A DNA stretch of 64,000 nt from Deltaproteobacteria bacterium (GTDB lineage Bacteria > Myxococcota_A > Bradymonadia > REDH01). The stretch is taken from positions 1 to 64,000 of the forward strand of contig REDH01000078.1 in assembly GCA_007693585.1 (NCBI GenBank). The letters are read 5' to 3'. The notes under the pieces were generated by a model. The model saw only the letters and a program-made list of their open reading frames with translations. It did no database searches and was not told the origin of the DNA. A program made the position numbers and the translations under genes. This document shows, piece by piece, positions 1 to 64,000 of this stretch (position 1 is its first letter; every line of letters starts with the position of its first letter).

Positions 1-1
1 C

Positions 2-880
2 CACCTGGGGGAGCTGGCTCGGTTGTCCCTGGCGCGGACCCTCTACTCGACGGGCGAGTTCGAGCGCAGCGTGGAGTTCTACGGGCAGATTCCGCGGGGG
101 TCGCGGTACTGGCTCGACGCGCTGTTCGAGTCGGCCTGGGCAGACTTTCAGCTCGAGCAGTTCAACCGGGCCCTCGGCAACCTGCACAGCCTCAACTCGC
201 CATTCTTCGACGACGAGTTCTTTCCGGAGGCTCCGATCCTCCAGGCGGTGATCCTGTTCTTCAACTGCCGCTACCAGCTCGTGCGGCAGGCGCTCGACGA
301 GTTCGAGCTCGTCTACGAGCCGCTGTTCGTGCAGCTGGAGGAGCTGATGGACGAGATGCTGAGCACGACGGACTACTACGAGTTCCTGCGTGACGCCGAA
401 GGGAGGAGCGCAGGTGCGCTCGACCCCAGGCTGCAACAGATCGTGAACGCCACTCTCGTCGACCGGAGCGTCCGGGAGTCCCTCGAGTACATCGACGCGC
501 TGGACCGGGAGCGGCGAAGCCTCCGCGGCCTCGACCGGGGATGGACCAATTCCGAGTTCGGTCTGTACCTGAGCGGTCACCTCGAAGTGACCCACGAGAC
601 GGCGATCACCCGAGCGGGGGGACTGGTCCAGTCCCGCCTGCGGGACATCCGGGACGAACTGGAGAGCTACCGGCTGCAGGCGACCGCGATCCTCGTGGAG
701 ACCGAGCTGGCCGAGGCTGGCGCCCTCTCGAGCGGACTGGCCGCCGCGGTCTTCCGCGGCGAGACGGACGTGACCGCCGCGGTGACCCGGCCGGATCAGA
801 TCCGCTGGACCTTCCGCGGGGAATACTGGAAGGACGAGATTGGTCATTATTACTACCGGATCCGGTCCGATTGCCGATAG
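2..880 (+). CDS. TPR-type protein, 5' end cut by window edge
   Basis: The frame is open from the first complete codon of the window, so the true start lies outside; a TTG at 23 is the first possible in-window start but nothing marks it as real. About 290 residues are visible. They are helical and rich in aromatic and acidic residues, and the first third has the spacing of degenerate TPR helices (A-x-Y-x-G-x-F type). The C-terminus is richer in beta-type residues and ends in a Tyr-rich stretch (HYYYRIRSDCR). The gene lies 73 bp upstream of the GltD-like TPR protein on the same strand and probably shares its operon. I infer a periplasmic scaffold role from context only. No enzymatic motif is visible. 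Confidence 0.75.
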   Translation, partial: HLGELARLSLARTLYSTGEFERSVEFYGQIPRGSRYWLDALFESAWADFQLEQFNRALGNLHSLNSPFFDDEFFPEAPILQAVILFFNCRYQLVRQALDEFELVYEPLFVQLEELMDEMLSTTDYYEFLRDAEGRSAGALDPRLQQIVNATLVDRSVRESLEYIDALDRERRSLRGLDRGWTNSEFGLYLSGHLEVTHETAITRAGGLVQSRLRDIRDELESYRLQATAILVETELAEAGALSSGLAAAVFRGETDVTAAVTRPDQIRWTFRGEYWKDEIGHYYYRIRSDCR

Positions 881-953
881 GGCCGGACGGACGCGCGCGC
901 GAACCCTGAGTCGCCCGCGCACAGATACACCCCCTCAGAGGATGGGCTCCGTC

Positions 954-3900
954 ATGCGGTCTGTTCGATTTCACATCCTGATGGCAGCGCTGCTCGCGGT
1001 GCCCCTCGTCTCCTCCGTAGCCACCGCACAGCTCGAGGATAGTCGGTCGGAAGCCGACGTCTCCGTCTTCGAGCTGGAGGACGAGGAGGAGCGGGAGAGC
1101 CTCCTCGAGGCCGCCGAGCGTGGACCGGAAGCCACGCAGAGCTGGTTCCGGGAACAGGTCGAGCTGGCCGCCCAGGAACGAACGGACACCGCGATCAACC
1201 AGCTCCGCAACCTCGTGCAGCGAACGCCGCGCCAGGACGCCCAGCGCGCGGAGTACATGTTCCGGCTGGCGGAGCTCTTCTACCAGCGGGCCACGTTCTA
1301 CGAGCAGCGCGCCTTCCAGCGCCGGGACGAGGCGTTCGCCATCCGCGACGAGAACCCCGCCCGGGCGCGGGTGTTCGAGCAGCGTGCCAATGACGATCTC
1401 GAGCAGAGCAATCAGTTCGCCAACGAGGCCATCGAGCTGTACGCCCAGATCGTCGAGGATCACTTCGAGACCTACGACCAGATCGATGGCGTGCTCTTCT
1501 TCCTCGGCGCCAACCTCTCGCAGCTCGGGCGCAACGACGAGGCCCATGCCGTCTTCGAACTGCTGGTTCGGACGTTCCCGCGATCGGAGTATCTCCCGAA
1601 CGCCCTGCTCGCCCTGGGCGAGTACGAGTTCCTCCAGGGCGAGATGGAGAACGCCTACCAGTTCTTCGAGGCCGTCGCCGCGTTCCCCGACCGCCCGACC
1701 TACGCCTACGCCGTCTACAAGCAGGCATGGTCTCTCTACAACATGGCGCAGAACGATCGCGACCACGAGGACGCCATCGAACTGCTCTTCGAGGCCATCA
1801 CGGCCAGCAGCCAGGGCAGCGGGTCGGGATCGGCGCGACTGCGACGGGACGCGCTCCGCGACATGACGCTGTTCTACAGCGCGGTCTTCCCCGCGGACGC
1901 CGCCTTCGCCTTCTTCGAGGAGATCGCGCCGGACGAGTACCTTGACCTCGTGGCAAGACTGGCCCGCATCTACGGCGAGCGAGGCAACTACACCGACGCG
2001 AACCGCCTCTACCGGGAGCTGATCGCGCGCAACCCGAACAGCTTCAACGTGGTGGATCACCAGCGCGAGATCGTCCGGAACACCCGCCCGGGCGGCAACA
2101 ACGCGGACATCGTTCGCGAGACGCGTCGCCTTGTGGAGCTGTTCGCGCTGGCGAGTGGCTTCGAGGATGCGGCCGAGTCCCGCGTCCAGCGCATGGGGAC
2201 CAATATCGAGCTGCTGCTCCGGCAGCTCGCCACGACCTTCCACCGCGAAGCCCAGGTCACCCTCAACGAGGAGCTGTACGCCATGGCGTACAACCTCTAC
2301 CAGGACTACGCGCGGCACTTCGGCGACGTGTCGGAGTACGCCTACATCATGTGGTTCTACTACGGCGAACTCCTGTACCGAAACGAGGACTGGCAGGAGG
2401 CCGCCATGGCCTACGAGCGCGCACTGGCGGTCAGCGACGGAGACAGTCAGTACGACGCCGTGGCCATCGAAGGCGCCTGCTACGCCTACACGAGGATGGT
2501 CGACCTCGACCAGATCACCGCAGCCACCGGGACCGATCAGGCGTCTCGCGACGAGGCGGAGCTTCCGCCCATCCCGGAGCCGCAGGAGATTCCGGAGGCG
2601 TACCTGCGGATGATGGACGCGTGCGACCGGTATCTCGCCGTGAACCCCGATCCGGAGAAGGCGGTCGAGATCGACTACGTCGTGGCGTTCATGTACTACA
2701 ACTTCGATCACCTCGATGAAGCGTCCACTCGGTTCGGCGAACTGGCCGTCCGGTTTGCCGACGTCGACGCCCAGCGGGCCCGCATCGCGGCGGAGCTGCT
2801 GCTCGACAGCCTGGCGCTCAAGCGGGACTACGCCGGGATGCGCCAGTGGATCGATCGGTTCCAGGCGAGCGCGCTCAATCGCGGCGAATTCGCGGGCCGA
2901 CTCGCCGTTCTCAGCGAGCAGATCAGCTTCCGGGAGTGTCTGCACCTCTTTGAGGACTCCTCCTACGAGCCGGCCGCGTACTGCTTCTTCGAGTTCGCCC
3001 AGAACCACTTCCAGAGCGATCTCCTGGACCGGGCCCTCTACAACGCGGGCCTGAGCTTCGAGCACATCAACAACATCGACTACGCCCTGTCGGTCTATGG
3101 GCTGCTCATCGAACACCGTCCGGATTCCGAGCTGGTGCCGGACACGATCTTCGAGATGGCGAGGACGTATCACCGCCTCGCCATCTACGACGAGGCCGCC
3201 TCCCTCTACGAGCGGTACGCCTCGATTCGTCCCGACGGCGACAACGCCCTCCGCGCGCTGATCAGCGCGGCGACGTTCCGACACGGACTCGGGCACTGGG
3301 ATGACGCGACGCGCGTGTACCAGTCCATCATCCGGATGGCCCGCGGATCGGAAGAACTCAGCTCGGATGACATCGCCGAGGCGAACTTCCGCGTCGCGGA
3401 GATCGAGGAGGAGCGAGGACGGACCCGCAACGCGATGCAGGCGTACGAGCGGTTCGTTCGGGATTTCCGGGGGTCGAGCCCGTCCTTCGCCCTTCAGGCG
3501 ATGGGCCGCATGGCACAGCTGCACGAGGCCGCCGGACGGCCGGACCGCGCCCTCCGCCAGTACCGCGAGATGATGTCCCTCGTGGACGGTCTCGACGCCG
3601 AGACGCGTGCCCAACTCGAGATGCAGGCACTGGAAGCGGTCGCCAGAGCCCAGTTCATGATCGGCGAAGAGATCTTCGAGCGGTTCGAGGCGATTCCGCT
3701 TCCCCGCAACGAAGCGCAGCAGCAGGAAGCCATCCGGCAGAAGCAGGAGATCGGCCGCGAGGCGATGGTCGCCTACACCCGGGTGGGCGAGTTCAACCGG
3801 CCGGGGTGGAACATCGCTGCGCTGACCCGGCTCGGGCGCCTCTATCACGTGTTCTACGAGCAGATCATCGACGCGCCCATCCCCAACTTCAGCGATCCCC

Positions 3901-4277
3901 TGGAGGAGGAGCGGTATCGGGTCCTTCTGGAAGAGCAGGCGGAACACATCAAGGACGACGCCATGATGCGCTACGAGGCGGCGATCCAGGTGGCGCGCGA
4001 TACGGGGTGGTTCAACGAGTTCTCGTTCGAGGCCGCCCGGCTGATGCAGGAGATCGAGCCGTCGTTCCGGGCCGGGTCGGAGGTCCGGGTGACGCCCGGC
4101 CACGATCGCAGCCGCTTCTACACGAGTGGACTGCTCGAGAACTTCGATGGCTCGGTGCAGGGCGAGATCGGCGTCGGCCGCTCGCAGGACGCGCCGACCG
4201 ACGAGACACCGATGGAAGACGAGGGGACGGGCGCCGAGGCCCCGAGCCCGGGAGCACACCCCGCGGAGGAAGGCTGA
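954..4277 (+). CDS. Large exported TPR protein (GltD/AgmU-like)
   Basis: About 1,107 residues with an N-terminal signal peptide (MRSVRFHILMAALLAVPLVS, cleaved near VATA-Q), so periplasmic. ATG 954 was preferred to the in-frame ATG at 942 because an AGAGGA motif (937-942) sits 11 bases before 954 but overlaps 942. The body is a long series of TPR-like helical pairs (repeated A-x-x-L-x-x-L-G and Y-x-x-A motifs); the last 60 residues are acidic and disordered. In Myxococcus xanthus the glt G1 cluster begins with a periplasmic TPR protein of similar size (GltD/AgmU), followed by a TPR lipoprotein, a small protein and an FHA/TonB protein. The same order follows here. The stop overlaps the next start (ATGA), which implies translational coupling. 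Orthology is inferred from order and architecture, not alignment. Confidence 0.85.
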   Translation: MRSVRFHILMAALLAVPLVSSVATAQLEDSRSEADVSVFELEDEEERESLLEAAERGPEATQSWFREQVELAAQERTDTAINQLRNLVQRTPRQDAQRAEYMFRLAELFYQRATFYEQRAFQRRDEAFAIRDENPARARVFEQRANDDLEQSNQFANEAIELYAQIVEDHFETYDQIDGVLFFLGANLSQLGRNDEAHAVFELLVRTFPRSEYLPNALLALGEYEFLQGEMENAYQFFEAVAAFPDRPTYAYAVYKQAWSLYNMAQNDRDHEDAIELLFEAITASSQGSGSGSARLRRDALRDMTLFYSAVFPADAAFAFFEEIAPDEYLDLVARLARIYGERGNYTDANRLYRELIARNPNSFNVVDHQREIVRNTRPGGNNADIVRETRRLVELFALASGFEDAAESRVQRMGTNIELLLRQLATTFHREAQVTLNEELYAMAYNLYQDYARHFGDVSEYAYIMWFYYGELLYRNEDWQEAAMAYERALAVSDGDSQYDAVAIEGACYAYTRMVDLDQITAATGTDQASRDEAELPPIPEPQEIPEAYLRMMDACDRYLAVNPDPEKAVEIDYVVAFMYYNFDHLDEASTRFGELAVRFADVDAQRARIAAELLLDSLALKRDYAGMRQWIDRFQASALNRGEFAGRLAVLSEQISFRECLHLFEDSSYEPAAYCFFEFAQNHFQSDLLDRALYNAGLSFEHINNIDYALSVYGLLIEHRPDSELVPDTIFEMARTYHRLAIYDEAASLYERYASIRPDGDNALRALISAATFRHGLGHWDDATRVYQSIIRMARGSEELSSDDIAEANFRVAEIEEERGRTRNAMQAYERFVRDFRGSSPSFALQAMGRMAQLHEAAGRPDRALRQYREMMSLVDGLDAETRAQLEMQALEAVARAQFMIGEEIFERFEAIPLPRNEAQQQEAIRQKQEIGREAMVAYTRVGEFNRPGWNIAALTRLGRLYHVFYEQIIDAPIPNFSDPLEEERYRVLLEEQAEHIKDDAMMRYEAAIQVARDTGWFNEFSFEAARLMQEIEPSFRAGSEVRVTPGHDRSRFYTSGLLENFDGSVQGEIGVGRSQDAPTDETPMEDEGTGAEAPSPGAHPAEEG

Positions 4278-5551
4278 TGACGACGTTCTGCATTCAGGGT
4301 CACGGCTCCGGCCGGTACGGGCTCGTCGCGCTCGCCGCGGCGGCGCTTCTGTGGGCCGGCTGCGGGGGCACACAGACGGCGGCCTCCGGTGAGGAGGCTC
4401 CCTCGAGTCAGGCCGAACGGGCAGAGCGTCGCGCGGCCGCCGCGGAGCCCGAGCTGTCCCCCGAGGAGATCGCCGCCCGCGAAGCGGCCGCCGCCGAAGA
4501 GCACGCCCGGGCAGCATTCTCCAGCGCAGTGCGACAGTACGCGGAAGGGGTCCCCGGACAGCGCGATCTTCGCGCGATCCGCCGACAGTTGCTCGAGGTT
4601 CTCGAGGTGTTCCCGGATCACGCGCCCACGCTGTTCAATCTCGGGCTGATCGCCCAGGAGGAAGGCGATCTCGACGAGGCCAGGGCGCGCTATCAGGCCG
4701 CCACGGACGCCGACCAGAGCTTCGCGCGGGGCATGGCCAACCTCGGCGCCCTGGAACTGGCCGCAGGGAACGTCCAGGCGGCCATCGACCTCTTCGAAGC
4801 CTGTCTCGAACGGCATGAACTCGAAGCGGGCTGCAACATCAACCTCAGCCTCCTGCACCAGCAGGAGGCGTTCGGCGAGGGCCGGATGGACAGGGCGGTC
4901 GCCCAGCAGGCGATCGACCGCCTGCGGTTCGCGCTCGGCGGAGAGTCGCTCAACGCAGAGGCATACGCGAATCTCGCCCGGATCTACTACAACCTCGGGC
5001 GCTACGAACTCGCGCGTCTGGTGTGCGTGGACGCCTACGAACTCGGCATCCAGGCACCACAACTCTTCAATCAGCGGGGTATGATCGCGCTGGCACAGAA
5101 TGACGTGGTGCTGGCCTACCAGATGTTCCAGGAAGCCGCGAACCGGAATCCCCGCTACGTCGATGCGCTGATGAACATCGGCACCATGGCACTGAGCTTC
5201 CGCGACTACGAGGCCGCCCACCATGCGCTGAGTGTGGTTCTCGAGGAGGAACCCGACCGCCTCGACGCGCGCCTCGCCTACGGGGTCTCCCTGCGGGGCC
5301 TCGAGCGTTTCGATGACGCGGAGGCCGCGTACAACCAGGTGCTGGCATCAGAGCCCGGCCATGCGGCAGCGCTCTTCAATCTGGCCGTGCTCTTTCAGGA
5401 GTACCACCAGGACTATCCGCGCGCCGTGGCGTACTATCGACAGTTTCTCGAGGCTGCACCCGCAGATCATGAACGACGCAGCGACGCGATGCAGCGCGTG
5501 GAGGTGCTGGAGGAGCTGATCGAGATCCTCGGCGGGCAGGCGAGCCGATGA
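4277..5551 (+). CDS. TPR outer-membrane lipoprotein (GltE/AglT-like)
   Basis: 424 residues. The start is fixed by the ATGA overlap with the preceding stop. The N-terminus has a hydrophobic segment and lipobox LLWAGC, with the lipidated Cys at residue 29. The next residues are G-G-T rather than Asp, which favours sorting to the outer membrane. An Ala/Glu-rich linker (about residues 35-85) precedes roughly nine TPR-like units (for example ALFNLGLIAQEEGDLDEARA) that fill the rest. TPR lipoproteins in this position (GltE/AglT, NfsE) are outer-membrane partners of the Glt/Nfs machines of Myxococcus. No catalytic motif is present; the expected role is docking. The call as a TPR lipoprotein is firm; the GltE equivalence rests on synteny. 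Confidence 0.85.
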   Translation: MTTFCIQGHGSGRYGLVALAAAALLWAGCGGTQTAASGEEAPSSQAERAERRAAAAEPELSPEEIAAREAAAAEEHARAAFSSAVRQYAEGVPGQRDLRAIRRQLLEVLEVFPDHAPTLFNLGLIAQEEGDLDEARARYQAATDADQSFARGMANLGALELAAGNVQAAIDLFEACLERHELEAGCNINLSLLHQQEAFGEGRMDRAVAQQAIDRLRFALGGESLNAEAYANLARIYYNLGRYELARLVCVDAYELGIQAPQLFNQRGMIALAQNDVVLAYQMFQEAANRNPRYVDALMNIGTMALSFRDYEAAHHALSVVLEEEPDRLDARLAYGVSLRGLERFDDAEAAYNQVLASEPGHAAALFNLAVLFQEYHQDYPRAVAYYRQFLEAAPADHERRSDAMQRVEVLEELIEILGGQASR

Positions 5552-5647
5552 TGTGCGTCGCGGGGAACTTTCCCGGGCGTGCGCTGTCCATTCTCATGTG
5601 ATGCCCCGTGGCCGGTTCCCGGCGCGGACAGCGAGGAGGTTGAGGCG

Positions 5648-5899
5648 ATGAGGAACCTGATGACGACTCTGGCGGTGCTTGCCCTGTTGGTCACGCTCCT
5701 TCCTGGTGCTGCGCTGGCGCAGGATCCGGTCTACGAGGACGAGACCGTCTTCGACTTCGACGCGGATGTCGTGGAGGGCCAGCTCGTTCGACCCGACGGA
5801 GAGAACATCATGGGTCAGCGCGGACGCGATGCCGCCAGCCTCATCCGAATTCGTCCGGACTTCATCCCGGAAATGGTGCGCTCGGTCGAAGAACTGTAG
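5648..5899 (+). CDS. Small exported protein (GltF/CglF-like)
   Basis: 83 residues. The start is supported by GAGGAGG about 8 bases upstream of ATG 5648; the longer frame from 5579 has no such site. Residues 1-25 form a signal peptide ending ALA-Q. The mature 58 residues are acidic (VYEDETVFDFDADVVEGQ) and then carry a short conserved-looking block (LIRIRPDFIPEMVRSVEEL) at the C-terminus. Between a GltE-like and a GltG-like gene, Myxococcus has a small protein, GltF (also CglF), needed for gliding; as I remember that family it combines a short V-x-G-x-L-x-x-P core with a C-terminal F-x-P-E-M/L-x-x-S-V motif, both present here. Function in this organism is inferred. Confidence 0.7.
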   Translation: MRNLMTTLAVLALLVTLLPGAALAQDPVYEDETVFDFDADVVEGQLVRPDGENIMGQRGRDAASLIRIRPDFIPEMVRSVEEL

Positions 5900-5941
5900 A
5901 GTCGGGCGGGAGCGGAGCACCCCATCGGGGAGGAGCGGACG

Positions 5942-7663
5942 ATGTCGGACAGCAAGGCGTTCATCTTCAACATCCATCGCGACGGTGCGCTCCAGCGCAC
6001 GGAGCGGCTCGATCAGGACGTCGTCAAGGTCGGTAGTCACGACAAGTCGCACCTCTTCATCGACGATCCTGCGGTCAGCCGGGTGCACGCCCTGATCGAA
6101 CGGACGGCCGATGGCGTCGTGATCATGGACCTCGGCAGTGGCCGGGGCACGAGCGTCAATGGAGCGCGGGTCAACAAGGCCCCGCTGCGGCACAAGGACC
6201 GCATCCAGCTCGGGTCCACCGAGATCGAGTTCCTGACCCACGAGGAGAAGCCGAAGACGGTCGCAGCCGCGGAGATCGTGCCCGACGAGGTCATCTACGC
6301 ACGCCGCTTCCTGTCGAAGCCGGCAAAGACGGACGGATCGGTGGAAATCGCCATCCTGTTCCGCGACTTCGTGATGCACGAGGAGATCTTCCAGCCGCCG
6401 AAGACCGTGACGATCGGCAGCAGCAAGGAAGCCACGTACGGCATCGAGCACGCTTCGGCCGGGGAGCTGTTCGAGCTGATCAGCGTGCCCGAAGGCGGCG
6501 GGGAACCCCTGCTGCAGTTCGCGGCGGGGATGGAGGGCGAGGTCTACGTCGACACGCAGCGGATGTCGCTGGACGAGGCGCGGAGCAACGGGGTGGCGAA
6601 GCCCGCCGGAAAGGCCGCGGCCATCGCCCTCGGCAAGGACACACGCGCCCGAATCGTGTTCGGCGATGTGGTGGTGTTCATCCACCGGAGCACCCGGCCG
6701 GTCGTGGCGCTGCCCCCGGCCCCGGGGGCGCTGCGCGGGGTGGGCTACACCGTCGCCTCGTTCGTGCTCCACGCGATCTTCCTCATGCTGGTGTTCCTGC
6801 TCCCCGACGACTTCGGTCGCATGGGTCTCGACGGCTTCGATCAGCAGAACCGCTTCGTCCAGCTCATGATGCAGGACGAGGAGGAGGAGGAGGAGGAACC
6901 GCCGCCCACCGACGATGATGACGAGGAACCCGAGGCCTCGGCCGGGGACGAAGGGCAGGCCGGGGACGAGCGGGTCGAGGAGGAAGATCGGCAGATGGCG
7001 GTGGAACGCACCGACCCTACGCAGCGCGAGATCGAGCTCGCCGACGAGCGGGTCATGGAGCGTGGGGCCCTGCAGGTCCTGAACGAGATGGGACCCACCT
7101 CGATCTTCGGCGACACCGCCTCCGGCATGGATGATCTGATGGCGATCGGCCAGGAGTCCGGTGCCGATCTCGGCGCAGCCTTCGGAAGCCGCGGCCTTGC
7201 CGGCGCTGGCGTCGGCGTCGGGGGTGGGGGAGTCGCCGGCCGAACCGCCATCGGCGGTGGCCAGTTCGGGGTCGGCGGGCAGGCCGCACGTCAGGAAGGC
7301 CGTCGCGTGGCGCGAATCAGCGAACGCGAGCAGCGGCAAGTGGCAGTCACGCCCGGAAACCCGGAAGTCCGAGGACAGCTTGACCGGGAGATCATCCAGC
7401 GCGTGATCCGGGAGCACCGACGCGAGATCCGGGCCTGCTACGAGGCCGAGCTGCAGCGCAACGAGAACCTCCGCGGTCGAGTGGCCATCGAGTTCGTGAT
7501 CGCGCCGGATGGTTCGGTCGCGTCCGCCCAGGTGGCGGAGAGCTCCCTGAACAGCCGTGAGGTCGAGAACTGCGTCACCAACCGCATGCGTCGGTGGCGA
7601 TTCCCGGAACCGCGCGGTGGCGGAATCGTGCGCGTGACCTATCCGTTCGACTTTACCACGTGA
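5942..7663 (+). CDS. FHA-TM-TonB_C energy-transducer protein (GltG/PglI-like)
   Basis: 573 residues with GGGGAGGAG upstream of the ATG. Residues 25-97 form an FHA domain (phosphothreonine binding) with the SRVH, GS-G and NG motifs expected (VSRVHALI, GSGRGTSVNG). A second beta-rich region follows, then one transmembrane helix at about 268-290, a very acidic stretch (EEEEEEPPPTDDDDEE), a Gly-rich flexible linker (about 415-455), and a C-terminal TonB/AgmX-PglI domain (about 478-573) with a Cys pair (RACYEAEL, VENCV). The order puts the FHA in the cytoplasm and the TonB-like domain in the periplasm, as in GltG, which couples inner-membrane energy to the envelope machine. A Ser/Thr kinase could control it through the FHA; none is adjacent. 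Confidence 0.9.
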   Translation: MSDSKAFIFNIHRDGALQRTERLDQDVVKVGSHDKSHLFIDDPAVSRVHALIERTADGVVIMDLGSGRGTSVNGARVNKAPLRHKDRIQLGSTEIEFLTHEEKPKTVAAAEIVPDEVIYARRFLSKPAKTDGSVEIAILFRDFVMHEEIFQPPKTVTIGSSKEATYGIEHASAGELFELISVPEGGGEPLLQFAAGMEGEVYVDTQRMSLDEARSNGVAKPAGKAAAIALGKDTRARIVFGDVVVFIHRSTRPVVALPPAPGALRGVGYTVASFVLHAIFLMLVFLLPDDFGRMGLDGFDQQNRFVQLMMQDEEEEEEEPPPTDDDDEEPEASAGDEGQAGDERVEEEDRQMAVERTDPTQREIELADERVMERGALQVLNEMGPTSIFGDTASGMDDLMAIGQESGADLGAAFGSRGLAGAGVGVGGGGVAGRTAIGGGQFGVGGQAARQEGRRVARISEREQRQVAVTPGNPEVRGQLDREIIQRVIREHRREIRACYEAELQRNENLRGRVAIEFVIAPDGSVASAQVAESSLNSREVENCVTNRMRRWRFPEPRGGGIVRVTYPFDFTT

Positions 7664-7672
7664 CAAGAACGG

Positions 7673-7689
7673 ACCCTCTCCCAGAGGGT
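7673..7689 (+). terminator. Short hairpin after the GltG-like gene
   Basis: A perfect 7-bp stem (ACCCTCT / AGAGGGT) with a CCC loop, 10 bases after the stop codon. No T-tract follows, so it is not a classical intrinsic terminator; it may be a pause or Rho-type site, or an mRNA 3' stabiliser. Confidence 0.3.
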
Positions 7690-7757
7690 TGGGAGAAACG
7701 GACGCGAACGCCGTACCGCCGTGACGGAGCAATCGACGGGAGCTGGAGCCAAGCGGC

Positions 7758-7787
7758 TTGATGAACCCTGCCTCGCGGCCGTATCAT
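7758..7787 (+). promoter_or_regulatory. Candidate sigma-70-type promoter
   Basis: TTGATG (7758-7763), an 18-bp spacer, then TATCAT (7782-7787). Four and five of six positions match the -35 and -10 consensus. It lies 55 bp before the start of the TPR lipoprotein and after the hairpin that closes the GltG-like gene, so a second transcription unit may begin here. Confidence 0.4.
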
Positions 7788-7842
7788 CGCGCGGAAGAGC
7801 GGCGCTGGTCGCTGCATGGATTCGTCAGACGCAAGGAGGACG

Positions 7843-8784
7843 ATGAGTTCCGCTGCCTGTCATGCGCCGGTTGCTGTCCACCGGCTGCCGCGCCGACGTT
7901 CGTTGCCCGCAATGGCTGCGGCGCTCCTTTCCCTCGCGCTGATGCCCGGGCTGCAGGCCTGTGATCCGTCGCGAGCGGAGTCCATGAGAACGCTCGGGGA
8001 AGGAATTTCCCGTTTTCAGCAGAATGACGCCATCAGCGCACTGAGGCTGTTCGAACGCGCGGCGGAGCAGGACCCGTCGAACGCGCAGGCCCACCACCTG
8101 GTGGGGCTGGTGCTGTTGCAGACCTACAACAACGCCGGAGCAGCCGTGGAGCATCTGGCCCGGGCGGTGGAGCTGGACGACGATGAGCCCGATCATCACT
8201 ATCAGCTCGGCATCGCCCTCGGGCGCATCGGTGAACGGACGGAGGCCATGAACGCGCTGCGCGCCACGGTGGAGCGGGATCCGAACCACGCGCGTGCGCT
8301 GTATCGTCTCGGCCGGTTGCAGTTGCAGGGCGGCGAGACGACCGGGGCCATCAGCACGTTCACGCGCGCCATTCATGCCGATCCCCTGTTCGAACAGCCG
8401 TGGAACGCGCTGGGCAACCTGTACTTCGATCGAGGGCGCCCCCAGGAGGCCCTCGCGGTCTTCGAGAATGCGATTCTCATCAACCCGGAGGCCACGTCGG
8501 TGTATGCCGACGTGGGTCGGGTGTATCTCGCGATGGGGGAGTCGGACGCGGCGATCGAGTTCCTTCGGGAGGCCTCGCAGCACCGAGGAGCGCCGGAAGC
8601 GGTGCACTACAACCTCGGTGTGTCCCTGCGGACGCGCTACGAGCAGTCGGGTCGCCCTTCCGATCGCGACGATGCGATCCGCAGCCTGACGAGGGCGCTT
8701 GGCCAGTGCAATGCGCTGGCGGACCGCACGCGCTGCTCGTCGATTCAGCGCATGATCACGGAGCTTCAGCGAGGCGGCAACTGA
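7843..8784 (+). CDS. TPR lipoprotein
   Basis: 313 residues from ATG 7843, chosen because AAGGAGGA lies just before it; an in-frame ATG at 7816 would add nine residues and has no ribosome site. The N-terminal 25 residues are basic, followed by a hydrophobic stretch and lipobox GLQAC (Cys 40). After the Cys come about seven consecutive TPR units (for example ALYRLGRLQLQGGETTGAI) and a short Cys-containing tail. It is co-oriented with the Glt-like block and lies between its FHA/TonB protein and the giant TPR protein. It is probably a further outer-membrane TPR component of the same machine. I do not recognise a specific Myxococcus counterpart. Confidence 0.8.
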   Translation: MSSAACHAPVAVHRLPRRRSLPAMAAALLSLALMPGLQACDPSRAESMRTLGEGISRFQQNDAISALRLFERAAEQDPSNAQAHHLVGLVLLQTYNNAGAAVEHLARAVELDDDEPDHHYQLGIALGRIGERTEAMNALRATVERDPNHARALYRLGRLQLQGGETTGAISTFTRAIHADPLFEQPWNALGNLYFDRGRPQEALAVFENAILINPEATSVYADVGRVYLAMGESDAAIEFLREASQHRGAPEAVHYNLGVSLRTRYEQSGRPSDRDDAIRSLTRALGQCNALADRTRCSSIQRMITELQRGGN

Positions 8785-8918
8785 ATGGTCGTCACGCTGT
8801 GCCCCGCGCACGGGCGCATTGTTCGATCCGCGCTGCCCGTGGTAAGGCACCTTCAGCACCCGCGTAGCCCGTTCCGGAGTGTTCCGGAAGGGCCTATTCC
8901 GACAGGAGCAAGCACGGC

Positions 8919-11900
8919 ATGTCGAGCGCAATTTCCAGCCTCATTGAAGCCCTCCGAGAGGAGCCCGACAACCCTTCTGCGCTGATCGAGCTGGAGCAGC
9001 TCTGGATCGAGGCGGGAGAAACCGACGAGCTGACATCCCGGATGCCCGGGCTGGCGGATGGGTTGTCGGATCCGGTCATGCGGGCACGGTTCAAGCTGCG
9101 CGCGGCCAGCTTGCTCGCGATGCAGCGATCGGTGGAGGATGCCGCCGAGGTCCTCTGGCAGGCCGCGGACGGTCTGCTGATCGACGACGTGGTGGCGGCG
9201 CTGAAGGCCGGGTTCAGTGGTGCCGGGGACTGGGCGGGATTGCATCGCGCGTGCCTCTCGCTCGCCGAAGTGGCGATGCTGGTGGAGGAAGGCAAGCCGC
9301 TCGCCGCGCGGCTCGTGTACCTGGCCGGCGACGTGTGCGAAAACCGGCTGCACGATCCCGATGAGGCCAACCGCCTTTATTCGCGTGCGTTCAAGCTGGA
9401 CATGTTCTTCCGCGAGCCGCTTCACGCAGCGCGGCGTCTGTTCCGCGGTCAGGAGAACTGGGCGCGGGTGGTGAAGCTGTACGACATCGAGCTCAGGCTC
9501 GAGCAGGAACCGGGTGCGCGTGCCCGGCTGCTGCGGGAGCTTGGCGAACTGTACATCGACTCGCTCGGCGATGCGGACGCAGGGGCGACCATGCTCCTCG
9601 AGTGCCTGGAACTGGATCCGGGTCAGACATCGGTACGGGAGCGGCTCGTTGCGATGGGGCTGGCCGAGTCGGCAGACGAGGAGGCCGAGGTCGGGGAATC
9701 GCAATCCGAGGATGACGCGGCTGCCGCTGCGGACGAGGGGCTCGAATCGGATGAGTCAGGGGCGGGGGACGCGGAGTCGTCCGCCGAGTTGGAAGGTGCC
9801 GCTGCGGTCGGGGAGGAGGCCGAGGAAGCGCTGTCGCTGGAGCCGGCCGAGGCCGAGCCCGCACCGGTCGATGAGGAGGAGCCGTCGGTCCCCGAGAGCG
9901 AGATCGCGGCCGAGGGGGAGTCGTCGCCCGAGGCTGCGGAGCCGGCGGAGGCGAACGCGGACGAGCCCATGGCCGACGTCGACGGGGTTGCCGAGATGGC
10001 TGACGCCGAGGATTCGGCCGCGGAGGACGTCGAGGAGACTGCGGCGGCGGAGGAGCTTGCGGCATCGGACGAGCCGGCGGAGGAGCCGGCGGTATCGGAG
10101 GCGCCCGAGCTGTCGACGGAGCGTCGCGCCTGCAGCGCTTCGGCGCGAGCGGAGTCTGCGGTGCAGGCCCTGGCCGAGGTGGCCCAGGAGCATGGTGGAG
10201 ACGAGCGGGCCTGGTGGCTTGGCGAGTTGCTGGATGCGCTGCGGGCGACGGGGGCCTCCGAGGCGGAGCTGGTGGATCGGATCGTGGAGGCGATCGAGGA
10301 AGCGGAGAGTCCGCTGCGCACGGTGTGCGCGCTGCTCCCGGCCACACTGGGAGAGGACGCGGTCTGGCAGGCAGTGGCGCTGCGCCTCGAGGAGAGTCCC
10401 GTCCTGGAGGGCGAGGAGCAGGCCTCGGCGCTCTATGCGGTTCGGTTCTATGCGCTTCGGGATGCGGACGGGGCGGAGGGGCTCGCTCCCCGGGCGGGTG
10501 CGGATGCGCAGCTCGAGGTGGCAGCCCTGGAGACGGCCCGCAAGGGCAACTGGCGCAAGACGATGGGTACCCTCACGGATGGGCTGCAGGAGCGCGGGCT
10601 GTCGAAGGATGCCGCGGAACAGGAGTCGTATGTCTTCCAGGCGTTCATGGCGCTGGGTCTCGACAACGAGGACAAGGCCGCGGACTCGTTGCGTCGGCTG
10701 CTTCGCAAGGACAAGTCGAACGCCCTGGCGCGCATGCTCAGCCGGCGGTTGAACACGCGCGGCGAGAAGTGGAGCGCGGTGGCGGATGTGCTCAAGACCG
10801 AGGTCGAGGAACTGGGCGATGCCCTTCCGGCCTACCGGGCGTGGCGACTGGAGCAGCTCCTGCGGATCTACCGCGAGGAGCTGAATCAGGACATGATGGT
10901 GGTGAACACCTACCAGAGCCTCCTGGACGCCGAGCCGCACAACCTGGAGCTGATCGACGAGCTCTCCGAGCTGCTCGAGAAGCTGAACCGGTATCCGGAG
11001 ATGGTGGATCTTCTGCGGCGGAAGGCAGAAGCGACCCCTGGCGAGGAGGAGCGGGTCGCGGTGCTCCAGGAGCTGGCGGGGCTGCTGACGGATCGGTTCA
11101 ACAACCCCACCGAGGCGATCAGGACGCTGGAGCAGATCCTCGAGATCGATCCGGTGAACGTGGAGGCGCTGACGCAGCTCGAGGACATGTACGAGAAGCG
11201 TCGCGAGTTCGAGAAGCTGATCGACGCGAAGAAGCGACTGGTCGAACTGGACACGGATCCGGAGGCGCAGGCGGAGCGGTTGCGGTCCTGTGCCGAGGTC
11301 GCGCAGATGCGCATGCGCGACAACGACCTGGCCGTGAGCCTGTGGCGCGAGGTGCTCGACGTGCGTCCGGGAGACGATGCGGCGCTGGGCGCGCTCGAGC
11401 AGCTCTACGAGCGTGACAAGGACTGGGAATCCCTCGCAGGTGTGCTCTCGGCGCGGGTGGACACGCTGAGCGACGCTGCGGCGCTGTCGCAGGCGCTCAC
11501 GAAGCTGGGGCAGATCCAGGGGGATCGTCTCGATCGGACCGAGGAGGCGATGGAGACGTGGGAGCGCCTGCTCGATCTCGAGCCGGAGAACATGCGGGCG
11601 CGGGAGTCGCTGAAGAAGTCGTACCTCGATCTGGAGATGTGGGATCGGCTCGAGGGCTTCTACGAGCGACTGGACCAGTGGGCCGAGTATGTGCGGCAGA
11701 TCGAGACGGTGGCGAACCGCCACGAGGATGATGCGACGCGGCTGGATCTGCTGTTCCGCGCTGCCGACACGTGGATCGAGCGGCTGGAGAAGCCGGAGCG
11801 TGCCACGAAGAGTCTGGAGACCATTCTCGGGATGGATCCGTCGAATCGGCGGGCGGCGTCGTTGCTGGCGCCGTTCTACGAGGAGCGTCGGGACTTCCGG

Positions 11901-14900
11901 AAGCTTCCGGAGATTCTGGAGGTGATTCTGGACGGGGCCGAGGAGAGCGCCGAGCGGTTCTCGCTGCAGCGTCAGCTCGCGGAGATCCATCGGGAGCACC
12001 TTCGTGCACCGGATGTGGCGCTGCGGTGGTATGCGGCTGCGCTCAGCGAGCAGGCGGATGCCCGTGGGTTGGTCGAGCCGATGCAGGAGTGCGCGGAGGC
12101 ATCCGGAGACTGGACGACCCTGGAGCAGGCGCTGTCGGATGCGCGGGGGGTGCTCTACGGGGATCCGGACCGGGCGGGCGTGTGGCGGGAGTACAGCTTC
12201 GTGCTGGGCCGGCTTTTCGAGGAGCGTCTGGAAGACGACGCGTCCGCGCTGCCGATCTACGACGAGGTGCTCGGTCAGCTTCCGGAGGACCCGGATGCGC
12301 TGCAGGCCAAGGATCGCATCTTCACGCGCATGGAGGCGTGGGACGAGCTGCTGGAGGTTCTGGAGGCGCAGGTTCTGCTTCGGACGGACGCGGAGGACGC
12401 GATTCCCGTGCTGGAGCGGATTTGTCGGATCCATGAGGAACAGCGCGAGGACGCCCTCGCCGCGATCGACGTTCACGGGCGAATTCTGGAGATCGCGCCG
12501 GAGCACTGGGACTCGTTGCGGGCGCTGGACCGACTTCACGCGGAGACGGGGGATGCGGCTGCCCGGGAGGAGATTCTCGGCCGCCTGCTGCTGGCGCCTG
12601 GGGTGGCGGACGATCCACACGCCGAGGCGAGGGTGCGTGTGGAGCGGGCCCGACTGCGTGTTGAGCCGCTCGCGGAGTATGCTGCTGCGGTGGAGGACGC
12701 GGAGGCGGTGGCCCGCCTGGCGCCGGATCACCCGGAGCTGATCGCGTTGCTTTCGGAGTTGGTGGAGGTCGAGGAGACGCGGCTCTCCGCGGCGCGGATG
12801 CTCGAGCCCCTGCACGAGAAGGCGGGCGACTGGCCGGCCTACGTGGAGGTGCTGGAGATCCAGCTCGAGAGCGAGACGGATGCCGCGCGGAGGGTGGATC
12901 TCCTCTCGCGGGTCGGCGAGGTGCAGCAGGGACGCCTTCGGGACGAGCAGGCCGCCACGGATGCGTGGTCGCGCTTGCTGCAGACGGACCCGCACTCGGA
13001 TCTGGCGGTGTCGCAGCTCGAGCAGCTCGCCCCGCGTCTGGATGGTTGGGAGCATGTGACGGCGCTCTACGAGGAGACCGTCGACACGATGGACCTTGGA
13101 TCGGACCAAGGTCAGGCGCGCGCGGTGTCGCTTCTGGAGCGCGCTTCGCGCTTCCGCGATGGCGCACTGGGCGATCTCGACGAGGCCATCCGGCTGCAGC
13201 GCCGGGTGCTCGACGTGGTGCCGGGTCGCGAGGCCACCCTGCTTGCGCTCGATGACCTGCTGCGTCGCGCGGAGCGTTGGGAGGAGCTGCTCGCCAACTA
13301 CGAGGAGCGTCTTCTGGCGGCAGAGACCGCGGAGGATCGTCGCGCATTGCGCTTCGAGGCAGCGGGGGTGTGCGAGCAGTGGCTGGAGGATCCTGTCCAG
13401 GCGATCGACAAGTTTCGCGAGGTTGTTTCGGAGGCCCCGGATGACACGGAGGCCCTGGAGCAGCTCGATCGGCTCTACGGTGTGATCGGAGACGCCCCCG
13501 CGCGAGCGGAGAACCTGGAGGCGCTGCTCGCGCTCCGGGAGCCGGGCAGCGAGGACGCGAACACGCTGAAGAACCGACTGGCCGAGCTGCTGGAGCAGGA
13601 TCTCGGGGAGGTCGAACGTGCGATCGGCCTGTGGAGCGACGTTCTCGCCACGGATCCGGAGAATCTCGGTGCGCGTTCTGCCCTCGAGCGGCAGGTGGAG
13701 GACGAGGCGTGGGCGGCTCAGGCGTCGGCCGTGCTCGAACCGCTGTACCGGGAAGCCGGGGACTGGGGTCGGCTGGTGCACCTGCTGGATGTCCAGCTTC
13801 AGCATCTGGACGACGAGGATGCTCGGCGCTCGATGTTCGGCCGGATCGCGACGCTGCAGGAAGAGGACATCGGCGATCTCTCGGCGGCGTGGCAGACCGC
13901 GCTCCGTGCGCTGGCCGAACGGCTGGACGACGACGCGAATCTCGAGCGAACATTCCGGCTGGCCCCGCAGCTCGAGGCGTGGCCGCAGCTTGCGGATGCG
14001 CTCGAGCAGCTCGCGGACGAGGCGCTCGATCCGGAGGTGGGGCGTCGCGTTCTGATGCGGGTCGCCGAGGTGCGGGAGGTGCAGCTCGGGAACCGGGACG
14101 CAGCCATGGACATCTGGCGTCGCCTGCTCGACGCCGATCCGATGGATTTGAAGGCGCTGCGTGCGCTGGAGCGGCTCTGCGGTGAAGCGGCGCTCCACGG
14201 GGAGCTTGTCGACGTGCTCCTCCGGCTGGCGGAGCACCCGGAGGTCGTGGGTGTGCCCGCGGAGCGTGCAGAGCTGCAGTACCGTGCGGCGGACCTCCAC
14301 GAGCGTGCACTGGAGGCCCCCGAGGAAGCCGTGGACGTGCTCCAGGCGATCCTTCGCGACGACCCCGCGCAGCGCCGCGCCATCGAGCAGCTCGAGCGGC
14401 TCTTTTCGGGCCTGGAGCGCTGGGACGAGCTCGTGGAGACACTGGAGCAGAAGATCGCGATCGCCAGCGATGACGCGGAGCGAATCCAGCTTCACTATCG
14501 GCTCGGACAGGTGCTGCAGGAACAGGCGGACGACCCGGATCGGGCCATCATGGCCTACCGGGCGGTGCTGGCGGTCGACGGCACCCAGCTCGCGGCGCTG
14601 GAGGCGCTGGACAACCTCTACGCACAGACGGAGAACTGGCCCGAGCAGCTCGAGGTCCTTCGGGAGCGCGCCGCGCTCGCGGACGTCTCCGCGGACCGGA
14701 TGGCCATCCAGTTCCGCATGGGGCGCATCCACGAGCAGGAGCTCATGGATGCGCGCTCGGCGCTGGACATCTACTCCACGGTTCTCGGAGAGATGCCCGC
14801 GCATGAGCCGACCCGGCAGGCCCTGCTGGGGCTCATCGAGCGCGGAGAGGAGGCGGCGACGGCGGGTGCGCTGCTGGAGCCGCTGTACCGCGCGGAGGAG

Positions 14901-17900
14901 CGCTGGGAGGAGCTGCTCTTCATCCTGTCCCGTCGGATCGAGGCGGCCGATGCACCCGAGGAGCGTCGGGATCTCTGGGTGGAGTGCGCGACGATCCACG
15001 AGCAGCGGCTCGGGGACGCGAACCGTGCGCTCGAGGCGACGGGTCAGGCTGCGCGAGAGTCCCTGCGCCAGGAGGAGGTTGACTGCCTCGAGCGGCTTGG
15101 GGCGGCGACGGAGCGCTGGCCCGATGTCGTCGAGCTGTTCATGGAGTTGCACGAGGAGGCGCTCGAGCCGTCGCTGCGTTCGGACATCGGACTCCGCGTG
15201 GCGCGACTCCGCGAGACGACCCTGGCCGACGTCGAGGGGGCGATCGAGATGTACACGCGGGTCCACGAGGAGGACGCCGGAGACACGACGTCGCTCGTGC
15301 AGCTCGACCGCCTGTACGCCATGACCGGTCAGGCCGATGCACTGGCGGAGACCCTGCAGAAGCGATTGCTGGTCGAGGCGGACGCCGCGGAGGCCACGGG
15401 GCTGCGTCTTCGCCTTGCGGAAGTGTACGCCCAGTCGCTCGGGGAGTCCGCCGAGGCGGTCAATGTGTACCGCGAGGTGCTGGCCGCAGAGGACACGAAC
15501 GAAGCCGCGATCGGTGCCCTCGAGGGGCTCGTCGGCCAGGGCGTGGAGACCTACGAGATCGCCACGATTCTCGAGCCGATCTACCGCGCTCATGCCCGGT
15601 GGGACGCGCTCATCCGCCTGAACGAGGCCCGCATCGCGGTGGAGGACTCGCCCGACGAGCGCTTCCGCCTGTGGGTGGAGAACGCGGACCTCTTCGCGAC
15701 CCAGGTGCCCGATCCCGAGCGGTTGCTCGGTGCGCTGGGCAATGCCCTGATCGAGCGGCCCGGCGATGGGGCGCTCAAGGAGCGTATCGAGGAGATTGCG
15801 GGCGGCGAGCCCGAGCAGTGGACCGCCGTCTGGGGAATCTACCACGCAGCGCTCGAGCTCGAGGATCTGGCCGACGAGGAGCGGTTCGACATCGCGCTGC
15901 GGCTTGCGGAGGTGCTCAACCGGAAGCTCGGAGACGTGGCCAATGCCGAGGCGTTCTACCTTCACGCCCTCGAGGTGGAGCCGGGCGAGGAGCGCGCGCT
16001 CGCACCCCTGGACGAACTCTACAGCGCACAGGAGCGATGGGCGGAGCTCAGCGACGTGCTGGCTCGACGCCGGGAGTCGGTGTTCGACCAGGAAGTGCTG
16101 GTGCGGCTGACCGCGCGTCATGCCGAGCTGCACGAGACGCGTCTGCAGGATCCGGATGCGGCCATCGCGACCTGGAACGAGGTCGGAGACCTCGACCCGA
16201 ATCACGTGGGTGCGCTCGATGCTCTGGAGCGTCTCTACGGGCAGACGGCGAACTGGGAAGCCCTGTTCGACGTGCACGAGCGGCGCACCATGCTGCTGGA
16301 GACGGAAGAGGAGCGCCTGCCCACCCTCGAGGCGATGGCCCGACTTGCGGCGGAGCGGCTCGAGCGACCGCTGGACTCGATCGACTTCTGGGTCCGCGTG
16401 GTGACCGCCCAGCCGGAGCACGGTGACGCGCTGCAGTGGCTCGCTGCGCTCTACGAGCAGACCGAGCAGTTCAACGAACTGGTGGATGTCCTCGACCGAC
16501 AGGTGCAGCGCACCGAGGACCCCGCGCTGCGGCTTGACCTGCTGAAGCGGCTCGGATGGTATCAGGCCGAGCGGCTGGAGAACGATGACGCTGCGGTGGA
16601 TGCGTACCGACGGATCCGGGAGATCGAGCCCGCCGATCCCGACGCGCTGGTGGCGCTGCGGGTGTTGTTCGAACGCATGGGAGATGCCGAGAATCTCTCG
16701 GCGACCCTGGAGGATCTGCTGAAGCACGGCCTCGTGCCCGAGGAGGAGCAGCTCGCCGTGCACGAGGAGCTGGGGCGACTGTACACCGAACAGCTCATGC
16801 GTCCGGAGGATGCGGTCCGCGCCTGGAACCACGTGCGCGAGTTGGCGCCAGGCCACGAGGAAGCGCTGGAGCGTCTGGACGAGACCTTCCTGCAGGAGCA
16901 GCGCTGGCAGGAGCTCGTCGAGGTGATCGAGGCCCGGGTGGCCGCGATCGCCGAAGTCGAGGAGCGATCGGAGGAGTGTGTGGATCTGCTGAAGCGGATC
17001 GCCGGCCTGTGGCAGGGCAACCTGGACAGCAAGGAGCACGCCGCCGGCGCATGGGAGCGTGTGCTGGACTACGATCTGACGGACTTCGATGCGCTGCATC
17101 AGCTCGAGACCCTCTGGCCCGAGCTCGGGGCGTGGGAGAGCTACGCCGCGCTGTGCATCGACCGGCTGGAGGTGATCGAGGACGACATGGAGCGCCTCGA
17201 GACCCTGCGGAAGGCCGCGCGGATCTACGAGGAACACCTCGAGCAGCCCGAGGCGTCGTTCCTGCTGCTCGAGCGCGCGCTCCGCGAGGCGCCGCACGAA
17301 CAGACAAGCTACGAGGAGATCGAGCGGATCGCGGGCATCACCGCGAAGTGGGACGAGCTGGTGGTGCTGTATCAGGCACTGACGCAACAGTTGGTGGACG
17401 AGTCCGGCGAGGCCGAGACCCTGCCCCTTCAGCTCGCGATCGGCCGGGTCCAGGAGGAAAAGCTGGATCGCCCGGAAATGGCCGAGATCTTCTACGAGAA
17501 GGCGCTGTTCATCGAGCCCGAGAACGAGCAGGCCCTGCGTTCGTTGCGCCGGATCTACGCCCGGACGGAGAACTGGGATTCGATGGTCGATGCGCTGAAG
17601 CGTCTCGCGGATATCAGCTACGACGCCGAGGAACAGGTCGCCCTGTACATGGAGGCGGGCGACCTGCTCGAGAACCGGTTGGGCAATCTCGAGGGAGCCG
17701 TCGATGCGTGGAAGCTCGCGCTCGGCATCGACGAGCAGCACGCGCCGGCCCTGCTGGCGCTCGAGCGGGCCTACGAGGCCCTCGGCCGCTGGAACGAGCT
17801 GATCGAGACCCTCGAGCAGCGAGCGATGAGCACGTTCGAGCCGTCCGAGCTGGTCCCGATCCGATTCCGCATTGCGGAGACATGGCGGGATCGACTCGAG

Positions 17901-20900
17901 GATGATGATCGCGCGGTCGACGCCTTCAACGATCTGCTGAGCGTGGACCCGCAGAACGAGCCGGCCATGGTGGCCCTCGAGGAGCTCTACGCGCGCCTCG
18001 AGGACTGGCAGCGCTACGTCGATGTGCTGGACGACCGGGCGAATCTCGCCGCGGACAACGCGGAGGTTCGGCGCGAGGTGCTGTTCAAGCAGGCATGGGC
18101 CTTCGAGACGCAGTTCGACGATATCGATCGCGCCGTGGGCTGCCTGCGGGACGTCCTCGCGCTCGACGCGAAGGATCTGCAGGCCATCGGAGAACTGGAG
18201 CGAGTGTTCGCCGACCAGGAGCGACTGGACGAGCTCGTGGATACCTACGAGATGCACGTTCAGGCCGCCGACGAGCCGGGAGCGAAGATCGAGGTGCTGG
18301 GGGTCATGGGGCACACTCTGGCCGTCAACATGGATGACCCCTTCCGGGGGATCGAGACCTATCGCCGCATCCTCGAGCTGGACGAGCGGAATGCCGTGGC
18401 CCTGCAGAGCCTCGGCACCCTCTACGAAGGCAACGAGGACTGGCAGAATGCCATCGACAGCTACCAGAGACTCGCGGAAGTGACCGCGGAAGATACGGCG
18501 CGCCTCGATCTCATGCAGCGGGCCGCCGAGATTCAGGAAGTGGAGCTCGGTGACCTCGACGGGGCGGAGAAGCGCTACCTCTCGGCGCTCGAGTCGGCGC
18601 CGGAGTACGTGCCGGCCATGCAGGCTCTTCAGCGCGTCTACATGACCCGCGAGCAGTGGCAGCCCGCCATCGACATGATCCAGCGACAGGTCGAGCACAC
18701 CCGCGACCTCACGGAGCGAGCGAACCTGTTCGTGCAGATCGGCATGATCTACGAATCCCACCTCGATGACCTCGCTCAGGGGCAGCAGTTCCTCGAGGAA
18801 GCCATCCAGCTCGACCCGAAGAACGTCTGGGCCGCCACGCCGCTGGCCGAGATCTACATGGCTGCAGAACGCTGGGAGAAGGCCCGACCGCTGGTGAAGC
18901 TCCTCCTCGAGGACGACCAGGTCGAGAAGGACGACGACCAGCGCATGCACCTGCACTACAGCCTCGGACGTACCAGCGAGGAGCTCGGGGACCGGGCGGA
19001 AGCCATCGCCCAGTACGAGGAAGTGCTCCGCTACGACAGCGCGCACCTCGAGGCGCTGTTCGGGCTCGCCAGGCTGTACACCGACAGCGGGCAGGACGAG
19101 GACGCCTACCGGATCTACCTCGACCTGCTCTCCGCACACCGGGACACCATGTCCACGGAACAGCTCGTCGAGGCCTACTACACCGCAGGAACCATCAAGG
19201 CGCGGATCGAGGACCAGGTGGCCGCGCAGGACATGTTCGAGCGTGCCCTGCAGGTCGTCCCGACCCACGAGAAGTCGCTGCGTGCCCTGATCGACATTCG
19301 CAACGAGCTCGGCGACCACAACAGCGTCATCGCACTGAAGAAGCAGCTCCTCGAGGTCGCTCCCGACGACCTGGAACGCTACACGCTGCTCGTCGACATC
19401 GGAGACGCCCACGTCGAGGCCGGCAACCACGACGAGGCGGTTGTGTCCTACCGCGCCGCCGTGAAGATCGATCCGGAGTCGAAGGTCGTCCTCCACAAGC
19501 TCCTCAATGTCTTCACCACCACCGAACAGTGGAAGCGCGCGACCGAAGTGCTCGGGCTCCTCACGAATGTCGAGGGCAACGAGACCCGTCGCGCCAAGCT
19601 GCTCTTCACCATCGGCACAATCTTCCGGGACTACCTGGACGATCGGGACCAGGCCGTGACCTTCTTCAACAGCGCACTGGACGCGAACCTCCTTGAGCTT
19701 CCCGCGTTCCAGGCGATCGATGAACTGCTGACCGCCGAGCGCGACTGGAAGGCCCTGGAGCGCGGCTACCGGAAGATGATCGAGCGGGTGCGCTCCACGG
19801 ATGACCCCGCTCAACACAAGGCCCTCGAGTTCCAGCTCTACAAGGGCCTCGGCGAAATCTACCGCTCCCGGCTCGGCGATCTCCGCAATGCCATCAATGC
19901 GTTCAGGCTCGCCGCGTCCGTCATGCCCGAGGATGAACTCGTCCACCAGATCCTCGCCGAGCTCTACGAACGGACCGGAGAGAGCGGACCGGAAGTCATC
20001 GCCGAGCATCAGCGGCTCATCAAGATCAGCCCCTTCCGAATCGAGTCCTACCGGGCCCTCTTCAACGCCTTCATCAGCCAGAAGCAGTTCGACCGGGCCT
20101 GGTGCATGGCCGCTGCTCTCCGGCTGCTCGGCAAGGCGACGCCGGACGAGGCCAAGTACTACGAAAAGTACCTGCCGAAGTCCGAGCTCCGCCCGCGTCG
20201 CTCGCTCACCTCGGACCACTGGAAGGCCCTGCTGCACGAGGATGTCAATCCGTACCTCAGCGGCATCTTCCGCATCATCATCGAGAACCTCCGGGAAGAG
20301 CTCGCGGTGCGGCACAAGGATCTGGGCATCCACCACCGGAAGGATGCCCTCGCGCTCACCGAGAAGACACCGCTCACCCGAGCCATCGAGGACAACCTTC
20401 GGGTGCAGGGCGTGGCCCCGCCGCGCATCTATGTGCGGACGTCAGGAAGCGGGCTGTACCCCGTGCGCCTGCCCGAGCCCTCGCTGCTCGCAGGACAGAA
20501 CGTGGTCGGGGGCCTCCCGCCGCTGCAGCTCGCCTTCGAGGTCGCCCGGGCCGTGGCACTCCTGCGTCCCGAACTCGCCCTCGGTTCCCTGTTCCAGACC
20601 AGCGAGCTCAAGGTCTTCCTCTACGCCACCTTCACGCTCTTCGGTATCCCGGCGCCCAACGACGCCCCCGCAGATCTCGTCGCCGACTACGCACGAACAC
20701 TCGCCGGACTGCCCGCCCCCGTCCAGAACCAGCTCCAGCGCTACGTGCAGGGGCTGCTCGCCAGCGGTCAGGCGCCGAACCTCTCGGCCTGGCTCAAGGG
20801 GGTCGACTACACGGCAAGCCGCGTCGGCATGCTCATGTGCGGCGACCTGCGCCAGGCCGTGGCGTCCGTGCGTGACTCCGCCACCCAGATCGGCAAGGCC

Positions 20901-20999
20901 GACGTGAAGGAACGAGTGCGAGACCTCACGCTGTTCGGAATCTCGGAAGAGTACTTCCAGTTGCGCGAGGATCTCGGCCTCGGCCTCTCCAACGGCTAA
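8919..20999 (+). CDS. Giant 4,026-residue TPR-type repeat protein (GltI/AgmK-like)
   Basis: One uninterrupted frame of 12 kb, with CAGGAGC upstream of the ATG. There is no signal peptide in the first 30 residues, so it is probably cytoplasmic or exported by an unusual route. Residues 1-250 are helical repeats. About 250-400 is a low-complexity Glu/Ala/Asp linker. About 400-3,690 consists of roughly thirty repeats with a period near 105 residues, each made of W-x-x-L hairpins, an L-x-D-x-x-x-A segment and a D-P-x-x-x-x-A-L-x-x-L TPR-like pair. The last 330 residues form a distinct non-repeat globular domain. Myxococcus GltI/AgmK is likewise a multi-thousand-residue TPR protein encoded near gltD-G. 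Codon choice drifts from G- towards C-ending along the gene. The role as a scaffold is inferred. Confidence 0.85.
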   Translation: MSSAISSLIEALREEPDNPSALIELEQLWIEAGETDELTSRMPGLADGLSDPVMRARFKLRAASLLAMQRSVEDAAEVLWQAADGLLIDDVVAALKAGFSGAGDWAGLHRACLSLAEVAMLVEEGKPLAARLVYLAGDVCENRLHDPDEANRLYSRAFKLDMFFREPLHAARRLFRGQENWARVVKLYDIELRLEQEPGARARLLRELGELYIDSLGDADAGATMLLECLELDPGQTSVRERLVAMGLAESADEEAEVGESQSEDDAAAAADEGLESDESGAGDAESSAELEGAAAVGEEAEEALSLEPAEAEPAPVDEEEPSVPESEIAAEGESSPEAAEPAEANADEPMADVDGVAEMADAEDSAAEDVEETAAAEELAASDEPAEEPAVSEAPELSTERRACSASARAESAVQALAEVAQEHGGDERAWWLGELLDALRATGASEAELVDRIVEAIEEAESPLRTVCALLPATLGEDAVWQAVALRLEESPVLEGEEQASALYAVRFYALRDADGAEGLAPRAGADAQLEVAALETARKGNWRKTMGTLTDGLQERGLSKDAAEQESYVFQAFMALGLDNEDKAADSLRRLLRKDKSNALARMLSRRLNTRGEKWSAVADVLKTEVEELGDALPAYRAWRLEQLLRIYREELNQDMMVVNTYQSLLDAEPHNLELIDELSELLEKLNRYPEMVDLLRRKAEATPGEEERVAVLQELAGLLTDRFNNPTEAIRTLEQILEIDPVNVEALTQLEDMYEKRREFEKLIDAKKRLVELDTDPEAQAERLRSCAEVAQMRMRDNDLAVSLWREVLDVRPGDDAALGALEQLYERDKDWESLAGVLSARVDTLSDAAALSQALTKLGQIQGDRLDRTEEAMETWERLLDLEPENMRARESLKKSYLDLEMWDRLEGFYERLDQWAEYVRQIETVANRHEDDATRLDLLFRAADTWIERLEKPERATKSLETILGMDPSNRRAASLLAPFYEERRDFRKLPEILEVILDGAEESAERFSLQRQLAEIHREHLRAPDVALRWYAAALSEQADARGLVEPMQECAEASGDWTTLEQALSDARGVLYGDPDRAGVWREYSFVLGRLFEERLEDDASALPIYDEVLGQLPEDPDALQAKDRIFTRMEAWDELLEVLEAQVLLRTDAEDAIPVLERICRIHEEQREDALAAIDVHGRILEIAPEHWDSLRALDRLHAETGDAAAREEILGRLLLAPGVADDPHAEARVRVERARLRVEPLAEYAAAVEDAEAVARLAPDHPELIALLSELVEVEETRLSAARMLEPLHEKAGDWPAYVEVLEIQLESETDAARRVDLLSRVGEVQQGRLRDEQAATDAWSRLLQTDPHSDLAVSQLEQLAPRLDGWEHVTALYEETVDTMDLGSDQGQARAVSLLERASRFRDGALGDLDEAIRLQRRVLDVVPGREATLLALDDLLRRAERWEELLANYEERLLAAETAEDRRALRFEAAGVCEQWLEDPVQAIDKFREVVSEAPDDTEALEQLDRLYGVIGDAPARAENLEALLALREPGSEDANTLKNRLAELLEQDLGEVERAIGLWSDVLATDPENLGARSALERQVEDEAWAAQASAVLEPLYREAGDWGRLVHLLDVQLQHLDDEDARRSMFGRIATLQEEDIGDLSAAWQTALRALAERLDDDANLERTFRLAPQLEAWPQLADALEQLADEALDPEVGRRVLMRVAEVREVQLGNRDAAMDIWRRLLDADPMDLKALRALERLCGEAALHGELVDVLLRLAEHPEVVGVPAERAELQYRAADLHERALEAPEEAVDVLQAILRDDPAQRRAIEQLERLFSGLERWDELVETLEQKIAIASDDAERIQLHYRLGQVLQEQADDPDRAIMAYRAVLAVDGTQLAALEALDNLYAQTENWPEQLEVLRERAALADVSADRMAIQFRMGRIHEQELMDARSALDIYSTVLGEMPAHEPTRQALLGLIERGEEAATAGALLEPLYRAEERWEELLFILSRRIEAADAPEERRDLWVECATIHEQRLGDANRALEATGQAARESLRQEEVDCLERLGAATERWPDVVELFMELHEEALEPSLRSDIGLRVARLRETTLADVEGAIEMYTRVHEEDAGDTTSLVQLDRLYAMTGQADALAETLQKRLLVEADAAEATGLRLRLAEVYAQSLGESAEAVNVYREVLAAEDTNEAAIGALEGLVGQGVETYEIATILEPIYRAHARWDALIRLNEARIAVEDSPDERFRLWVENADLFATQVPDPERLLGALGNALIERPGDGALKERIEEIAGGEPEQWTAVWGIYHAALELEDLADEERFDIALRLAEVLNRKLGDVANAEAFYLHALEVEPGEERALAPLDELYSAQERWAELSDVLARRRESVFDQEVLVRLTARHAELHETRLQDPDAAIATWNEVGDLDPNHVGALDALERLYGQTANWEALFDVHERRTMLLETEEERLPTLEAMARLAAERLERPLDSIDFWVRVVTAQPEHGDALQWLAALYEQTEQFNELVDVLDRQVQRTEDPALRLDLLKRLGWYQAERLENDDAAVDAYRRIREIEPADPDALVALRVLFERMGDAENLSATLEDLLKHGLVPEEEQLAVHEELGRLYTEQLMRPEDAVRAWNHVRELAPGHEEALERLDETFLQEQRWQELVEVIEARVAAIAEVEERSEECVDLLKRIAGLWQGNLDSKEHAAGAWERVLDYDLTDFDALHQLETLWPELGAWESYAALCIDRLEVIEDDMERLETLRKAARIYEEHLEQPEASFLLLERALREAPHEQTSYEEIERIAGITAKWDELVVLYQALTQQLVDESGEAETLPLQLAIGRVQEEKLDRPEMAEIFYEKALFIEPENEQALRSLRRIYARTENWDSMVDALKRLADISYDAEEQVALYMEAGDLLENRLGNLEGAVDAWKLALGIDEQHAPALLALERAYEALGRWNELIETLEQRAMSTFEPSELVPIRFRIAETWRDRLEDDDRAVDAFNDLLSVDPQNEPAMVALEELYARLEDWQRYVDVLDDRANLAADNAEVRREVLFKQAWAFETQFDDIDRAVGCLRDVLALDAKDLQAIGELERVFADQERLDELVDTYEMHVQAADEPGAKIEVLGVMGHTLAVNMDDPFRGIETYRRILELDERNAVALQSLGTLYEGNEDWQNAIDSYQRLAEVTAEDTARLDLMQRAAEIQEVELGDLDGAEKRYLSALESAPEYVPAMQALQRVYMTREQWQPAIDMIQRQVEHTRDLTERANLFVQIGMIYESHLDDLAQGQQFLEEAIQLDPKNVWAATPLAEIYMAAERWEKARPLVKLLLEDDQVEKDDDQRMHLHYSLGRTSEELGDRAEAIAQYEEVLRYDSAHLEALFGLARLYTDSGQDEDAYRIYLDLLSAHRDTMSTEQLVEAYYTAGTIKARIEDQVAAQDMFERALQVVPTHEKSLRALIDIRNELGDHNSVIALKKQLLEVAPDDLERYTLLVDIGDAHVEAGNHDEAVVSYRAAVKIDPESKVVLHKLLNVFTTTEQWKRATEVLGLLTNVEGNETRRAKLLFTIGTIFRDYLDDRDQAVTFFNSALDANLLELPAFQAIDELLTAERDWKALERGYRKMIERVRSTDDPAQHKALEFQLYKGLGEIYRSRLGDLRNAINAFRLAASVMPEDELVHQILAELYERTGESGPEVIAEHQRLIKISPFRIESYRALFNAFISQKQFDRAWCMAAALRLLGKATPDEAKYYEKYLPKSELRPRRSLTSDHWKALLHEDVNPYLSGIFRIIIENLREELAVRHKDLGIHHRKDALALTEKTPLTRAIEDNLRVQGVAPPRIYVRTSGSGLYPVRLPEPSLLAGQNVVGGLPPLQLAFEVARAVALLRPELALGSLFQTSELKVFLYATFTLFGIPAPNDAPADLVADYARTLAGLPAPVQNQLQRYVQGLLASGQAPNLSAWLKGVDYTASRVGMLMCGDLRQAVASVRDSATQIGKADVKERVRDLTLFGISEEYFQLREDLGLGLSNG

Positions 21000-21006
21000 C
21001 CCCACC

Positions 21007-21840
21007 GTGCCCCTCTACGTCGTCGCGACGCCCATCGGTACCCTCGAGGACATCGGGCGTCGCGCCACGCGCGTGCTCGCCGAGGTCGACGCCATCCTCG
21101 CCGAGGACACGCGTCACACGCTCCGGCTGCTGGAGCACCTCGGCGTACGCAAGCCTCTGCTGGCCTACCACGATCACTCCTCCGACGAGGTCCGTGCCCG
21201 TGTGCTCGGCAGGCTCGAACAGGGCGAGAGCCTCGCGCTCGTGTCGGATGCAGGAACCCCTGCGATCTCGGATCCGGGCTATCGGCTCGTCCGGGCGGTC
21301 CAGGACGCGGGCCATGCGGTCCATCCCATTCCCGGACCCTCGGCCCTGACCACCTTCCTCTGCGCCAGCGGCCTGCCCACGAACACCTTCCGCTTTGTCG
21401 GGTTCGCTCCCAGACGCAGCGGGGAGCTGGATGAGGCCCTGCAGGCCTGGTTGAATGCACCGGAGACCACCGTGCTCTTCGAGAGTCCGCAGAGACTGGT
21501 CAGGTTGCTCACGGTGCTGGCTGGCCTGGACCCGGGTCGCGAGGTCGCCGTGGGGCGGGAGCTGACCAAGATCCACGAGGAGATCGTTCGAGGGCCTGCA
21601 GACCGGCTTCTGGACCGGTTCCGTTCGCGGGAGCGCGTTCGCGGCGAGGTGGTGGTCGGGATCTCGGGTGCCTCTCCGCGAGAAGCGACCGGTGCCGGTG
21701 TGGATGAACTGCGCGACTGGGCCGCAGCGCTGGCCCCGACCGGCATCGGCACACGCGAGGCGTCACGCGTTCTGGCGCAGCAGTTGGGTGTTGCGGCGCG
21801 CGAGGCCTACCAGGCGGTATTGAAGGCTCGCGGGGAGTAG
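21007..21840 (+). CDS. rsmI: 16S rRNA (cytidine1402-2'-O)-methyltransferase RsmI
   Basis: 277 residues, GTG start seven bases after the preceding stop, so likely co-transcribed with the giant TPR gene. This is a SAM-dependent tetrapyrrole-methylase-fold enzyme that methylates C1402 of 16S rRNA. Family motifs are complete: YVVATPIGTLEDI at the N-terminus, AEDTRHTLRLL, the LVSDAGTPAISDPG loop (about residues 79-92) and IPGPSALTTFLCASGLPT. Length is normal. The C-terminal helical region (GIGTREASRVLAQQLGVAAREAYQ) matches the usual RsmI tail. Confidence 0.96.
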   Translation: MPLYVVATPIGTLEDIGRRATRVLAEVDAILAEDTRHTLRLLEHLGVRKPLLAYHDHSSDEVRARVLGRLEQGESLALVSDAGTPAISDPGYRLVRAVQDAGHAVHPIPGPSALTTFLCASGLPTNTFRFVGFAPRRSGELDEALQAWLNAPETTVLFESPQRLVRLLTVLAGLDPGREVAVGRELTKIHEEIVRGPADRLLDRFRSRERVRGEVVVGISGASPREATGAGVDELRDWAAALAPTGIGTREASRVLAQQLGVAAREAYQAVLKARGE

Positions 21841-21887
21841 GGGCCCCGGGGGGGCTGGCCACGCGCTGACGGTGCGGCCGCTGCGCG

Positions 21888-23288
21888 TCAGTAGCGGATA
21901 GCGAGGCCGATGTTCCAGCCGAAGTTGAAGATGCTGTTGTAGCGGAACCGGTTCCCCACGGCGTCGAGGGTGGGGTTGTAATCCGGGTTTCGCTCGCCGG
22001 CCGCGGGATCGAGGTCCACGCGGTCATCGGACGAAGCGGAGCGTCCGGTGTAGGCTCCCGTCAGGAAGTGGCTTGTTCGCGTCTCGAGCTGGGTGCCGAT
22101 TCGGAGCTGGATGAGGTCGCTGAACTGGAGGTTGAAGCCGAAGTGCCCGCCGACGTGGGCGTGGCCCTCGACGTTGGTGATGCCGTCGTGGGAGAATGTT
22201 CCGTCGGGTCGTTCATTGGACATCTGCTGCACGATCCAGGCGCAGTGGGCGCGCTGCACGGCAGAGAGGTCGAGACCCTCCGGCGGATACTGGCGACCGT
22301 CGTACCGGTCGAGGCCGACCTCGGAGAGGCGAGTGCCGTTGCAGCCGCTTGCGGCGAGTGCATCGAAGAGGGGGTTGTAGTCGCGGCCTTCGGCCGTGTA
22401 GCCGAAGTCGAGCCCGAACTGGAACGTGTAGCGCTGTCCGTTCTCGCGGTTCTCGAACATGATCATCTCGGCGCCGGCCATCAGATCGACCCGCTGACCC
22501 GGGCTCTTGACCTGCTGGTTGATTCCGCGGTCCTCGAAGAGTCCGGACGGGTCCCGCAGGGGCAGGGTGTAGGCGAGTCCGAAGTACGGGTCGAAGAAGC
22601 TGAACTGGCGGCTGGCGACCGCGGAGAAGGTCATCTCGTGGACCCCTCGGCCGACGCCGGTGTTGCTCCCGCGCGCCACCGTGCCGGTCGGGGCCGTGTA
22701 GTCGAAGGCGAGGACAAGGTTGGCGAGGTGGTCGTTGCGCTGCTGCGAGAAGGCCCCCCACGCGATGCCGAAGCTCATGTCCCCGAGCCCGGCTCGATTC
22801 GGCCCCTCGTTCCCCGTGCCCACGTCGAAGTAGCTGTAGTTGAAGACGCGATCGTCCCCGGCGCCCTGGAAGCGCCCGCGGCGATTCGGCGCGGGTGCGA
22901 CGGTGGAGTTCTCGCCCGAGACGCCATCCGCGAACGTCAGGGTGCGTCGGTCGGAGAGGACGACGGGCAGCCCGATGCGAACCTCGAGGTCATGGTAGAG
23001 GCCGAAGCCGATGTCGAAGTTGAGGGTGTTGGTGACGCGCTTGCTGGACAGCTCGCTGTTGAAGAACGGACAGGCGCCCGACTCGTCGGTGCAGGCGCCT
23101 TCGCGCGAAATGTCTCCCCGCTCCTGGCGCTGCTCGAAGGAGGGCACGATGCGGAAGCCGAACGGCTGATCGTTCTCGTCGTCGAACGAGGACAGCACCC
23201 GGGTGACCTCCGCGCCGAATGCGGGGAGTGCGAGCAGGAGGCCCAGCAGGATCACGACGGAGCGTACGACGATGCGGGATGAAGTCAT
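21888..23288 (-). CDS. Outer-membrane beta-barrel protein of unknown function
   Basis: 466 residues. The start at 23288 was chosen because it opens a signal peptide (MTSSRIVVRSVVILLGLLLA, cleaved near AFGA-E); the open frame extends upstream without features. The mature part alternates polar and aromatic/hydrophobic residues in short strands (FDIGFGLYHDLEVRIGLPVV, FGIAWGAFSQ) and ends in an aromatic residue after NIGLAIRY, the usual insertion signal of outer-membrane barrels. A few Cys residues (CTDESGACPF, GCNG, HCAW) suggest disulfides in loops. It is convergent with rsmI. Glt/Nfs machines need beta-barrel partners (GltA, GltB, GltH), so it could belong to the block on the other strand. A TTGACG -35-like hexamer lies at 23474-23479, but no good -10 accompanies it. 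Confidence 0.8.
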   Translation of the reverse strand: MTSSRIVVRSVVILLGLLLALPAFGAEVTRVLSSFDDENDQPFGFRIVPSFEQRQERGDISREGACTDESGACPFFNSELSSKRVTNTLNFDIGFGLYHDLEVRIGLPVVLSDRRTLTFADGVSGENSTVAPAPNRRGRFQGAGDDRVFNYSYFDVGTGNEGPNRAGLGDMSFGIAWGAFSQQRNDHLANLVLAFDYTAPTGTVARGSNTGVGRGVHEMTFSAVASRQFSFFDPYFGLAYTLPLRDPSGLFEDRGINQQVKSPGQRVDLMAGAEMIMFENRENGQRYTFQFGLDFGYTAEGRDYNPLFDALAASGCNGTRLSEVGLDRYDGRQYPPEGLDLSAVQRAHCAWIVQQMSNERPDGTFSHDGITNVEGHAHVGGHFGFNLQFSDLIQLRIGTQLETRTSHFLTGAYTGRSASSDDRVDLDPAAGERNPDYNPTLDAVGNRFRYNSIFNFGWNIGLAIRY

Positions 23289-23475
23289 CGGACCCACGTG
23301 CGACGGGGAGGAAAGGACCGAGGCGGGTGCCGTCGGCGATCGACGGAGCATGCGGCGGCCGGAGGCCGTGCGGGAACGTGCCACCCGAAACTCTCGGTTG
23401 TCCTTCATGGCGGACAGCCCGAAACCCTTCGCTGCACGGACCCATTCCCGGCGTAGCAACACTTGGCGCGGACCG

Positions 23476-24180
23476 TCAAGATTCGGTGTGCCCGGTCGCG
23501 GCACCTCGACCCGGTTCCAGGGGCAGGGGAGGGGCGAGGTCGTCCGCGCCTGCACAGGTCAGTGCATGGATCGTGACCGCTCCGGCCTCCCGGAGCGCGG
23601 CTGCGCAGGCCTCGAGGGTGCTCCCTGTCGTCGTCACGTCGTCGATCAGCAGCACCGCTGGCGGCGCGGGGGCCGTGCACACGTACGCACCGAGGATCTC
23701 TCGCCGGTCGGAACGATTTCGCCCCGCGAGGGAGGAGAGGTGAGTGCGCCGGCGGAGCGTCGTGACGTCCAGGGCGCGGCCACTGTGGCGCGCGGCGTGG
23801 ACGGCGAGAAGCTCGGCCTGGTTGAAGCCTCGCTCGCGAAGCCGCTCCCGGCTCAGCGGGACCGGCATGACGACCGCCGTGCGGGGGGGCGCGGGCACGT
23901 CCGTCCTCGTGCAGTGCGCCATCCAGTGACCGAGACCTTCGGCACGCCAGGTCTGATCACCGAACTTGAGGGCGAGGAGCGCGCCGCGCAGCAGTCCGTC
24001 GAACGGCCCGCAGGCGACGCGGTTGTCCACCCCGGGAAGGGGAGGGCACCGCCAGGCCGGCCAGCGCCGAGCGCAGGCAGGGCAGACGCCGACGCGTTGG
24101 CTGGCTGGTAGTTCGCCGGTGCAGATGGCGCAGCGAACGGGGGCGAGGAGCCCGGCGATGAGATCGAGAGGCCGTTCCAT
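23476..24180 (-). CDS. comF: ComF-family phosphoribosyltransferase-like protein
   Basis: 234 residues from ATG 24180 (MERPLDLIAGLL). An N-terminal zinc-finger pair (CAIC at about 17-20 and CPAC at about 34-37) is followed by the ComF-specific region (ALKFGDQTWRAEGLG), the PVPLSRERLRERGFNQAELL motif and the PRPP-binding signature LLIDDVTTTGSTLEAC (about 190-205). In competent bacteria ComF helps single-stranded DNA enter the cytoplasm; elsewhere its role is less clear. No other competence gene is in the window. Length is typical. Confidence 0.92.
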   Translation of the reverse strand: MERPLDLIAGLLAPVRCAICTGELPASQRVGVCPACARRWPAWRCPPLPGVDNRVACGPFDGLLRGALLALKFGDQTWRAEGLGHWMAHCTRTDVPAPPRTAVVMPVPLSRERLRERGFNQAELLAVHAARHSGRALDVTTLRRRTHLSSLAGRNRSDRREILGAYVCTAPAPPAVLLIDDVTTTGSTLEACAAALREAGAVTIHALTCAGADDLAPPLPLEPGRGAATGHTES

Positions 24181-24245
24181 CGTGCTGGTTCCGGTGCGGG
24201 GCAGGGCGGCAGGCGAGCGCTCGGGGAGCGGGATCGTCCCGGCAG

Positions 24246-24360
24246 CAGTCCCGTTGCACCCCCGGGAGCAGCCCCGCTTCACCCCGACAGGAGTCCCGTT
24301 GCGCCCCCGGGGCAGTCCCGTTGCACCCCCCGGGAGCAGCCCCGCGTCACCCCCGGAAGA
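24246..24360. repeat. Short tandem repeat, about five 21-24 bp units
   Basis: Five degenerate units (24246-24268, 24269-24291, 24292-24312, 24313-24336, 24337-24360) based on CAGTCCCGTTGCACCCCCGG alternating with CAGCCCCG-TTCACCCC. Units 1+2 resemble units 4+5, so a 46-48 bp higher-order duplication is likely. It lies between the comF start and the rlmH stop (both minus strand). No coding or regulatory role is evident. Confidence 0.7.
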
Positions 24361-24381
24361 GTCAGCCCCATCGAGGCTCGC

Positions 24382-24849
24382 TCAAGCCTTGTGGTAGGGC
24401 TCGCCGGCGAGGATGGTGAACGCTCGGTAGAGTTGTTCGAGCACCAGCAGCCGCGCGATCTCGTGGGGAAAGGTCAGGGGCGACAGCGACCAGACCCAGG
24501 ATGCGTGGCTTCGCAGGGCCTCGTCGTGCCCGTGGGCGCCCCCGATGCACAGCGCCAGCTCGCGCGTGCCGTTGTCCCGGACATGGGCGATGCGACGGGC
24601 AAGCTCGACGCTCCCGGGGCGCTCGCCGCGCTCGTCGAGCACGACCAGCATCGCCTGTTGAGGCAATGCGTCGCGCAGCGCCTGCGACTCCCGTCGCCTG
24701 AGCTCGTCTCGACCGTAGGCGCCGTGTGCCGAGCGCACCCAGCGCTCCCTGAGACTGACGTGACGGCCCAGGCGCTTCGCGTAGTCGGTCGAGGCGTCCG
24801 CGAGTGGGCCACGGGCCGGCTTCCCCACCGTCAGCAGGTGAAGGTTCAC
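24382..24849 (-). CDS. rlmH: 23S rRNA (pseudouridine1915-N3)-methyltransferase RlmH
   Basis: 155 residues, the normal RlmH length, from a GTG at 24849 (VNLHLLTVGKP) that overlaps the rsfS stop by 4 bp. This SPOUT-class methyltransferase modifies pseudouridine 1915 in helix 69 of 23S rRNA. Visible family features are the LVVLDERGE strand-loop, the SAM-binding knot LALCIGGAHGHDEALR (about 100-116) and the C-terminal LSPLTFPHEIARLLVLEQLY and YHKA motifs. The overlap and the order proA-rsfS-rlmH indicate one operon. Confidence 0.96.
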   Translation of the reverse strand: MNLHLLTVGKPARGPLADASTDYAKRLGRHVSLRERWVRSAHGAYGRDELRRRESQALRDALPQQAMLVVLDERGERPGSVELARRIAHVRDNGTRELALCIGGAHGHDEALRSHASWVWSLSPLTFPHEIARLLVLEQLYRAFTILAGEPYHKA

Positions 24850-25280
24850 GGGTCCGGACCCCCGGACTGCTCCTCCAGTTCGCCTGGGGGCTCCAGCGCC
24901 AGCCGTGGCGCCTCGCGGTAGATGCTCTCGATCGCGTACTCGCTGCGAAACGGCTCGTAGAACACATGGAGGACGGCATCGAGGAAGTCGACGAGGATCC
25001 ACTCCCCGGTGCGGATTCCCTCGACGCTCGCAGGCCGCACCTTCAGCGGCCGGAGATCGTCGATGACATGGTTGGCGATCGAGGCGGCATGCCGCTCGCT
25101 GGTCCCGTGACAGACCACGAGGTAGTCGGCATAGGAGACCAGCTTGCGCACGTCGAGGACGCGCACGTTGCGCGCCTTCAGTTCCCAGGCGGCTTCGGCG
25201 ATCGCCCGGGCCAGCGCCTCGGTGTCGAACTCCTGAGGGTGGCCGTTCGGGGAAGCCGAGCGGGTGATGTCGTCGTTCAA
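24846..25280 (-). CDS. rsfS: Ribosomal silencing factor RsfS
   Basis: 144 residues. The start is a TTG at 25280, fixed by a strong GGAGG five bases upstream. RsfS binds ribosomal protein uL14 and blocks subunit joining when nutrients are short. The family core is clear: VRVLDVRKLVSYADYLVVCHG (about 39-59, with ADYLVVC), the TSERHAASIANHV helix, and GEWILVDFLDAVLHVF (about 92-107). The C-terminal tail is acidic and proline-rich. It is coupled to rlmH by a 4-bp overlap and lies 52 bp after proA. Confidence 0.96.
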   Translation of the reverse strand: MNDDITRSASPNGHPQEFDTEALARAIAEAAWELKARNVRVLDVRKLVSYADYLVVCHGTSERHAASIANHVIDDLRPLKVRPASVEGIRTGEWILVDFLDAVLHVFYEPFRSEYAIESIYREAPRLALEPPGELEEQSGGPDP

Positions 25281-25332
25281 CGGACCTCCGGGTGGTGCAG
25301 TCGGGTGAGTCGCCGGGGCGCGAGCGCGTGCC

Positions 25333-26598
25333 TCAGCGAACGTGGCCGTCGCCAGTGACGACGAACCGGGTGGTGGTCAACTCGCGGGCCCCCATGGGAC
25401 CGTAAGCATGCAGGCGACTTGTGCTGATCCCCATCTCGGCCCCCAGGCCGAGCTCGCCTCCGTCGGCGAAGCGCGTCGAAGCGTTCACCATCACGCAGCT
25501 CGAGCCGACCCGATCGATGAACTCGCGGCTGGCGGCGATCGAGTCGGTGATGATCGCTTCCGTGTGGCCGCTGCCATGGCGCGCGATGTGGTCCGTGGCC
25601 TCCTCGAGCGAGTCCACGATACGGACCGCCAGATCGAGGCTCAGGTACTCCCGACCCCAGTCCTCGTCCGTCGCGGGAGTCAGGGCAGGATGTGCGGGAA
25701 GCCGAGACAGCGTCCGGTCGCAGGCGTGCAGGCGGACACCGGCGTCGTGCAGTGCATCGACCAGCGGACCGAGAACCCCGTCGACGGCATCCGCATGCAC
25801 GAGCAGCGTCTCCGCAGCGTTGCACACCGAGGGGCGCTGTGCCTTGGCGTTGACGACGATGGACAGCGCACGCTCGCGGGGAGCGTCGCTGTGCAGGTAG
25901 ACATGGCAGACACCCTCGAAGTGCCGGATGACGGGAATGCGCGAGTGCTCGCTGACGTAGCGGATCAGGCCGCTGCCCCCCCGGGGGATCACCACGTCGA
26001 TCAGATCATCGAGACCGAGCAGGGTGCGGAGCCCCTCCCGATCGGAGGGCTCGAGCTGAATCACGGCGTCCGCGGGCAGCCCGCTGTCCGCGATCGCCTC
26101 CCGGAGCAGGGCGCCGATCGCCGCGTTGGAACGGGCCGCCGCGCTTCCGCCCTTCAGGAGCACCGCGTTGCCGGATCGCAGCGCCAGTGCAGCCGCATCG
26201 CTCGTGACGTTCGGCCGAGCCTCGTAGATCATGCAGACGACGCCCAGCGGGATCCGTTGCCGGGCCACGCGAAGTCCATTGGGCCGAATCCGCTCCTCCG
26301 CCACCTCGCCGACCGGATCCGCCTGGACGGCGATCTCATCGAGGGCGGATGCCATGCCCTCGATCCGCGACGGGTCGAGCCTCAGCCGGTCCACGAAGCT
26401 GGGGGCCGTCCCGGAAGCTTCGGCAGCCGCCACATCCCGCGCGTTGGCCTCGAGCACGACGTCCATGCGCGTGCGAAGCAGCTCGGCCGAGCGAACGATC
26501 GCCCGGGTTCGCGCTGCACCCGGCGTTCGCGCCAGAACGCGCGACGCAGCCCGGGCAGCACGTGCCATGTCCTGAATGGTCTGGTCTTTTGTGTGCAC
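25333..26598 (-). CDS. proA: Glutamate-5-semialdehyde dehydrogenase ProA
   Basis: 421 residues from GTG 26598. Other starts are GTG 26607 and ATG 26568; the chosen one keeps the usual N-terminal helix (TIQDMARAARAASRVLA). The enzyme reduces gamma-glutamyl phosphate to glutamate semialdehyde, the second step of proline synthesis. Key motifs are present: the NADPH-binding MIYEARPNVTSDAAALALRS, GNAVLLKGG, the catalytic Cys in SVCNAAETLLVH, and GLGAEMGISTSRLHAYGPMG near the C-terminus. proB is not in the window. A TTGACT hexamer at 26667-26672 on the minus strand could be its -35, but the -10 (CAAGCT) is poor. Confidence 0.96.
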   Translation of the reverse strand: MHTKDQTIQDMARAARAASRVLARTPGAARTRAIVRSAELLRTRMDVVLEANARDVAAAEASGTAPSFVDRLRLDPSRIEGMASALDEIAVQADPVGEVAEERIRPNGLRVARQRIPLGVVCMIYEARPNVTSDAAALALRSGNAVLLKGGSAAARSNAAIGALLREAIADSGLPADAVIQLEPSDREGLRTLLGLDDLIDVVIPRGGSGLIRYVSEHSRIPVIRHFEGVCHVYLHSDAPRERALSIVVNAKAQRPSVCNAAETLLVHADAVDGVLGPLVDALHDAGVRLHACDRTLSRLPAHPALTPATDEDWGREYLSLDLAVRIVDSLEEATDHIARHGSGHTEAIITDSIAASREFIDRVGSSCVMVNASTRFADGGELGLGAEMGISTSRLHAYGPMGARELTTTRFVVTGDGHVR

Positions 26599-26752
26599 AG
26601 CATCCACAGTGAGAGGACCGGGGCTCGGCCCAGCGCCCCGGGAAGCTTGATTGCTCCGTCCGCCGAAGTCAACGCGACGCGCGTCGCAGAGCCGAGGACG
26701 GGCGGCGGCACGAGCCGACCACTCTTCCCCCCACACTCGGCTCTCCCTCCGG

Positions 26753-27970
26753 ATGATCACGCTGCGACTCCTGCCCAGGCCCGGCCAGGCGGCCGACATC
26801 GAGACCCTTGCCCGGTTGATCGACCGACCGGCGTTCGAGCTCGCCAGGGCACTGCGCGGCGTGGGATTCATCGAGATCCAGGTCGAAACACCGCAGCAGG
26901 CCGCGGAGGTCGAGATCATCGCAGGGCGCTGCGGTCTCGACGTCCGCGAACCGAGCCCGGCACAGGACGCGCCGAGCCCGGCCGGGCAGCCGCCGGTGCC
27001 GCCGCCCGACGAAGGCGACCGGAGACCCACGGAACCCAACGCAGCCGGGGACCCGTCCAGGGTCGACGCAACCACGCTCTGGGCCAGAGCCCAGTCGGCC
27101 CGGGGCGCACCACCGGGGACCCCCGACGCAGCCGTGGACGCGCTCGGCGAAGCCGGTACGGGGCACGAGAAGATCTCGCGCGGCGATGGCGAGGTGGCCG
27201 AGCCGTCCCGGGCACCCGGCTGGGCAGATCGGGATGTCCCCGCACACCCGTCGGCCGAGGCGAACCCTCCGCAGTTCATGCTCGTGGAGGAGGCGTTCCG
27301 CGAGCCTCCGGCGGTCGAGGGGCGCCAGCCTTCCCCGTGGATCGCCCTCGCGGCGGGTGTCCTTCTGCCGGGAGGGGGGCAGTTCTACCTCGGTCAGATC
27401 ACGCGCGGCCTCCTGGCGGCCCTCCTTTCGGTGCTCGTCGTTCCCTGGCTCCTCGCCGCCGCGCTGGCCTTCCGGGATGTGCGGAGGGCCCGGTGGAGAC
27501 GGCACGCCGAGCAGCCCGATCGATCCCCGGTCGGCCTGTGGCTGGCCGTGCCGGCCTTCTGGATCGCCACCGCGGTCCTCATCTCCTGGAGCAGCCGCCC
27601 GGTCACCCCGGAGCTGCCCGCCGTGCCCATCACGTCGCCCGTCCATCGCGCGCCCGCGGACGACGTCGCCCGCCTCGAGGGAGCGACCGCGCCGATCGAC
27701 CGGGAGCCGCGGCCACACCCGCCCGAGGACGCCCGGGCGCACGCCGCAGACGAGGAGGACTCTCCCGAGGGGAGCCAGGAGGAGCCGGACGATGCCGCAG
27801 AGGCCGCCGGCCCGCTGCTGGACATGCTGATCGAGGACGCCGAGCAGGCGTGCGGGACCGGCGACTACAGGCGCTGTCTTCGCCTCGCCGAGCGCATCCT
27901 TCAGATCGATCCGGCCTCGCGCCGCGCGATCGAGCTGCAGGTCGAGGCCATGGTGCGCGTCAGCGAGTGA
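26753..27970 (+). CDS. Membrane protein, unknown function
   Basis: 405 residues from ATG 26753, divergent from proA. An N-terminal segment of about 65 residues looks folded (RLLPRPGQAADIETLARLID). A long Pro/Ala/Asp-rich disordered linker follows (about 65-200). Next is a membrane region with two or three hydrophobic segments, starting with a PGGGQFYLGQITRGLLAALL stretch that resembles TM2-type transmembrane hairpins. A second Pro/Glu-rich linker then leads to a C-terminal TPR-like helical hairpin with a Cys pair (EQACGTGDYRRCLRLAERIL). I do not recognise a named family. The two disordered arms suggest a tethering or sensing role, which is speculative. Confidence 0.75.
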   Translation: MITLRLLPRPGQAADIETLARLIDRPAFELARALRGVGFIEIQVETPQQAAEVEIIAGRCGLDVREPSPAQDAPSPAGQPPVPPPDEGDRRPTEPNAAGDPSRVDATTLWARAQSARGAPPGTPDAAVDALGEAGTGHEKISRGDGEVAEPSRAPGWADRDVPAHPSAEANPPQFMLVEEAFREPPAVEGRQPSPWIALAAGVLLPGGGQFYLGQITRGLLAALLSVLVVPWLLAAALAFRDVRRARWRRHAEQPDRSPVGLWLAVPAFWIATAVLISWSSRPVTPELPAVPITSPVHRAPADDVARLEGATAPIDREPRPHPPEDARAHAADEEDSPEGSQEEPDDAAEAAGPLLDMLIEDAEQACGTGDYRRCLRLAERILQIDPASRRAIELQVEAMVRVSE

Positions 27971-28012
27971 CTCCACGATCGAGCACGCACCAGAGCCAGC
28001 GAATGCCGTTGC

Positions 28013-28942
28013 CTAGTTGGACCGATGGCTCGTCACGAGGCGCTTGCTCCACTCCGCGAGATCGTCGAGGCGACGAAGATTCGTCACGCCATCGATTCCC
28101 GTCGGTGCGCTCGGGCCGCCGGCCACCAGATGGATGGTCGGGTCGATGCGCCCACGAAGCTCGACGAGCTGACTGCGCACCCTGCGCGGATCGGCGGCCC
28201 GGGAGATGCTGACGAACACGGCGATGGGGTCGGCCTGACGCGCACCGGCCTCGATGTCCGCCAGGGGGGTGTCGGCACCAAGGAAGACCACCCGGCAGCC
28301 AGCCATCGAGAGCACGACGGCCAGCATGTGGAGGGTGAGATGATGCCTCTCCTCGGGGAGGCAGGCACAGATGACGCGCGGTCCGGACTGCCGATCGCTG
28401 AGAGGGCGCCAGTTCTGCGCGAGGAAGTCCCGGAGGCGCTCGCTGGCGAAGTGCTCGTGGAGTACACCGATCCGGCCATCGGCCCAGTAGGCCCCGATCG
28501 CCTCCAGGAACGGCGTGGCACGATCCTGAAGAAAGTGAAGCGCGCCGACACGGTTCCACTCGGAGCGAAAGCCCGCATCCAGGGCCTCGCCATCGAGCGC
28601 CGCCGTGGCGCGGACCCAGCTCGCCATCGGCTCGTCCAGGCTGAAGTCCGCATCCGGTCGTGCGGCCGGGGGCGCGCTGCTCCCGACCCAGACCCGCAAC
28701 TGTTCCACCGAAGCCGGGACCACCTGCGCCGCACGATGGCCGGCGGCCAGGGCGCGACTCACCAGACGCAGCTTCTCCACCGTCGCTTCACCATACACCC
28801 GGTGCCCGCCCGGCGTTCGCTGTGGCGCAGGAAAGCCGTACCGGCGTTCCCACGTGCGCAGCGTCTCGACCGCGATGCCCGTCTCGCGGGACACGGCGCC
28901 GATCGACAACTGCATCGGGCTCTGGGGGGCTGGTTCGACCAT
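28013..28942 (-). CDS. MerR-family B12-binding regulator (CarA/CarH/LitR type)
   Basis: 309 residues from ATG 28942; ATG 28915 (MQLSIGAVSRETGIAVETLR) is the alternative. The N-terminal winged helix-turn-helix has the MerR signature (TLRTWERRYGFPAPQRTPGGHRVY). The middle four-helix bundle carries W-x9-E-H (YWADGRIGVLHEHFASERLR), the residues that cap adenosylcobalamin in CarH. The C-terminal Rossmann domain has E-x-H (PEERHHLTLHML), the lower axial ligand motif, then the B12-cradle strands (VVFLGADTPLADIEAG, HLVAGG). In Myxococcus and Thermus such proteins repress carotenoid genes in the dark and release DNA in light. It lies 142 bp downstream of an ECF sigma gene on the same strand. Targets are not evident. 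Confidence 0.92.
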   Translation of the reverse strand: MVEPAPQSPMQLSIGAVSRETGIAVETLRTWERRYGFPAPQRTPGGHRVYGEATVEKLRLVSRALAAGHRAAQVVPASVEQLRVWVGSSAPPAARPDADFSLDEPMASWVRATAALDGEALDAGFRSEWNRVGALHFLQDRATPFLEAIGAYWADGRIGVLHEHFASERLRDFLAQNWRPLSDRQSGPRVICACLPEERHHLTLHMLAVVLSMAGCRVVFLGADTPLADIEAGARQADPIAVFVSISRAADPRRVRSQLVELRGRIDPTIHLVAGGPSAPTGIDGVTNLRRLDDLAEWSKRLVTSHRSN

Positions 28943-29084
28943 CGGGGAGTGCAACGAAGGGGAGAAGATTCGTGAGGAACACCCGCTGCGATGGGATGCA
29001 TCGGCAGCGAACGGGGTGCGGGAAGGGCCGAACAGGAGCCGCGGCATGCGCCGCAGAAACCCCGGGAGGCCCGGCGGCGTCGGC

Positions 29085-29639
29085 TCACATCTCGGCCAGA
29101 TGCTCCCGGAGCGCAAACCGGATCCGGTGCAGCCGCGCCTTGAGCGCCGATACCGAGAGGTCAAGCCGCTCCGCAACCTCTTCCTTCGAGAGGCCCTCGA
29201 TGTCCATGAGCACGTACACGGCCCGGTTGAGTTCGTCGCTCGCCTCGAGGAAGGACTGCATCTCGCGCAGCCGTCTCTGGTACGCCACCTCCTCGTCCGG
29301 CGCCGCGGCCACACCCTCCACCGTCGGGTCGACCGCGACCGCCTGCAGCACGTCATGCTCCATGGGCACGGGGACGCGGCGATACTTGCGAACCTTCATC
29401 TTCGCCGCGTTCTCCGTCACCCGGAACACCCAGCTCCAGAAGGCGCTCCGCCCGTTGAACAGGTGTGCCTTCCGAAAAACCGTCCAGCACACGTCCTGCA
29501 CAACCTCCTCTGCGTCCCACTCGTCCCGGACAATCCGCCGGGACACCGCGAAGACACGGTCGCGATACTGCCGGTGAAACTCCGTGAGCGCCTCGGCGTC
29601 CTGTGCGCGCAACCTCTCGACCAGCTCGTTCTCGGTCAT
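29085..29639 (-). CDS. ECF-type RNA polymerase sigma factor
   Basis: 184 residues. Region 2 is at about 10-85 (FHRQYRDRVFAVSRRIV, the DAEEVVQDVCWTVFRK helix and FWSWVFRVTENAAKMKVRK). A linker of about 40 residues follows, then region 4 (about 125-180) with the YVLMDIEGLSKEEVAERLDL helix-turn-helix and SALKARLHRIRFALREHL. No anti-sigma gene adjoins. Instead a B12-binding MerR regulator follows on the same strand, as in the Streptomyces litR/litS arrangement of a light-sensing repressor with an ECF sigma factor. A housekeeping-type promoter lies upstream (29690-29718). Confidence 0.93.
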   Translation of the reverse strand: MTENELVERLRAQDAEALTEFHRQYRDRVFAVSRRIVRDEWDAEEVVQDVCWTVFRKAHLFNGRSAFWSWVFRVTENAAKMKVRKYRRVPVPMEHDVLQAVAVDPTVEGVAAAPDEEVAYQRRLREMQSFLEASDELNRAVYVLMDIEGLSKEEVAERLDLSVSALKARLHRIRFALREHLAEM

Positions 29640-29689
29640 GTCCTGCTCTCATGGTTCAGGGGTTGACGCCCTCTCGCGTCGTTGGACAG

Positions 29690-29718
29690 CTTATGGATAG
29701 GTTCTGTGCCGCGGTCAA
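29690..29718 (-). promoter_or_regulatory. Candidate sigma-70-type promoter for the ECF/MerR operon
   Basis: On the minus strand: TTGACC (29718-29713, 5/6 match), a 17-bp spacer, then CATAAG (29695-29690, 4/6). It lies about 50 bp before the ECF sigma start codon. Confidence 0.5.
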
Positions 29719-29880
29719 TCCCTACGAATACCTTTTGCACAGGTTTTGGGCGCGCGTGGGGTGCGGAATGCACAGGATGTCTCGTACATATCCGAAAACA
29801 ATGGCGCCATGTGGCCGGGCGGACCCGTTCCATGCACGGAACAGCGTGTTCGAAACCCCCGGAATGCGCCGCGCGCGCGC

Positions 29881-29906
29881 GTGCTGGTGCATCCGTCGAC
29901 CAGCAC
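29881..29906. other. Hairpin-forming inverted repeat
   Basis: GTGCTGGT (29881-29888) and its exact complement ACCAGCAC (29899-29906) around a 10-nt loop. No T-run follows. It could be an RNA hairpin or an operator. Confidence 0.4.
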
Positions 29907-29920
29907 CGAACCATCCACGA

Positions 29921-29949
29921 TGAACAGGTCCTGTTCAGGTGGAGAACAG
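29921..29949. promoter_or_regulatory. Candidate operator with three TGAACAG half-sites
   Basis: A perfect palindrome TGAACAGGTCCTGTTCA (29921-29937) is followed by another GAACAG at 29944-29949, so the middle CTGTTC is shared by two inverted pairs (gaps of 3 and 7). The two direct GAACAG copies are 22 bp apart, about two helical turns. It lies about 140 bp before the glycosyltransferase start. Confidence 0.45.
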
Positions 29950-30088
29950 GATGGCCCGATCCCACCTTCCTGTCCCCAGCTCCCTGCGGATCGACGACTC
30001 GGCGGGTCGTGCAGCCGCGCAACGCTTGTCCGATGCGGAAGGACATGCGACCTCCGCCGACGGGGTAGGGGGTCCGCCGGAGCTGATC

Positions 30089-30814
30089 ATGACTCGGTCG
30101 AGTGCGAATCCGCTGGTGATCATCCCCACCTACGACGAGGTGGAGAATATCGGGCCGCTCCTCGAGCAGGTGCTCGAAGCCCTCCCCGAAGCCCACGTGC
30201 TCGTCGTCGACGACGCCTCGCCCGACGGTACCGCCGCGCGGGTCGACACGATGGCCTCACGCGATCCCCGCATTCATCTGCTCGAGCGCTCCGGAAAGCT
30301 GGGCCTCGGGACGGCCTACCTGGCCGGGTTCCGATGGGCACTCCAGCGGGACTACTCCCACGTCTTCGAAATGGATGCGGACTTCAGCCACGACCCCGCT
30401 TCCCTGCGTCCCATGCTCGAGGCCGCGGCCCATGCCGATGTCGTGATCGGATCCCGATACGTGGATGGGGGGGGGACCGTCGACTGGTCCTGGCCACGGC
30501 GCGCCCTGTCGCGCTTCGGCGGGTTGTACAGCCGATCGATTCTGGGCATGCCCGTCCGGGACATGACCAGTGGATTCAAGTGCTACCGTCGCGCGGCGCT
30601 CGAGGTCGTCGACCTCGATGAGGTGTCGTCCACCGGATACGCCTTCCAGATCGAGATGAAGTACCGGGCTCATCTCGCCGGGCTTCGTCTCGTCGAGACC
30701 CCGATCACGTTTCCCGATCGCGCGCGGGGGACCTCCAAGATGAGCGCTGCCATCGCCCACGAGGCCATGCTCCAGGTCGTGCGCCTGCGGCTGCGGCTCG
30801 GGTCAGCGCGATGA
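30089..30814 (+). CDS. Polyprenol-phosphate (dolichol-type) mannosyltransferase, GT2 family
   Basis: 241 residues from ATG 30089, with GGAG six bases upstream. This is a GT-A fold enzyme of the Dpm1 type that transfers mannose or another hexose from a nucleotide sugar to a polyprenyl phosphate on the cytoplasmic face, making donors for glycan or protein glycosylation. Motifs: VIIPTYDEVENI at the N-terminus, VVDDASPDGTA, the metal-binding DADFSHDP (about 94-101), and RGTSKMS near the C-terminus. It lacks the C-terminal membrane domain seen in some relatives. Its end overlaps the convergent adenosine deaminase gene by 12 bp. Confidence 0.92.
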   Translation: MTRSSANPLVIIPTYDEVENIGPLLEQVLEALPEAHVLVVDDASPDGTAARVDTMASRDPRIHLLERSGKLGLGTAYLAGFRWALQRDYSHVFEMDADFSHDPASLRPMLEAAAHADVVIGSRYVDGGGTVDWSWPRRALSRFGGLYSRSILGMPVRDMTSGFKCYRRAALEVVDLDEVSSTGYAFQIEMKYRAHLAGLRLVETPITFPDRARGTSKMSAAIAHEAMLQVVRLRLRLGSAR

Positions 30815-31879
30815 ACTCAGGCCGCAGGCCGCGACAAGGTCGTCGAAGGCCGCCAGCGCTCGAGACACGAGCGCCTCCCGTTCCGCGTCCGGCAGGAACG
30901 CTCCCTCGAAGGCGTTGGCCGTGAGCTGCCGCACCTCGTCGAGCCGCAGCCGGTGGGATCGAATCAGCAGATCGAACTCCCGCGCAAGGGTCGTCGCGGA
31001 CACCGTGCGGTTGTCCGTGCACACCGCCACGCGAAGCCCCTCGCGCAGAAACGCCGCCGCCGGGTGATCCTCGATCGAAGGGACCGCCCCTGTCTGCACG
31101 TTGCTCGTCGGGCAGACCTCCACCACGACGCCCTCCTCCCGCACCGCTTCCCGCAGCGCTGCGTCCTCTCGCAGCGCCGTACCGTGACCGAGGCGCTGCG
31201 CATGAAGTGTCGTCAGCGCGACCCGAACACTCTCCGAACCGGCCGCTTCTCCCGCATGCACCGTACGCGGCACGCCGGCCGCCCGTGCACGGTCGAACGT
31301 CGAGCGGTGCAGCTCCGCCGGAAACTCGGCCTCGGCCCCCGCCAGATCGACCGCGCCCACACCGACATCGTCGCCGATCCGTGCAGCGAGATCGACCACG
31401 GCCTCACCCTCGGACGACGGAAGATGGCGCATCGCGCAGAGGATCTGGCGCGTGCGCACACCGAACGCCGTGCTCGCCCGGTCCAGCCCTCGACCGACCG
31501 CGCGCACGGCCTGCTCCATCGTCAGCCCGCCAGCGGTCAGGAAGACGGGTGCGTAGCGCACCTCCACATACAGGTGGTTCTCCATCGCGCAGTCCTCGAT
31601 CAGCTCGTGGGCAATGCGCTCGATGGCCTCCTCGCTCTGCATCAGCGGCACGGTGATGTCGAAGGCGCGAAGGTAGTCCCGCAGGGTCGAGACGCCCGGG
31701 CCCGGGTGGAGCAGGCGTGCCAGCTCGACGGGATCGTGGGTCGGGATCGCTCGTCCCTCCGCTCGGGCGATCTCGATCAGGGTCTCCGCACGCGCCGAGC
31801 CGTCCAGGTGAAGGTGGAGCTCCGCCTTGGGCATCTGCTGCAGAAACGCGTGTCGCTGGGAGTCGGGCAGGTCATGCAT
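30803..31879 (-). CDS. add: Adenosine deaminase family protein
   Basis: 358 residues from ATG 31879 (MHDLPDSQRHAFLQQMPKAE), with GAAGG upstream; the frame extends to 31999 but the added residues look untranslated. The family hydrolyses adenosine or deoxyadenosine to inosine using a metal in a TIM barrel. Metal and catalytic motifs are present: ELHLHLDGSA near the start, VHAGEAAG (catalytic Glu), QRLGHGTAL, CPTSNVQ, and the CTDNRTVSATTLAREF metal/substrate region. The substrate could be adenosine or a related aminopurine; eye-level reading cannot separate these. It may serve purine salvage. Confidence 0.9.
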   Translation of the reverse strand: MHDLPDSQRHAFLQQMPKAELHLHLDGSARAETLIEIARAEGRAIPTHDPVELARLLHPGPGVSTLRDYLRAFDITVPLMQSEEAIERIAHELIEDCAMENHLYVEVRYAPVFLTAGGLTMEQAVRAVGRGLDRASTAFGVRTRQILCAMRHLPSSEGEAVVDLAARIGDDVGVGAVDLAGAEAEFPAELHRSTFDRARAAGVPRTVHAGEAAGSESVRVALTTLHAQRLGHGTALREDAALREAVREEGVVVEVCPTSNVQTGAVPSIEDHPAAAFLREGLRVAVCTDNRTVSATTLAREFDLLIRSHRLRLDEVRQLTANAFEGAFLPDAEREALVSRALAAFDDLVAACGLSSSR

Positions 31880-31970
31880 GGGGGCCTTCGAGTGCAACGG
31901 GACGACGTCGAATACGATCCCGGACTGCGGAGCCTGATCCCGCATCGCCCACAATGCAAGGAGGGAAGTC

Positions 31971-32339
31971 GTGTCCGACTCGATCCGTGGCGCAGCCACC
32001 TCTGCTCACTCGTCCCGAAACCCTGGAACCGCCGACCCGCCGGAGCCGGCCAGCCGACGGTCCGGACCGAACTTTCAGCAGGTGCTCCGGGGCAGTCTCC
32101 AGGTCGCCAGCGCAGTGGTCCCCGGGGCCGGGCTGGCCGGTTCCGTTGCCGGCAACGAGCAGGCAGCCATGATGGCCCGGGTCGAGACCATGCAGGCCGA
32201 GGGCCGCATCTTTCAGCTGGAGCTCCTCGCGCTCCAGGAACAGATTCAGGCCGATCACCGAACCTACAGCACGATGTCGAACGTGATCCGGGCCCGTCAC
32301 GACACGGCCCGCGCCGCGATCCAGAACATCCGGGCATGA
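31971..32339 (+). CDS. Small helical protein, unknown function
   Basis: 122 residues. The GTG start is set by AAGGAGG six bases upstream. The N-terminal 35 residues are disordered and Ser/Pro-rich with no signal peptide. A hydrophobic Ala/Gly/Val segment (VLRGSLQVASAVVPGAGLAG, about 39-58) is followed by a continuous amphipathic helix to the end (FQLELLALQEQIQ, YSTMSNVIRARHDTARAAI). This layout, a disordered head, small hydrophobic hinge and long C-terminal helix, resembles secreted rod or needle-type proteins of type III systems, but the likeness is of shape only. The partner gene 35 bp downstream encodes a TPR-like protein with its own strong ribosome site. Confidence 0.75.
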   Translation: MSDSIRGAATSAHSSRNPGTADPPEPASRRSGPNFQQVLRGSLQVASAVVPGAGLAGSVAGNEQAAMMARVETMQAEGRIFQLELLALQEQIQADHRTYSTMSNVIRARHDTARAAIQNIRA

Positions 32340-32374
32340 TGTCCGCCGGAACCGCCACCCGAAGGAGGGACGAC

Positions 32375-32878
32375 ATGAAATCGAAGAGGATGGAACTCGC
32401 CGGCGGGGCACCCTGCACGACTGCCGCCTCCAGGCCGGGCGACGGTGGGACCGGGAGCCCGGATCTCGGGACCGCCGACGTTCGGGCATGGCTCGTGCGT
32501 GGGTACGCGCTGCTTCCCGAGCGCCGCTTCGCCGAGGCCCGGGCCTGCTTTCGCGAGGCGGGAAGGATGGTGCCGAGCTCCGTGGTGCCGCCGGTCCTCG
32601 AGGCGACGGTGCTGTTGTGCGAGGGAGCCCTGGGTGAAGCCTTGCGACGCCTGCGTGCGTTGGGCCGGCGGCACGGAGACCTGCCGCTCCTCGTGCTGCA
32701 CGAGGCGGAAGTTCTGGTGCGCATGGGTCGCACGGCGGCTGCCCAGCGGGCCCTCGCCCGACTGGACGGGCGGGAGGTGACCGAAGAGGAGGCCCGGTTT
32801 GCGGCGAGCCTTTCGGAGGCACTCGCTCTGCTCGCGGCCCGCGGGGACCGGCCGAGCTTCAGTCCGGGTCACCCATGA
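32375..32878 (+). CDS. TPR-like protein, unknown function
   Basis: 167 residues from ATG 32375 with GAAGGAGGG upstream. After a disordered N-terminus of about 35 residues there are three or four TPR-like helical hairpins (RGYALLPERRFAEARACFRE, LEATVLLCEGALGEALRRLR, HEAEVLVRMGRTAAAQRALA). There is no signal peptide, so it is cytoplasmic. Small TPR proteins next to small helical substrates are often chaperones (type III secretion SctG/HrpB1-like proteins are one known case), which makes it a plausible chaperone for the gene upstream. Its 3' end overlaps the convergent kinase gene by 20 bp. Confidence 0.75.
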   Translation: MKSKRMELAGGAPCTTAASRPGDGGTGSPDLGTADVRAWLVRGYALLPERRFAEARACFREAGRMVPSSVVPPVLEATVLLCEGALGEALRRLRALGRRHGDLPLLVLHEAEVLVRMGRTAAAQRALARLDGREVTEEEARFAASLSEALALLAARGDRPSFSPGHP

Positions 32879-35501
32879 TGGTTCGCGCGCGTCCGGGCTC
32901 GATGGTGACGCGGAACGTGCGCTCGCTGCCCAGCTCGTCGAACACGAGACGCACCCGGTAGGTGCCGGGCACAATGGCGAAGTTCTCGAGTGGCGTGGTC
33001 CGCTGGGTGTCCTGACCGTCGATGAAGACCCTCGCGCGGTGGCGGCTCCGGATGTTGAGGGTGCCGGGCGGCCCACTCGGCGCCGCCTGGGCCTGCTGCG
33101 TCGGCGGGGGGGGGGTGGGGGTCGGTGCCGGGGAGGGCGTCGGGCTGGCGGTCGGTGCGGATCCGGTGACGCGCGGGCGTTCGGTCCGGGTGGGCTCGGT
33201 CCGTGACGAGGACGCGGTCACGCGTGGTCGCTCCGTGCGCGCGGGCTGCGATTCCGGCTCGTTCCGCACGGTGATGCGCGGGGCGGTGGTCGGGGGCGGT
33301 GGTGTCGGCTGGTGTGCGTCGGATGGTGCGGGCTGACTGTCCGTCGGCCGGGTTTCGGCGGTGCGGGTCGGCGTCAGTCGTTCCTCGATCATCCCGCCCT
33401 CGATCTCGCCGGGGACGAAGGTTCGCGTGAGGGGTTCGTGTCCGTCAGCCTCGATGAGCAGGGTGAGCGAGGCTTCGGCCGGGAGCGCATCGGCACGGGC
33501 GGGGGTCGTGCCGCTGGCGAGCGTCTCGCCCTCGGCGTCCCGGACCGTGAATCGTGCGCCCGCCGGATGCGCGCGCACGGCGATTCCGAGGCTTGCCGGG
33601 TCGAGGGCGATGGTGAGTTCGCTCCCCACTTCGTCGAAGCGGACGCGAGCCTCGTGGGGCAGGTGGTCCGGTGCCTCGACACGCAGGGAGAAGACACTTC
33701 CCACGTCCTCGCTCCGCAGTTCGAGCGGGGGCGCACCGCGCTCCTCACCATTGATGAACAGGGTGGCCTCTGCGGGCTCGACCTGGAGGGTGACCATCTG
33801 CCGGAGGCGCTGGAGCTGCCATGCTTCCTGGCGCTCGAGTCCCGGTTCGAGCGTGACGACCCGTTCCACGGGCTCGAAGCCGTCGGCGCCGAGGCGGACG
33901 GTCACCGACCCCGGTGGAAGATCCTCGATGCGGAAGCTGCCAGTTCCCGACGTCGTCGGGTGTCCGTCGATCGACACCTCGAACTCGGCGATGGGGGGCT
34001 CCACCAGCCCGGAGAGGATGGCGTTCTCCGGCGCGCCTTCCCGGAAGAGTGCGAAAAGCAGGACACCCACAAGGATGGCGGTCAGCAGGGCGATCGCGAC
34101 CAGTGGGCCGCGGCTCCTGCGCTCCGGCACCCGGGGCGCGTCCCGGGTCGTTCGTGCGGCGGGCGCCGGGCGGGCTGGGACGGCGGCGGCCGCCGGTGCG
34201 GCGGCCGGCTTCTCCTCGAGTCGCTCCCAGCCACCCGGTGGGCTCTCCGCAGCGGGGGCCTCCGCCACACGGGGAAGGGCACCGCTCGTCTGGACCCTGC
34301 GGCCGGGCGGGGTTCCACCGCCTCGGCTGCTCTCGGCCTTCGGTCGCGCCCAGACGACATCCTCGGAAGGAGGCACGAAGTTCTCGATGGACCGCTCGGA
34401 CTGCTCCTTGCCTTCGCCCTTGGCGAAGACGGCGGTCTCGGACTCCTCGTCGTCCCAGCTCAGGGCGTGTGCACCGGCCGAGGCCAGATCGACCGCAGGC
34501 ATGCTCTGCGTGCGGAACGACTCGTTGTTGCGCCTCTCCTCGGCAAGCTCGCCGCCGAAATAGGCGGACATGACCTCGGCGATGTCGCGGCTCGTCAGGA
34601 AGAGATCCCGCTCGCGGAGCCACCGCTGCAGCGCGACACCGAGGTCGTGCGCCGTGGAGAAACGCTCTGCCTGGTCCGGCGAGAGCGCCTTGAGAACGAG
34701 CTGCTCGAGATCCGGCGGAACATGGGGATTGTACAGACTCGGCGGGACCACCTCCATTCGCCGGATCTTCTCGAGGGTCTCGAAGTCCGTGTTGCCCAGG
34801 AAGAGTCGCTCGCCCGTGATGAGCTCGTACAGGCAGATTCCCGCCGCGAACGTGTCGCTTCCACGATCCGCAGGACGGCCCCGAACCTGCTCCGGGGACA
34901 TGTAGCTGAGCTTGCCCTTGACGATGCCGACCTGGGTATGTCCCGACGTGTTGGAGGCCTTGGCCACGCCGAAGTCCACCAGCTTCACCGTCCCCTCGTA
35001 CGACACGAGGATGTTCTGCGGTGACACGTCCCGGTGCACGATGCCGAGCGGCGTTCCGCTCGTGTCGGACTTGTTGTGCGCGTACTCGAGTCCCTCGCAC
35101 ACCTTCATCATCACGAAGGCGGAAACCTCGGGCGGCAGCGGCTGGCCCTGCTGTCGAGCACGGTCCCAGAGGTCGCGGAGATCCCGCCCGGACACGTACT
35201 CCATCGCGATGAAGTAGTCGTCCCCCACGCGCCCAAGCTCGAAGATCTGCGCGATGTTCGCGTGCTGAAGCTGGCTCGCCAGCTTCGCCTCGTTGATGAA
35301 CATGCGGATGAATTCCTCATCCTCCGCGATCGACGGTCGAATCCGCTTCACCGCGACGAAACGCTCGAAGCCCTCCACACCGAAGGCCTTCGCCTTGAAG
35401 ATTTCCGCCATCCCCCCGGTGCTGATCTTCTCCAGCAGCACATAGTTCCCGAAGGGAATGGGCTGCGGGAGAACCCCGGTGCGTCGTGCCGTCTCGGCCA
35501 T
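32859..35501 (-). CDS. Membrane Ser/Thr protein kinase with PEGA domains
   Basis: 880 residues from ATG 35501 (MAETARRTGVL); no clear ribosome site, and the frame is open to 35591. Kinase domain at about 18-300: glycine loop ISTGGMAEIF, VAVKR lysine, catalytic HRDVSPQN near 154, DFGVAK near 174, and MSPEQVRG. A long disordered Pro/Ala/Glu linker leads to one transmembrane helix (about 462-483, VAIALLTAILVGVLLFALF). The extracytoplasmic part holds several PEGA-like beta modules, a Thr/Pro-rich stretch (about 735-810) and a C-terminal PEGA domain (RARVFIDGQDTQRTTPLENF). A GATATAAC -10-like box lies just upstream of 35591. The phosphorylation target is unknown; FHA proteins in this window are candidates. 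Confidence 0.93.
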   Translation of the reverse strand: MAETARRTGVLPQPIPFGNYVLLEKISTGGMAEIFKAKAFGVEGFERFVAVKRIRPSIAEDEEFIRMFINEAKLASQLQHANIAQIFELGRVGDDYFIAMEYVSGRDLRDLWDRARQQGQPLPPEVSAFVMMKVCEGLEYAHNKSDTSGTPLGIVHRDVSPQNILVSYEGTVKLVDFGVAKASNTSGHTQVGIVKGKLSYMSPEQVRGRPADRGSDTFAAGICLYELITGERLFLGNTDFETLEKIRRMEVVPPSLYNPHVPPDLEQLVLKALSPDQAERFSTAHDLGVALQRWLRERDLFLTSRDIAEVMSAYFGGELAEERRNNESFRTQSMPAVDLASAGAHALSWDDEESETAVFAKGEGKEQSERSIENFVPPSEDVVWARPKAESSRGGGTPPGRRVQTSGALPRVAEAPAAESPPGGWERLEEKPAAAPAAAAVPARPAPAARTTRDAPRVPERRSRGPLVAIALLTAILVGVLLFALFREGAPENAILSGLVEPPIAEFEVSIDGHPTTSGTGSFRIEDLPPGSVTVRLGADGFEPVERVVTLEPGLERQEAWQLQRLRQMVTLQVEPAEATLFINGEERGAPPLELRSEDVGSVFSLRVEAPDHLPHEARVRFDEVGSELTIALDPASLGIAVRAHPAGARFTVRDAEGETLASGTTPARADALPAEASLTLLIEADGHEPLTRTFVPGEIEGGMIEERLTPTRTAETRPTDSQPAPSDAHQPTPPPPTTAPRITVRNEPESQPARTERPRVTASSSRTEPTRTERPRVTGSAPTASPTPSPAPTPTPPPPTQQAQAAPSGPPGTLNIRSRHRARVFIDGQDTQRTTPLENFAIVPGTYRVRLVFDELGSERTFRVTIEPGRARTIMGDPD

Positions 35502-35796
35502 GCTAGCTGTCCATGGAGCCCGTTGGTGGAGAACCGGATGCACTGCGCCGCCGCTCCGATGAACTCGATCGGGCGGCAGCGTGACATGCACGGGGCGTGG
35601 TTATATCCGCCGCGCGGCTCAATTGCCACCACGTTGATATGGACGGCACCGTCCCCGTCGCACTGTGACCACCGACACGGCTCGTCGCACTTGCCACCGG
35701 CCGCAGCCGGTGCCACCGTCTGGCATGGCCAGGGCACCCGCAGCCCTCTCGCCGCGCGCCAGCCCCGTCCACCGCCCCCAGCCCGAGGAGGGCCGC

Positions 35797-36054
35797 ATGG
35801 AACTTGTCAATGTCTACCTCTGCTACAACTCCATCGAGGCCCAGCGCGCCCGGTCCATTCTCGAGGAGGAAGGAGTGGAGGTCACGACGCACTCCCTCGC
35901 CTCCACCGCGTTTCCCGTCGGCGACGACGCCAACGCGAGGATGACGCTGCAGGTGCTGGAGGACCAGGCCGCGAACGCACGCCGCATCCTCCATGAGGCC
36001 GTGAAGGCCGACGTGCTCACCGGCGACGGTCACGTCGTCGACGCAGACGACTGA
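35797..36054 (+). CDS. DUF2007-type small protein
   Basis: 85 residues from ATG 35797 with GAGGAGGG close upstream. The fold pattern is the short beta-alpha-beta unit of DUF2007 proteins (MELVNVYLCYNSIEAQRARS, then a strand and a second helix ANARRILHEAV). Such proteins are thought to have a signalling or PII-like role, but no reaction is established. It is divergent from the PEGA kinase across 295 bp, in which no other gene is seen. The tail is acidic. Confidence 0.75.
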   Translation: MELVNVYLCYNSIEAQRARSILEEEGVEVTTHSLASTAFPVGDDANARMTLQVLEDQAANARRILHEAVKADVLTGDGHVVDADD

Positions 36055-36097
36055 ACCCGACGAGCGCCCGCACATCCATCCCGCGCGCCGCCCTGCG

Positions 36098-37768
36098 TCA
36101 GTCCGTCCGGAACGCGACCGCCGGATCCAGACGCGCCGCGCGCCGCGCAGGAAGCCATGCACCCAGGGTGCAGAACGCCAGCGCCAGCGCCAGGGACGCC
36201 GGAGGCAGCAACGGATCGATGCGGAACAGCGACTCCGGTTTGAACGGAAAGTCCGCCGTGAACGCCGTGAAGCCGGCGTCGATGCCGTGCATCAGCCCAA
36301 CGGCCAGCACCCACGAGAGCAGGGTTGACGCCACCGCCAGCACCGCGGCCTCCCCCATCACGAGCACGTGAAGCTGACCCCGGGTTGCTCCCAGCGCCCG
36401 CAGGACGCCGATCTCCCGCTGCCGCTCGGCGATGATCATCAGCAGCGTATTCATGATGTTCAGGGCCGCGAGCCCCACGATCAGCAGGCTCAGCCCCACC
36501 ATCACCCCGATGAGCACCGCCACCATCAGGCTCGCTCGCTGGGCCATCTCGTACCGGGGATCGGGCTGCAGCCCGAACTCCTGCTCCAGCGTCCTCGCCA
36601 CCCGCTGAAGATCCTCCGAGTACCGGACCACCACCAGCAGGCTGTCCACCTGGCCGTCCCCTCGATCCGGACGATAGGTCGCGTTCCAGCGGGTCACATA
36701 ACCGATCGGGATCGTCGCCCCGAGCGGGATCGCCCGGGGCGTGAACCCGACGATGTGCATCCGCAACCGCTCCGTCCCGGCTTCGCCGGCCTCCACCCGC
36801 TCCGCCGCGCCCACGAAACTTCGCCCGAGCAGCGCGTCGAACTGGAACCCCTGCAGCCCCTCCGCGGTCAGCCGGGGAAGGTTGCGCAGCCGGCCGCCAC
36901 TGCCGCTCAGGACCGACTGGACGTTGCTGTTGTACAGCTCCAGGAGCTGCGTCGACACCACCACGGGCACCGGCATCGCGCACTCCCGCCGCTCACGGTG
37001 GCACCAGGCAGGTGCCACCGGGCAACCTGCATCCTCCGGATCGAGCTCCTCACCACCCGGACGGGCAGCGCGCAACGCCCGCTGGGCAGCATCCGGGTTC
37101 CCCGCAGTCACCGCGATGCGGAACCGATGCTCCACATCATCGCCCGCATCGCGTATCTCCACCCTGCCGCTCCGCCCCGCCGCCGAGCGCGTCCGCTCGA
37201 GATGCGCCGCCGCCGCGCCACGGTCCGCGAAGGCCCAGATCTCGTCCGGCGGAGTGCAGGCGACGGCCTCGCAGCGACCCCCGGAACACACGTGCGAGGG
37301 GGGACACGGCAGGTTCTCCGAACACGACCCGGTCTCTTCCCAGTCCGTGAACGCGAAGGGGTCCCGCTCCTCCTGACCGAGATCCGCGCGGATCAGCTCG
37401 GGCGGCACCCCGTCCGCGATCAGCTCCGACCACAGATCCGTCCCCAGCAGCGCCTCGCCCCCGACCACATAGCTCGGAAACGCCAACTGCTGCCGAGGGT
37501 ACACCGCCACCACGTCGTCGAGATCCGCGATCGCGCTCACCTCGCGATCCGTCAGCGGCGCTCCGGGGCCGAGCAGCCCGCCACGCGCCGGGGACACTTC
37601 GATCTGGTCCACCACGAAGACGCGGCGAAGGACGTTCTCCCGAAGCCCCGAGCCCACCCCGAGGAACAGGATGAACGTCGTGATGCCCAGGATGAGGCCG
37701 GCGCTCGAGAAGAGGAAGTTCCGCGGACTCCGGAGGATGTTCCGCACGATCAGCGAGCCCGTGTTCAT
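36098..37768 (-). CDS. ABC transporter permease (MacB/LolCE-type) with a cysteine-rich insert
   Basis: 556 residues, with CCAGGAGG upstream of ATG 37768. The first transmembrane helix is at about 19-40 (FLFSSAGLILGITTFILFLG), followed by a large periplasmic domain (about 45-390) and three helices in the C-terminal FtsX-like region (LIGVMVGLSLLIVGLAALNI, then E-R-Q-R-E-I-G-V-L-R-A-L-G-A coupling helix, and LALALAFCTLGAWLPARRAA). The EIGVLRALGA motif is diagnostic. Unusually, the periplasmic domain contains a C-x5-C-x5-C-x4-C-x4-C module (residues 149-171) and a further Cys pair (CPVAPAWCHRERREC). MacB-like permeases move lipoproteins or export substrates by mechanotransmission. It overlaps the ATPase gene by 4 bp. 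Confidence 0.92.
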   Translation of the reverse strand: MNTGSLIVRNILRSPRNFLFSSAGLILGITTFILFLGVGSGLRENVLRRVFVVDQIEVSPARGGLLGPGAPLTDREVSAIADLDDVVAVYPRQQLAFPSYVVGGEALLGTDLWSELIADGVPPELIRADLGQEERDPFAFTDWEETGSCSENLPCPPSHVCSGGRCEAVACTPPDEIWAFADRGAAAAHLERTRSAAGRSGRVEIRDAGDDVEHRFRIAVTAGNPDAAQRALRAARPGGEELDPEDAGCPVAPAWCHRERRECAMPVPVVVSTQLLELYNSNVQSVLSGSGGRLRNLPRLTAEGLQGFQFDALLGRSFVGAAERVEAGEAGTERLRMHIVGFTPRAIPLGATIPIGYVTRWNATYRPDRGDGQVDSLLVVVRYSEDLQRVARTLEQEFGLQPDPRYEMAQRASLMVAVLIGVMVGLSLLIVGLAALNIMNTLLMIIAERQREIGVLRALGATRGQLHVLVMGEAAVLAVASTLLSWVLAVGLMHGIDAGFTAFTADFPFKPESLFRIDPLLPPASLALALAFCTLGAWLPARRAARLDPAVAFRTD

Positions 37769-38466
37769 CCCGCCTCCTGGTGCAGGAGACCATCGCCCAG
37801 CCGGTACCGCTCCCGCGTGCGCTCCACGATGTGTGGCTCGTGCGTCACCATCAGGAATGTCGTCCCCCGCTCGCCGTTCAGCTCCTCGAACAGGTCCATC
37901 AGCCGGTTGCCCGTCTCCAGGTCGAGGCTCCCCGTCGGCTCGTCGCACAGCAGCAGATCGGCGCCCTGGACCAGCGCGCGGGCGATCGCCACCCGCTGCT
38001 GCTGGCCGCCGGACAGGATCGAGGGGCGCTCGTCCAGACGATCCGCGAGGCCTACCCGCTCCAGCAGGGAGAGGGCACGCTCCCGGCTGTCCAGGTCCGC
38101 GGTGTGGAAGGCCGTGGGCAGCAGCACGTTCTGCAGCACGGTCAGGTGGGGCAGCAGGTTGAACTGCTGGAAGATGAAGCCGCACCGCAACCCCCGGAAC
38201 CGGCTCAGCTGCCGGTCGGCGAGGGAGGCGAGATCCGTTCCGAGGACCGTCACCCTTCCCGTGTAGGATCGATCCAGACCTCCGATGATCTGCAGCAGCG
38301 TGGTCTTCCCGCTGCCGCTGCGCCCCGTGATGCTCGCGAACGCACCCCGCCGCAGGTCCATGTCCAGCCCCGCGAGCACCGTCGCCGCCCGCCCGTCACG
38401 GACCCACGCCCGCCCCACATCTCGGAGGACGGCAGCGAACTCTGGGGCATCGGGCGCTGTGGTCAT
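37765..38466 (-). CDS. ABC transporter ATP-binding protein (LolD/MacB-type)
   Basis: 233 residues. Walker A GRSGSGKTT (48-56), Q-loop in FIFQQFNLLPHLTVLQNV, signature LSGGQQQRVAIARAL, Walker B LLLCDEPTGSLD and the switch His in MVTHE. The NLLP and TGSLD motifs place it in the LolD/MacB/FtsE group. It powers the permease encoded immediately downstream (ATGA overlap) and follows a lipoprotein gene by 13 bp, so the three genes form one operon. Confidence 0.95.
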   Translation of the reverse strand: MTTAPDAPEFAAVLRDVGRAWVRDGRAATVLAGLDMDLRRGAFASITGRSGSGKTTLLQIIGGLDRSYTGRVTVLGTDLASLADRQLSRFRGLRCGFIFQQFNLLPHLTVLQNVLLPTAFHTADLDSRERALSLLERVGLADRLDERPSILSGGQQQRVAIARALVQGADLLLCDEPTGSLDLETGNRLMDLFEELNGERGTTFLMVTHEPHIVERTRERYRLGDGLLHQEAG

Positions 38467-38479
38467 GACGAGGCAGGGC

Positions 38480-40162
38480 TCACGGCGCCGGGGCGAAGCG
38501 AAGTCCGATGTCCACCCGAAGCCCCGCGTCGTCCACCCGCACCCGGCCCATGAGCTGGTCGGCGAAGAGCGCGATCTGGCTCATCCGAACCGGCACCTGC
38601 GCGTCGAGTGCGGAGCCGAGGGGGCCCGTCAGCAGCGAGCCGAGGTTGATGTACCCTCCCGCGGTCCCGGCAGCGGTCATCATCTGCACCGAGGAATCAT
38701 CCCGGATCAGCACCGGCGTCGCATCGCCGGTCTCGGCAAGGCGATCCAGCGTCGCCCCGCGCTGGCGCTCCGAGACCAGCAGCAGGAAGCGATCGTGGGC
38801 CACGATGCTGATCAGGTTCAGCCGAGGATCCCGTACGGTGTACACCGGCTGGCCGCGATCCTCGAAGCGGTTGATCTCCTCGCCGGCCGCCGAGGCCACC
38901 CGGTCGAGCGCCGCCACGATCACGTCCCGGTCGGCCAGCTCGATCGCCACCACCGCGCCGAGCGCGTCCAGCAGATCGCCGATCGGAATGTCGTCCCCCC
39001 CCAGCGCCCGGATCAGCGTCATCGCCCGGATGCGCGTCATCGCCACGAGCACGTTCGCGCCGAGGGCCGGCACCAGCTCCCGCTCCACGTCGAGCTGCAG
39101 CAGCTCTCCGAGCTCCGCCAGCGTCCGGTCCACCTGGCGCGCGCTCCCCTCGTCCCCGCGGGCCGCGGCCAGGGTGGCCTCCGGGTTCACCGTCAGCCGC
39201 AGCACGCCCCACGCCTGAGGCCCCGGAATGCGACCGAAGGCCGGCGGCGGTGCAGGCGCATCGAGGATGGCCCGCGCACGGGCGAGGTCCCGCTCGCTCA
39301 CCGGCGGCAGAATCCGGACGTCGATCCCGTCCCCGCGCGGATGGACCGCGAAGCCCAGCCGCTCGCCGCCCGCGAGCTCCTGAAGGGCCTCCGCGAGGCC
39401 CGAGCCCGCGTCCACCCCATCCGCTCCCACCCAGCCGGCGATCGCCATGCCGTCCACCCGGGGAAGCATCGCGCGGAAATCCTCCCGATCCGCAAGGGAC
39501 GACCCGCTCGCCTGACGCATGGTGCGCACGATGCTCTCCACGTCCCGCCCCGGCTCATCCACAAGGAACAGAAGCCCGATGTTCTCGAAGCGACCGAATG
39601 TGACCCGGTCGGACGGATCCCCCTCCCGGGTGAGCGTCACCAGACGCACCCCGTCCACGTCACGCTCCGACCGCTCACCCCGGAGGTTGAACGGCTGCTC
39701 CGACAGGATCTCCGCCATCCGGTCGTCGAACCGCTCCGCGTCCGAGAGGTACGTCAGCAGCACCGGCGTGTTGTTCACGATCCCCAGCGCCAGGCCGCCG
39801 CTCGATGCGATCCCGATCTCCCGGAGACTCTCCGGCTCGTCGATCCGGATGCCGAACGTGTTGCGCAGATCCGTCTCGGCCTGCGCGATGGCCCCCGCCT
39901 CCCCGGGAAGACGCTCGCGAAGCGCCGGCACGAAGCCGAACACCCGATCCCAGTCCCGAACCACGATCGCCAGCGGCACATCCGCCGGAAGCAGGGCCGC
40001 CAGACCGCTCGTCACCCCCGCCGGCGTCGACGGAACCGTCGACACCCCCGTGGCCGCCCGACTGCTCCGGGGCCCCTCCTCGCCTGGACGATCGCCCCCA
40101 CAGCGGCTGCAACCGGACAGCACAAGGGACACGAAGAGCACGAGCAGCGGCAGTCGATTCAT
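38480..40162 (-). CDS. Lipoprotein of unknown function, linked to the ABC transporter
   Basis: 560 residues from ATG 40162. A GTG nine bases further out (40171) is also possible. The signal peptide ends in lipobox LVLSGC, followed by SRCGGD. The mature protein is mixed alpha/beta with two similar-looking halves, each with a V-A-I-V-x-R or V-A-I-E-L strand pattern (PLAIVVRDWDRVFGFVPAL; VVAIELADRDVIVAALDRVA). This resembles periplasmic proteins of the DUF3352 kind, but I do not claim membership. It is first in the lipoprotein-ATPase-permease operon, so it may be the substrate-binding or accessory subunit. Confidence 0.8.
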   Translation of the reverse strand: MNRLPLLVLFVSLVLSGCSRCGGDRPGEEGPRSSRAATGVSTVPSTPAGVTSGLAALLPADVPLAIVVRDWDRVFGFVPALRERLPGEAGAIAQAETDLRNTFGIRIDEPESLREIGIASSGGLALGIVNNTPVLLTYLSDAERFDDRMAEILSEQPFNLRGERSERDVDGVRLVTLTREGDPSDRVTFGRFENIGLLFLVDEPGRDVESIVRTMRQASGSSLADREDFRAMLPRVDGMAIAGWVGADGVDAGSGLAEALQELAGGERLGFAVHPRGDGIDVRILPPVSERDLARARAILDAPAPPPAFGRIPGPQAWGVLRLTVNPEATLAAARGDEGSARQVDRTLAELGELLQLDVERELVPALGANVLVAMTRIRAMTLIRALGGDDIPIGDLLDALGAVVAIELADRDVIVAALDRVASAAGEEINRFEDRGQPVYTVRDPRLNLISIVAHDRFLLLVSERQRGATLDRLAETGDATPVLIRDDSSVQMMTAAGTAGGYINLGSLLTGPLGSALDAQVPVRMSQIALFADQLMGRVRVDDAGLRVDIGLRFAPAP

Positions 40163-40464
40163 GGCAGACACTCGGGTCGGAGGTGCGGATCGCCCCGCGC
40201 CGGAGCGTCAGGACGTGTGCCCCCTCTCTCTGTCATCCCCGGCGCGAGGATGCAACGTCTCCGCAACGCCGACCGCTCGCGGCCGATTCATCGAGGGCCA
40301 GCAGGCACGAACCGGCTCCCGCCACGCTCACCCCCGGCCGGAACGCAGGCAGGATCCCCGCCGGCACGAACACCCCCACGTTGATGGGCGCCACCGAACC
40401 GTGCTAGCCGCGCCACCAGCGGCCGCCGCGCAGCGCCCCCACGCCGCGAGGAACCACGAGGATC
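40163..40464. other. Intergenic region upstream of recN
   Basis: About 300 bp between the divergent lipoprotein and recN genes. A weak plus-strand promoter-like pair is visible: TTGATG (40381-40386), 17-bp spacer, CTAGCC (40404-40409). I looked for an SOS-box-type palindrome, expected near recN in many bacteria, and saw none. Nothing else is supported. Confidence 0.3.
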
Positions 40465-42156
40465 ATGCTCAGCCACCTCTCCGTCCGGAACTTCACCCTC
40501 ATCGACCACCTCGAGCTCCCGCTCCGGCCCGGCCTCACCGTGCTCTCGGGGGAGACCGGGGCCGGCAAGTCGATCCTCTTCGACGCCCTCGGCCTCCTCT
40601 TCGGCGCCCGCGCCAGCACCGACACCATCCGCGCCGGCGCGGATGAAGCGTTCGTCCAGGCCGAATTCCTCCTCGGACGCGGCGCGGCGCCCGTGCGCCA
40701 CATCCTCGACGAAGCCGGTCTCCCGGACCCCGAGGATACCCTCCTCCTGCGGCGAACCCTCCACCGCTCCGCGCCCAACCGTGTCTTCGTCAACGACACC
40801 CCGGCCACCGTCAGCCTCCTCCAGCGCCTCGTCGCCCCCCTCGTCGAGATGCTCGGACAGCACCAGCACCTCGCCCTCCTCAGGCCCGAGGTCCATCGCG
40901 ACCTCCTCGACGCCTTCGGCGGCCTCGTCCCCCTGCGCGATGAACTCTCCCGCGCCGTCGACCTCTGGCACGAGGCCCGCCGCAACCTCGACGGGCTCCG
41001 CAGCGCCGCGGAAGGCCGCGAACAGCGCCTCGACTACCTCTCCTTCCAGATCCGGGAGATCGAGGAGCTCGCCATCCAGCCCGGCGAGTTCGACGCCCTC
41101 GACGCACAGCTCCGACGCGCCCGCAACCTCGAGAAGCTCCGCGACGCCGCGCGAACCACCTCCGGTGCACTCCACGACCGCAACGACTCCGCCACCGACG
41201 CCGTCGGCGTCGCCCTCGCTGCGCTCCAGAAGGCCGCCTCCCTCGACCCCGATGCCGCCGCGCTCGTCCCCAGGCTCGAGGAAGTGCGCGTCCTCCTCGA
41301 TGACCTCGCCCACGACGTCCAGGCCTGGGCCGGGGACCTCGTCAGCGCCGACGATCTCGACACCATGGAGAGCCGCCACGAGAACCTCCGGCGTGCCTTC
41401 CGGCGCTTCGGCGGCGACGAGGACACCCTGCTCGCCCGACTCGACGAGATGCGCGAGGAAGCCGCCACCCTCGAGAACTACGGCGGCAGTCTCGAAGACG
41501 CCATGGCCCGCGAGGCGGACTGCTTCCGGACCGCCCTCGACACCGCACTCGACCTCGACCGCCAGCGCGCCGCCGCCGCCGAACGCTTCTTCGCCCAGGT
41601 CGCTCACCTGCTCGACGACCTCGCCATGCCCCACACCCGCCTCTCCCTCCAGGTGAACCTGCCCGACGAACCGGAACGGCAACGCCGAAAACTCTCCCGC
41701 CACGGGCTCGCCGATATCGAGATCCTCTTCTCCGCCAACCCCGGGGAACCCCCCAGACCCCTCGGCCGAATCGCCTCCGGCGGCGAACTCAGCCGGCTCA
41801 TGCTCGCCTTCAAGACCGTCCTCTTCGAACAGGACCCAGTCGACACCTACGTCTTCGACGAGATCGACACCGGACTCGGCGGCGCCGTCGCCGAAGTCGT
41901 CGGCCGCATGCTCGCCTCCCTCGCCGATGGCAGGCAGGTCCTCTGCATCACCCACCTCCCCCAGATCGCCTCCTTCGCCGACCAGCACTTCCAGGTCTCC
42001 AAGCACGTCGATGGAGATCGGACCACCTCCCGGATTGTGCTATTGTCCGACGAAGCCCGGGAGGAGGAGATCGCCCGCATGCTCGGCGGCCGCAAACTCA
42101 CCGACGCCACCCGCGCCCACGCCCGCGACATGCTTCGACTGGCCCGCACCCCATGA
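40465..42156 (+). CDS. recN: DNA repair protein RecN
   Basis: 563 residues. This SMC-like ATPase acts in double-strand break repair. Walker A GETGAGKS lies at 29-36 after LSHLSVRNFTLIDHLELPL. The coiled-coil arms occupy the middle (LERQRA-type heptads, with the family block LDYLSFQIREIEEL), and the C-terminal half carries the signature ASGGELSRLMLAFK and Walker B VFDEIDTGLGGAVAEVVGR, then QVLCITHLPQIASFAD. Length is normal. The last four bases overlap the start of the M23 peptidase gene (ATGA). Codons are strongly C-ending (Leu almost always CTC). Confidence 0.97.
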   Translation: MLSHLSVRNFTLIDHLELPLRPGLTVLSGETGAGKSILFDALGLLFGARASTDTIRAGADEAFVQAEFLLGRGAAPVRHILDEAGLPDPEDTLLLRRTLHRSAPNRVFVNDTPATVSLLQRLVAPLVEMLGQHQHLALLRPEVHRDLLDAFGGLVPLRDELSRAVDLWHEARRNLDGLRSAAEGREQRLDYLSFQIREIEELAIQPGEFDALDAQLRRARNLEKLRDAARTTSGALHDRNDSATDAVGVALAALQKAASLDPDAAALVPRLEEVRVLLDDLAHDVQAWAGDLVSADDLDTMESRHENLRRAFRRFGGDEDTLLARLDEMREEAATLENYGGSLEDAMAREADCFRTALDTALDLDRQRAAAAERFFAQVAHLLDDLAMPHTRLSLQVNLPDEPERQRRKLSRHGLADIEILFSANPGEPPRPLGRIASGGELSRLMLAFKTVLFEQDPVDTYVFDEIDTGLGGAVAEVVGRMLASLADGRQVLCITHLPQIASFADQHFQVSKHVDGDRTTSRIVLLSDEAREEEIARMLGGRKLTDATRAHARDMLRLARTP

Positions 42157-43622
42157 TCCACCCCACCGACAGCGGCACGATCCGGAGCAGGGCCCCCCTG
42201 AGACTCCGGCGCCGCCGGCGCCGCCGAATCCTCGCCGCCTCCCTCGTCGCCCTCGGCGTGCTCGCCATCCTCCGCCACGGAGACCCCGTCCCCGACGAGA
42301 TCGAGACCACCACACCCGCCACCGCACCCGCCACCGCCGAACTCCCCACAGACCGGCTCCTCACCCTCACCGCCCCCACCCTGCGGATGCCGCTGGCCGT
42401 CGACGCCGACCCCGCAGTGCCCGCCGAGGCCGACTCCCCCACCGTCGCCCCGACCTGGGTCGAGGGACGCATCGCCCCCGACCAGTCCGTCTTCGCCGCA
42501 CTCCGCGCCCACGAGATCCCCGCGGCCAGCATCCACCCCGTCGTCGCCGCCGTCGGCGAACACTTCGACTTCCGACGCGCTCGCCCCGGGCACCGCTTCG
42601 AGGCCGAGCTGGACCACGAGGGCAACATCCTCCTCTTCCGCTTCCAGACCAGCCCGGAGACCATCTACGAGGCACGACGCACCGACGAGGGAACCTACCA
42701 GGCCGGACTCGCCAGCCTCGAACTCGAGGTCCGCATCGAGAGCCTCTCCGCCATCGTCGAGTCCAGCGTCATCGCCGCCATCGTGCGCGCCGGCGAGGAC
42801 GAGGCACTCGCCCAACGCTTCGCCGACGTCTTCCGCTGGGACATCGACTTCGGCCGCGACACCCGCCCCGGCGATGCCCTCCGCATGCTCTACGAACGCG
42901 TCTACCTCGACGGCGAGTTCCTCCGCCACGGCCGCGTCCTCGCCGCCGAGTACCGCGGCTCGCGCGCCCAGGAGTCCGCCTGGTGGTTCGACGACGACGA
43001 CGGCACCCGAGGGTACTTCGCCGCCGACGGACAGCCCCTCCAGCGCATGTTCCTCGCCTCGCCCGTCCCCGGCGCACGCATCTCCAGCCGCTTCAACCCC
43101 GACCGCATGCACCCCATCCTCAACGTGCGACGCCCCCACCTCGGCGTCGACTACGCCGCACCCACCGGAACCCCCATCCTCGCCACCGCCGACGGCACGG
43201 TCCGCACCGCCGGATACCGCGGCGCATACGGAAACTTCATCCTCATCCGCCACGCCAACGGCTACGAGACCGCCTACGCCCACCTCCACCGCATCGGACG
43301 CGGCATCCGCCCCGGTGCACGCGTCCGACAGGGGCAGACCATCGGCACCGTCGGCACCACCGGACTCTCCACCGGACCCCACCTCCACTACGAGCTGCGA
43401 CGAAACAACCGCCACATCGACCCCCTCCAGCACCGCGAGACCCGCGCCGAACCCCTGCGCGGACGAGCCCTCGCCGACTTCAACCGCGCCCAGGCCCGCC
43501 TCCAGGCCGAACTCGAACGCGTCGCCCTCCCCGACGTCGACCCCACAAGCCTCCTCGCCGAGGAACCCGAGGACGAAGACCTCAAGGACTGGGAAAACTG
43601 GGTGATGCCCGATGACCTCTAG
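42153..43622 (+). CDS. M23 family (LytM) metallopeptidase, membrane-anchored
   Basis: 489 residues, start coupled to recN by ATGA. A very basic N-terminus (RLRRRRRRR) precedes one transmembrane segment (about 26-42). Then comes a Thr/Pro linker, a domain resembling the OapA/LysM-like region of DipM/NlpD-type endopeptidases (SVFAALRAHEIPAASIHPVV), and the LytM domain at about 315-430 with the zinc ligands H-x-x-x-D (HLGVDYAAP) and H-x-H (GPHLHYEL). Active-site residues look intact, so it probably cleaves peptidoglycan cross-links. The acidic C-terminal tail overlaps the next gene by 11 bp. Confidence 0.94.
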   Translation: MIHPTDSGTIRSRAPLRLRRRRRRRILAASLVALGVLAILRHGDPVPDEIETTTPATAPATAELPTDRLLTLTAPTLRMPLAVDADPAVPAEADSPTVAPTWVEGRIAPDQSVFAALRAHEIPAASIHPVVAAVGEHFDFRRARPGHRFEAELDHEGNILLFRFQTSPETIYEARRTDEGTYQAGLASLELEVRIESLSAIVESSVIAAIVRAGEDEALAQRFADVFRWDIDFGRDTRPGDALRMLYERVYLDGEFLRHGRVLAAEYRGSRAQESAWWFDDDDGTRGYFAADGQPLQRMFLASPVPGARISSRFNPDRMHPILNVRRPHLGVDYAAPTGTPILATADGTVRTAGYRGAYGNFILIRHANGYETAYAHLHRIGRGIRPGARVRQGQTIGTVGTTGLSTGPHLHYELRRNNRHIDPLQHRETRAEPLRGRALADFNRAQARLQAELERVALPDVDPTSLLAEEPEDEDLKDWENWVMPDDL

Positions 43623-45333
43623 CCGCCACGACGGCCACCGCTGGATCCGGCGCATCCTCCCCGTCGCCGGCATCCTGCTCCTGCTCCAGATCCTCCTCGC
43701 CGCCGCCGCGCTCGTCCACGTCACCACCGCCGACTTCGACCGCGCCGTCCGAATCCTCGGCGAAACACGCCCCCTCGCCCACGCCCCCACCCCCCTCCGC
43801 GTCCACGTCTACGCCCGACACACCGGACTCGGCATCCCCCAACCCGATCTCACCGCCACCATCGACCCGGGCGACGGCCCACAACCCCTCCCCCTCTCCG
43901 CCGTCGACAGCCGCGGTGAGTTCCTCCAGACCACCACCCGCCTCTCCGGCGAAGCACGCGTCCACCTCACCGCCTCCCTCGCCCCCGGCGACGAGCGCCA
44001 GCTCTCCCTCGACCTCATCCCGTCCTCCGGACGCGACCCCTTCGCCGACCCCTCCCTCTGGCGCCCCCCCCCCACCGGCCGGCGCGGAGGGCCCCAGATC
44101 GGCTCCGGCGAACGGCCCGGCGTCCGCTTCGTCGGTCCCCTGACCTCCGCCACCGCCGCCGAGCCGTCCACCACCGACCAGGACTCCGGCAGCCCGGACT
44201 CCACCGACCAGCAGCGCCCTCCCGATGTCCCGTCCTGCGACTGGGATGTCCGTCCCGTCAGCCTCGCCGGCCCCCCCGCACGCTGGGTACGCAACCCCCT
44301 CCTCGTCCGCTTCGTCCGCGCCGACGGAACCCCCGCGGCCCGCACCACCGTCCACCTCGCACGCACCGAGGGCGAGGGCCCCGTGCCGCCCCCGCTGACA
44401 CGCACAACCGACTCCCTCGGCATCCTCGGCTTCGACGTCCGGCCCGAGAACGCCGAACGATGGACCGTTCGATGGACCTGCGACGACGCTCCCGTCGAAC
44501 GCACCCTCCTCGTCGCCCCGTCGTGGGCAGGCATCGGACTCCTGCCCCCTCCGGGCATCCACCCCGACGGAGAACCCCTCCCGCTCCAGGTGGAGCAGCA
44601 ACGACACTGGGGCTCATGGAACGCCTCCCTGTTCTGCGAAGGGCGCTGGGTACACACCGAGTCCGCCCCCGTCCGCGAGGGCCTCTCCCGGGTCACCCTC
44701 CAGCCCGGTCCTCTCGGCGCGCGCGAGACCGGTGCCATGCGCATCTGCCGAGTCGCCGCCTCCACCTCCCTCTCCACCCCGGAGCAGCGTGGCTTCTGGA
44801 TCGCCGTCGCCGACGGCGACCTCGACCCGAACGATCGCGCCGCTGCGCTGCTCGAACGCGTGCAGCGCGCCCAGCACCGACTCGGTCCTCACCTCGCCGA
44901 CGCAAGCGCCGCCACCCTCACCCGCGCCCGCCCCGACGAGGCCGAGCGCTTCGCGCAGTGGCTGCTCGCCGTCCCCGAACCGCCCTCCCTCCGATGGCCC
45001 CTGCTCGCCGACGACCAGGACGCGCACGGACAACGCATGCAGGCCTGGCGCGAACGACACACCCGACGCCTCGTTCTCCTGCTGCTCGCCGACGGCGGCC
45101 TCATCACGCTCGGCATGGCCGCCTTCGCCATCCCGGCCCTCCGCCGCCGCCGCCGTGCGCTCATGGCGGTCATCGACGACATCGACGCCGCCGCCGATGA
45201 CCCCGATGCTTGCGGAGCGCCCGCCGAGGAGCTGGTCGACAGCCGCAGGGCCATCCTCGCCCTCGTGTTCGCCATGGGCGCCGTCGTGTGCTTCGGCATC
45301 GCCCTGGCCACACTCGTCTCCTTCATGCGCTGA
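43612..45333 (+). CDS. Membrane protein with Ig-like extracytoplasmic region, unknown function
   Basis: 573 residues. The start (ATG 43612) lies inside the end of the M23 gene. One N-terminal transmembrane helix (LPVAGILLLLQILLAAAALV, about 16-36) is followed by a long extracytoplasmic part with two beta-sandwich-like repeats (P-L-R-V-H-V-Y-A-R-H-T and P-L-L-V-R-F-V-R-A-D-G-T patterns), and two helices near the C-terminus (about 475-495 and 545-570). The repeats resemble the macroglobulin or carboxypeptidase-regulatory type used in cell-surface proteins. Tight packing with the M23 peptidase suggests a shared cell-wall role. I do not recognise the family. Confidence 0.8.
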   Translation: MTSSRHDGHRWIRRILPVAGILLLLQILLAAAALVHVTTADFDRAVRILGETRPLAHAPTPLRVHVYARHTGLGIPQPDLTATIDPGDGPQPLPLSAVDSRGEFLQTTTRLSGEARVHLTASLAPGDERQLSLDLIPSSGRDPFADPSLWRPPPTGRRGGPQIGSGERPGVRFVGPLTSATAAEPSTTDQDSGSPDSTDQQRPPDVPSCDWDVRPVSLAGPPARWVRNPLLVRFVRADGTPAARTTVHLARTEGEGPVPPPLTRTTDSLGILGFDVRPENAERWTVRWTCDDAPVERTLLVAPSWAGIGLLPPPGIHPDGEPLPLQVEQQRHWGSWNASLFCEGRWVHTESAPVREGLSRVTLQPGPLGARETGAMRICRVAASTSLSTPEQRGFWIAVADGDLDPNDRAAALLERVQRAQHRLGPHLADASAATLTRARPDEAERFAQWLLAVPEPPSLRWPLLADDQDAHGQRMQAWRERHTRRLVLLLLADGGLITLGMAAFAIPALRRRRRALMAVIDDIDAAADDPDACGAPAEELVDSRRAILALVFAMGAVVCFGIALATLVSFMR

Positions 45334-45503
45334 GTCGCCCGACGACCGCGCGGGACCGAACCGGTTGCCGTCGGCCGCGAAGGCGAGTAACGTGACGCAC
45401 GGGCGGGAAGCGTGCGCGCCCGCAACCGCCGGCTTCGAGGCCGCATCCCCCGTCCAGGGTCCGCGCGATCGCGGAACGATCCCGACGCACAAGAGCCATT
45501 GCC

Positions 45504-47135
45504 ATGAACCGCCTGCTCATCGTCGCCCTCCTCGCCAGCCTCGTCCTGGCCGCCTGCTCGGATATGCCCGTCCGCACCGTGGACGACGCCATCGCAGCCG
45601 AGGAGTCCGCGATCATCGCGACCCCGGTCCGCAACGCCGTGGACGTCATCTGGGTCGTCGACAACTCCAACTCCATGCGCCCGTTCCAGCTCCGCCTGGC
45701 GCGCGACCTGCCCGCGCTGGCCTCCGCACTCGCCGAGCTCAACGTCGACTTCAACTTCGCCGTCACCACCGTCTGGCGCGACGATACCGGCTTCCGCGAC
45801 CGACCCGACCCCCGCGAGCTCGACTCCCGCTTCCGACCCGACGGCTTCCGCGAGCGCTGCGAGGAGCCCCGCGGACCCGTGCTCCGCGCGGTCGACTACC
45901 GCGACAACCGCGGCATCGTGGACATCGACGCCCTCCAGAGCGACTTCGAGTGCCTCTCCGCCGTCGGCGAGGAGCCCAACGCCGCCACCGAGATGGGGCT
46001 CCAGGTCGTCCAGCGTCGCATCATCGAGGAGTTCCAGGGCAACGACCCCGTCGGCTTCCTGCGCGACGACGCCCTCCTCGTCGTCATCTTCCTCAGCGAC
46101 GAGGACGACTGCTCCCAGGAACAGCTCCGCATCACGAGCAACGCCTGCTACCAGCGAACCAACTACTTCGACCTCACCGACGTCGGCGAGATCGAACGCA
46201 CCCTCCTCGAGGCCAAGGGCGCCAACTTCGAGGACCCCGCCAGCGTTCAGGCCGCCCGCGACCGTGTGCTCGTGCTCGGCCTCATCGGCCCCCCCATCGT
46301 GGGTGGCGTCTACAAGCCCACCCTGATCGGCCCCGTCAGCGAGAACGCCGCCACCACCTGCAGCGGCGTGTTCACCGGCCTCCCAGGCCTCCCCGACTCC
46401 TGCAGTGTCGCCGCCGACTGCGGCGTCAGCGGCGGCATCCTCCAGTACGTCTGCCAGAACAGCGAGTGCGGCCTCGTCGTCACCGCCAACTCCTCCTACC
46501 GCTACTGGGACCTCATGCGCCGCTTCGTCCCCAGTTACCGCCCCCCCGGTGCCGAACCAGAGGAGTCCGGGAGCGCCAGCGAAGGCGAAGAGACCCCCGC
46601 CGCTCCCGAGGGCGTCGACATCTGGGAGAACGACCCGATCGGCTTCATCCCCCCGCCCAGCGAGCAGCCCTGGCGGCCGATCTGCGCCGCGGACTACAGC
46701 CCCGTGCTCCGCGCCCTGGCGCGGCAGATCACCAGCGTCCTCGAACTCAACTGCCTCCCCTCCCGGCCTCGGGGCTGCGAGACCAACGCCGACTGCTCCG
46801 CCGGCGCTCAGTGCATCCTCTCCACCAACCCGCAGTTCGGTGGATGCCCCGCCCAGAACCTGTGCACCGACTTCCGCATCCAGGTCGAGCTGCTCGAGGA
46901 CGAACCCCGCCGCGCACGCGGCTCGATCACCGCAGGAGAGTACTGCGCCAACTTCGACAGCAACCGCGAGACCACCGGAGGCTACATCCCCGCAGAAGAC
47001 GCCGAGTTCTACGTCGACTTCCGCGCCCTCCGATGCCCCTACGGCGCCGGCTTCAACTTCACCCAGGGCAACCAGCCCGCCGATGACGTCCAGTTCCGGC
47101 TCCGCTACCCGGTCTCCATCAGCGACGACTTCTAG
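45504..47135 (+). CDS. VWA-domain lipoprotein with cysteine-rich modules
   Basis: 543 residues. Lipobox LVLAAC (Cys 18). A von Willebrand factor A-like domain follows with the metal-ion site D-x-S-x-S at residues 53-57 (VVDNSNSM) and VVIFLSDEDDC as the later strand. The remainder is rich in Cys, including C-x5-C modules (CSVAADCG, CETNADCSAGAQC). Many Myxococcota encode such surface lipoproteins; in Myxococcus, CglB combines a VWA-type fold with many Cys and serves as the gliding adhesin worked by the Glt machine. Whether this gene plays that part is unknown. A weak promoter-like pair TTGCCG/TAACGT with 17-bp spacing lies at 45365-45393. Confidence 0.87.
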   Translation: MNRLLIVALLASLVLAACSDMPVRTVDDAIAAEESAIIATPVRNAVDVIWVVDNSNSMRPFQLRLARDLPALASALAELNVDFNFAVTTVWRDDTGFRDRPDPRELDSRFRPDGFRERCEEPRGPVLRAVDYRDNRGIVDIDALQSDFECLSAVGEEPNAATEMGLQVVQRRIIEEFQGNDPVGFLRDDALLVVIFLSDEDDCSQEQLRITSNACYQRTNYFDLTDVGEIERTLLEAKGANFEDPASVQAARDRVLVLGLIGPPIVGGVYKPTLIGPVSENAATTCSGVFTGLPGLPDSCSVAADCGVSGGILQYVCQNSECGLVVTANSSYRYWDLMRRFVPSYRPPGAEPEESGSASEGEETPAAPEGVDIWENDPIGFIPPPSEQPWRPICAADYSPVLRALARQITSVLELNCLPSRPRGCETNADCSAGAQCILSTNPQFGGCPAQNLCTDFRIQVELLEDEPRRARGSITAGEYCANFDSNRETTGGYIPAEDAEFYVDFRALRCPYGAGFNFTQGNQPADDVQFRLRYPVSISDDF

Positions 47136-47418
47136 CGCGCGCTTCGCATCCCGCTCTCCACCCGCGACGACATCCGGCGCGCGCTCCGGCAGGGCGCCGC
47201 ACCACACCGGTACCGTGCGGTGTTCCACCTTCGACATCCACGGGGCCACTGCCGGGCAGCCCCAGACCACACGCCAACGGAACGGCATCCGGGCGTTCGC
47301 CAGCGACTTCGTCGGGCAGGGGCTCCAACAGGCCGGAGAACCGGCCCATCGCCTCGTGACCCGCAACGCCAGAGCGGACGTCCTGCTCCCGACTGGGCAT
47401 CGGTTGCGACACTGTACC
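47136..47418. other. Intergenic region before a strong terminator
   Basis: Roughly 280 bp after the VWA gene with no supported open frame on either strand. It may be the 3' untranslated part of the VWA mRNA or hold a small RNA that ends at the terminator at 47419-47462. No known RNA family is recognised. Confidence 0.4.
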
Positions 47419-47462
47419 CGCCGTGCGGTGAGGTGCACCACCTCGCCGCACGGCGATTTTTT
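47419..47462 (+). terminator. Strong intrinsic terminator
   Basis: CGCCGTGCGGTGAGGTG (47419-47435) pairs with 47439-47455 over 17 bp (one G-U wobble) around a CAC loop, followed by ATTTTTT (47456-47462). It is the clearest intrinsic terminator in the window. It lies 284 bp beyond the VWA stop codon. Confidence 0.9.
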
Positions 47463-47486
47463 GATCGCGACGCCCTCCCCCGATAG

Positions 47487-47519
47487 ATCCGGGATCACGG
47501 GGAGGCACCCGTCCCGGAT
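47487..47519 (+). other. Hairpin in the leader of the RHH-like gene
   Basis: ATCCGGGA (47487-47494) pairs with TCCCGGAT (47512-47519); an inner CGGG/CCCG stem closes a 6-nt loop. It ends 38 bp before the start codon, so it probably folds in the 5' leader of the downstream mRNA. Confidence 0.45.
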
Positions 47520-47557
47520 GTCTCCAGTGCCCCCTGACCCCCCGTCCGAGGTGTTCC

Positions 47558-47749
47558 ATGCCCGCCAAGCAGAAGCTGACCGTCTACGTGCCTGATGGCA
47601 TCCACGAGGAGATGAAGGCCGAGGCCGACCGCCAGGACCGCTCCGTGTCCTGGCTCGTCGAGCACTGCTGGAAGATGGCGCGCAACCGGATGCAGTCCTA
47701 CCCCGGTGTCTCCGAGCTCGTCGAGGACGTCGCCGCCGACCACACCTGA
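47558..47749 (+). CDS. Small ribbon-helix-helix-like protein (TIGR04563-like)
   Basis: 63 residues from ATG 47558 with GAGGTG upstream. A strand (KQKLTVYVP) is followed by two helices (IHEEMKAEADRQDRSVSWLV, EHCWKMARNRM), the beta-alpha-alpha order of ribbon-helix-helix DNA-binding proteins. I recall a small-protein family common in Myxococcota with the same DRSxSW(I/L)V-x-x-xWK core, annotated TIGR04563; this fits well. It may regulate its own transcription. There is no toxin-like partner next to it. Confidence 0.75.
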   Translation: MPAKQKLTVYVPDGIHEEMKAEADRQDRSVSWLVEHCWKMARNRMQSYPGVSELVEDVAADHT

Positions 47750-48056
47750 AGGCGCCAGGCCCCCGGGCAGCAAGGTCCATGCCAGTGCCCCCGTCCATGA
47801 CGGCGCGCACCGGGACCTCGCGGGGGACCACACGCGACCGTCCGAGGCGCTCGGAGGGCGTCGACATGGACGGTCCCTGACCGCGCTCAATGATTCCCCG
47901 GGGGATCACACACGACCGTCCGTGGCGCTCGGAGATCCTCGACGCGCCCGGTCCCGGACGACTCTGCTCGCGTCGCCCCCCGCGCACCTCCCGAGGCACC
48001 GGGGCGTCGCGCACCCCCCGTGACCGCCCGCTCCACCGCGGGTCGGCCCCCCCCGG
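47750..48056. repeat. Intergenic region with an imperfect 36-bp direct repeat
   Basis: Two 36-bp copies (47821-47856 and 47899-47934) differ at three positions; the period is 78 bp. Both begin CGGGGGA-CACAC-CGACCGTC and end GGCGCTCGGAG. Similarity continues weakly into the flanks. The region lies between convergent genes and no coding frame in it looks real. Confidence 0.7.
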
Positions 48057-48986
48057 TCAGTCCTCGTCGCGACGCTCGGCCTCGATCCGCGCCTGCAGCC
48101 CGGACAGGCGCTGCTGTGCCGTGGCACGCCAACCGTGGGTGCTGAACCGTCCGAGGAACGTCTCGTAGGCGGCCACCGCCGCCTCGCGCTGTCCGGAACG
48201 CTCCAGGGACTCCGCCATGCGGAACCACCCCACCGCGGCATCGCGGCGCCCCAGCGTCTCGGGACTCAGTGCCTCCTCGTACCAGGAGGCTGCCGCGCGA
48301 TAGTCGCGCAGCGCGTGCAGCGACTCCGCCAGCCACCACGCGCGTTCCGTCGCGTACGGGACCACGGCCGCGAAGCCGTGCGATCGCAGGAGGGCGTCAC
48401 GCGCCTCGGCCCACTCGCCGGAGCCGGCGTATCGTCGGCCGGCCAGCCACGCATCTTCCGCCAACCGATGGCGGTATCGCTCCAGCTCTCGTCGGAAGAG
48501 CTCCACGGTGGTCCGGTCCTGCAGGCGCCCCTGCACCTGCCCGAACCGCTCGACGGCCTCCTCGTATCGCTCGGCGACGATAAGCTCGTGAAACTGCCAG
48601 GCCTCGCGCTCGGACTCCCGCCGGGCCTGCAGGTCGGTCTCCAGTTCCGCGATTCGGGCCTCCAGCGTCGTGATGCGCTCTGCGGCGAGCGCCTGGTCGA
48701 GGGCGTTGCGCTCCACGCTGGCCCGGAAGAAGAGGAGCAGGCCGATGAATGTCAGCGCGGCGAAGAGGAAGTAGGCGACGGCGGAGTTGAAGAAGCTCCG
48801 GCGCTCCAGCCCGTCGACGCTGCGCTGGAGCTGGCGGATTTCGCCGCCGAGGGACCGCACGGCATGTTCGGTCCGGATCGAGAGGTTGCGCGCCTCGGTG
48901 GTCTCCTGTCGCACGACCGCGAGCGCGTCCTCGCTTCGAGGCGCGGGTTGGCCTGCGCCACTCGACCGCGTCTGGTCCCGGCTCAT
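48057..48986 (-). CDS. Membrane-anchored coiled-coil/TPR protein
   Basis: 309 residues from ATG 48986, coupled by a 4-bp overlap to the small gene upstream. An N-terminal cytoplasmic stretch with a heptad-like helix (about 25-65) precedes one transmembrane helix (about 68-88, AVAYFLFAALTFIGLLLFF), then a coiled coil (about 93-135, ERITTLEARIAELETDLQAR) and four or so TPR-like units (WAEARDALLRSHGFAAVVPY, YRAAASWYEEAL, REAAVAAYETFLGRF). The coiled-coil plus TPR layout recalls CpoB/YbgF, though that protein is soluble and periplasmic. It is the last gene of a four-gene envelope operon. Confidence 0.82.
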   Translation of the reverse strand: MSRDQTRSSGAGQPAPRSEDALAVVRQETTEARNLSIRTEHAVRSLGGEIRQLQRSVDGLERRSFFNSAVAYFLFAALTFIGLLLFFRASVERNALDQALAAERITTLEARIAELETDLQARRESEREAWQFHELIVAERYEEAVERFGQVQGRLQDRTTVELFRRELERYRHRLAEDAWLAGRRYAGSGEWAEARDALLRSHGFAAVVPYATERAWWLAESLHALRDYRAAASWYEEALSPETLGRRDAAVGWFRMAESLERSGQREAAVAAYETFLGRFSTHGWRATAQQRLSGLQARIEAERRDED

Positions 48987-49183
48987 GGCTCCACGGTGGC
49001 GGAGAAGGGAGACAGGGGAGGGGGCTCCTGCACGTTCCCGTCGCGCAGGCCGGTGACGACGCCGAAGACGGTCGCACCGATCGTCCAGGCGATCAGCGCC
49101 ACGATGACGAAGAGTCCGGCACGCCGGAGACGGTTGGCGCGTGCCTGCAGGCGGGGGGAGAGGTCCGTCTTCTCGGTCATCAT
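48983..49183 (-). CDS. Small single-span membrane protein
   Basis: 66 residues; the start can be ATG 49183 or 49180. One transmembrane helix (about 22-45, AGLFVIVALIAWTIGATVFGVV) is flanked by a basic N-terminus (RLQARANRLRR) and a short Pro-rich tail, so the N-terminus is probably cytoplasmic. Its start overlaps the stop of the lipoprotein upstream, and its stop overlaps the start of the coiled-coil/TPR gene, implying translational coupling through all four genes. Family not recognised. Confidence 0.72.
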   Translation of the reverse strand: MMTEKTDLSPRLQARANRLRRAGLFVIVALIAWTIGATVFGVVTGLRDGNVQEPPPLSPFSATVEP

Positions 49184-50952
49184 GGCAGGTCGCGCGGAGC
49201 GGAGGCGTCGTCGGTCGGCTCGAGGGCCGGCAGCAGCAATCTGTACACGCCTTCGGCTCCGGTGATCGAGGTGGCGACCGTGCGCGCCGTGTTCCCGTCG
49301 AGGATCCAGGCGTTGACTTCGGCGCCGACGAGCGGCGAGCCGTCCGGGCGCAGGGTTCGCCCGCTGACGACGCCACTCTCGGGCAGGACGAAGACGTGGT
49401 CTTCCGGCGGCTCCCCGTCAACCTCCACGCGAACGGGGAAGATCGCCCGCGCGAGCCCGCGCTGTGCGGGCGGGGTGATCTCCACCCGCTGTGTTCCGGG
49501 CAGGGCGCGAAGCACGAAGCGGCCGTCCTCGCCGGTCTGGGCGTACGCGCCGAGGAGTTGCGGCGTCACGCCGAGCTCGGCAAAGGTCTCTTCGTCGCGC
49601 AGCGGCTGGAAGGTGACGCGGGCGTCGACCACGGGATCGACCCCGTTGGGTGCGAGCACGACGCCCTGCACCTCGACCCGCTCTCCGAGCTCGATGTCGA
49701 GGGAGGTCTCGCGCACTGCGGGGGCGATCTCGACGTCGCGCACGGACTGGATGGCGAGGGCCGGGTCCTGGGGGATCACACTCAGGGTGTAGCGCTGCGG
49801 GAAGAGCGTCAGGACGGCGCGCCCGGCGTCATCTGTTCGGGCCGAGGCAGCGTAGGAGAGTGCCTCCGGCCGGACGCGTCGTGGGTCCGCGGTCTGTGGT
49901 GGCAGGCTGTCCTCCGACGACGTGTCGGGCAGGGTGGGCAGTGCGCCGCTGCGCGCGCTGAGGTTGGCGCCGGGGACCGGTGAGCCATCGGGCGCGCGGA
50001 CGTGGACGGACAGCTCCACCGGCGCACCCTGTCGTCCCATGTCGAACGTGAAGACATCGTCGCGCGTCTGTTCGGTGAGGTGCACGGGTTCGAAGGTGAT
50101 GTTCGGCACGGGCGCGGCGCTGTCCTGGGTCGGGCGCACGCTGAGCCGGTAGCGGGAGGCCTCGAGGGGCGCGTGCACCAGGAACTCGCCGCTGGCATCG
50201 GTCACGCCGGAGGTCGAGAGGTGGGTTCGATCGAGGCTGAAGGCCTGCACCCGCACGCCCGCGGCGGGGACGTCGGCCCCGCTCGCGTCGTCACGCCTCA
50301 CCAGCCGGCCCCGCAGGGGGCGCGCCCGCTCCGCTGGCGGGATCACGAAGGTCCGCTCGGTGCTGTCGGTGATCAGAACGTTGCTGAACCGGGTAGGCGG
50401 CGTATTGGGCATCGCCGGGCGGATGGTGACGTCGTAGGTGCCTGGACTCAGAGCGACATCCCAGTACCCGGCCCGGGCTGCGGTCTCCTCGCTGATCGCG
50501 GTCACCGGATCGAAGAGGTGGGCCCAGGGGCCGACGGGGACGAACCGGATCTCGGCGTTGCGCGCTGCGACCCGCTCGTCCGGGTTCACCGCGTCGTAGA
50601 CAACCGTGCCGAAGTAGCGCACGGGCGGGGTGACCACCAGGTCGGGGACCGGGGTGCCGAGCCGGACGTCGAGCTCGGCGAGCTGCGGGGCGAGGCCGCT
50701 CGCGCTCTGCGGCGGGCGCAGGTGCAGGACGATCCGCAGGGGCGTGTCGAAGCCCTGCGCGCACAGGCCGGATTGGCACGAGTAACCTTCCGGGCAGTCC
50801 GCCGATGTGGAGCAGAGCAGGTCGGGCAGATCCACCGAGGCGGTGTCGGGCTCGGCACAGCCGACGACGACGAACAGGGCGCTCAGCAGAAGGCCGGCGA
50901 GCCGGGATCCGCGGATGGGGCGACGAATGGTCCGGGTCGCCTCAGGGGTCAT
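49180..50952 (-). CDS. Lipoprotein with Cys module and repeated carboxypeptidase-regulatory-like domains
   Basis: 590 residues from ATG 50952. Lipobox VVVGC (Cys 32). A C-x5-C-x5-C-x4-C module follows at residues 47-64. The rest holds a series of beta-sandwich domains of the carboxypeptidase-regulatory/SdrD type, recognisable by repeated G-x-V-T-D-A-S-G-E-F, A-R-T-D-D-A-G-R-A and T-G-E-D-G-R-F turns (three or four copies), ending in an S-G-R-T-L-R-P-D-G-S-P-L-V-G-A-E-V unit. It is an outer-surface or periplasmic structural lipoprotein. It overlaps both neighbours in the operon (11 bp upstream, a few bases downstream). Confidence 0.85.
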   Translation of the reverse strand: MTPEATRTIRRPIRGSRLAGLLLSALFVVVGCAEPDTASVDLPDLLCSTSADCPEGYSCQSGLCAQGFDTPLRIVLHLRPPQSASGLAPQLAELDVRLGTPVPDLVVTPPVRYFGTVVYDAVNPDERVAARNAEIRFVPVGPWAHLFDPVTAISEETAARAGYWDVALSPGTYDVTIRPAMPNTPPTRFSNVLITDSTERTFVIPPAERARPLRGRLVRRDDASGADVPAAGVRVQAFSLDRTHLSTSGVTDASGEFLVHAPLEASRYRLSVRPTQDSAAPVPNITFEPVHLTEQTRDDVFTFDMGRQGAPVELSVHVRAPDGSPVPGANLSARSGALPTLPDTSSEDSLPPQTADPRRVRPEALSYAASARTDDAGRAVLTLFPQRYTLSVIPQDPALAIQSVRDVEIAPAVRETSLDIELGERVEVQGVVLAPNGVDPVVDARVTFQPLRDEETFAELGVTPQLLGAYAQTGEDGRFVLRALPGTQRVEITPPAQRGLARAIFPVRVEVDGEPPEDHVFVLPESGVVSGRTLRPDGSPLVGAEVNAWILDGNTARTVATSITGAEGVYRLLLPALEPTDDASAPRDLP

Positions 50953-51556
50953 CGCACTCCCCTTCGAGGACAAGGCTCCAGGAGACCGTTGTCGTGAACG
51001 ACTGCAGGCCCGGGAGGAGTTCGAGTCCCGGCGGCAGATCCTTGAGGATCTCGAGGCGCACGACAAGCGGGCTGTATTGCGGCTCGAGGGGGAAGGCGCA
51101 TCGCAGCAGCCGCTCCTCCGGGACGTCGTAGACGACGAGGTCGGGGAAGGGCTGCTCGAGCCGGGGCTGGAGCTGTCCGCCGCCGAGCTCCCATGTCCGC
51201 GTCTCGCCGGCCAGCGAGAAGCTCCAGCGGTAGCGAAGGACGGCGCCGGTGGGGTCGTAGACGTTGCGCAGGTCGAAGACGGCCTCCCCCGGCTGGGTGA
51301 GATCGATGGCGACAGGGTGCGTGTTGGGCGGGGAGACGTCCTCCGGCAGATGGAACGGCGCGGACTCCGGATCGGGCGGTGCGCCGACGATCGGAGGGCC
51401 GTAGGGGCAGCCGGAGGCGAGCACGCCGAGCAGCAGGACGGTCCACGCTCGGGGGCAGGGTCGGGATGGTCGTGCGGTCGCGGGGGCATGGTCGCGGGGC
51501 GAACGGCTGGGCAGGGAGACGGCGACGCGAGGACGGACACAGGGCGCCGCCGGCAT
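50942..51556 (-). CDS. Lipoprotein, unknown function; first gene of the envelope operon
   Basis: 204 residues from ATG 51556; a TTG at 51610 is the alternative. An unusually long Arg/Pro-rich N-terminus (about 38 residues) precedes the hydrophobic core and lipobox VLASGC. The mature part is beta-rich (YRYRWSFSLAGETRTWELGG-type strands, FPDLVVYDVPEERLLRCAF) and may be an Ig-like fold; it contains two Cys that could form a disulfide. A sigma-54-type promoter (51569-51586) predicts a transcript start only about three bases before ATG 51556, so the mRNA may be almost leaderless. No ribosome site is visible for either start. Confidence 0.75.
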   Translation of the reverse strand: MPAAPCVRPRVAVSLPSRSPRDHAPATARPSRPCPRAWTVLLLGVLASGCPYGPPIVGAPPDPESAPFHLPEDVSPPNTHPVAIDLTQPGEAVFDLRNVYDPTGAVLRYRWSFSLAGETRTWELGGGQLQPRLEQPFPDLVVYDVPEERLLRCAFPLEPQYSPLVVRLEILKDLPPGLELLPGLQSFTTTVSWSLVLEGECDDP

Positions 51557-51568
51557 CGCGCAAATGCG

Positions 51569-51586
51569 ATGCAAGATGCCTGCCAG
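51569..51586 (-). promoter_or_regulatory. Sigma-54 (-24/-12) promoter
   Basis: On the minus strand: CTGGCAGGCATCTTGCAT. It has TGGCAG for consensus TGGCAC, a four-base gap and TTGCA, and the invariant GG (51584-51583) and GC (51572-51571) are 10 bp apart as required. It lies in the 108-bp gap between the sigma-54 activator gene and the four-gene lipoprotein operon and points into that operon. Confidence 0.75.
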
Positions 51587-51664
51587 CGGTCTGCGGTGCG
51601 CGTCCTTCAACGGGGTCCGGTGTCCGGGGTGGGGGCGGGGAGGGGAGAAGTCAGGACATTGCTG

Positions 51665-53494
51665 TCATGCATTGTCCTCGTTCTCGTCGTCGTCCTCGTC
51701 GTCCTCGTCGGTCCGATCGCCTTCCTTTTCGAGGAACCGGAAGATGGTGCGGGGATCGACGCCGAGGTCCCGCGCCGTGCGGGTGCGGTTGCCCTCGTTG
51801 AGCGCGAGCACCTCGAGGATGTAGTCGCGCTGCCAGTTCTCCCGGGCCTCGGCGAGCGGCAGGATGGACGGGAGCTGGTCCTCGCGCAGGTCGAGCTCCT
51901 CGGGGCCGAGGGTGGGCCGTTCGCCGAGGATCACGGCCTTGCGGATGTGGTTCTCGAGCTGGCGGATGTTGCCCGGCCAGGGATGGCGGCGCAGCGCGAC
52001 GAGCGCCTTGCGGTTGAAGCTGCGGCGACCGGTGCCGTACTCCTTCACGAACCGATCGAGAAAGTACTGTGCGATCAGTACGATGTCGTCTCCCCGCTCG
52101 CGAAGCGGCGGGAGCGACAAGCTGACCACGTTGAGGCGGTAGTAGAGATCCTCGCGGAACGTCCCCTCGGCGATCATCGTCTCGAGCTCCCGGTGGGTGG
52201 CCGCGATGACGCGGATGTCCACCGTCTCCGGCCGGTTGTCCCCCACACGGGTCACCACGCGCTCCTGGATGGCCCGCAGGATCTTCACCTGCAGGTTCAA
52301 TGGCATCTCGCCGATCTCGTCCAGGAAAAGGGTGCCGCCGTCCGCGGCCTGGAATCGGCCGGGCTTGCTCGCCGTGGCCCCGGTGAAGGCCCCCTTCACG
52401 TGGCCGAAGAGCTCGGATTCCAGCAGATTCTCCGGGATGGCGCCGCAGTTGATCGTCACGAACGGACCGTCGCTGCGGTTGCTGCGGCGATGCAGCTCGC
52501 GGGCGATGAGCTCCTTGCCCGTCCCGGTCTCGCCGAGGACCAGCACGTTCACGTCGGTCCCCGCCACCCGCTCGACCCGACGGTAGACCTGCCGCATGGC
52601 GTCGCAGGCCCCGATCAGCGAGCCGAAGCGCATCGCCTCGAGGGCCTCGCGCAGCTCCGCGTTGTCGAGGCGAAGCTCGTCGAGCAGCACCGCGTTGCGG
52701 ATCAGCAGCGCCGCCTGGGCGGAGAACACCCGCAGGGTCTCGAGGTGGGTCGTCGTGAACAGGTTCACCACGTTGTTGTTCCCCACGTAGATCAGGCCGA
52801 GAAGCTCGCCGCGCGCCTGCAGCGGAACGCACATCACGCTGCACAGCCGGAGGTTCACCACCGAGAGGCTCTGCGCGAAGGCGTCGTCCTTGAGCGCGTC
52901 GGAGACGATCAGGGGCTCCCGGGTCCGCAGCACCGTGGACACGATGCTGTCGGACAACTGGCGCACCGCATCCGCGATGTTCTCCCGGTCCACGTTCCGT
53001 CCCACCCGCACGCTCGGCTGGCCCTCCTCGTCGAGGAGGACGAGGAACCCCTTCTCGGCCCTCGTGAGGTCGACCACGGCGTCCAGCAGCGCCTCCAGCA
53101 GGCTCTGCGCGTTCTCCGACTGCATCAGCCGGTCCGAGAAGCCGACGATCTCGCGATAGGCATGCACGAGGTCCGCCGTGCTGGCGTTCTCCTGCGTCGC
53201 GCTCACATCGTACAGCCGGAAGTGGACCAGCGTGTCCCCGAGCAGCAGCTCGTCGCCGTGGTCGAGTTCGTGACGCGCGCGCTTTCGCCCGTTCACGATG
53301 AGACGCGCCTGCTGCACCGCCTGGATCGAGAAGGCGCGCCCGTCGAACTGGACCATCGCGTGGGTCTCCTCCATGGCCGCGTCTCGCACGACGACGTCGT
53401 TGTCCGCACCGCTGCCGATGCTGGTGATGCGCCGCGTGAGGTTCACGGTGCGCGGGGCGGAGGCGCCCGGGGGCTGGAGGAGAAGGCTGGGCAT
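51665..53494 (-). CDS. Sigma-54-dependent transcriptional activator with FHA and GAF domains
   Basis: 609 residues. FHA domain at about 16-93, GAF sensor domain at about 128-270 ([30 protein letters not shown]), AAA+ domain at about 293-525 with Walker A GETGTGKE (321-328), the sigma-54-contacting GAFTGA loop (368-373) and Walker [10 protein letters not shown], then a Fis-type helix-turn-helix ([20 protein letters not shown]) and a short very acidic tail ([12 protein letters not shown]). The FHA suggests control by a Ser/Thr kinase; a PEGA kinase is encoded two genes upstream on the same strand. The GAF could sense a small molecule. A -24/-12 promoter lies immediately downstream. Confidence 0.96.
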
Positions 53495-53517
53495 GGTGCG
53501 CGAGGGGCTGGGGCGGA

Positions 53518-54660
53518 TCAGGGAGAGCTGCGGCGGGGCCGGTCACCCTGCCGACGGCTGGAGCGCCGGTCCGGACTGGCGGCCGGATCCGGCGGGGCGG
53601 TGAGCGTGCGATAGTCGACGAGACCCTCGCGGGGGTGCAGCAGGGCACCGTGGAGGACGTTGAGCGCCATCACCGAGAAGAACGCGATCCCCGTGCCGAC
53701 CTGGGCGCGCTGACGCCGCTCGGCGCGGTCGACATCCGGGAAGAAGCCGCGATCGTCCCGCGACGTCTCGTTGAGGATGAACAGCGACGCGCTCGCCACC
53801 CCGAGGGCCGACTGGGCGATGAGATACGTCACTCCGAGCACGTCCCGGTCCATGCTGAAGAATCCGTACCCGAAGGGCATCATGGACACGAGAAGCGGCT
53901 GCTCCCGCACCCGGCTCTCGATGTAGATGATCGCCTCCTCGGGCTGATCCCCGAGCCGCTCCGCGAGCTCCTCCGCGTTGTCCTCCCGCACCCGCTCGAA
54001 GCGCGAGACCACCGGCGCAGGGTACAGCAACGGATCCAGTCGCGCCCGCGGATCCAGCCGCAGCACTTCGAGGAAGGCCACATCCGCGTCTCCCCGCTCC
54101 CCGAGAAAGAACGCGCTCACCCCGTCCAGCGTCCACAGCTCCACGAGGAGCACATCCGACAGGGGCATGGGCTCCGGCCGCAACAGGGGATCCACCCGTT
54201 CGCGAACCGCCCGGTAGTCCCCGTACACGAACGCATCCTGCGCGAACCGCACCGCCGCCTCCACATCGGCTTCGGTCGACGGCCGCTCCCCCCCCACGGC
54301 ATCGGAGGACAGCCCCGCGCCCTGCTCCGCGCCCGGCGTCGGCTCCGCGCTGCCGGGCGCTCCCTCTTCACGCCTCACCGCGTCGCGTCGCGGCGAGGCC
54401 TCGCTCCCGTCCGCCTCCACCCCTCGCTGCGGTTCGGCGTCGTGCTCGCTCCGTCCCGAGGCCACGCTCCGTTGCGGGTCGTCGGGGGAGGCACCGTCGC
54501 CCGCCCTCGACGCTTCCTCTGGTGAGGAGGGGCCGGTCGGTGGAGTCGTGCCAGGGGGGTGCGGGGGGGCGGTGGCGTCCGCGGACGCCACGAGGAGCGT
54601 CGCGAGGAGTGCGGCGGCGAGAGAGGTGGCGAAGCCGCTCGGTGTGGGGTCGAGGCGCAT
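53518..54660 (-). CDS. Exported/membrane protein with TPR-like region, unknown function
   Basis: 380 residues. A signal peptide ([18 protein letters not shown]) leads to a disordered Pro/Ser/Glu/Asp-rich stretch (about 30-125), a helical TPR-like part (about 130-230, [38 protein letters not shown]) and two hydrophobic segments near the C-terminus ([20 protein letters not shown] and [19 protein letters not shown]), ending in a basic tail. It lies 23 bp before the sigma-54 activator and 91 bp after the kinase, all on one strand, so it may link the kinase to the activator. Family not recognised. Confidence 0.8.
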
Positions 54661-54751
54661 GGCCCGCGGGTTATACCACGGGGGAGCCGCGGCTCAAGGA
54701 TGGCCGTTGCGGGGGCCGGGCGGTGCGCTTGGTCCGAGGGGGCCGGGTGGG

Positions 54752-56692
<1,941 letters not shown>

Positions 56693-56720
56693 TCGTGCCG
56701 GGGAGGGACGGAGGTGCGTT

Positions 56721-56740
56721 CGGTGGCGCTGGTGCCACCG
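56721..56740. promoter_or_regulatory. Inverted repeat upstream of the kinase gene
   Basis: CGGTGGC (56721-56727) and GCCACCG (56734-56740), exact complements around six bases, 28 bp before the kinase start codon. It is a candidate operator or leader hairpin. The remaining roughly 230 bp up to the divergent lipoprotein gene show no other feature. Confidence 0.35.
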
Positions 56741-56966
56741 CTCAACCTACGCGTGCGCCAGCGCAGGGACAAGCGCGAGGGGCCATGGCCTTGTCTGGGG
56801 AGGGCAGGGTGATGATGCATGGAATCGAGGCGGCGGGGGGCCGTGTTCGCTCCGGTGCGGGCGGCTCCCGGTGGCTCGCCTCCCCCGGGCGGGCTCCGGG
56901 GCTTTCGTGGCCTCCGTTCGTGGCGGGTCCGACCGCGCGCAGACTTTGTCTCTCCTCGACTCCCGG

Positions 56967-57395
56967 ATGCACATGCTGTCCTCATCGCTTCGGCTCTCCG
57001 GTCTGCTCCTGCTCCTGCTCGGTCTTCTGTCGGTGTCCGGTTGCGACCGCGGGGAGTTGTCTCTCGACGAGGTGGCCGGGGATCAGGCGGCCTATCGGCT
57101 GCACTCGTCCACGGTGGACTCGCCGGACGGGCCGGTGCTGCGGGTGGAGGTCGAGCCCCTGGCGCCCTATCGGGTGAACCTGGAGTTTCCGTGGGCGCTG
57201 ATGGTTCCCGTGAAGGACATGCAGCTCGCGTCTGGCGATGCCTCGCGGCTCGACGAGGCGCGGGCGGTGTTCGAGTTTCCGGCGGGGACGTCGACGGGGC
57301 TGGTGGAAGGCAACCTTCGGTTGAGCGTGTGCACGGACGACATCTGCCTCACGCCGCGCGAGCGCATCCGCTGGGAGGTGGCGAGCGGGGAGTGA
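56967..57395 (+). CDS. Small lipoprotein, unknown function
   Basis: 142 residues; ATG 56967 (MHMLSSSLRL) is used, with ATG 56973 as alternative. Lipobox SVSGC (Cys 26). The mature part is a compact beta-rich domain (VLRVEVEPLAPYRVNLEFPW, GNLRLSVCTDDICLTPRERI) with a C-x4-C pair that could form a disulfide. It lies 75 bp upstream of prkA on the same strand and may be co-transcribed. Similar C-T-x-x-x-C-L-P endings occur in thiol-disulfide-associated periplasmic domains, but no family is claimed. Confidence 0.75.
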   Translation: MHMLSSSLRLSGLLLLLLGLLSVSGCDRGELSLDEVAGDQAAYRLHSSTVDSPDGPVLRVEVEPLAPYRVNLEFPWALMVPVKDMQLASGDASRLDEARAVFEFPAGTSTGLVEGNLRLSVCTDDICLTPRERIRWEVASGE

Positions 57396-57470
57396 GCGAC
57401 AGTCGGGGCGTGCCGGCACGGCGGCAGGGCCCCCTTGATTTCGACACACGCCAGCGAGGAGCACGGACGC

Positions 57471-59735
57471 ATGAGCGAGAGCAACGAGAGCACACCGGCC
57501 GCACGGGCGATCGAGGCGCTGGCCACCTCGATGCAGGAGTCGTTCGAGACGCATCGGCGGATCCTGTCCTTTCCCGACTTTCTGGAGCAGGTGGCCGAGC
57601 ACCCGCGCCGCTTCAGCCGGAGCGCGGCGCAGTACGTGCTGGACGCGCTCGACCACTTCGGCACCAGCACCCTCGAGCGCGGGGGGCAGGACGTCCGTCG
57701 CTGGTCCTGTTTCGACGCGCCCTTCGACGGGGGGCGGGACAAGGTGGTGGGCAACGAGGCCATCCAGGCGGAGGTGATCCGGCACCTTCGGAACTTCGAG
57801 CGCGAGGGGCGGATCAACCGGCTTCTGCTGCTTCACGGTCCGAACGGCTCGGCGAAGAGTTCGCTTGTGTCCTGCATGATGCGGGCGCTCGAGGCGTTCT
57901 CGCACGCGGACGAGGGGGCGATCTACCGGTTCAACTGGATCTTCCCGTCTTCGGCGACCGAGGGGGGACGCATCGGCTTCGAGAAGCGCGGGGCGGAGTC
58001 CGAGGAGCGGCTCGACTCGTTCGCGTACCTGGAGGAGGGGCGGATCGATGCGCGGCTTGCGGGGGAGTACAATGACAATCCGCTCTTCCTGCTGCCGACG
58101 GAGCAGCGCGTGGCCTTTCTGGAGGAGCGGCTGGCGGCGGCGGGCGAGACCGGGTTCGTGCTCTCGGACACCATCCGTCACGGTCAGCTCGGTCATCGGT
58201 CGCGTCAGGTCTTCGAGGCGCTGCTCTCGTCGTGCCGGGGAGATCTCCGTGCGGTGCTGCGCCATGTCCAGGTGGAGCGGTTCTTCATCAGCCGTCGTTA
58301 CCGCGAGGCGGCGGTGACGGTGGAGCCGCAGCTTCGCGTGGATGCGGCCGTGCGGCAGCTCACCGCGGATCGCAGTCTCGCCGCGCTGCCGAGCGCGCTG
58401 CAGAACCAGACGCTCTTCGAGGTCTTCGGTCCGCTCGCCGAAGGGAACCGCGGCATCATCGAGTACAACGACATGCTGAAGCGTCCCATGGACGCGAACA
58501 AGTATCTGCTGTCCACCAGCGAGAAGGGGACGGTGTCCCTCGATACGGGGATTCTCCAGCTCGACGCGGTGCTCATGGCCACGGCGAACGAGACCTACCT
58601 CGAGGCGTTCAAGCAGCAGCCGGACTGGTCCTCCTACAAGGGACGGATCGAGCTCGTGCGCATGCCGTACCTGCTGGACTACCGGGCGGAGGAGCAGATC
58701 TACGACGACCTGCTCGAGGCGCTGGCGCTGGACAAGCCGGTGGCGCCGCACACCACGCATGTGCTCGCCCTGTGGGCCGTGCTCACGCGCCTGCGTCGTC
58801 CGGCGGCGGACGGCCTCGACGACGCCATCCGGGGGGTGGTGGCGGATCTTCAGCCCCTGCGCAAGGCGCTGCTCTACGCGGACGCCGACCTGCCCGCGGG
58901 GTTGAACGGGGAGCAGCAGAACAAGCTGCGGGCCGCGATCCCCGACCTGGCGCAGAAGGGTGCCGAGGGGCCGCACTATGAGGGACGGTACGGGGCCAGC
59001 CCCCGCGAGATGAAGCAGCTCCTGCTCTCCACGGCCCACGGGGAGGGCGAGACCCTGTCGCCGGTGCGCCTGCTGGAGGCCCTGCGTCACTTCATCCGGG
59101 ACGTCTCGGTGTACGAGTGGCTGCGGATCGAGCCGGACGGGTCCTACCACCAGCCGGCGGCGTTCATCGACCAGGTGCGGGAGCACTATCTGGACCGCGT
59201 CATGCGCGAGGCGCGGGAGGCGACGGGTCTGGTCGACGAGGACGAGTATCTGCGGGTGTTCCAGCGATACGTCCAGCATGCGAAGCACTGGCTGAGCGGC
59301 GAGAAGATCGACGAGCCGGGGAGCCGGGCGAGCGTCCCGGCCGACGAGCGCATGCTCGAGGAGGTGGAGCAGGCGCTCGGCCGGGAGGAGGAGGCCCGCT
59401 CCTTCCGCAGCGGCCTGATCCATCGGGTGGCGGCGTTCCGGATCGATCACCCGGACGACGAGGTCGAACTGGCCCGGATCTTCCCGGCGTTCGTGGATCG
59501 GTTGCGCGAGGACTACTACGCGAGGAAGGCGCTGGAGGTGAAGCGCCAGGTGGAGGCCTTGCTCGCGATCACCGATCGGCAGGACGAGCGGGCGGCGGAG
59601 GCGCTCGATCGTGGCCAGCGCGAACAGGCCGACCGGATGCTGGAGTGCCTGTGCAGTCGGTTCGGCTACGTGGAGGCCACGGCGCGGGAAGCCATGGCGC
59701 TGCTGTTCCAGGAGCGGCTTTCGGAGCTGGGCTGA
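57471..59735 (+). CDS. prkA: PrkA-family serine protein kinase
   Basis: 754 residues from ATG 57471 with GAGGAG upstream. The N-terminal AAA-like domain has the P-loop HGPNGSAKSSLVSCM (about 121-135) and the RGIIEYNDMLKRP Walker-B region. The C-terminal half holds the PrkA region (EGRYGASPREMKQLLLSTAH, then RDVSVYEWL). PrkA proteins act with SpoVR and YeaH/YhbH in stress or sporulation responses; in Bacillus an ATP-dependent protease activity has also been proposed. Those partners are not in the window. The protein is longer than the usual 630-690 residues, partly through extra C-terminal helices. Confidence 0.94.
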   Translation: MSESNESTPAARAIEALATSMQESFETHRRILSFPDFLEQVAEHPRRFSRSAAQYVLDALDHFGTSTLERGGQDVRRWSCFDAPFDGGRDKVVGNEAIQAEVIRHLRNFEREGRINRLLLLHGPNGSAKSSLVSCMMRALEAFSHADEGAIYRFNWIFPSSATEGGRIGFEKRGAESEERLDSFAYLEEGRIDARLAGEYNDNPLFLLPTEQRVAFLEERLAAAGETGFVLSDTIRHGQLGHRSRQVFEALLSSCRGDLRAVLRHVQVERFFISRRYREAAVTVEPQLRVDAAVRQLTADRSLAALPSALQNQTLFEVFGPLAEGNRGIIEYNDMLKRPMDANKYLLSTSEKGTVSLDTGILQLDAVLMATANETYLEAFKQQPDWSSYKGRIELVRMPYLLDYRAEEQIYDDLLEALALDKPVAPHTTHVLALWAVLTRLRRPAADGLDDAIRGVVADLQPLRKALLYADADLPAGLNGEQQNKLRAAIPDLAQKGAEGPHYEGRYGASPREMKQLLLSTAHGEGETLSPVRLLEALRHFIRDVSVYEWLRIEPDGSYHQPAAFIDQVREHYLDRVMREAREATGLVDEDEYLRVFQRYVQHAKHWLSGEKIDEPGSRASVPADERMLEEVEQALGREEEARSFRSGLIHRVAAFRIDHPDDEVELARIFPAFVDRLREDYYARKALEVKRQVEALLAITDRQDERAAEALDRGQREQADRMLECLCSRFGYVEATAREAMALLFQERLSELG

Positions 59736-59843
59736 CGGGTTGTCAGCGCGAACGCTTCCGGGCGTGGGGATCGGCGCTGTCGGATCCGCATCGAGTGACG
59801 GTGCGCGGGAGAGGGGCCCGTGCGCCCGTGCGAACCACCGTGC

Positions 59844-59947
59844 CTTCCTGCCCGGCATGTCTTCCGCTCCGGAAGGAGCCGGGAGGCCCACCGAGTTCTG
59901 CGGTGTGGATACCTACTTCCTGCCCGGCATGTCTTCCGCTCCGGAAG
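59844..59947. repeat. Two exact 32-bp palindrome-containing repeats
   Basis: Copies at 59844-59875 and 59916-59947 are identical over 32 bp and 72 bp apart. Each ends in a perfect hairpin, CTTCCG-CTC-CGGAAG. They lie between the convergent prkA and OmpA genes, a usual place for REP-type elements. The other parts of the 258-bp gap show no gene. Confidence 0.8.
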
Positions 59948-59993
59948 AGCCGTGCGCTGGTGCGAACCGCGGTCGGGAGCGGGCTGCGGGGGC

Positions 59994-61190
59994 CTACTCG
60001 AACAGGAAGATGATCTCGGCGCGGTTGTTGTTGCGTCGCCCTTCGGCGCTGCGGTTGTCGAACGCGGGGCTTTCGCGGCCGAAGCCGGCGGTGTTCAGGC
60101 GGGACTGGGTGATGCCGCGCTGCAGGAAGTAGTTCTGCACGTTGTCCGCGCGGGTCTGGCTGACGGCCATGGCGGCCTCGACCCGGGAGCGGTCATCGGT
60201 GTGGCCCTCGATGAGGATGGAGAGGTTGTCGTACTCGCGCATGAGCACGAGGACCTGATCGAGGAGGTAGGTCCGGTTGCTGCGGATCTCGGCGCTACGG
60301 CTCTCGAAGAGGTCGGGGAGCGTGATCACGAGGCCGCGGGCGTCGATTCGGGCCCCTTCGAAGAAGATCTGCTGCGCCTGTTCGAAGAGAGCGCGGACGC
60401 GGGTGTCGCGCATGAGGCGGTCCTGCTCGCTCATGAAGCGGGGCCGGGCGCGCTCGGAGGCGCGGCGGAAGGCGTCCAGGGCCTGGACGGCGATCTCGTG
60501 TGCCTCGTCGAGGTTGCCGTCATCGAAGCGCGTCTGGGCCCGGGTGAGGAGCTGTCGTGCTTCGCGGAGCAGGTCGGTGGCGTACTCTTCGGCCTTCAGC
60601 CCCTCGGCGGTGCGCTGTTCGATGCGGGCTTCCTGGATGGCGTAGACGGCCCGGGTCTCGCTGCGGCTGGCTTCCTCGAGGGTGGCGAGCTCGCGGCGGA
60701 GCTCCTCGTTGCGCTGGAAGAGGGCCTGGACAGCGGCGAGCAGGGTGATGAGCTCGCGTTCGGAGCTCAGTCGCGCATTGAAGTCGTTGCGGCGCTGGAT
60801 CTGGGTCTGGAACTGTGCGCTGGCGCTGGAGAGCCGAGCGCGCGCGTCGGCGGCCCGGGCGTAGTTCTCGGCGGCACGGAAGTACATCAGCCCGACCCGG
60901 GCGGCGAGCTCGGCCTCGGGCATGCGCTTGCGCTGGTACTCGTCCATGGCGCGCTCGTAGAAGACGTCGGAGCGCTGGAGGTTCTCGACGGAGAGGTCGA
61001 GGAGTTCGCGCACGTTGAGGTTTTCTTCCTCGGCGGGGTCGACGCGCAGGAGGGCGCCGGTGGCGGAGCTGCGCAGGGAGTCGAGCTGCGCGAGGTTGTC
61101 CGGCATGGGCGGCAGTCCGCCGCAGGCGCTGGCGAAGAGGAGCGCGAGGAGCCCGAGGGGCAGGACGGTGCGGTTCAGGGTGTGGTTCAT
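59994..61190 (-). CDS. OmpA-family lipoprotein
   Basis: 398 residues. Lipobox FASAC (Cys 23). The middle (about 45-255) is a long alpha-helical region of the DUF4398 kind with coiled-coil character (ELAARVGLMYFRAAENYARA, ELRRELATLEEA). The C-terminal OmpA peptidoglycan-binding domain (about 275-395) has ILIEGHTDD (with the binding Asp), SQTRADNVQNYFLQRGI and NNRAEIIF. It tethers the outer membrane to the wall. It is coupled to the small gene upstream by a 4-bp overlap. Confidence 0.94.
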   Translation of the reverse strand: MNHTLNRTVLPLGLLALLFASACGGLPPMPDNLAQLDSLRSSATGALLRVDPAEEENLNVRELLDLSVENLQRSDVFYERAMDEYQRKRMPEAELAARVGLMYFRAAENYARAADARARLSSASAQFQTQIQRRNDFNARLSSERELITLLAAVQALFQRNEELRRELATLEEASRSETRAVYAIQEARIEQRTAEGLKAEEYATDLLREARQLLTRAQTRFDDGNLDEAHEIAVQALDAFRRASERARPRFMSEQDRLMRDTRVRALFEQAQQIFFEGARIDARGLVITLPDLFESRSAEIRSNRTYLLDQVLVLMREYDNLSILIEGHTDDRSRVEAAMAVSQTRADNVQNYFLQRGITQSRLNTAGFGRESPAFDNRSAEGRRNNNRAEIIFLFE

Positions 61191-61654
61191 CGGCCGTCTC
61201 CTTCGAGGGTCTCCAGGATGTTCTGGACCTCGTCCTGAAGCTGCTGTCTGCGCTGGGTGGCGCTCTCGAGCTCGAGTTGCGCGGTGTCGGCATCGTGGAG
61301 CATCTCGTTGGCGGCAGACTCGCGCTGGTCGGCGAGATCCTCGAATGTGGCGCGTTCGAGGATCGAGGCGATGAGCCGTTCGCGGGCCTCGATGCGGAGG
61401 ATCACGGACTGGGCCTGTCGGCTCTCGCCGGCGGCGAGGAGTCCCTGGGCGTCCGTGATCTCCATGCGGACCTGGGAGAACTCGCTCGAGGCTTCGTCGG
61501 CGTAGTCGCTGCGCTCATGCTCGGCGATCCGGTCGTTGGCGGCCTCGAGCCGCTGTCGCAGCTCGTTGCCGTGGGCGGAGAGCGGCAGGAGCAGCAGCAG
61601 CGCGAGCGCGAGGAGCGCGCTCATCGGCTGGCGGGGGAAGGCACGTGGGGTCAT
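61187..61654 (-). CDS. Small exported helical protein (DUF4398-like)
   Basis: 155 residues, with AGGAGG six bases before ATG 61654. A signal peptide (SALLALALLLLLPLSAHG) precedes one long amphipathic helical array (LRQRLEAANDRIAEHE, ITDAQGLLAAGESRQAQSVI, LDSATQRRQQLQDEVQ-type segments). Such DUF4398 domains often occur fused to or next to OmpA domains, as here (ATGA overlap with the OmpA lipoprotein). It is probably a periplasmic partner that packs against the helical part of that protein. Confidence 0.82.
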   Translation of the reverse strand: MTPRAFPRQPMSALLALALLLLLPLSAHGNELRQRLEAANDRIAEHERSDYADEASSEFSQVRMEITDAQGLLAAGESRQAQSVILRIEARERLIASILERATFEDLADQRESAANEMLHDADTAQLELESATQRRQQLQDEVQNILETLEGDGR

Positions 61655-61713
61655 GGTGGTCCTCCTGGCGGGGTGCAGCGGGTGGGCTGCGCCGGTGCGT
61701 GGGCATCCGGGGC

Positions 61714-61742
61714 GGGATAGGGGGAAACGGGCGCGGCGTCAA
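61714..61742 (-). promoter_or_regulatory. Candidate sigma-70-type promoter for the DUF4398/OmpA pair
   Basis: On the minus strand: TTGACG (61742-61737, 5/6), 17-bp spacer, TATCCC (61719-61714, 3/6). The predicted start gives a leader of about 50 bases before ATG 61654. The -35 overlaps the stop codon of the MscS gene. Confidence 0.42.
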
Positions 61743-64000
61743 CGCGCGGAATCGTCGTGATCATCGGACCGTGGTGGTCCCGGCCAGTGCGGGGGCGTGG
61801 AGCGGATGTGGAGGTCACGTTGCGGGAAGGGGATCTCGATGTCGCGTTCCTTGAAGACCTTCCAGATTTCGAAGCGGATCTTGCCGAGGGCCTCGTCTCG
61901 TCGCTGGCGCGACGCGTCCAGCCAGACGAGGAGGGTCATGGTCACGGCGCTGTCGTCGAATTCGGACAACCAGACATCGGGGGACGGGGTGGTCTCCACC
62001 ATCTCGAACCGGCTCGCGGCTTCCAGCAGCGCGTCGCGGACCACTTCGGGGTCGGCCCCGTAGGAGACGCCTACCGGGATGTGCATCCGGAACAGGCGCT
62101 CGCTGTGGGTCCAGTTGGTGATGGCGCCGTTGACGAGCTCGCTGGACGGGATGACCACCTCGGTGCGGTCCGGGGTCAGGAGGGTCACGCTGCGCATGCC
62201 CACGGCGGTGACCCGGCCGAAGAACTCGTCGCCGATGGAGACGATGTCTCCTTTCTCCACGCTGCGTCCGAACAGCAGGATGAGTCCGCTGACGAGGTTG
62301 CGCGCGATGTCCTGCAGCCCGAAGCCGATGCCGACGCCGAGGGCGCCCGCGAACAGGGCGAGGGAGGCGAAGTCGAAGCCGAGGGACACGAGCCCGAGCA
62401 GGCTTGCGAGCAGCAGCACCAGGTACCGCAGGGTGGTGGAGAGCGCGTAGCCTGCCCCTTCGTCGATGCCGATGCGCGGGTAGACCACGTGCTCCAGACT
62501 CACGCGCAGGACGCGCGCCAGCAGGATGCCGGCGGCCACGAAGACCAGGGCGACGCCGAGCCCATGGACGGAGATGGGGGTCTGGCCGACCATCAGGAAG
62601 GGGCGCTGCAACAGCGCGAGGAGCGGTGGCAGTACCCCGAGCACCTGGAGGAGCAGGGCGCCGAAGACGAGGTAGATGCAGACCCGTGCGAACGAGTCGA
62701 CCTCCGCGAGGAGGGCGGTGACGAAGGGGCTGTCGTCGCTGTGGACTTCTTCCATCCGCGTGGTGAACCAGCGCTGGGCGAGGGCGGCCGCGGCGAGCAG
62801 TCCGAGGAGCAGGTAGCTGCGCAGCAGGATGGTGGAGGCAGCCTGATGGAAGCCGAGCGTCCACAGCAGCAGGAGGATCACGGAAAGCCCGACGATGCTG
62901 GGGAACCACCGTGCGACGAGCCACCGGAAGCGCTGCCAGCGCAGTCCACCGTCCCGTGGCAGGAGCGCGAGCACGGCATTGCGCAGGAGGAAGAAGCGCA
63001 GGGCGAGCACGGTGGCGGCGCCGAGGGTGAGGGTGCGCGCCAGCGCGACCGCGTCGTCCCGGTAACCGGCAGCGTCCAGGACGTCGGCGACCAGGTGGAA
63101 CACCAGCACCCATCGGACGGCGCTGAGCATGGCCCCTTCCAGCCGTTCGACCGCCTCGGGGTCGGCGTGTCGGGCGACGAGGAGCGCGACCTCGTGCAGG
63201 CCGACGAGGGCCAATCGATAGATCAGGAAGATCTGGAGCCCGGCGGTCAGTCCCAGGGTCCACGGTGCGTAGCCGAACACGCCCTGCAGCGGCATGATCG
63301 AGAACAGGAAGAGCGCGGCGGGGATGAGGAGGGCGCCGGCGGTTCGGACGAGAATTCGCGCGATCGCGCGGAGGGCAGGCCAGCGCAGGGCGTCGAGGTC
63401 CATGCGCTCGGCCAGGGACCGCGAGCGTCGGACGAGGAGGCGGTGCTGGCGCCATGCAATGGCGAGCAGCAGGACCATGAGCGTCAGCGCGGCGATGGGT
63501 GGCGCGAGGGCGAGGGGGGAGTCCGCAGCGAGCGAAAGCGTGTCGTCGATCAGTCTGCGGCCCATGCGCTGCAGATCGTCGCGTACGCTCTCGGCGGTCG
63601 CGAGGCCGAATCCGAACGGCACTCGTCGGAAGAACTCCGCGCCCACCATCGGGACCTCCTCCAGATCCTCGGCGCCTGGCCGCCGCACGAGGAGGGACGC
63701 GTCCTCCTCCTCGCCCGCGCTCTCGCCGCCTGCGCTCTCGCCGTCCGCGCTCTCGCCGTCCGCGCTCTCCTGCGGTGCGGTCTCTGCGTCCGCGTTCCCT
63801 GCATCCGCGTCCTGCTCGATGTCCGGAAAGAACTCGAGCGGTGGCCCGGTACTCTCCGCGCGATCCTCCGCCGTCTGCGGTGCGACGCTCGATGGGTCCG
63901 TCAGCGGTTCCGCGCTGCCGGCGGGGGGAAGAAGGAAGAAGAGGCCGGCGACCAGGACGAGGAGGGCGCCCAGGAGGGCGCCCGGATGGCGGGATGGCTG
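61739..64000 (-). CDS. MscS-family mechanosensitive channel, N-terminus cut by window edge
   Basis: About 754 residues are visible and the frame stays open to the window end, so the start lies just beyond. The first visible residues are a signal peptide (HPGALLGALLVLVAGLFFLL, cleaved near AGSA-E). A disordered acidic part follows with ESADG/ESAGG repeats, then a long region with about ten hydrophobic helices, and the MscS core: pore helix LFAGALGVGIGFGLQDIARN, LVSGLILLFGRSVEKGDIV, then the beta domain and C-terminal cytoplasmic domain. Channels of this long kind (MscK/MscM/YnaI-like) open under membrane tension and protect against osmotic down-shock. A GTG at 63688 is a possible but unlikely start, because it would omit the signal peptide. 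Confidence 0.92.
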   Translation of the reverse strand, partial: QPSRHPGALLGALLVLVAGLFFLLPPAGSAEPLTDPSSVAPQTAEDRAESTGPPLEFFPDIEQDADAGNADAETAPQESADGESADGESAGGESAGEEEDASLLVRRPGAEDLEEVPMVGAEFFRRVPFGFGLATAESVRDDLQRMGRRLIDDTLSLAADSPLALAPPIAALTLMVLLLAIAWRQHRLLVRRSRSLAERMDLDALRWPALRAIARILVRTAGALLIPAALFLFSIMPLQGVFGYAPWTLGLTAGLQIFLIYRLALVGLHEVALLVARHADPEAVERLEGAMLSAVRWVLVFHLVADVLDAAGYRDDAVALARTLTLGAATVLALRFFLLRNAVLALLPRDGGLRWQRFRWLVARWFPSIVGLSVILLLLWTLGFHQAASTILLRSYLLLGLLAAAALAQRWFTTRMEEVHSDDSPFVTALLAEVDSFARVCIYLVFGALLLQVLGVLPPLLALLQRPFLMVGQTPISVHGLGVALVFVAAGILLARVLRVSLEHVVYPRIGIDEGAGYALSTTLRYLVLLLASLLGLVSLGFDFASLALFAGALGVGIGFGLQDIARNLVSGLILLFGRSVEKGDIVSIGDEFFGRVTAVGMRSVTLLTPDRTEVVIPSSELVNGAITNWTHSERLFRMHIPVGVSYGADPEVVRDALLEAASRFEMVETTPSPDVWLSEFDDSAVTMTLLVWLDASRQRRDEALGKIRFEIWKVFKERDIEIPFPQRDLHIRSTPPHWPGPPRSDDHDDSAR

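Follow-up and report, generated by a model that had tools for sequence, protein, structure and literature searches.

We examined four genes, A, B, C and D, in the window (the whole stretch of DNA analysed here, 64 kb in length) together with the genes that precede them. The four genes lie on the minus strand and overlap one another in the window sequence by 11 bases (A/B), 4 bases (B/C) and 4 bases (C/D), behind a -24/-12 element that carries a single mismatch to TGGCAYR-N4-TTGCW and has a spacing of 10 bases between GG and GC (Table 1). An earlier description made from the letters alone (the sequence-only reading) had presented this arrangement as an envelope operon behind a sigma-54 promoter, and the operon itself is borne out. 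That account omitted the upstream genes K and X, the gene for the FHA-type activator R and an enhancer palindrome, which are the constant parts of the locus.

Table 1. Genes and regulatory features of the K-X-R-A-B-C-D locus, in the order of transcription
Feature	Position	Strand	Description
K	54752..56692	-	Ser/Thr kinase (residues 9-260), TM near residue 360, periplasmic C-terminal part
X	53518..54660	-	signal-like N-terminal segment, hydrophobic segments C-terminal; position between K and R conserved
R	51665..53494	-	FHA-GAF-sigma-54 AAA+ (GAFTGA)-Fis HTH activator; proposed operon regulator
Enhancer palindrome TGACAGCAATGTCC	51654..51667	-	overlaps R stop codon; 68 bp before -24 element
Sigma-54 promoter TGGCAGG-CATC-TTGCA	51570..51585	-	predicted transcript start ~51559
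A	50942..51556	-	lipoprotein; family without Pfam entry; predicted beta-sandwich
B	49180..50952	-	590-aa lipoprotein; Cys module and chain of CarboxypepD_reg (transthyretin-like) domains
C	48983..49183	-	66 aa, one TM segment
D	48057..48986	-	309 aa; cytoplasmic segment, TM, coiled coil, TPR

The kinase domain of K matches Pfam Pkinase with 162 bits; a PEGA match was weak, below the cut-off and confined to one ortholog. X gave no family over the cut-off in a Pfam search. R has the three elements that define an FHA-type sigma-54 activator by Pfam and sequence, namely an FHA domain, a sigma-54 AAA+ domain with GAFTGA and a Fis-type HTH. A strong match to R (ortholog) is present in 52 of 58 relatives, among which the HTH is strongly conserved, and an rpoN gene was found in the same genome. 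Assignment of R as the phage-shock activator PspF was rejected (TIGR02974, 260 bits vs a cut-off of 443.55).

Scanning GTDB contigs, we obtained 292 related stretches; the best 80 of these are in genomes titled Myxococcota, Myxococcales, Deltaproteobacteria, Bradymonadaceae, Lujinxingiaceae, Sandaracinus, Kofleriaceae, Polyangiaceae and others. We defined families A and B by gene calls on approximately 120 loci and iterated profile searches; at these loci, members of the two families nearly all sit just downstream of R. The gene order K-X-R-A-B recurs in many Myxococcota families, adjacency of K, X and R being frequent among the families sampled. Of the 379 genomes sampled from the phylum, 161 carry A, nearly always as a single copy. 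By this comparison of sequences, K-X-R-enhancer-promoter-A-B is a conserved unit, and C-D is a lineage-specific extension of it. The four genes had been expected to be conserved together as one system; A and B are kept together across the phylum and C and D are not.

The distribution of C and D bears on the possibility that the four proteins form one trans-envelope complex, in which the outer-membrane lipoproteins A and B would be joined to the inner-membrane proteins C and D. The genes are overlapping and colinear in this genome, the predicted topology spans both membranes, and genes for longer C-like proteins neighbour B in f5, both B and D in f7, and an A paralog in f4, all of which would suit such a complex. 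The C-like proteins in question have 120-150 aa, and C resembles the TM part of those beside B or D in other families; this similarity of the 66-aa C is weak overall, and the likeness to the f4 proteins was judged by eye. Three observations argue against the complex: G002, the closest genus to retain the operon, has no C between B and D; D is present without A, B or R in a genus (g2) of the window's own family; and D was not found in f5, one weak TPR match apart, although A and B are well conserved there. We consider a single complex quite improbable, and we reject A-B-C-D as a conserved unit. D was found in f1, f2, f3, f4, f6 and f7, and in other families C and D occur in other orientations or places. 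D is an older gene whose occurrence does not depend on A-B. Its identification as YbgF/CpoB was rejected (TIGR02795, 26.1 bits vs a cut-off of 90.1), and comparison of D with PDB sequences gave nothing useful.

Considered alone in the 64-kb window, the -24/-12 element is not beyond chance: two matches with at most one mismatch were found vs 0.58 expected, and two were reached in 11 of 100 shuffles. Its significance comes from the comparative evidence, that is, from recurrence of the site in relatives, where a GG-N10-GC element near TGGCACG-N4-TTGCW is conserved in the same place. We searched 300 bp after the R stop codon with a weighted -24/-12 score and found a site between R and A at 51 of 59 loci bearing A/B (shuffles: mean 1.6, maximum 5); the weights were hand-set from the known consensus, shuffling was by two-base blocks and the loci are mutually related. 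Loci without A/B had the site in 2 of 20 cases. One of these two (L166) also has the palindrome, phased relative to the site, on a contig that ends before A. In a further set of 40 A loci, drawn from genomes that do not belong to the class of the window, 31 had the site (shuffles, 1.4). This set is an imperfect hold-out, as a few of its loci are identical or closely related to loci of the first set and share the site sequence with them (for example L295/L166, L296/L102, L307/L122 and L319/L134). Recurrence of this kind supports the sigma-54 promoter that the sequence-only reading had proposed.

Some A genes stand away from R (in f2, f4 and f6; at four f2 loci A lies behind a gene with a coaD-like start). 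Neither the site nor the palindrome was found in any of the 12 upstream regions of such genes (L343 was too short to judge), which argues for dependence on R and against an origin of the element in the coding of the A signal peptide (see below).

When spaced 4-mer pairs were searched for without bias, GACA-N4-TGTC emerged in 34 of 51 regions, the maximum in shuffles being 6. The longer form TGACA-N4-TGTCA is present with at most two mismatches in 47 of 52 regions (shuffle mean 1.8), with at most one mismatch in 40 of 52 (shuffles, 0.12) and exactly in 19 of 52. Spacings between the palindrome and the -24 element group at 53-55, 64-68, 74-78 and 85-90, with a phasing concentration of 0.79 at 11.5 bp that was unreached in 2000 smooth draws. 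The candidate enhancer thus lies upstream of the promoter and on the right face of the helix. At the further loci the palindrome accompanies 26 of the 31 sites, so that 26 of 40 loci have both (shuffles, 0), and the distances fit the phase of the first set (p < 0.001 at 11.0 and 11.5 bp, 0.012 at 10.5), with the same caveat that a few loci are shared with or close to the first set.

The combined pattern of enhancer and promoter, in the gap range of the first set, occurs once in the genome, at the A-B-C-D locus. Palindrome-promoter pairs of a similar kind are present at other loci across the phylum, and the palindrome may therefore not be private to R. An R regulon drawn from the palindrome alone in its own genome was discarded as uninformative, with 23 matches at up to one mismatch vs 18 for the control; among 22 genomic palindrome matches inspected with their surroundings there was one intergenic pair with a good sigma-54 site (L185).

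The window A protein has the lipobox LASGC, and the only in-frame ATG, at position 51556, lies 3 nt after the predicted transcript start. From this start to the lipobox Cys there are 150 nt, with 49 residues before the Cys, which is unusually many; the distance is typically 44-80 nt across loci. Of 79 loci, 54 offer an in-frame start codon no earlier than the predicted transcript start, often within 6 nt of it, and the remaining 25 have no in-frame ATG, GTG or TTG in that region. Three explanations offer themselves for those 25 loci: A uses other start codons, some of the sites are false promoters, or a different transcript supplies A. At 15 of the 79 loci the element is near enough to the Cys to fall inside the signal-peptide codons of A; the site is also so placed in G002, the nearest relative with the operon, in which the palindrome was not found within two mismatches.

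These 15 and 25 loci, and the restriction of the element to two of the three reading frames (37 and 42 loci; none in the third), speak for a reading in which the element is a coding artefact of the A signal peptide (M/L-A-R-x-L-L) and A-B are expressed by read-through from K-X-R. Such an artefact is at odds with conservation of the same nucleotides in two different frames, with the lack of the element at A genes away from R (0/12) and with the phasing of the palindrome to the element, and on these grounds we reject it for the set as a whole. In the window, moreover, the 150 nt to the Cys place the element well ahead of the signal peptide. Overall we regard the artefact as very unlikely.

None of the four proteins had been assigned a recognised function. 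None of 45 A proteins had a match in Pfam. The AlphaFold2 model of A (mean pLDDT 85.7) is an all-beta sandwich for which a fold search of the PDB found nothing at or below an E value of 0.001, and a profile of A gave only weak cadherin-type matches to PDB sequences. B is recognised in part: it matches Pfam CarboxypepD_reg (PF13620) with 72.8 bits vs a cut-off of 32.3, as do 40 of 42 members of the B family, and D has a TPR repeat. Behind its N-terminal lipobox and Cys module, B is predicted to be a chain of beta-sandwich domains (mean pLDDT 85.2); Foldseek matched pilin and adhesin stalks with low TM-scores over the whole chain (0.1-0.2), and a PDB sequence profile matched NOMO2. The envelope location proposed for the operon products is supported, and their conditional expression is supported as a reading of the sequence.

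Across Myxococcota, two undescribed surface lipoproteins appear to be under the control of a membrane kinase, of an FHA-type sigma-54 activator and of an adjoining enhancer and promoter, and the A-B-C-D operon appears to be this lineage's extended version of the circuit. The regulatory side of this reading is well supported by the comparison of loci. Gene order, promoter, palindrome and phasing are features of the loci compared, and both promoter and palindrome are lost when A is not beside R. The explanation we favour, with moderate confidence, is that A-B-C-D serves as output operon to the neighbouring signalling locus K-X-R, which would act as an envelope-surveillance switch. The transmembrane kinase K, with X, would sense an envelope or surface condition and phosphorylate itself or a partner, and the FHA domain of R would read the phosphothreonine. 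We infer that R binds the TGACA-N4-TGTCA palindrome; from this position, at the end of its own gene, R would drive sigma-54 polymerase via DNA looping at the -24/-12 element ~50-120 bp downstream. The output would be lipoprotein A and the rod-like lipoprotein B, acting at the outer membrane, and in this lineage the transcript would also have taken in C and D as an inner-membrane pair.

The place of K as the input of the circuit is suggested by adjacency and by general knowledge of FHA domains. R might instead activate A-B under a small ligand bound through its GAF domain, or under another kinase, K then not being the input. The presence of the GAF domain fits this, as do several loci (e.g. L110, L143 and L154) that keep R, the promoter and A-B with no K or X called directly before R; the frequent K-X-R adjacency across the sampled families and the general function of FHA domains as phosphothreonine readers favour K, and we judge control by a ligand or another kinase unlikely. 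The physiological role of A-B may be one of envelope surveillance or contact. A bolder version, possible though doubtful, is that K-X-R-A-B is an undescribed phylum-wide envelope-sensing system in which A/B would feed back on the periplasmic part of K and the promoter would lie at the A start codon, giving a near-leaderless mRNA.

Myxobacteria are known to have FHA-type sigma-54 activators, but it is difficult to tell from sequence what these respond to and which genes they control. In the present locus the kinase, the activator, the enhancer, the promoter and the output genes are neighbours, an arrangement that recurs in many families, so that the link from a Ser/Thr kinase to sigma-54 can be tested directly by means of a defined palindrome. 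One of the outputs is lipoprotein family A, without a Pfam match and carried by those 161 of 379 sampled genomes. In the literature collection searched, no paper describes the K-X-R-A-B locus.

In the passages of Francke et al. 2011 that bear on this subject, sigma-54 is proposed to govern the bacterial exterior in general, including exopolysaccharide, lipoprotein and envelope genes (PMC3162934). A and B are likewise lipoproteins; the present case differs in being a specific locus with an undescribed lipoprotein family, a gene set not seen in those passages. D resembles YbgF/CpoB of the Tol-Pal system in that its coiled coil precedes TPR and in matching TIGR02795 weakly, and differs from it by a cytoplasmic segment and a TM anchor. 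B shares CarboxypepD_reg/transthyretin-like repeats with NOMO and CnaB-type pilin stalks by Pfam, sequence profile and fold; unlike them it is a bacterial lipoprotein whose N-terminus carries a Cys module, and only the domain folds match.

The closest parallel to R is with the FHA-domain sigma-54 enhancer-binding proteins of Myxococcus xanthus, reportedly the subject of work by Jelsbak et al. in 2005. Activators of this type have been proposed to couple Ser/Thr kinases to sigma-54. They are cited for M. xanthus development in a passage of a further source (PMC12288465). R likewise combines FHA, sigma-54 AAA+ and Fis HTH domains, and it differs from the M. xanthus activators in its added GAF domain, in the adjoining gene for its own kinase and in having the enhancer and target operon directly downstream.

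Of the upstream genes K (Ser/Thr kinase), X (membrane protein) and R (sigma-54 activator), K adjoins a PrkA-type kinase gene and genes for an OmpA-family lipoprotein and an MscS-type channel; in f2, one of the families of relatives compared, the PrkA and OmpA genes likewise remain adjacent to K-X-R. The lipoprotein gene at 45504-47135 is conserved as a neighbour of D, the TM/coiled-coil/TPR gene of the operon, in both f1 and f2.

Features of the window and of a second region in the same genome (G000)
Feature	Position	Remark
FHA and TonB C-terminal domains fused in one protein	5942-7663
Single open reading frame	8919-20999	4026 aa; many TPR repeats (scan of first third)
M23 (Csd3-like) endopeptidase gene, 573-aa protein, lipoprotein	42153-47135	Lipoprotein 45504-47135
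Small RHH gene	47558-47749
Sigma-54-like site	47769-47784	Minus strand; TGGCATGGACCTTGCT
Imperfect direct copies	about 47820-47960
PrkA-type kinase gene, OmpA-family lipoprotein, MscS-type channel	57471-63688
Intergenic region	L185:4786-5000 (G000:C168)

In the gap past the operon's end, a stretch of ~60 bases is present in two copies, beginning GGGGGACCACACGCGACCGTCCG and GGGGGATCACACACGACCGTCCG. The minus-strand site at 47769-47784 matches TGGCAYR-N4-TTGCW with 0 mismatches; it lies where the small RHH gene ends, in antisense orientation to that gene, and is possibly a chance occurrence.

The second intergenic region, on stretch L185, carries two full copies and one half copy of a palindrome, CATGAC-N6-GTCATG, with a sigma-54-like site (TGGCACGGAGCTTGCG) 110 bp downstream of them. 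The genes that follow encode a 127-aa protein and a lipoprotein.

The palindrome proposed as an enhancer between R and the lipoprotein gene A is TGACA-N4-TGTCA. Searching 379 Myxococcota genomes for GACA-N4-TGTC followed by a sigma-54 site, with the gap between them set to either of two ranges, gave matches in 111 and 105 genomes, while control patterns matched rarely. Many of the matches are located away from an A gene, and the palindrome is often longer, reaching TGTCGCGA, which suggests that this enhancer type may be common to a wider class of activators.
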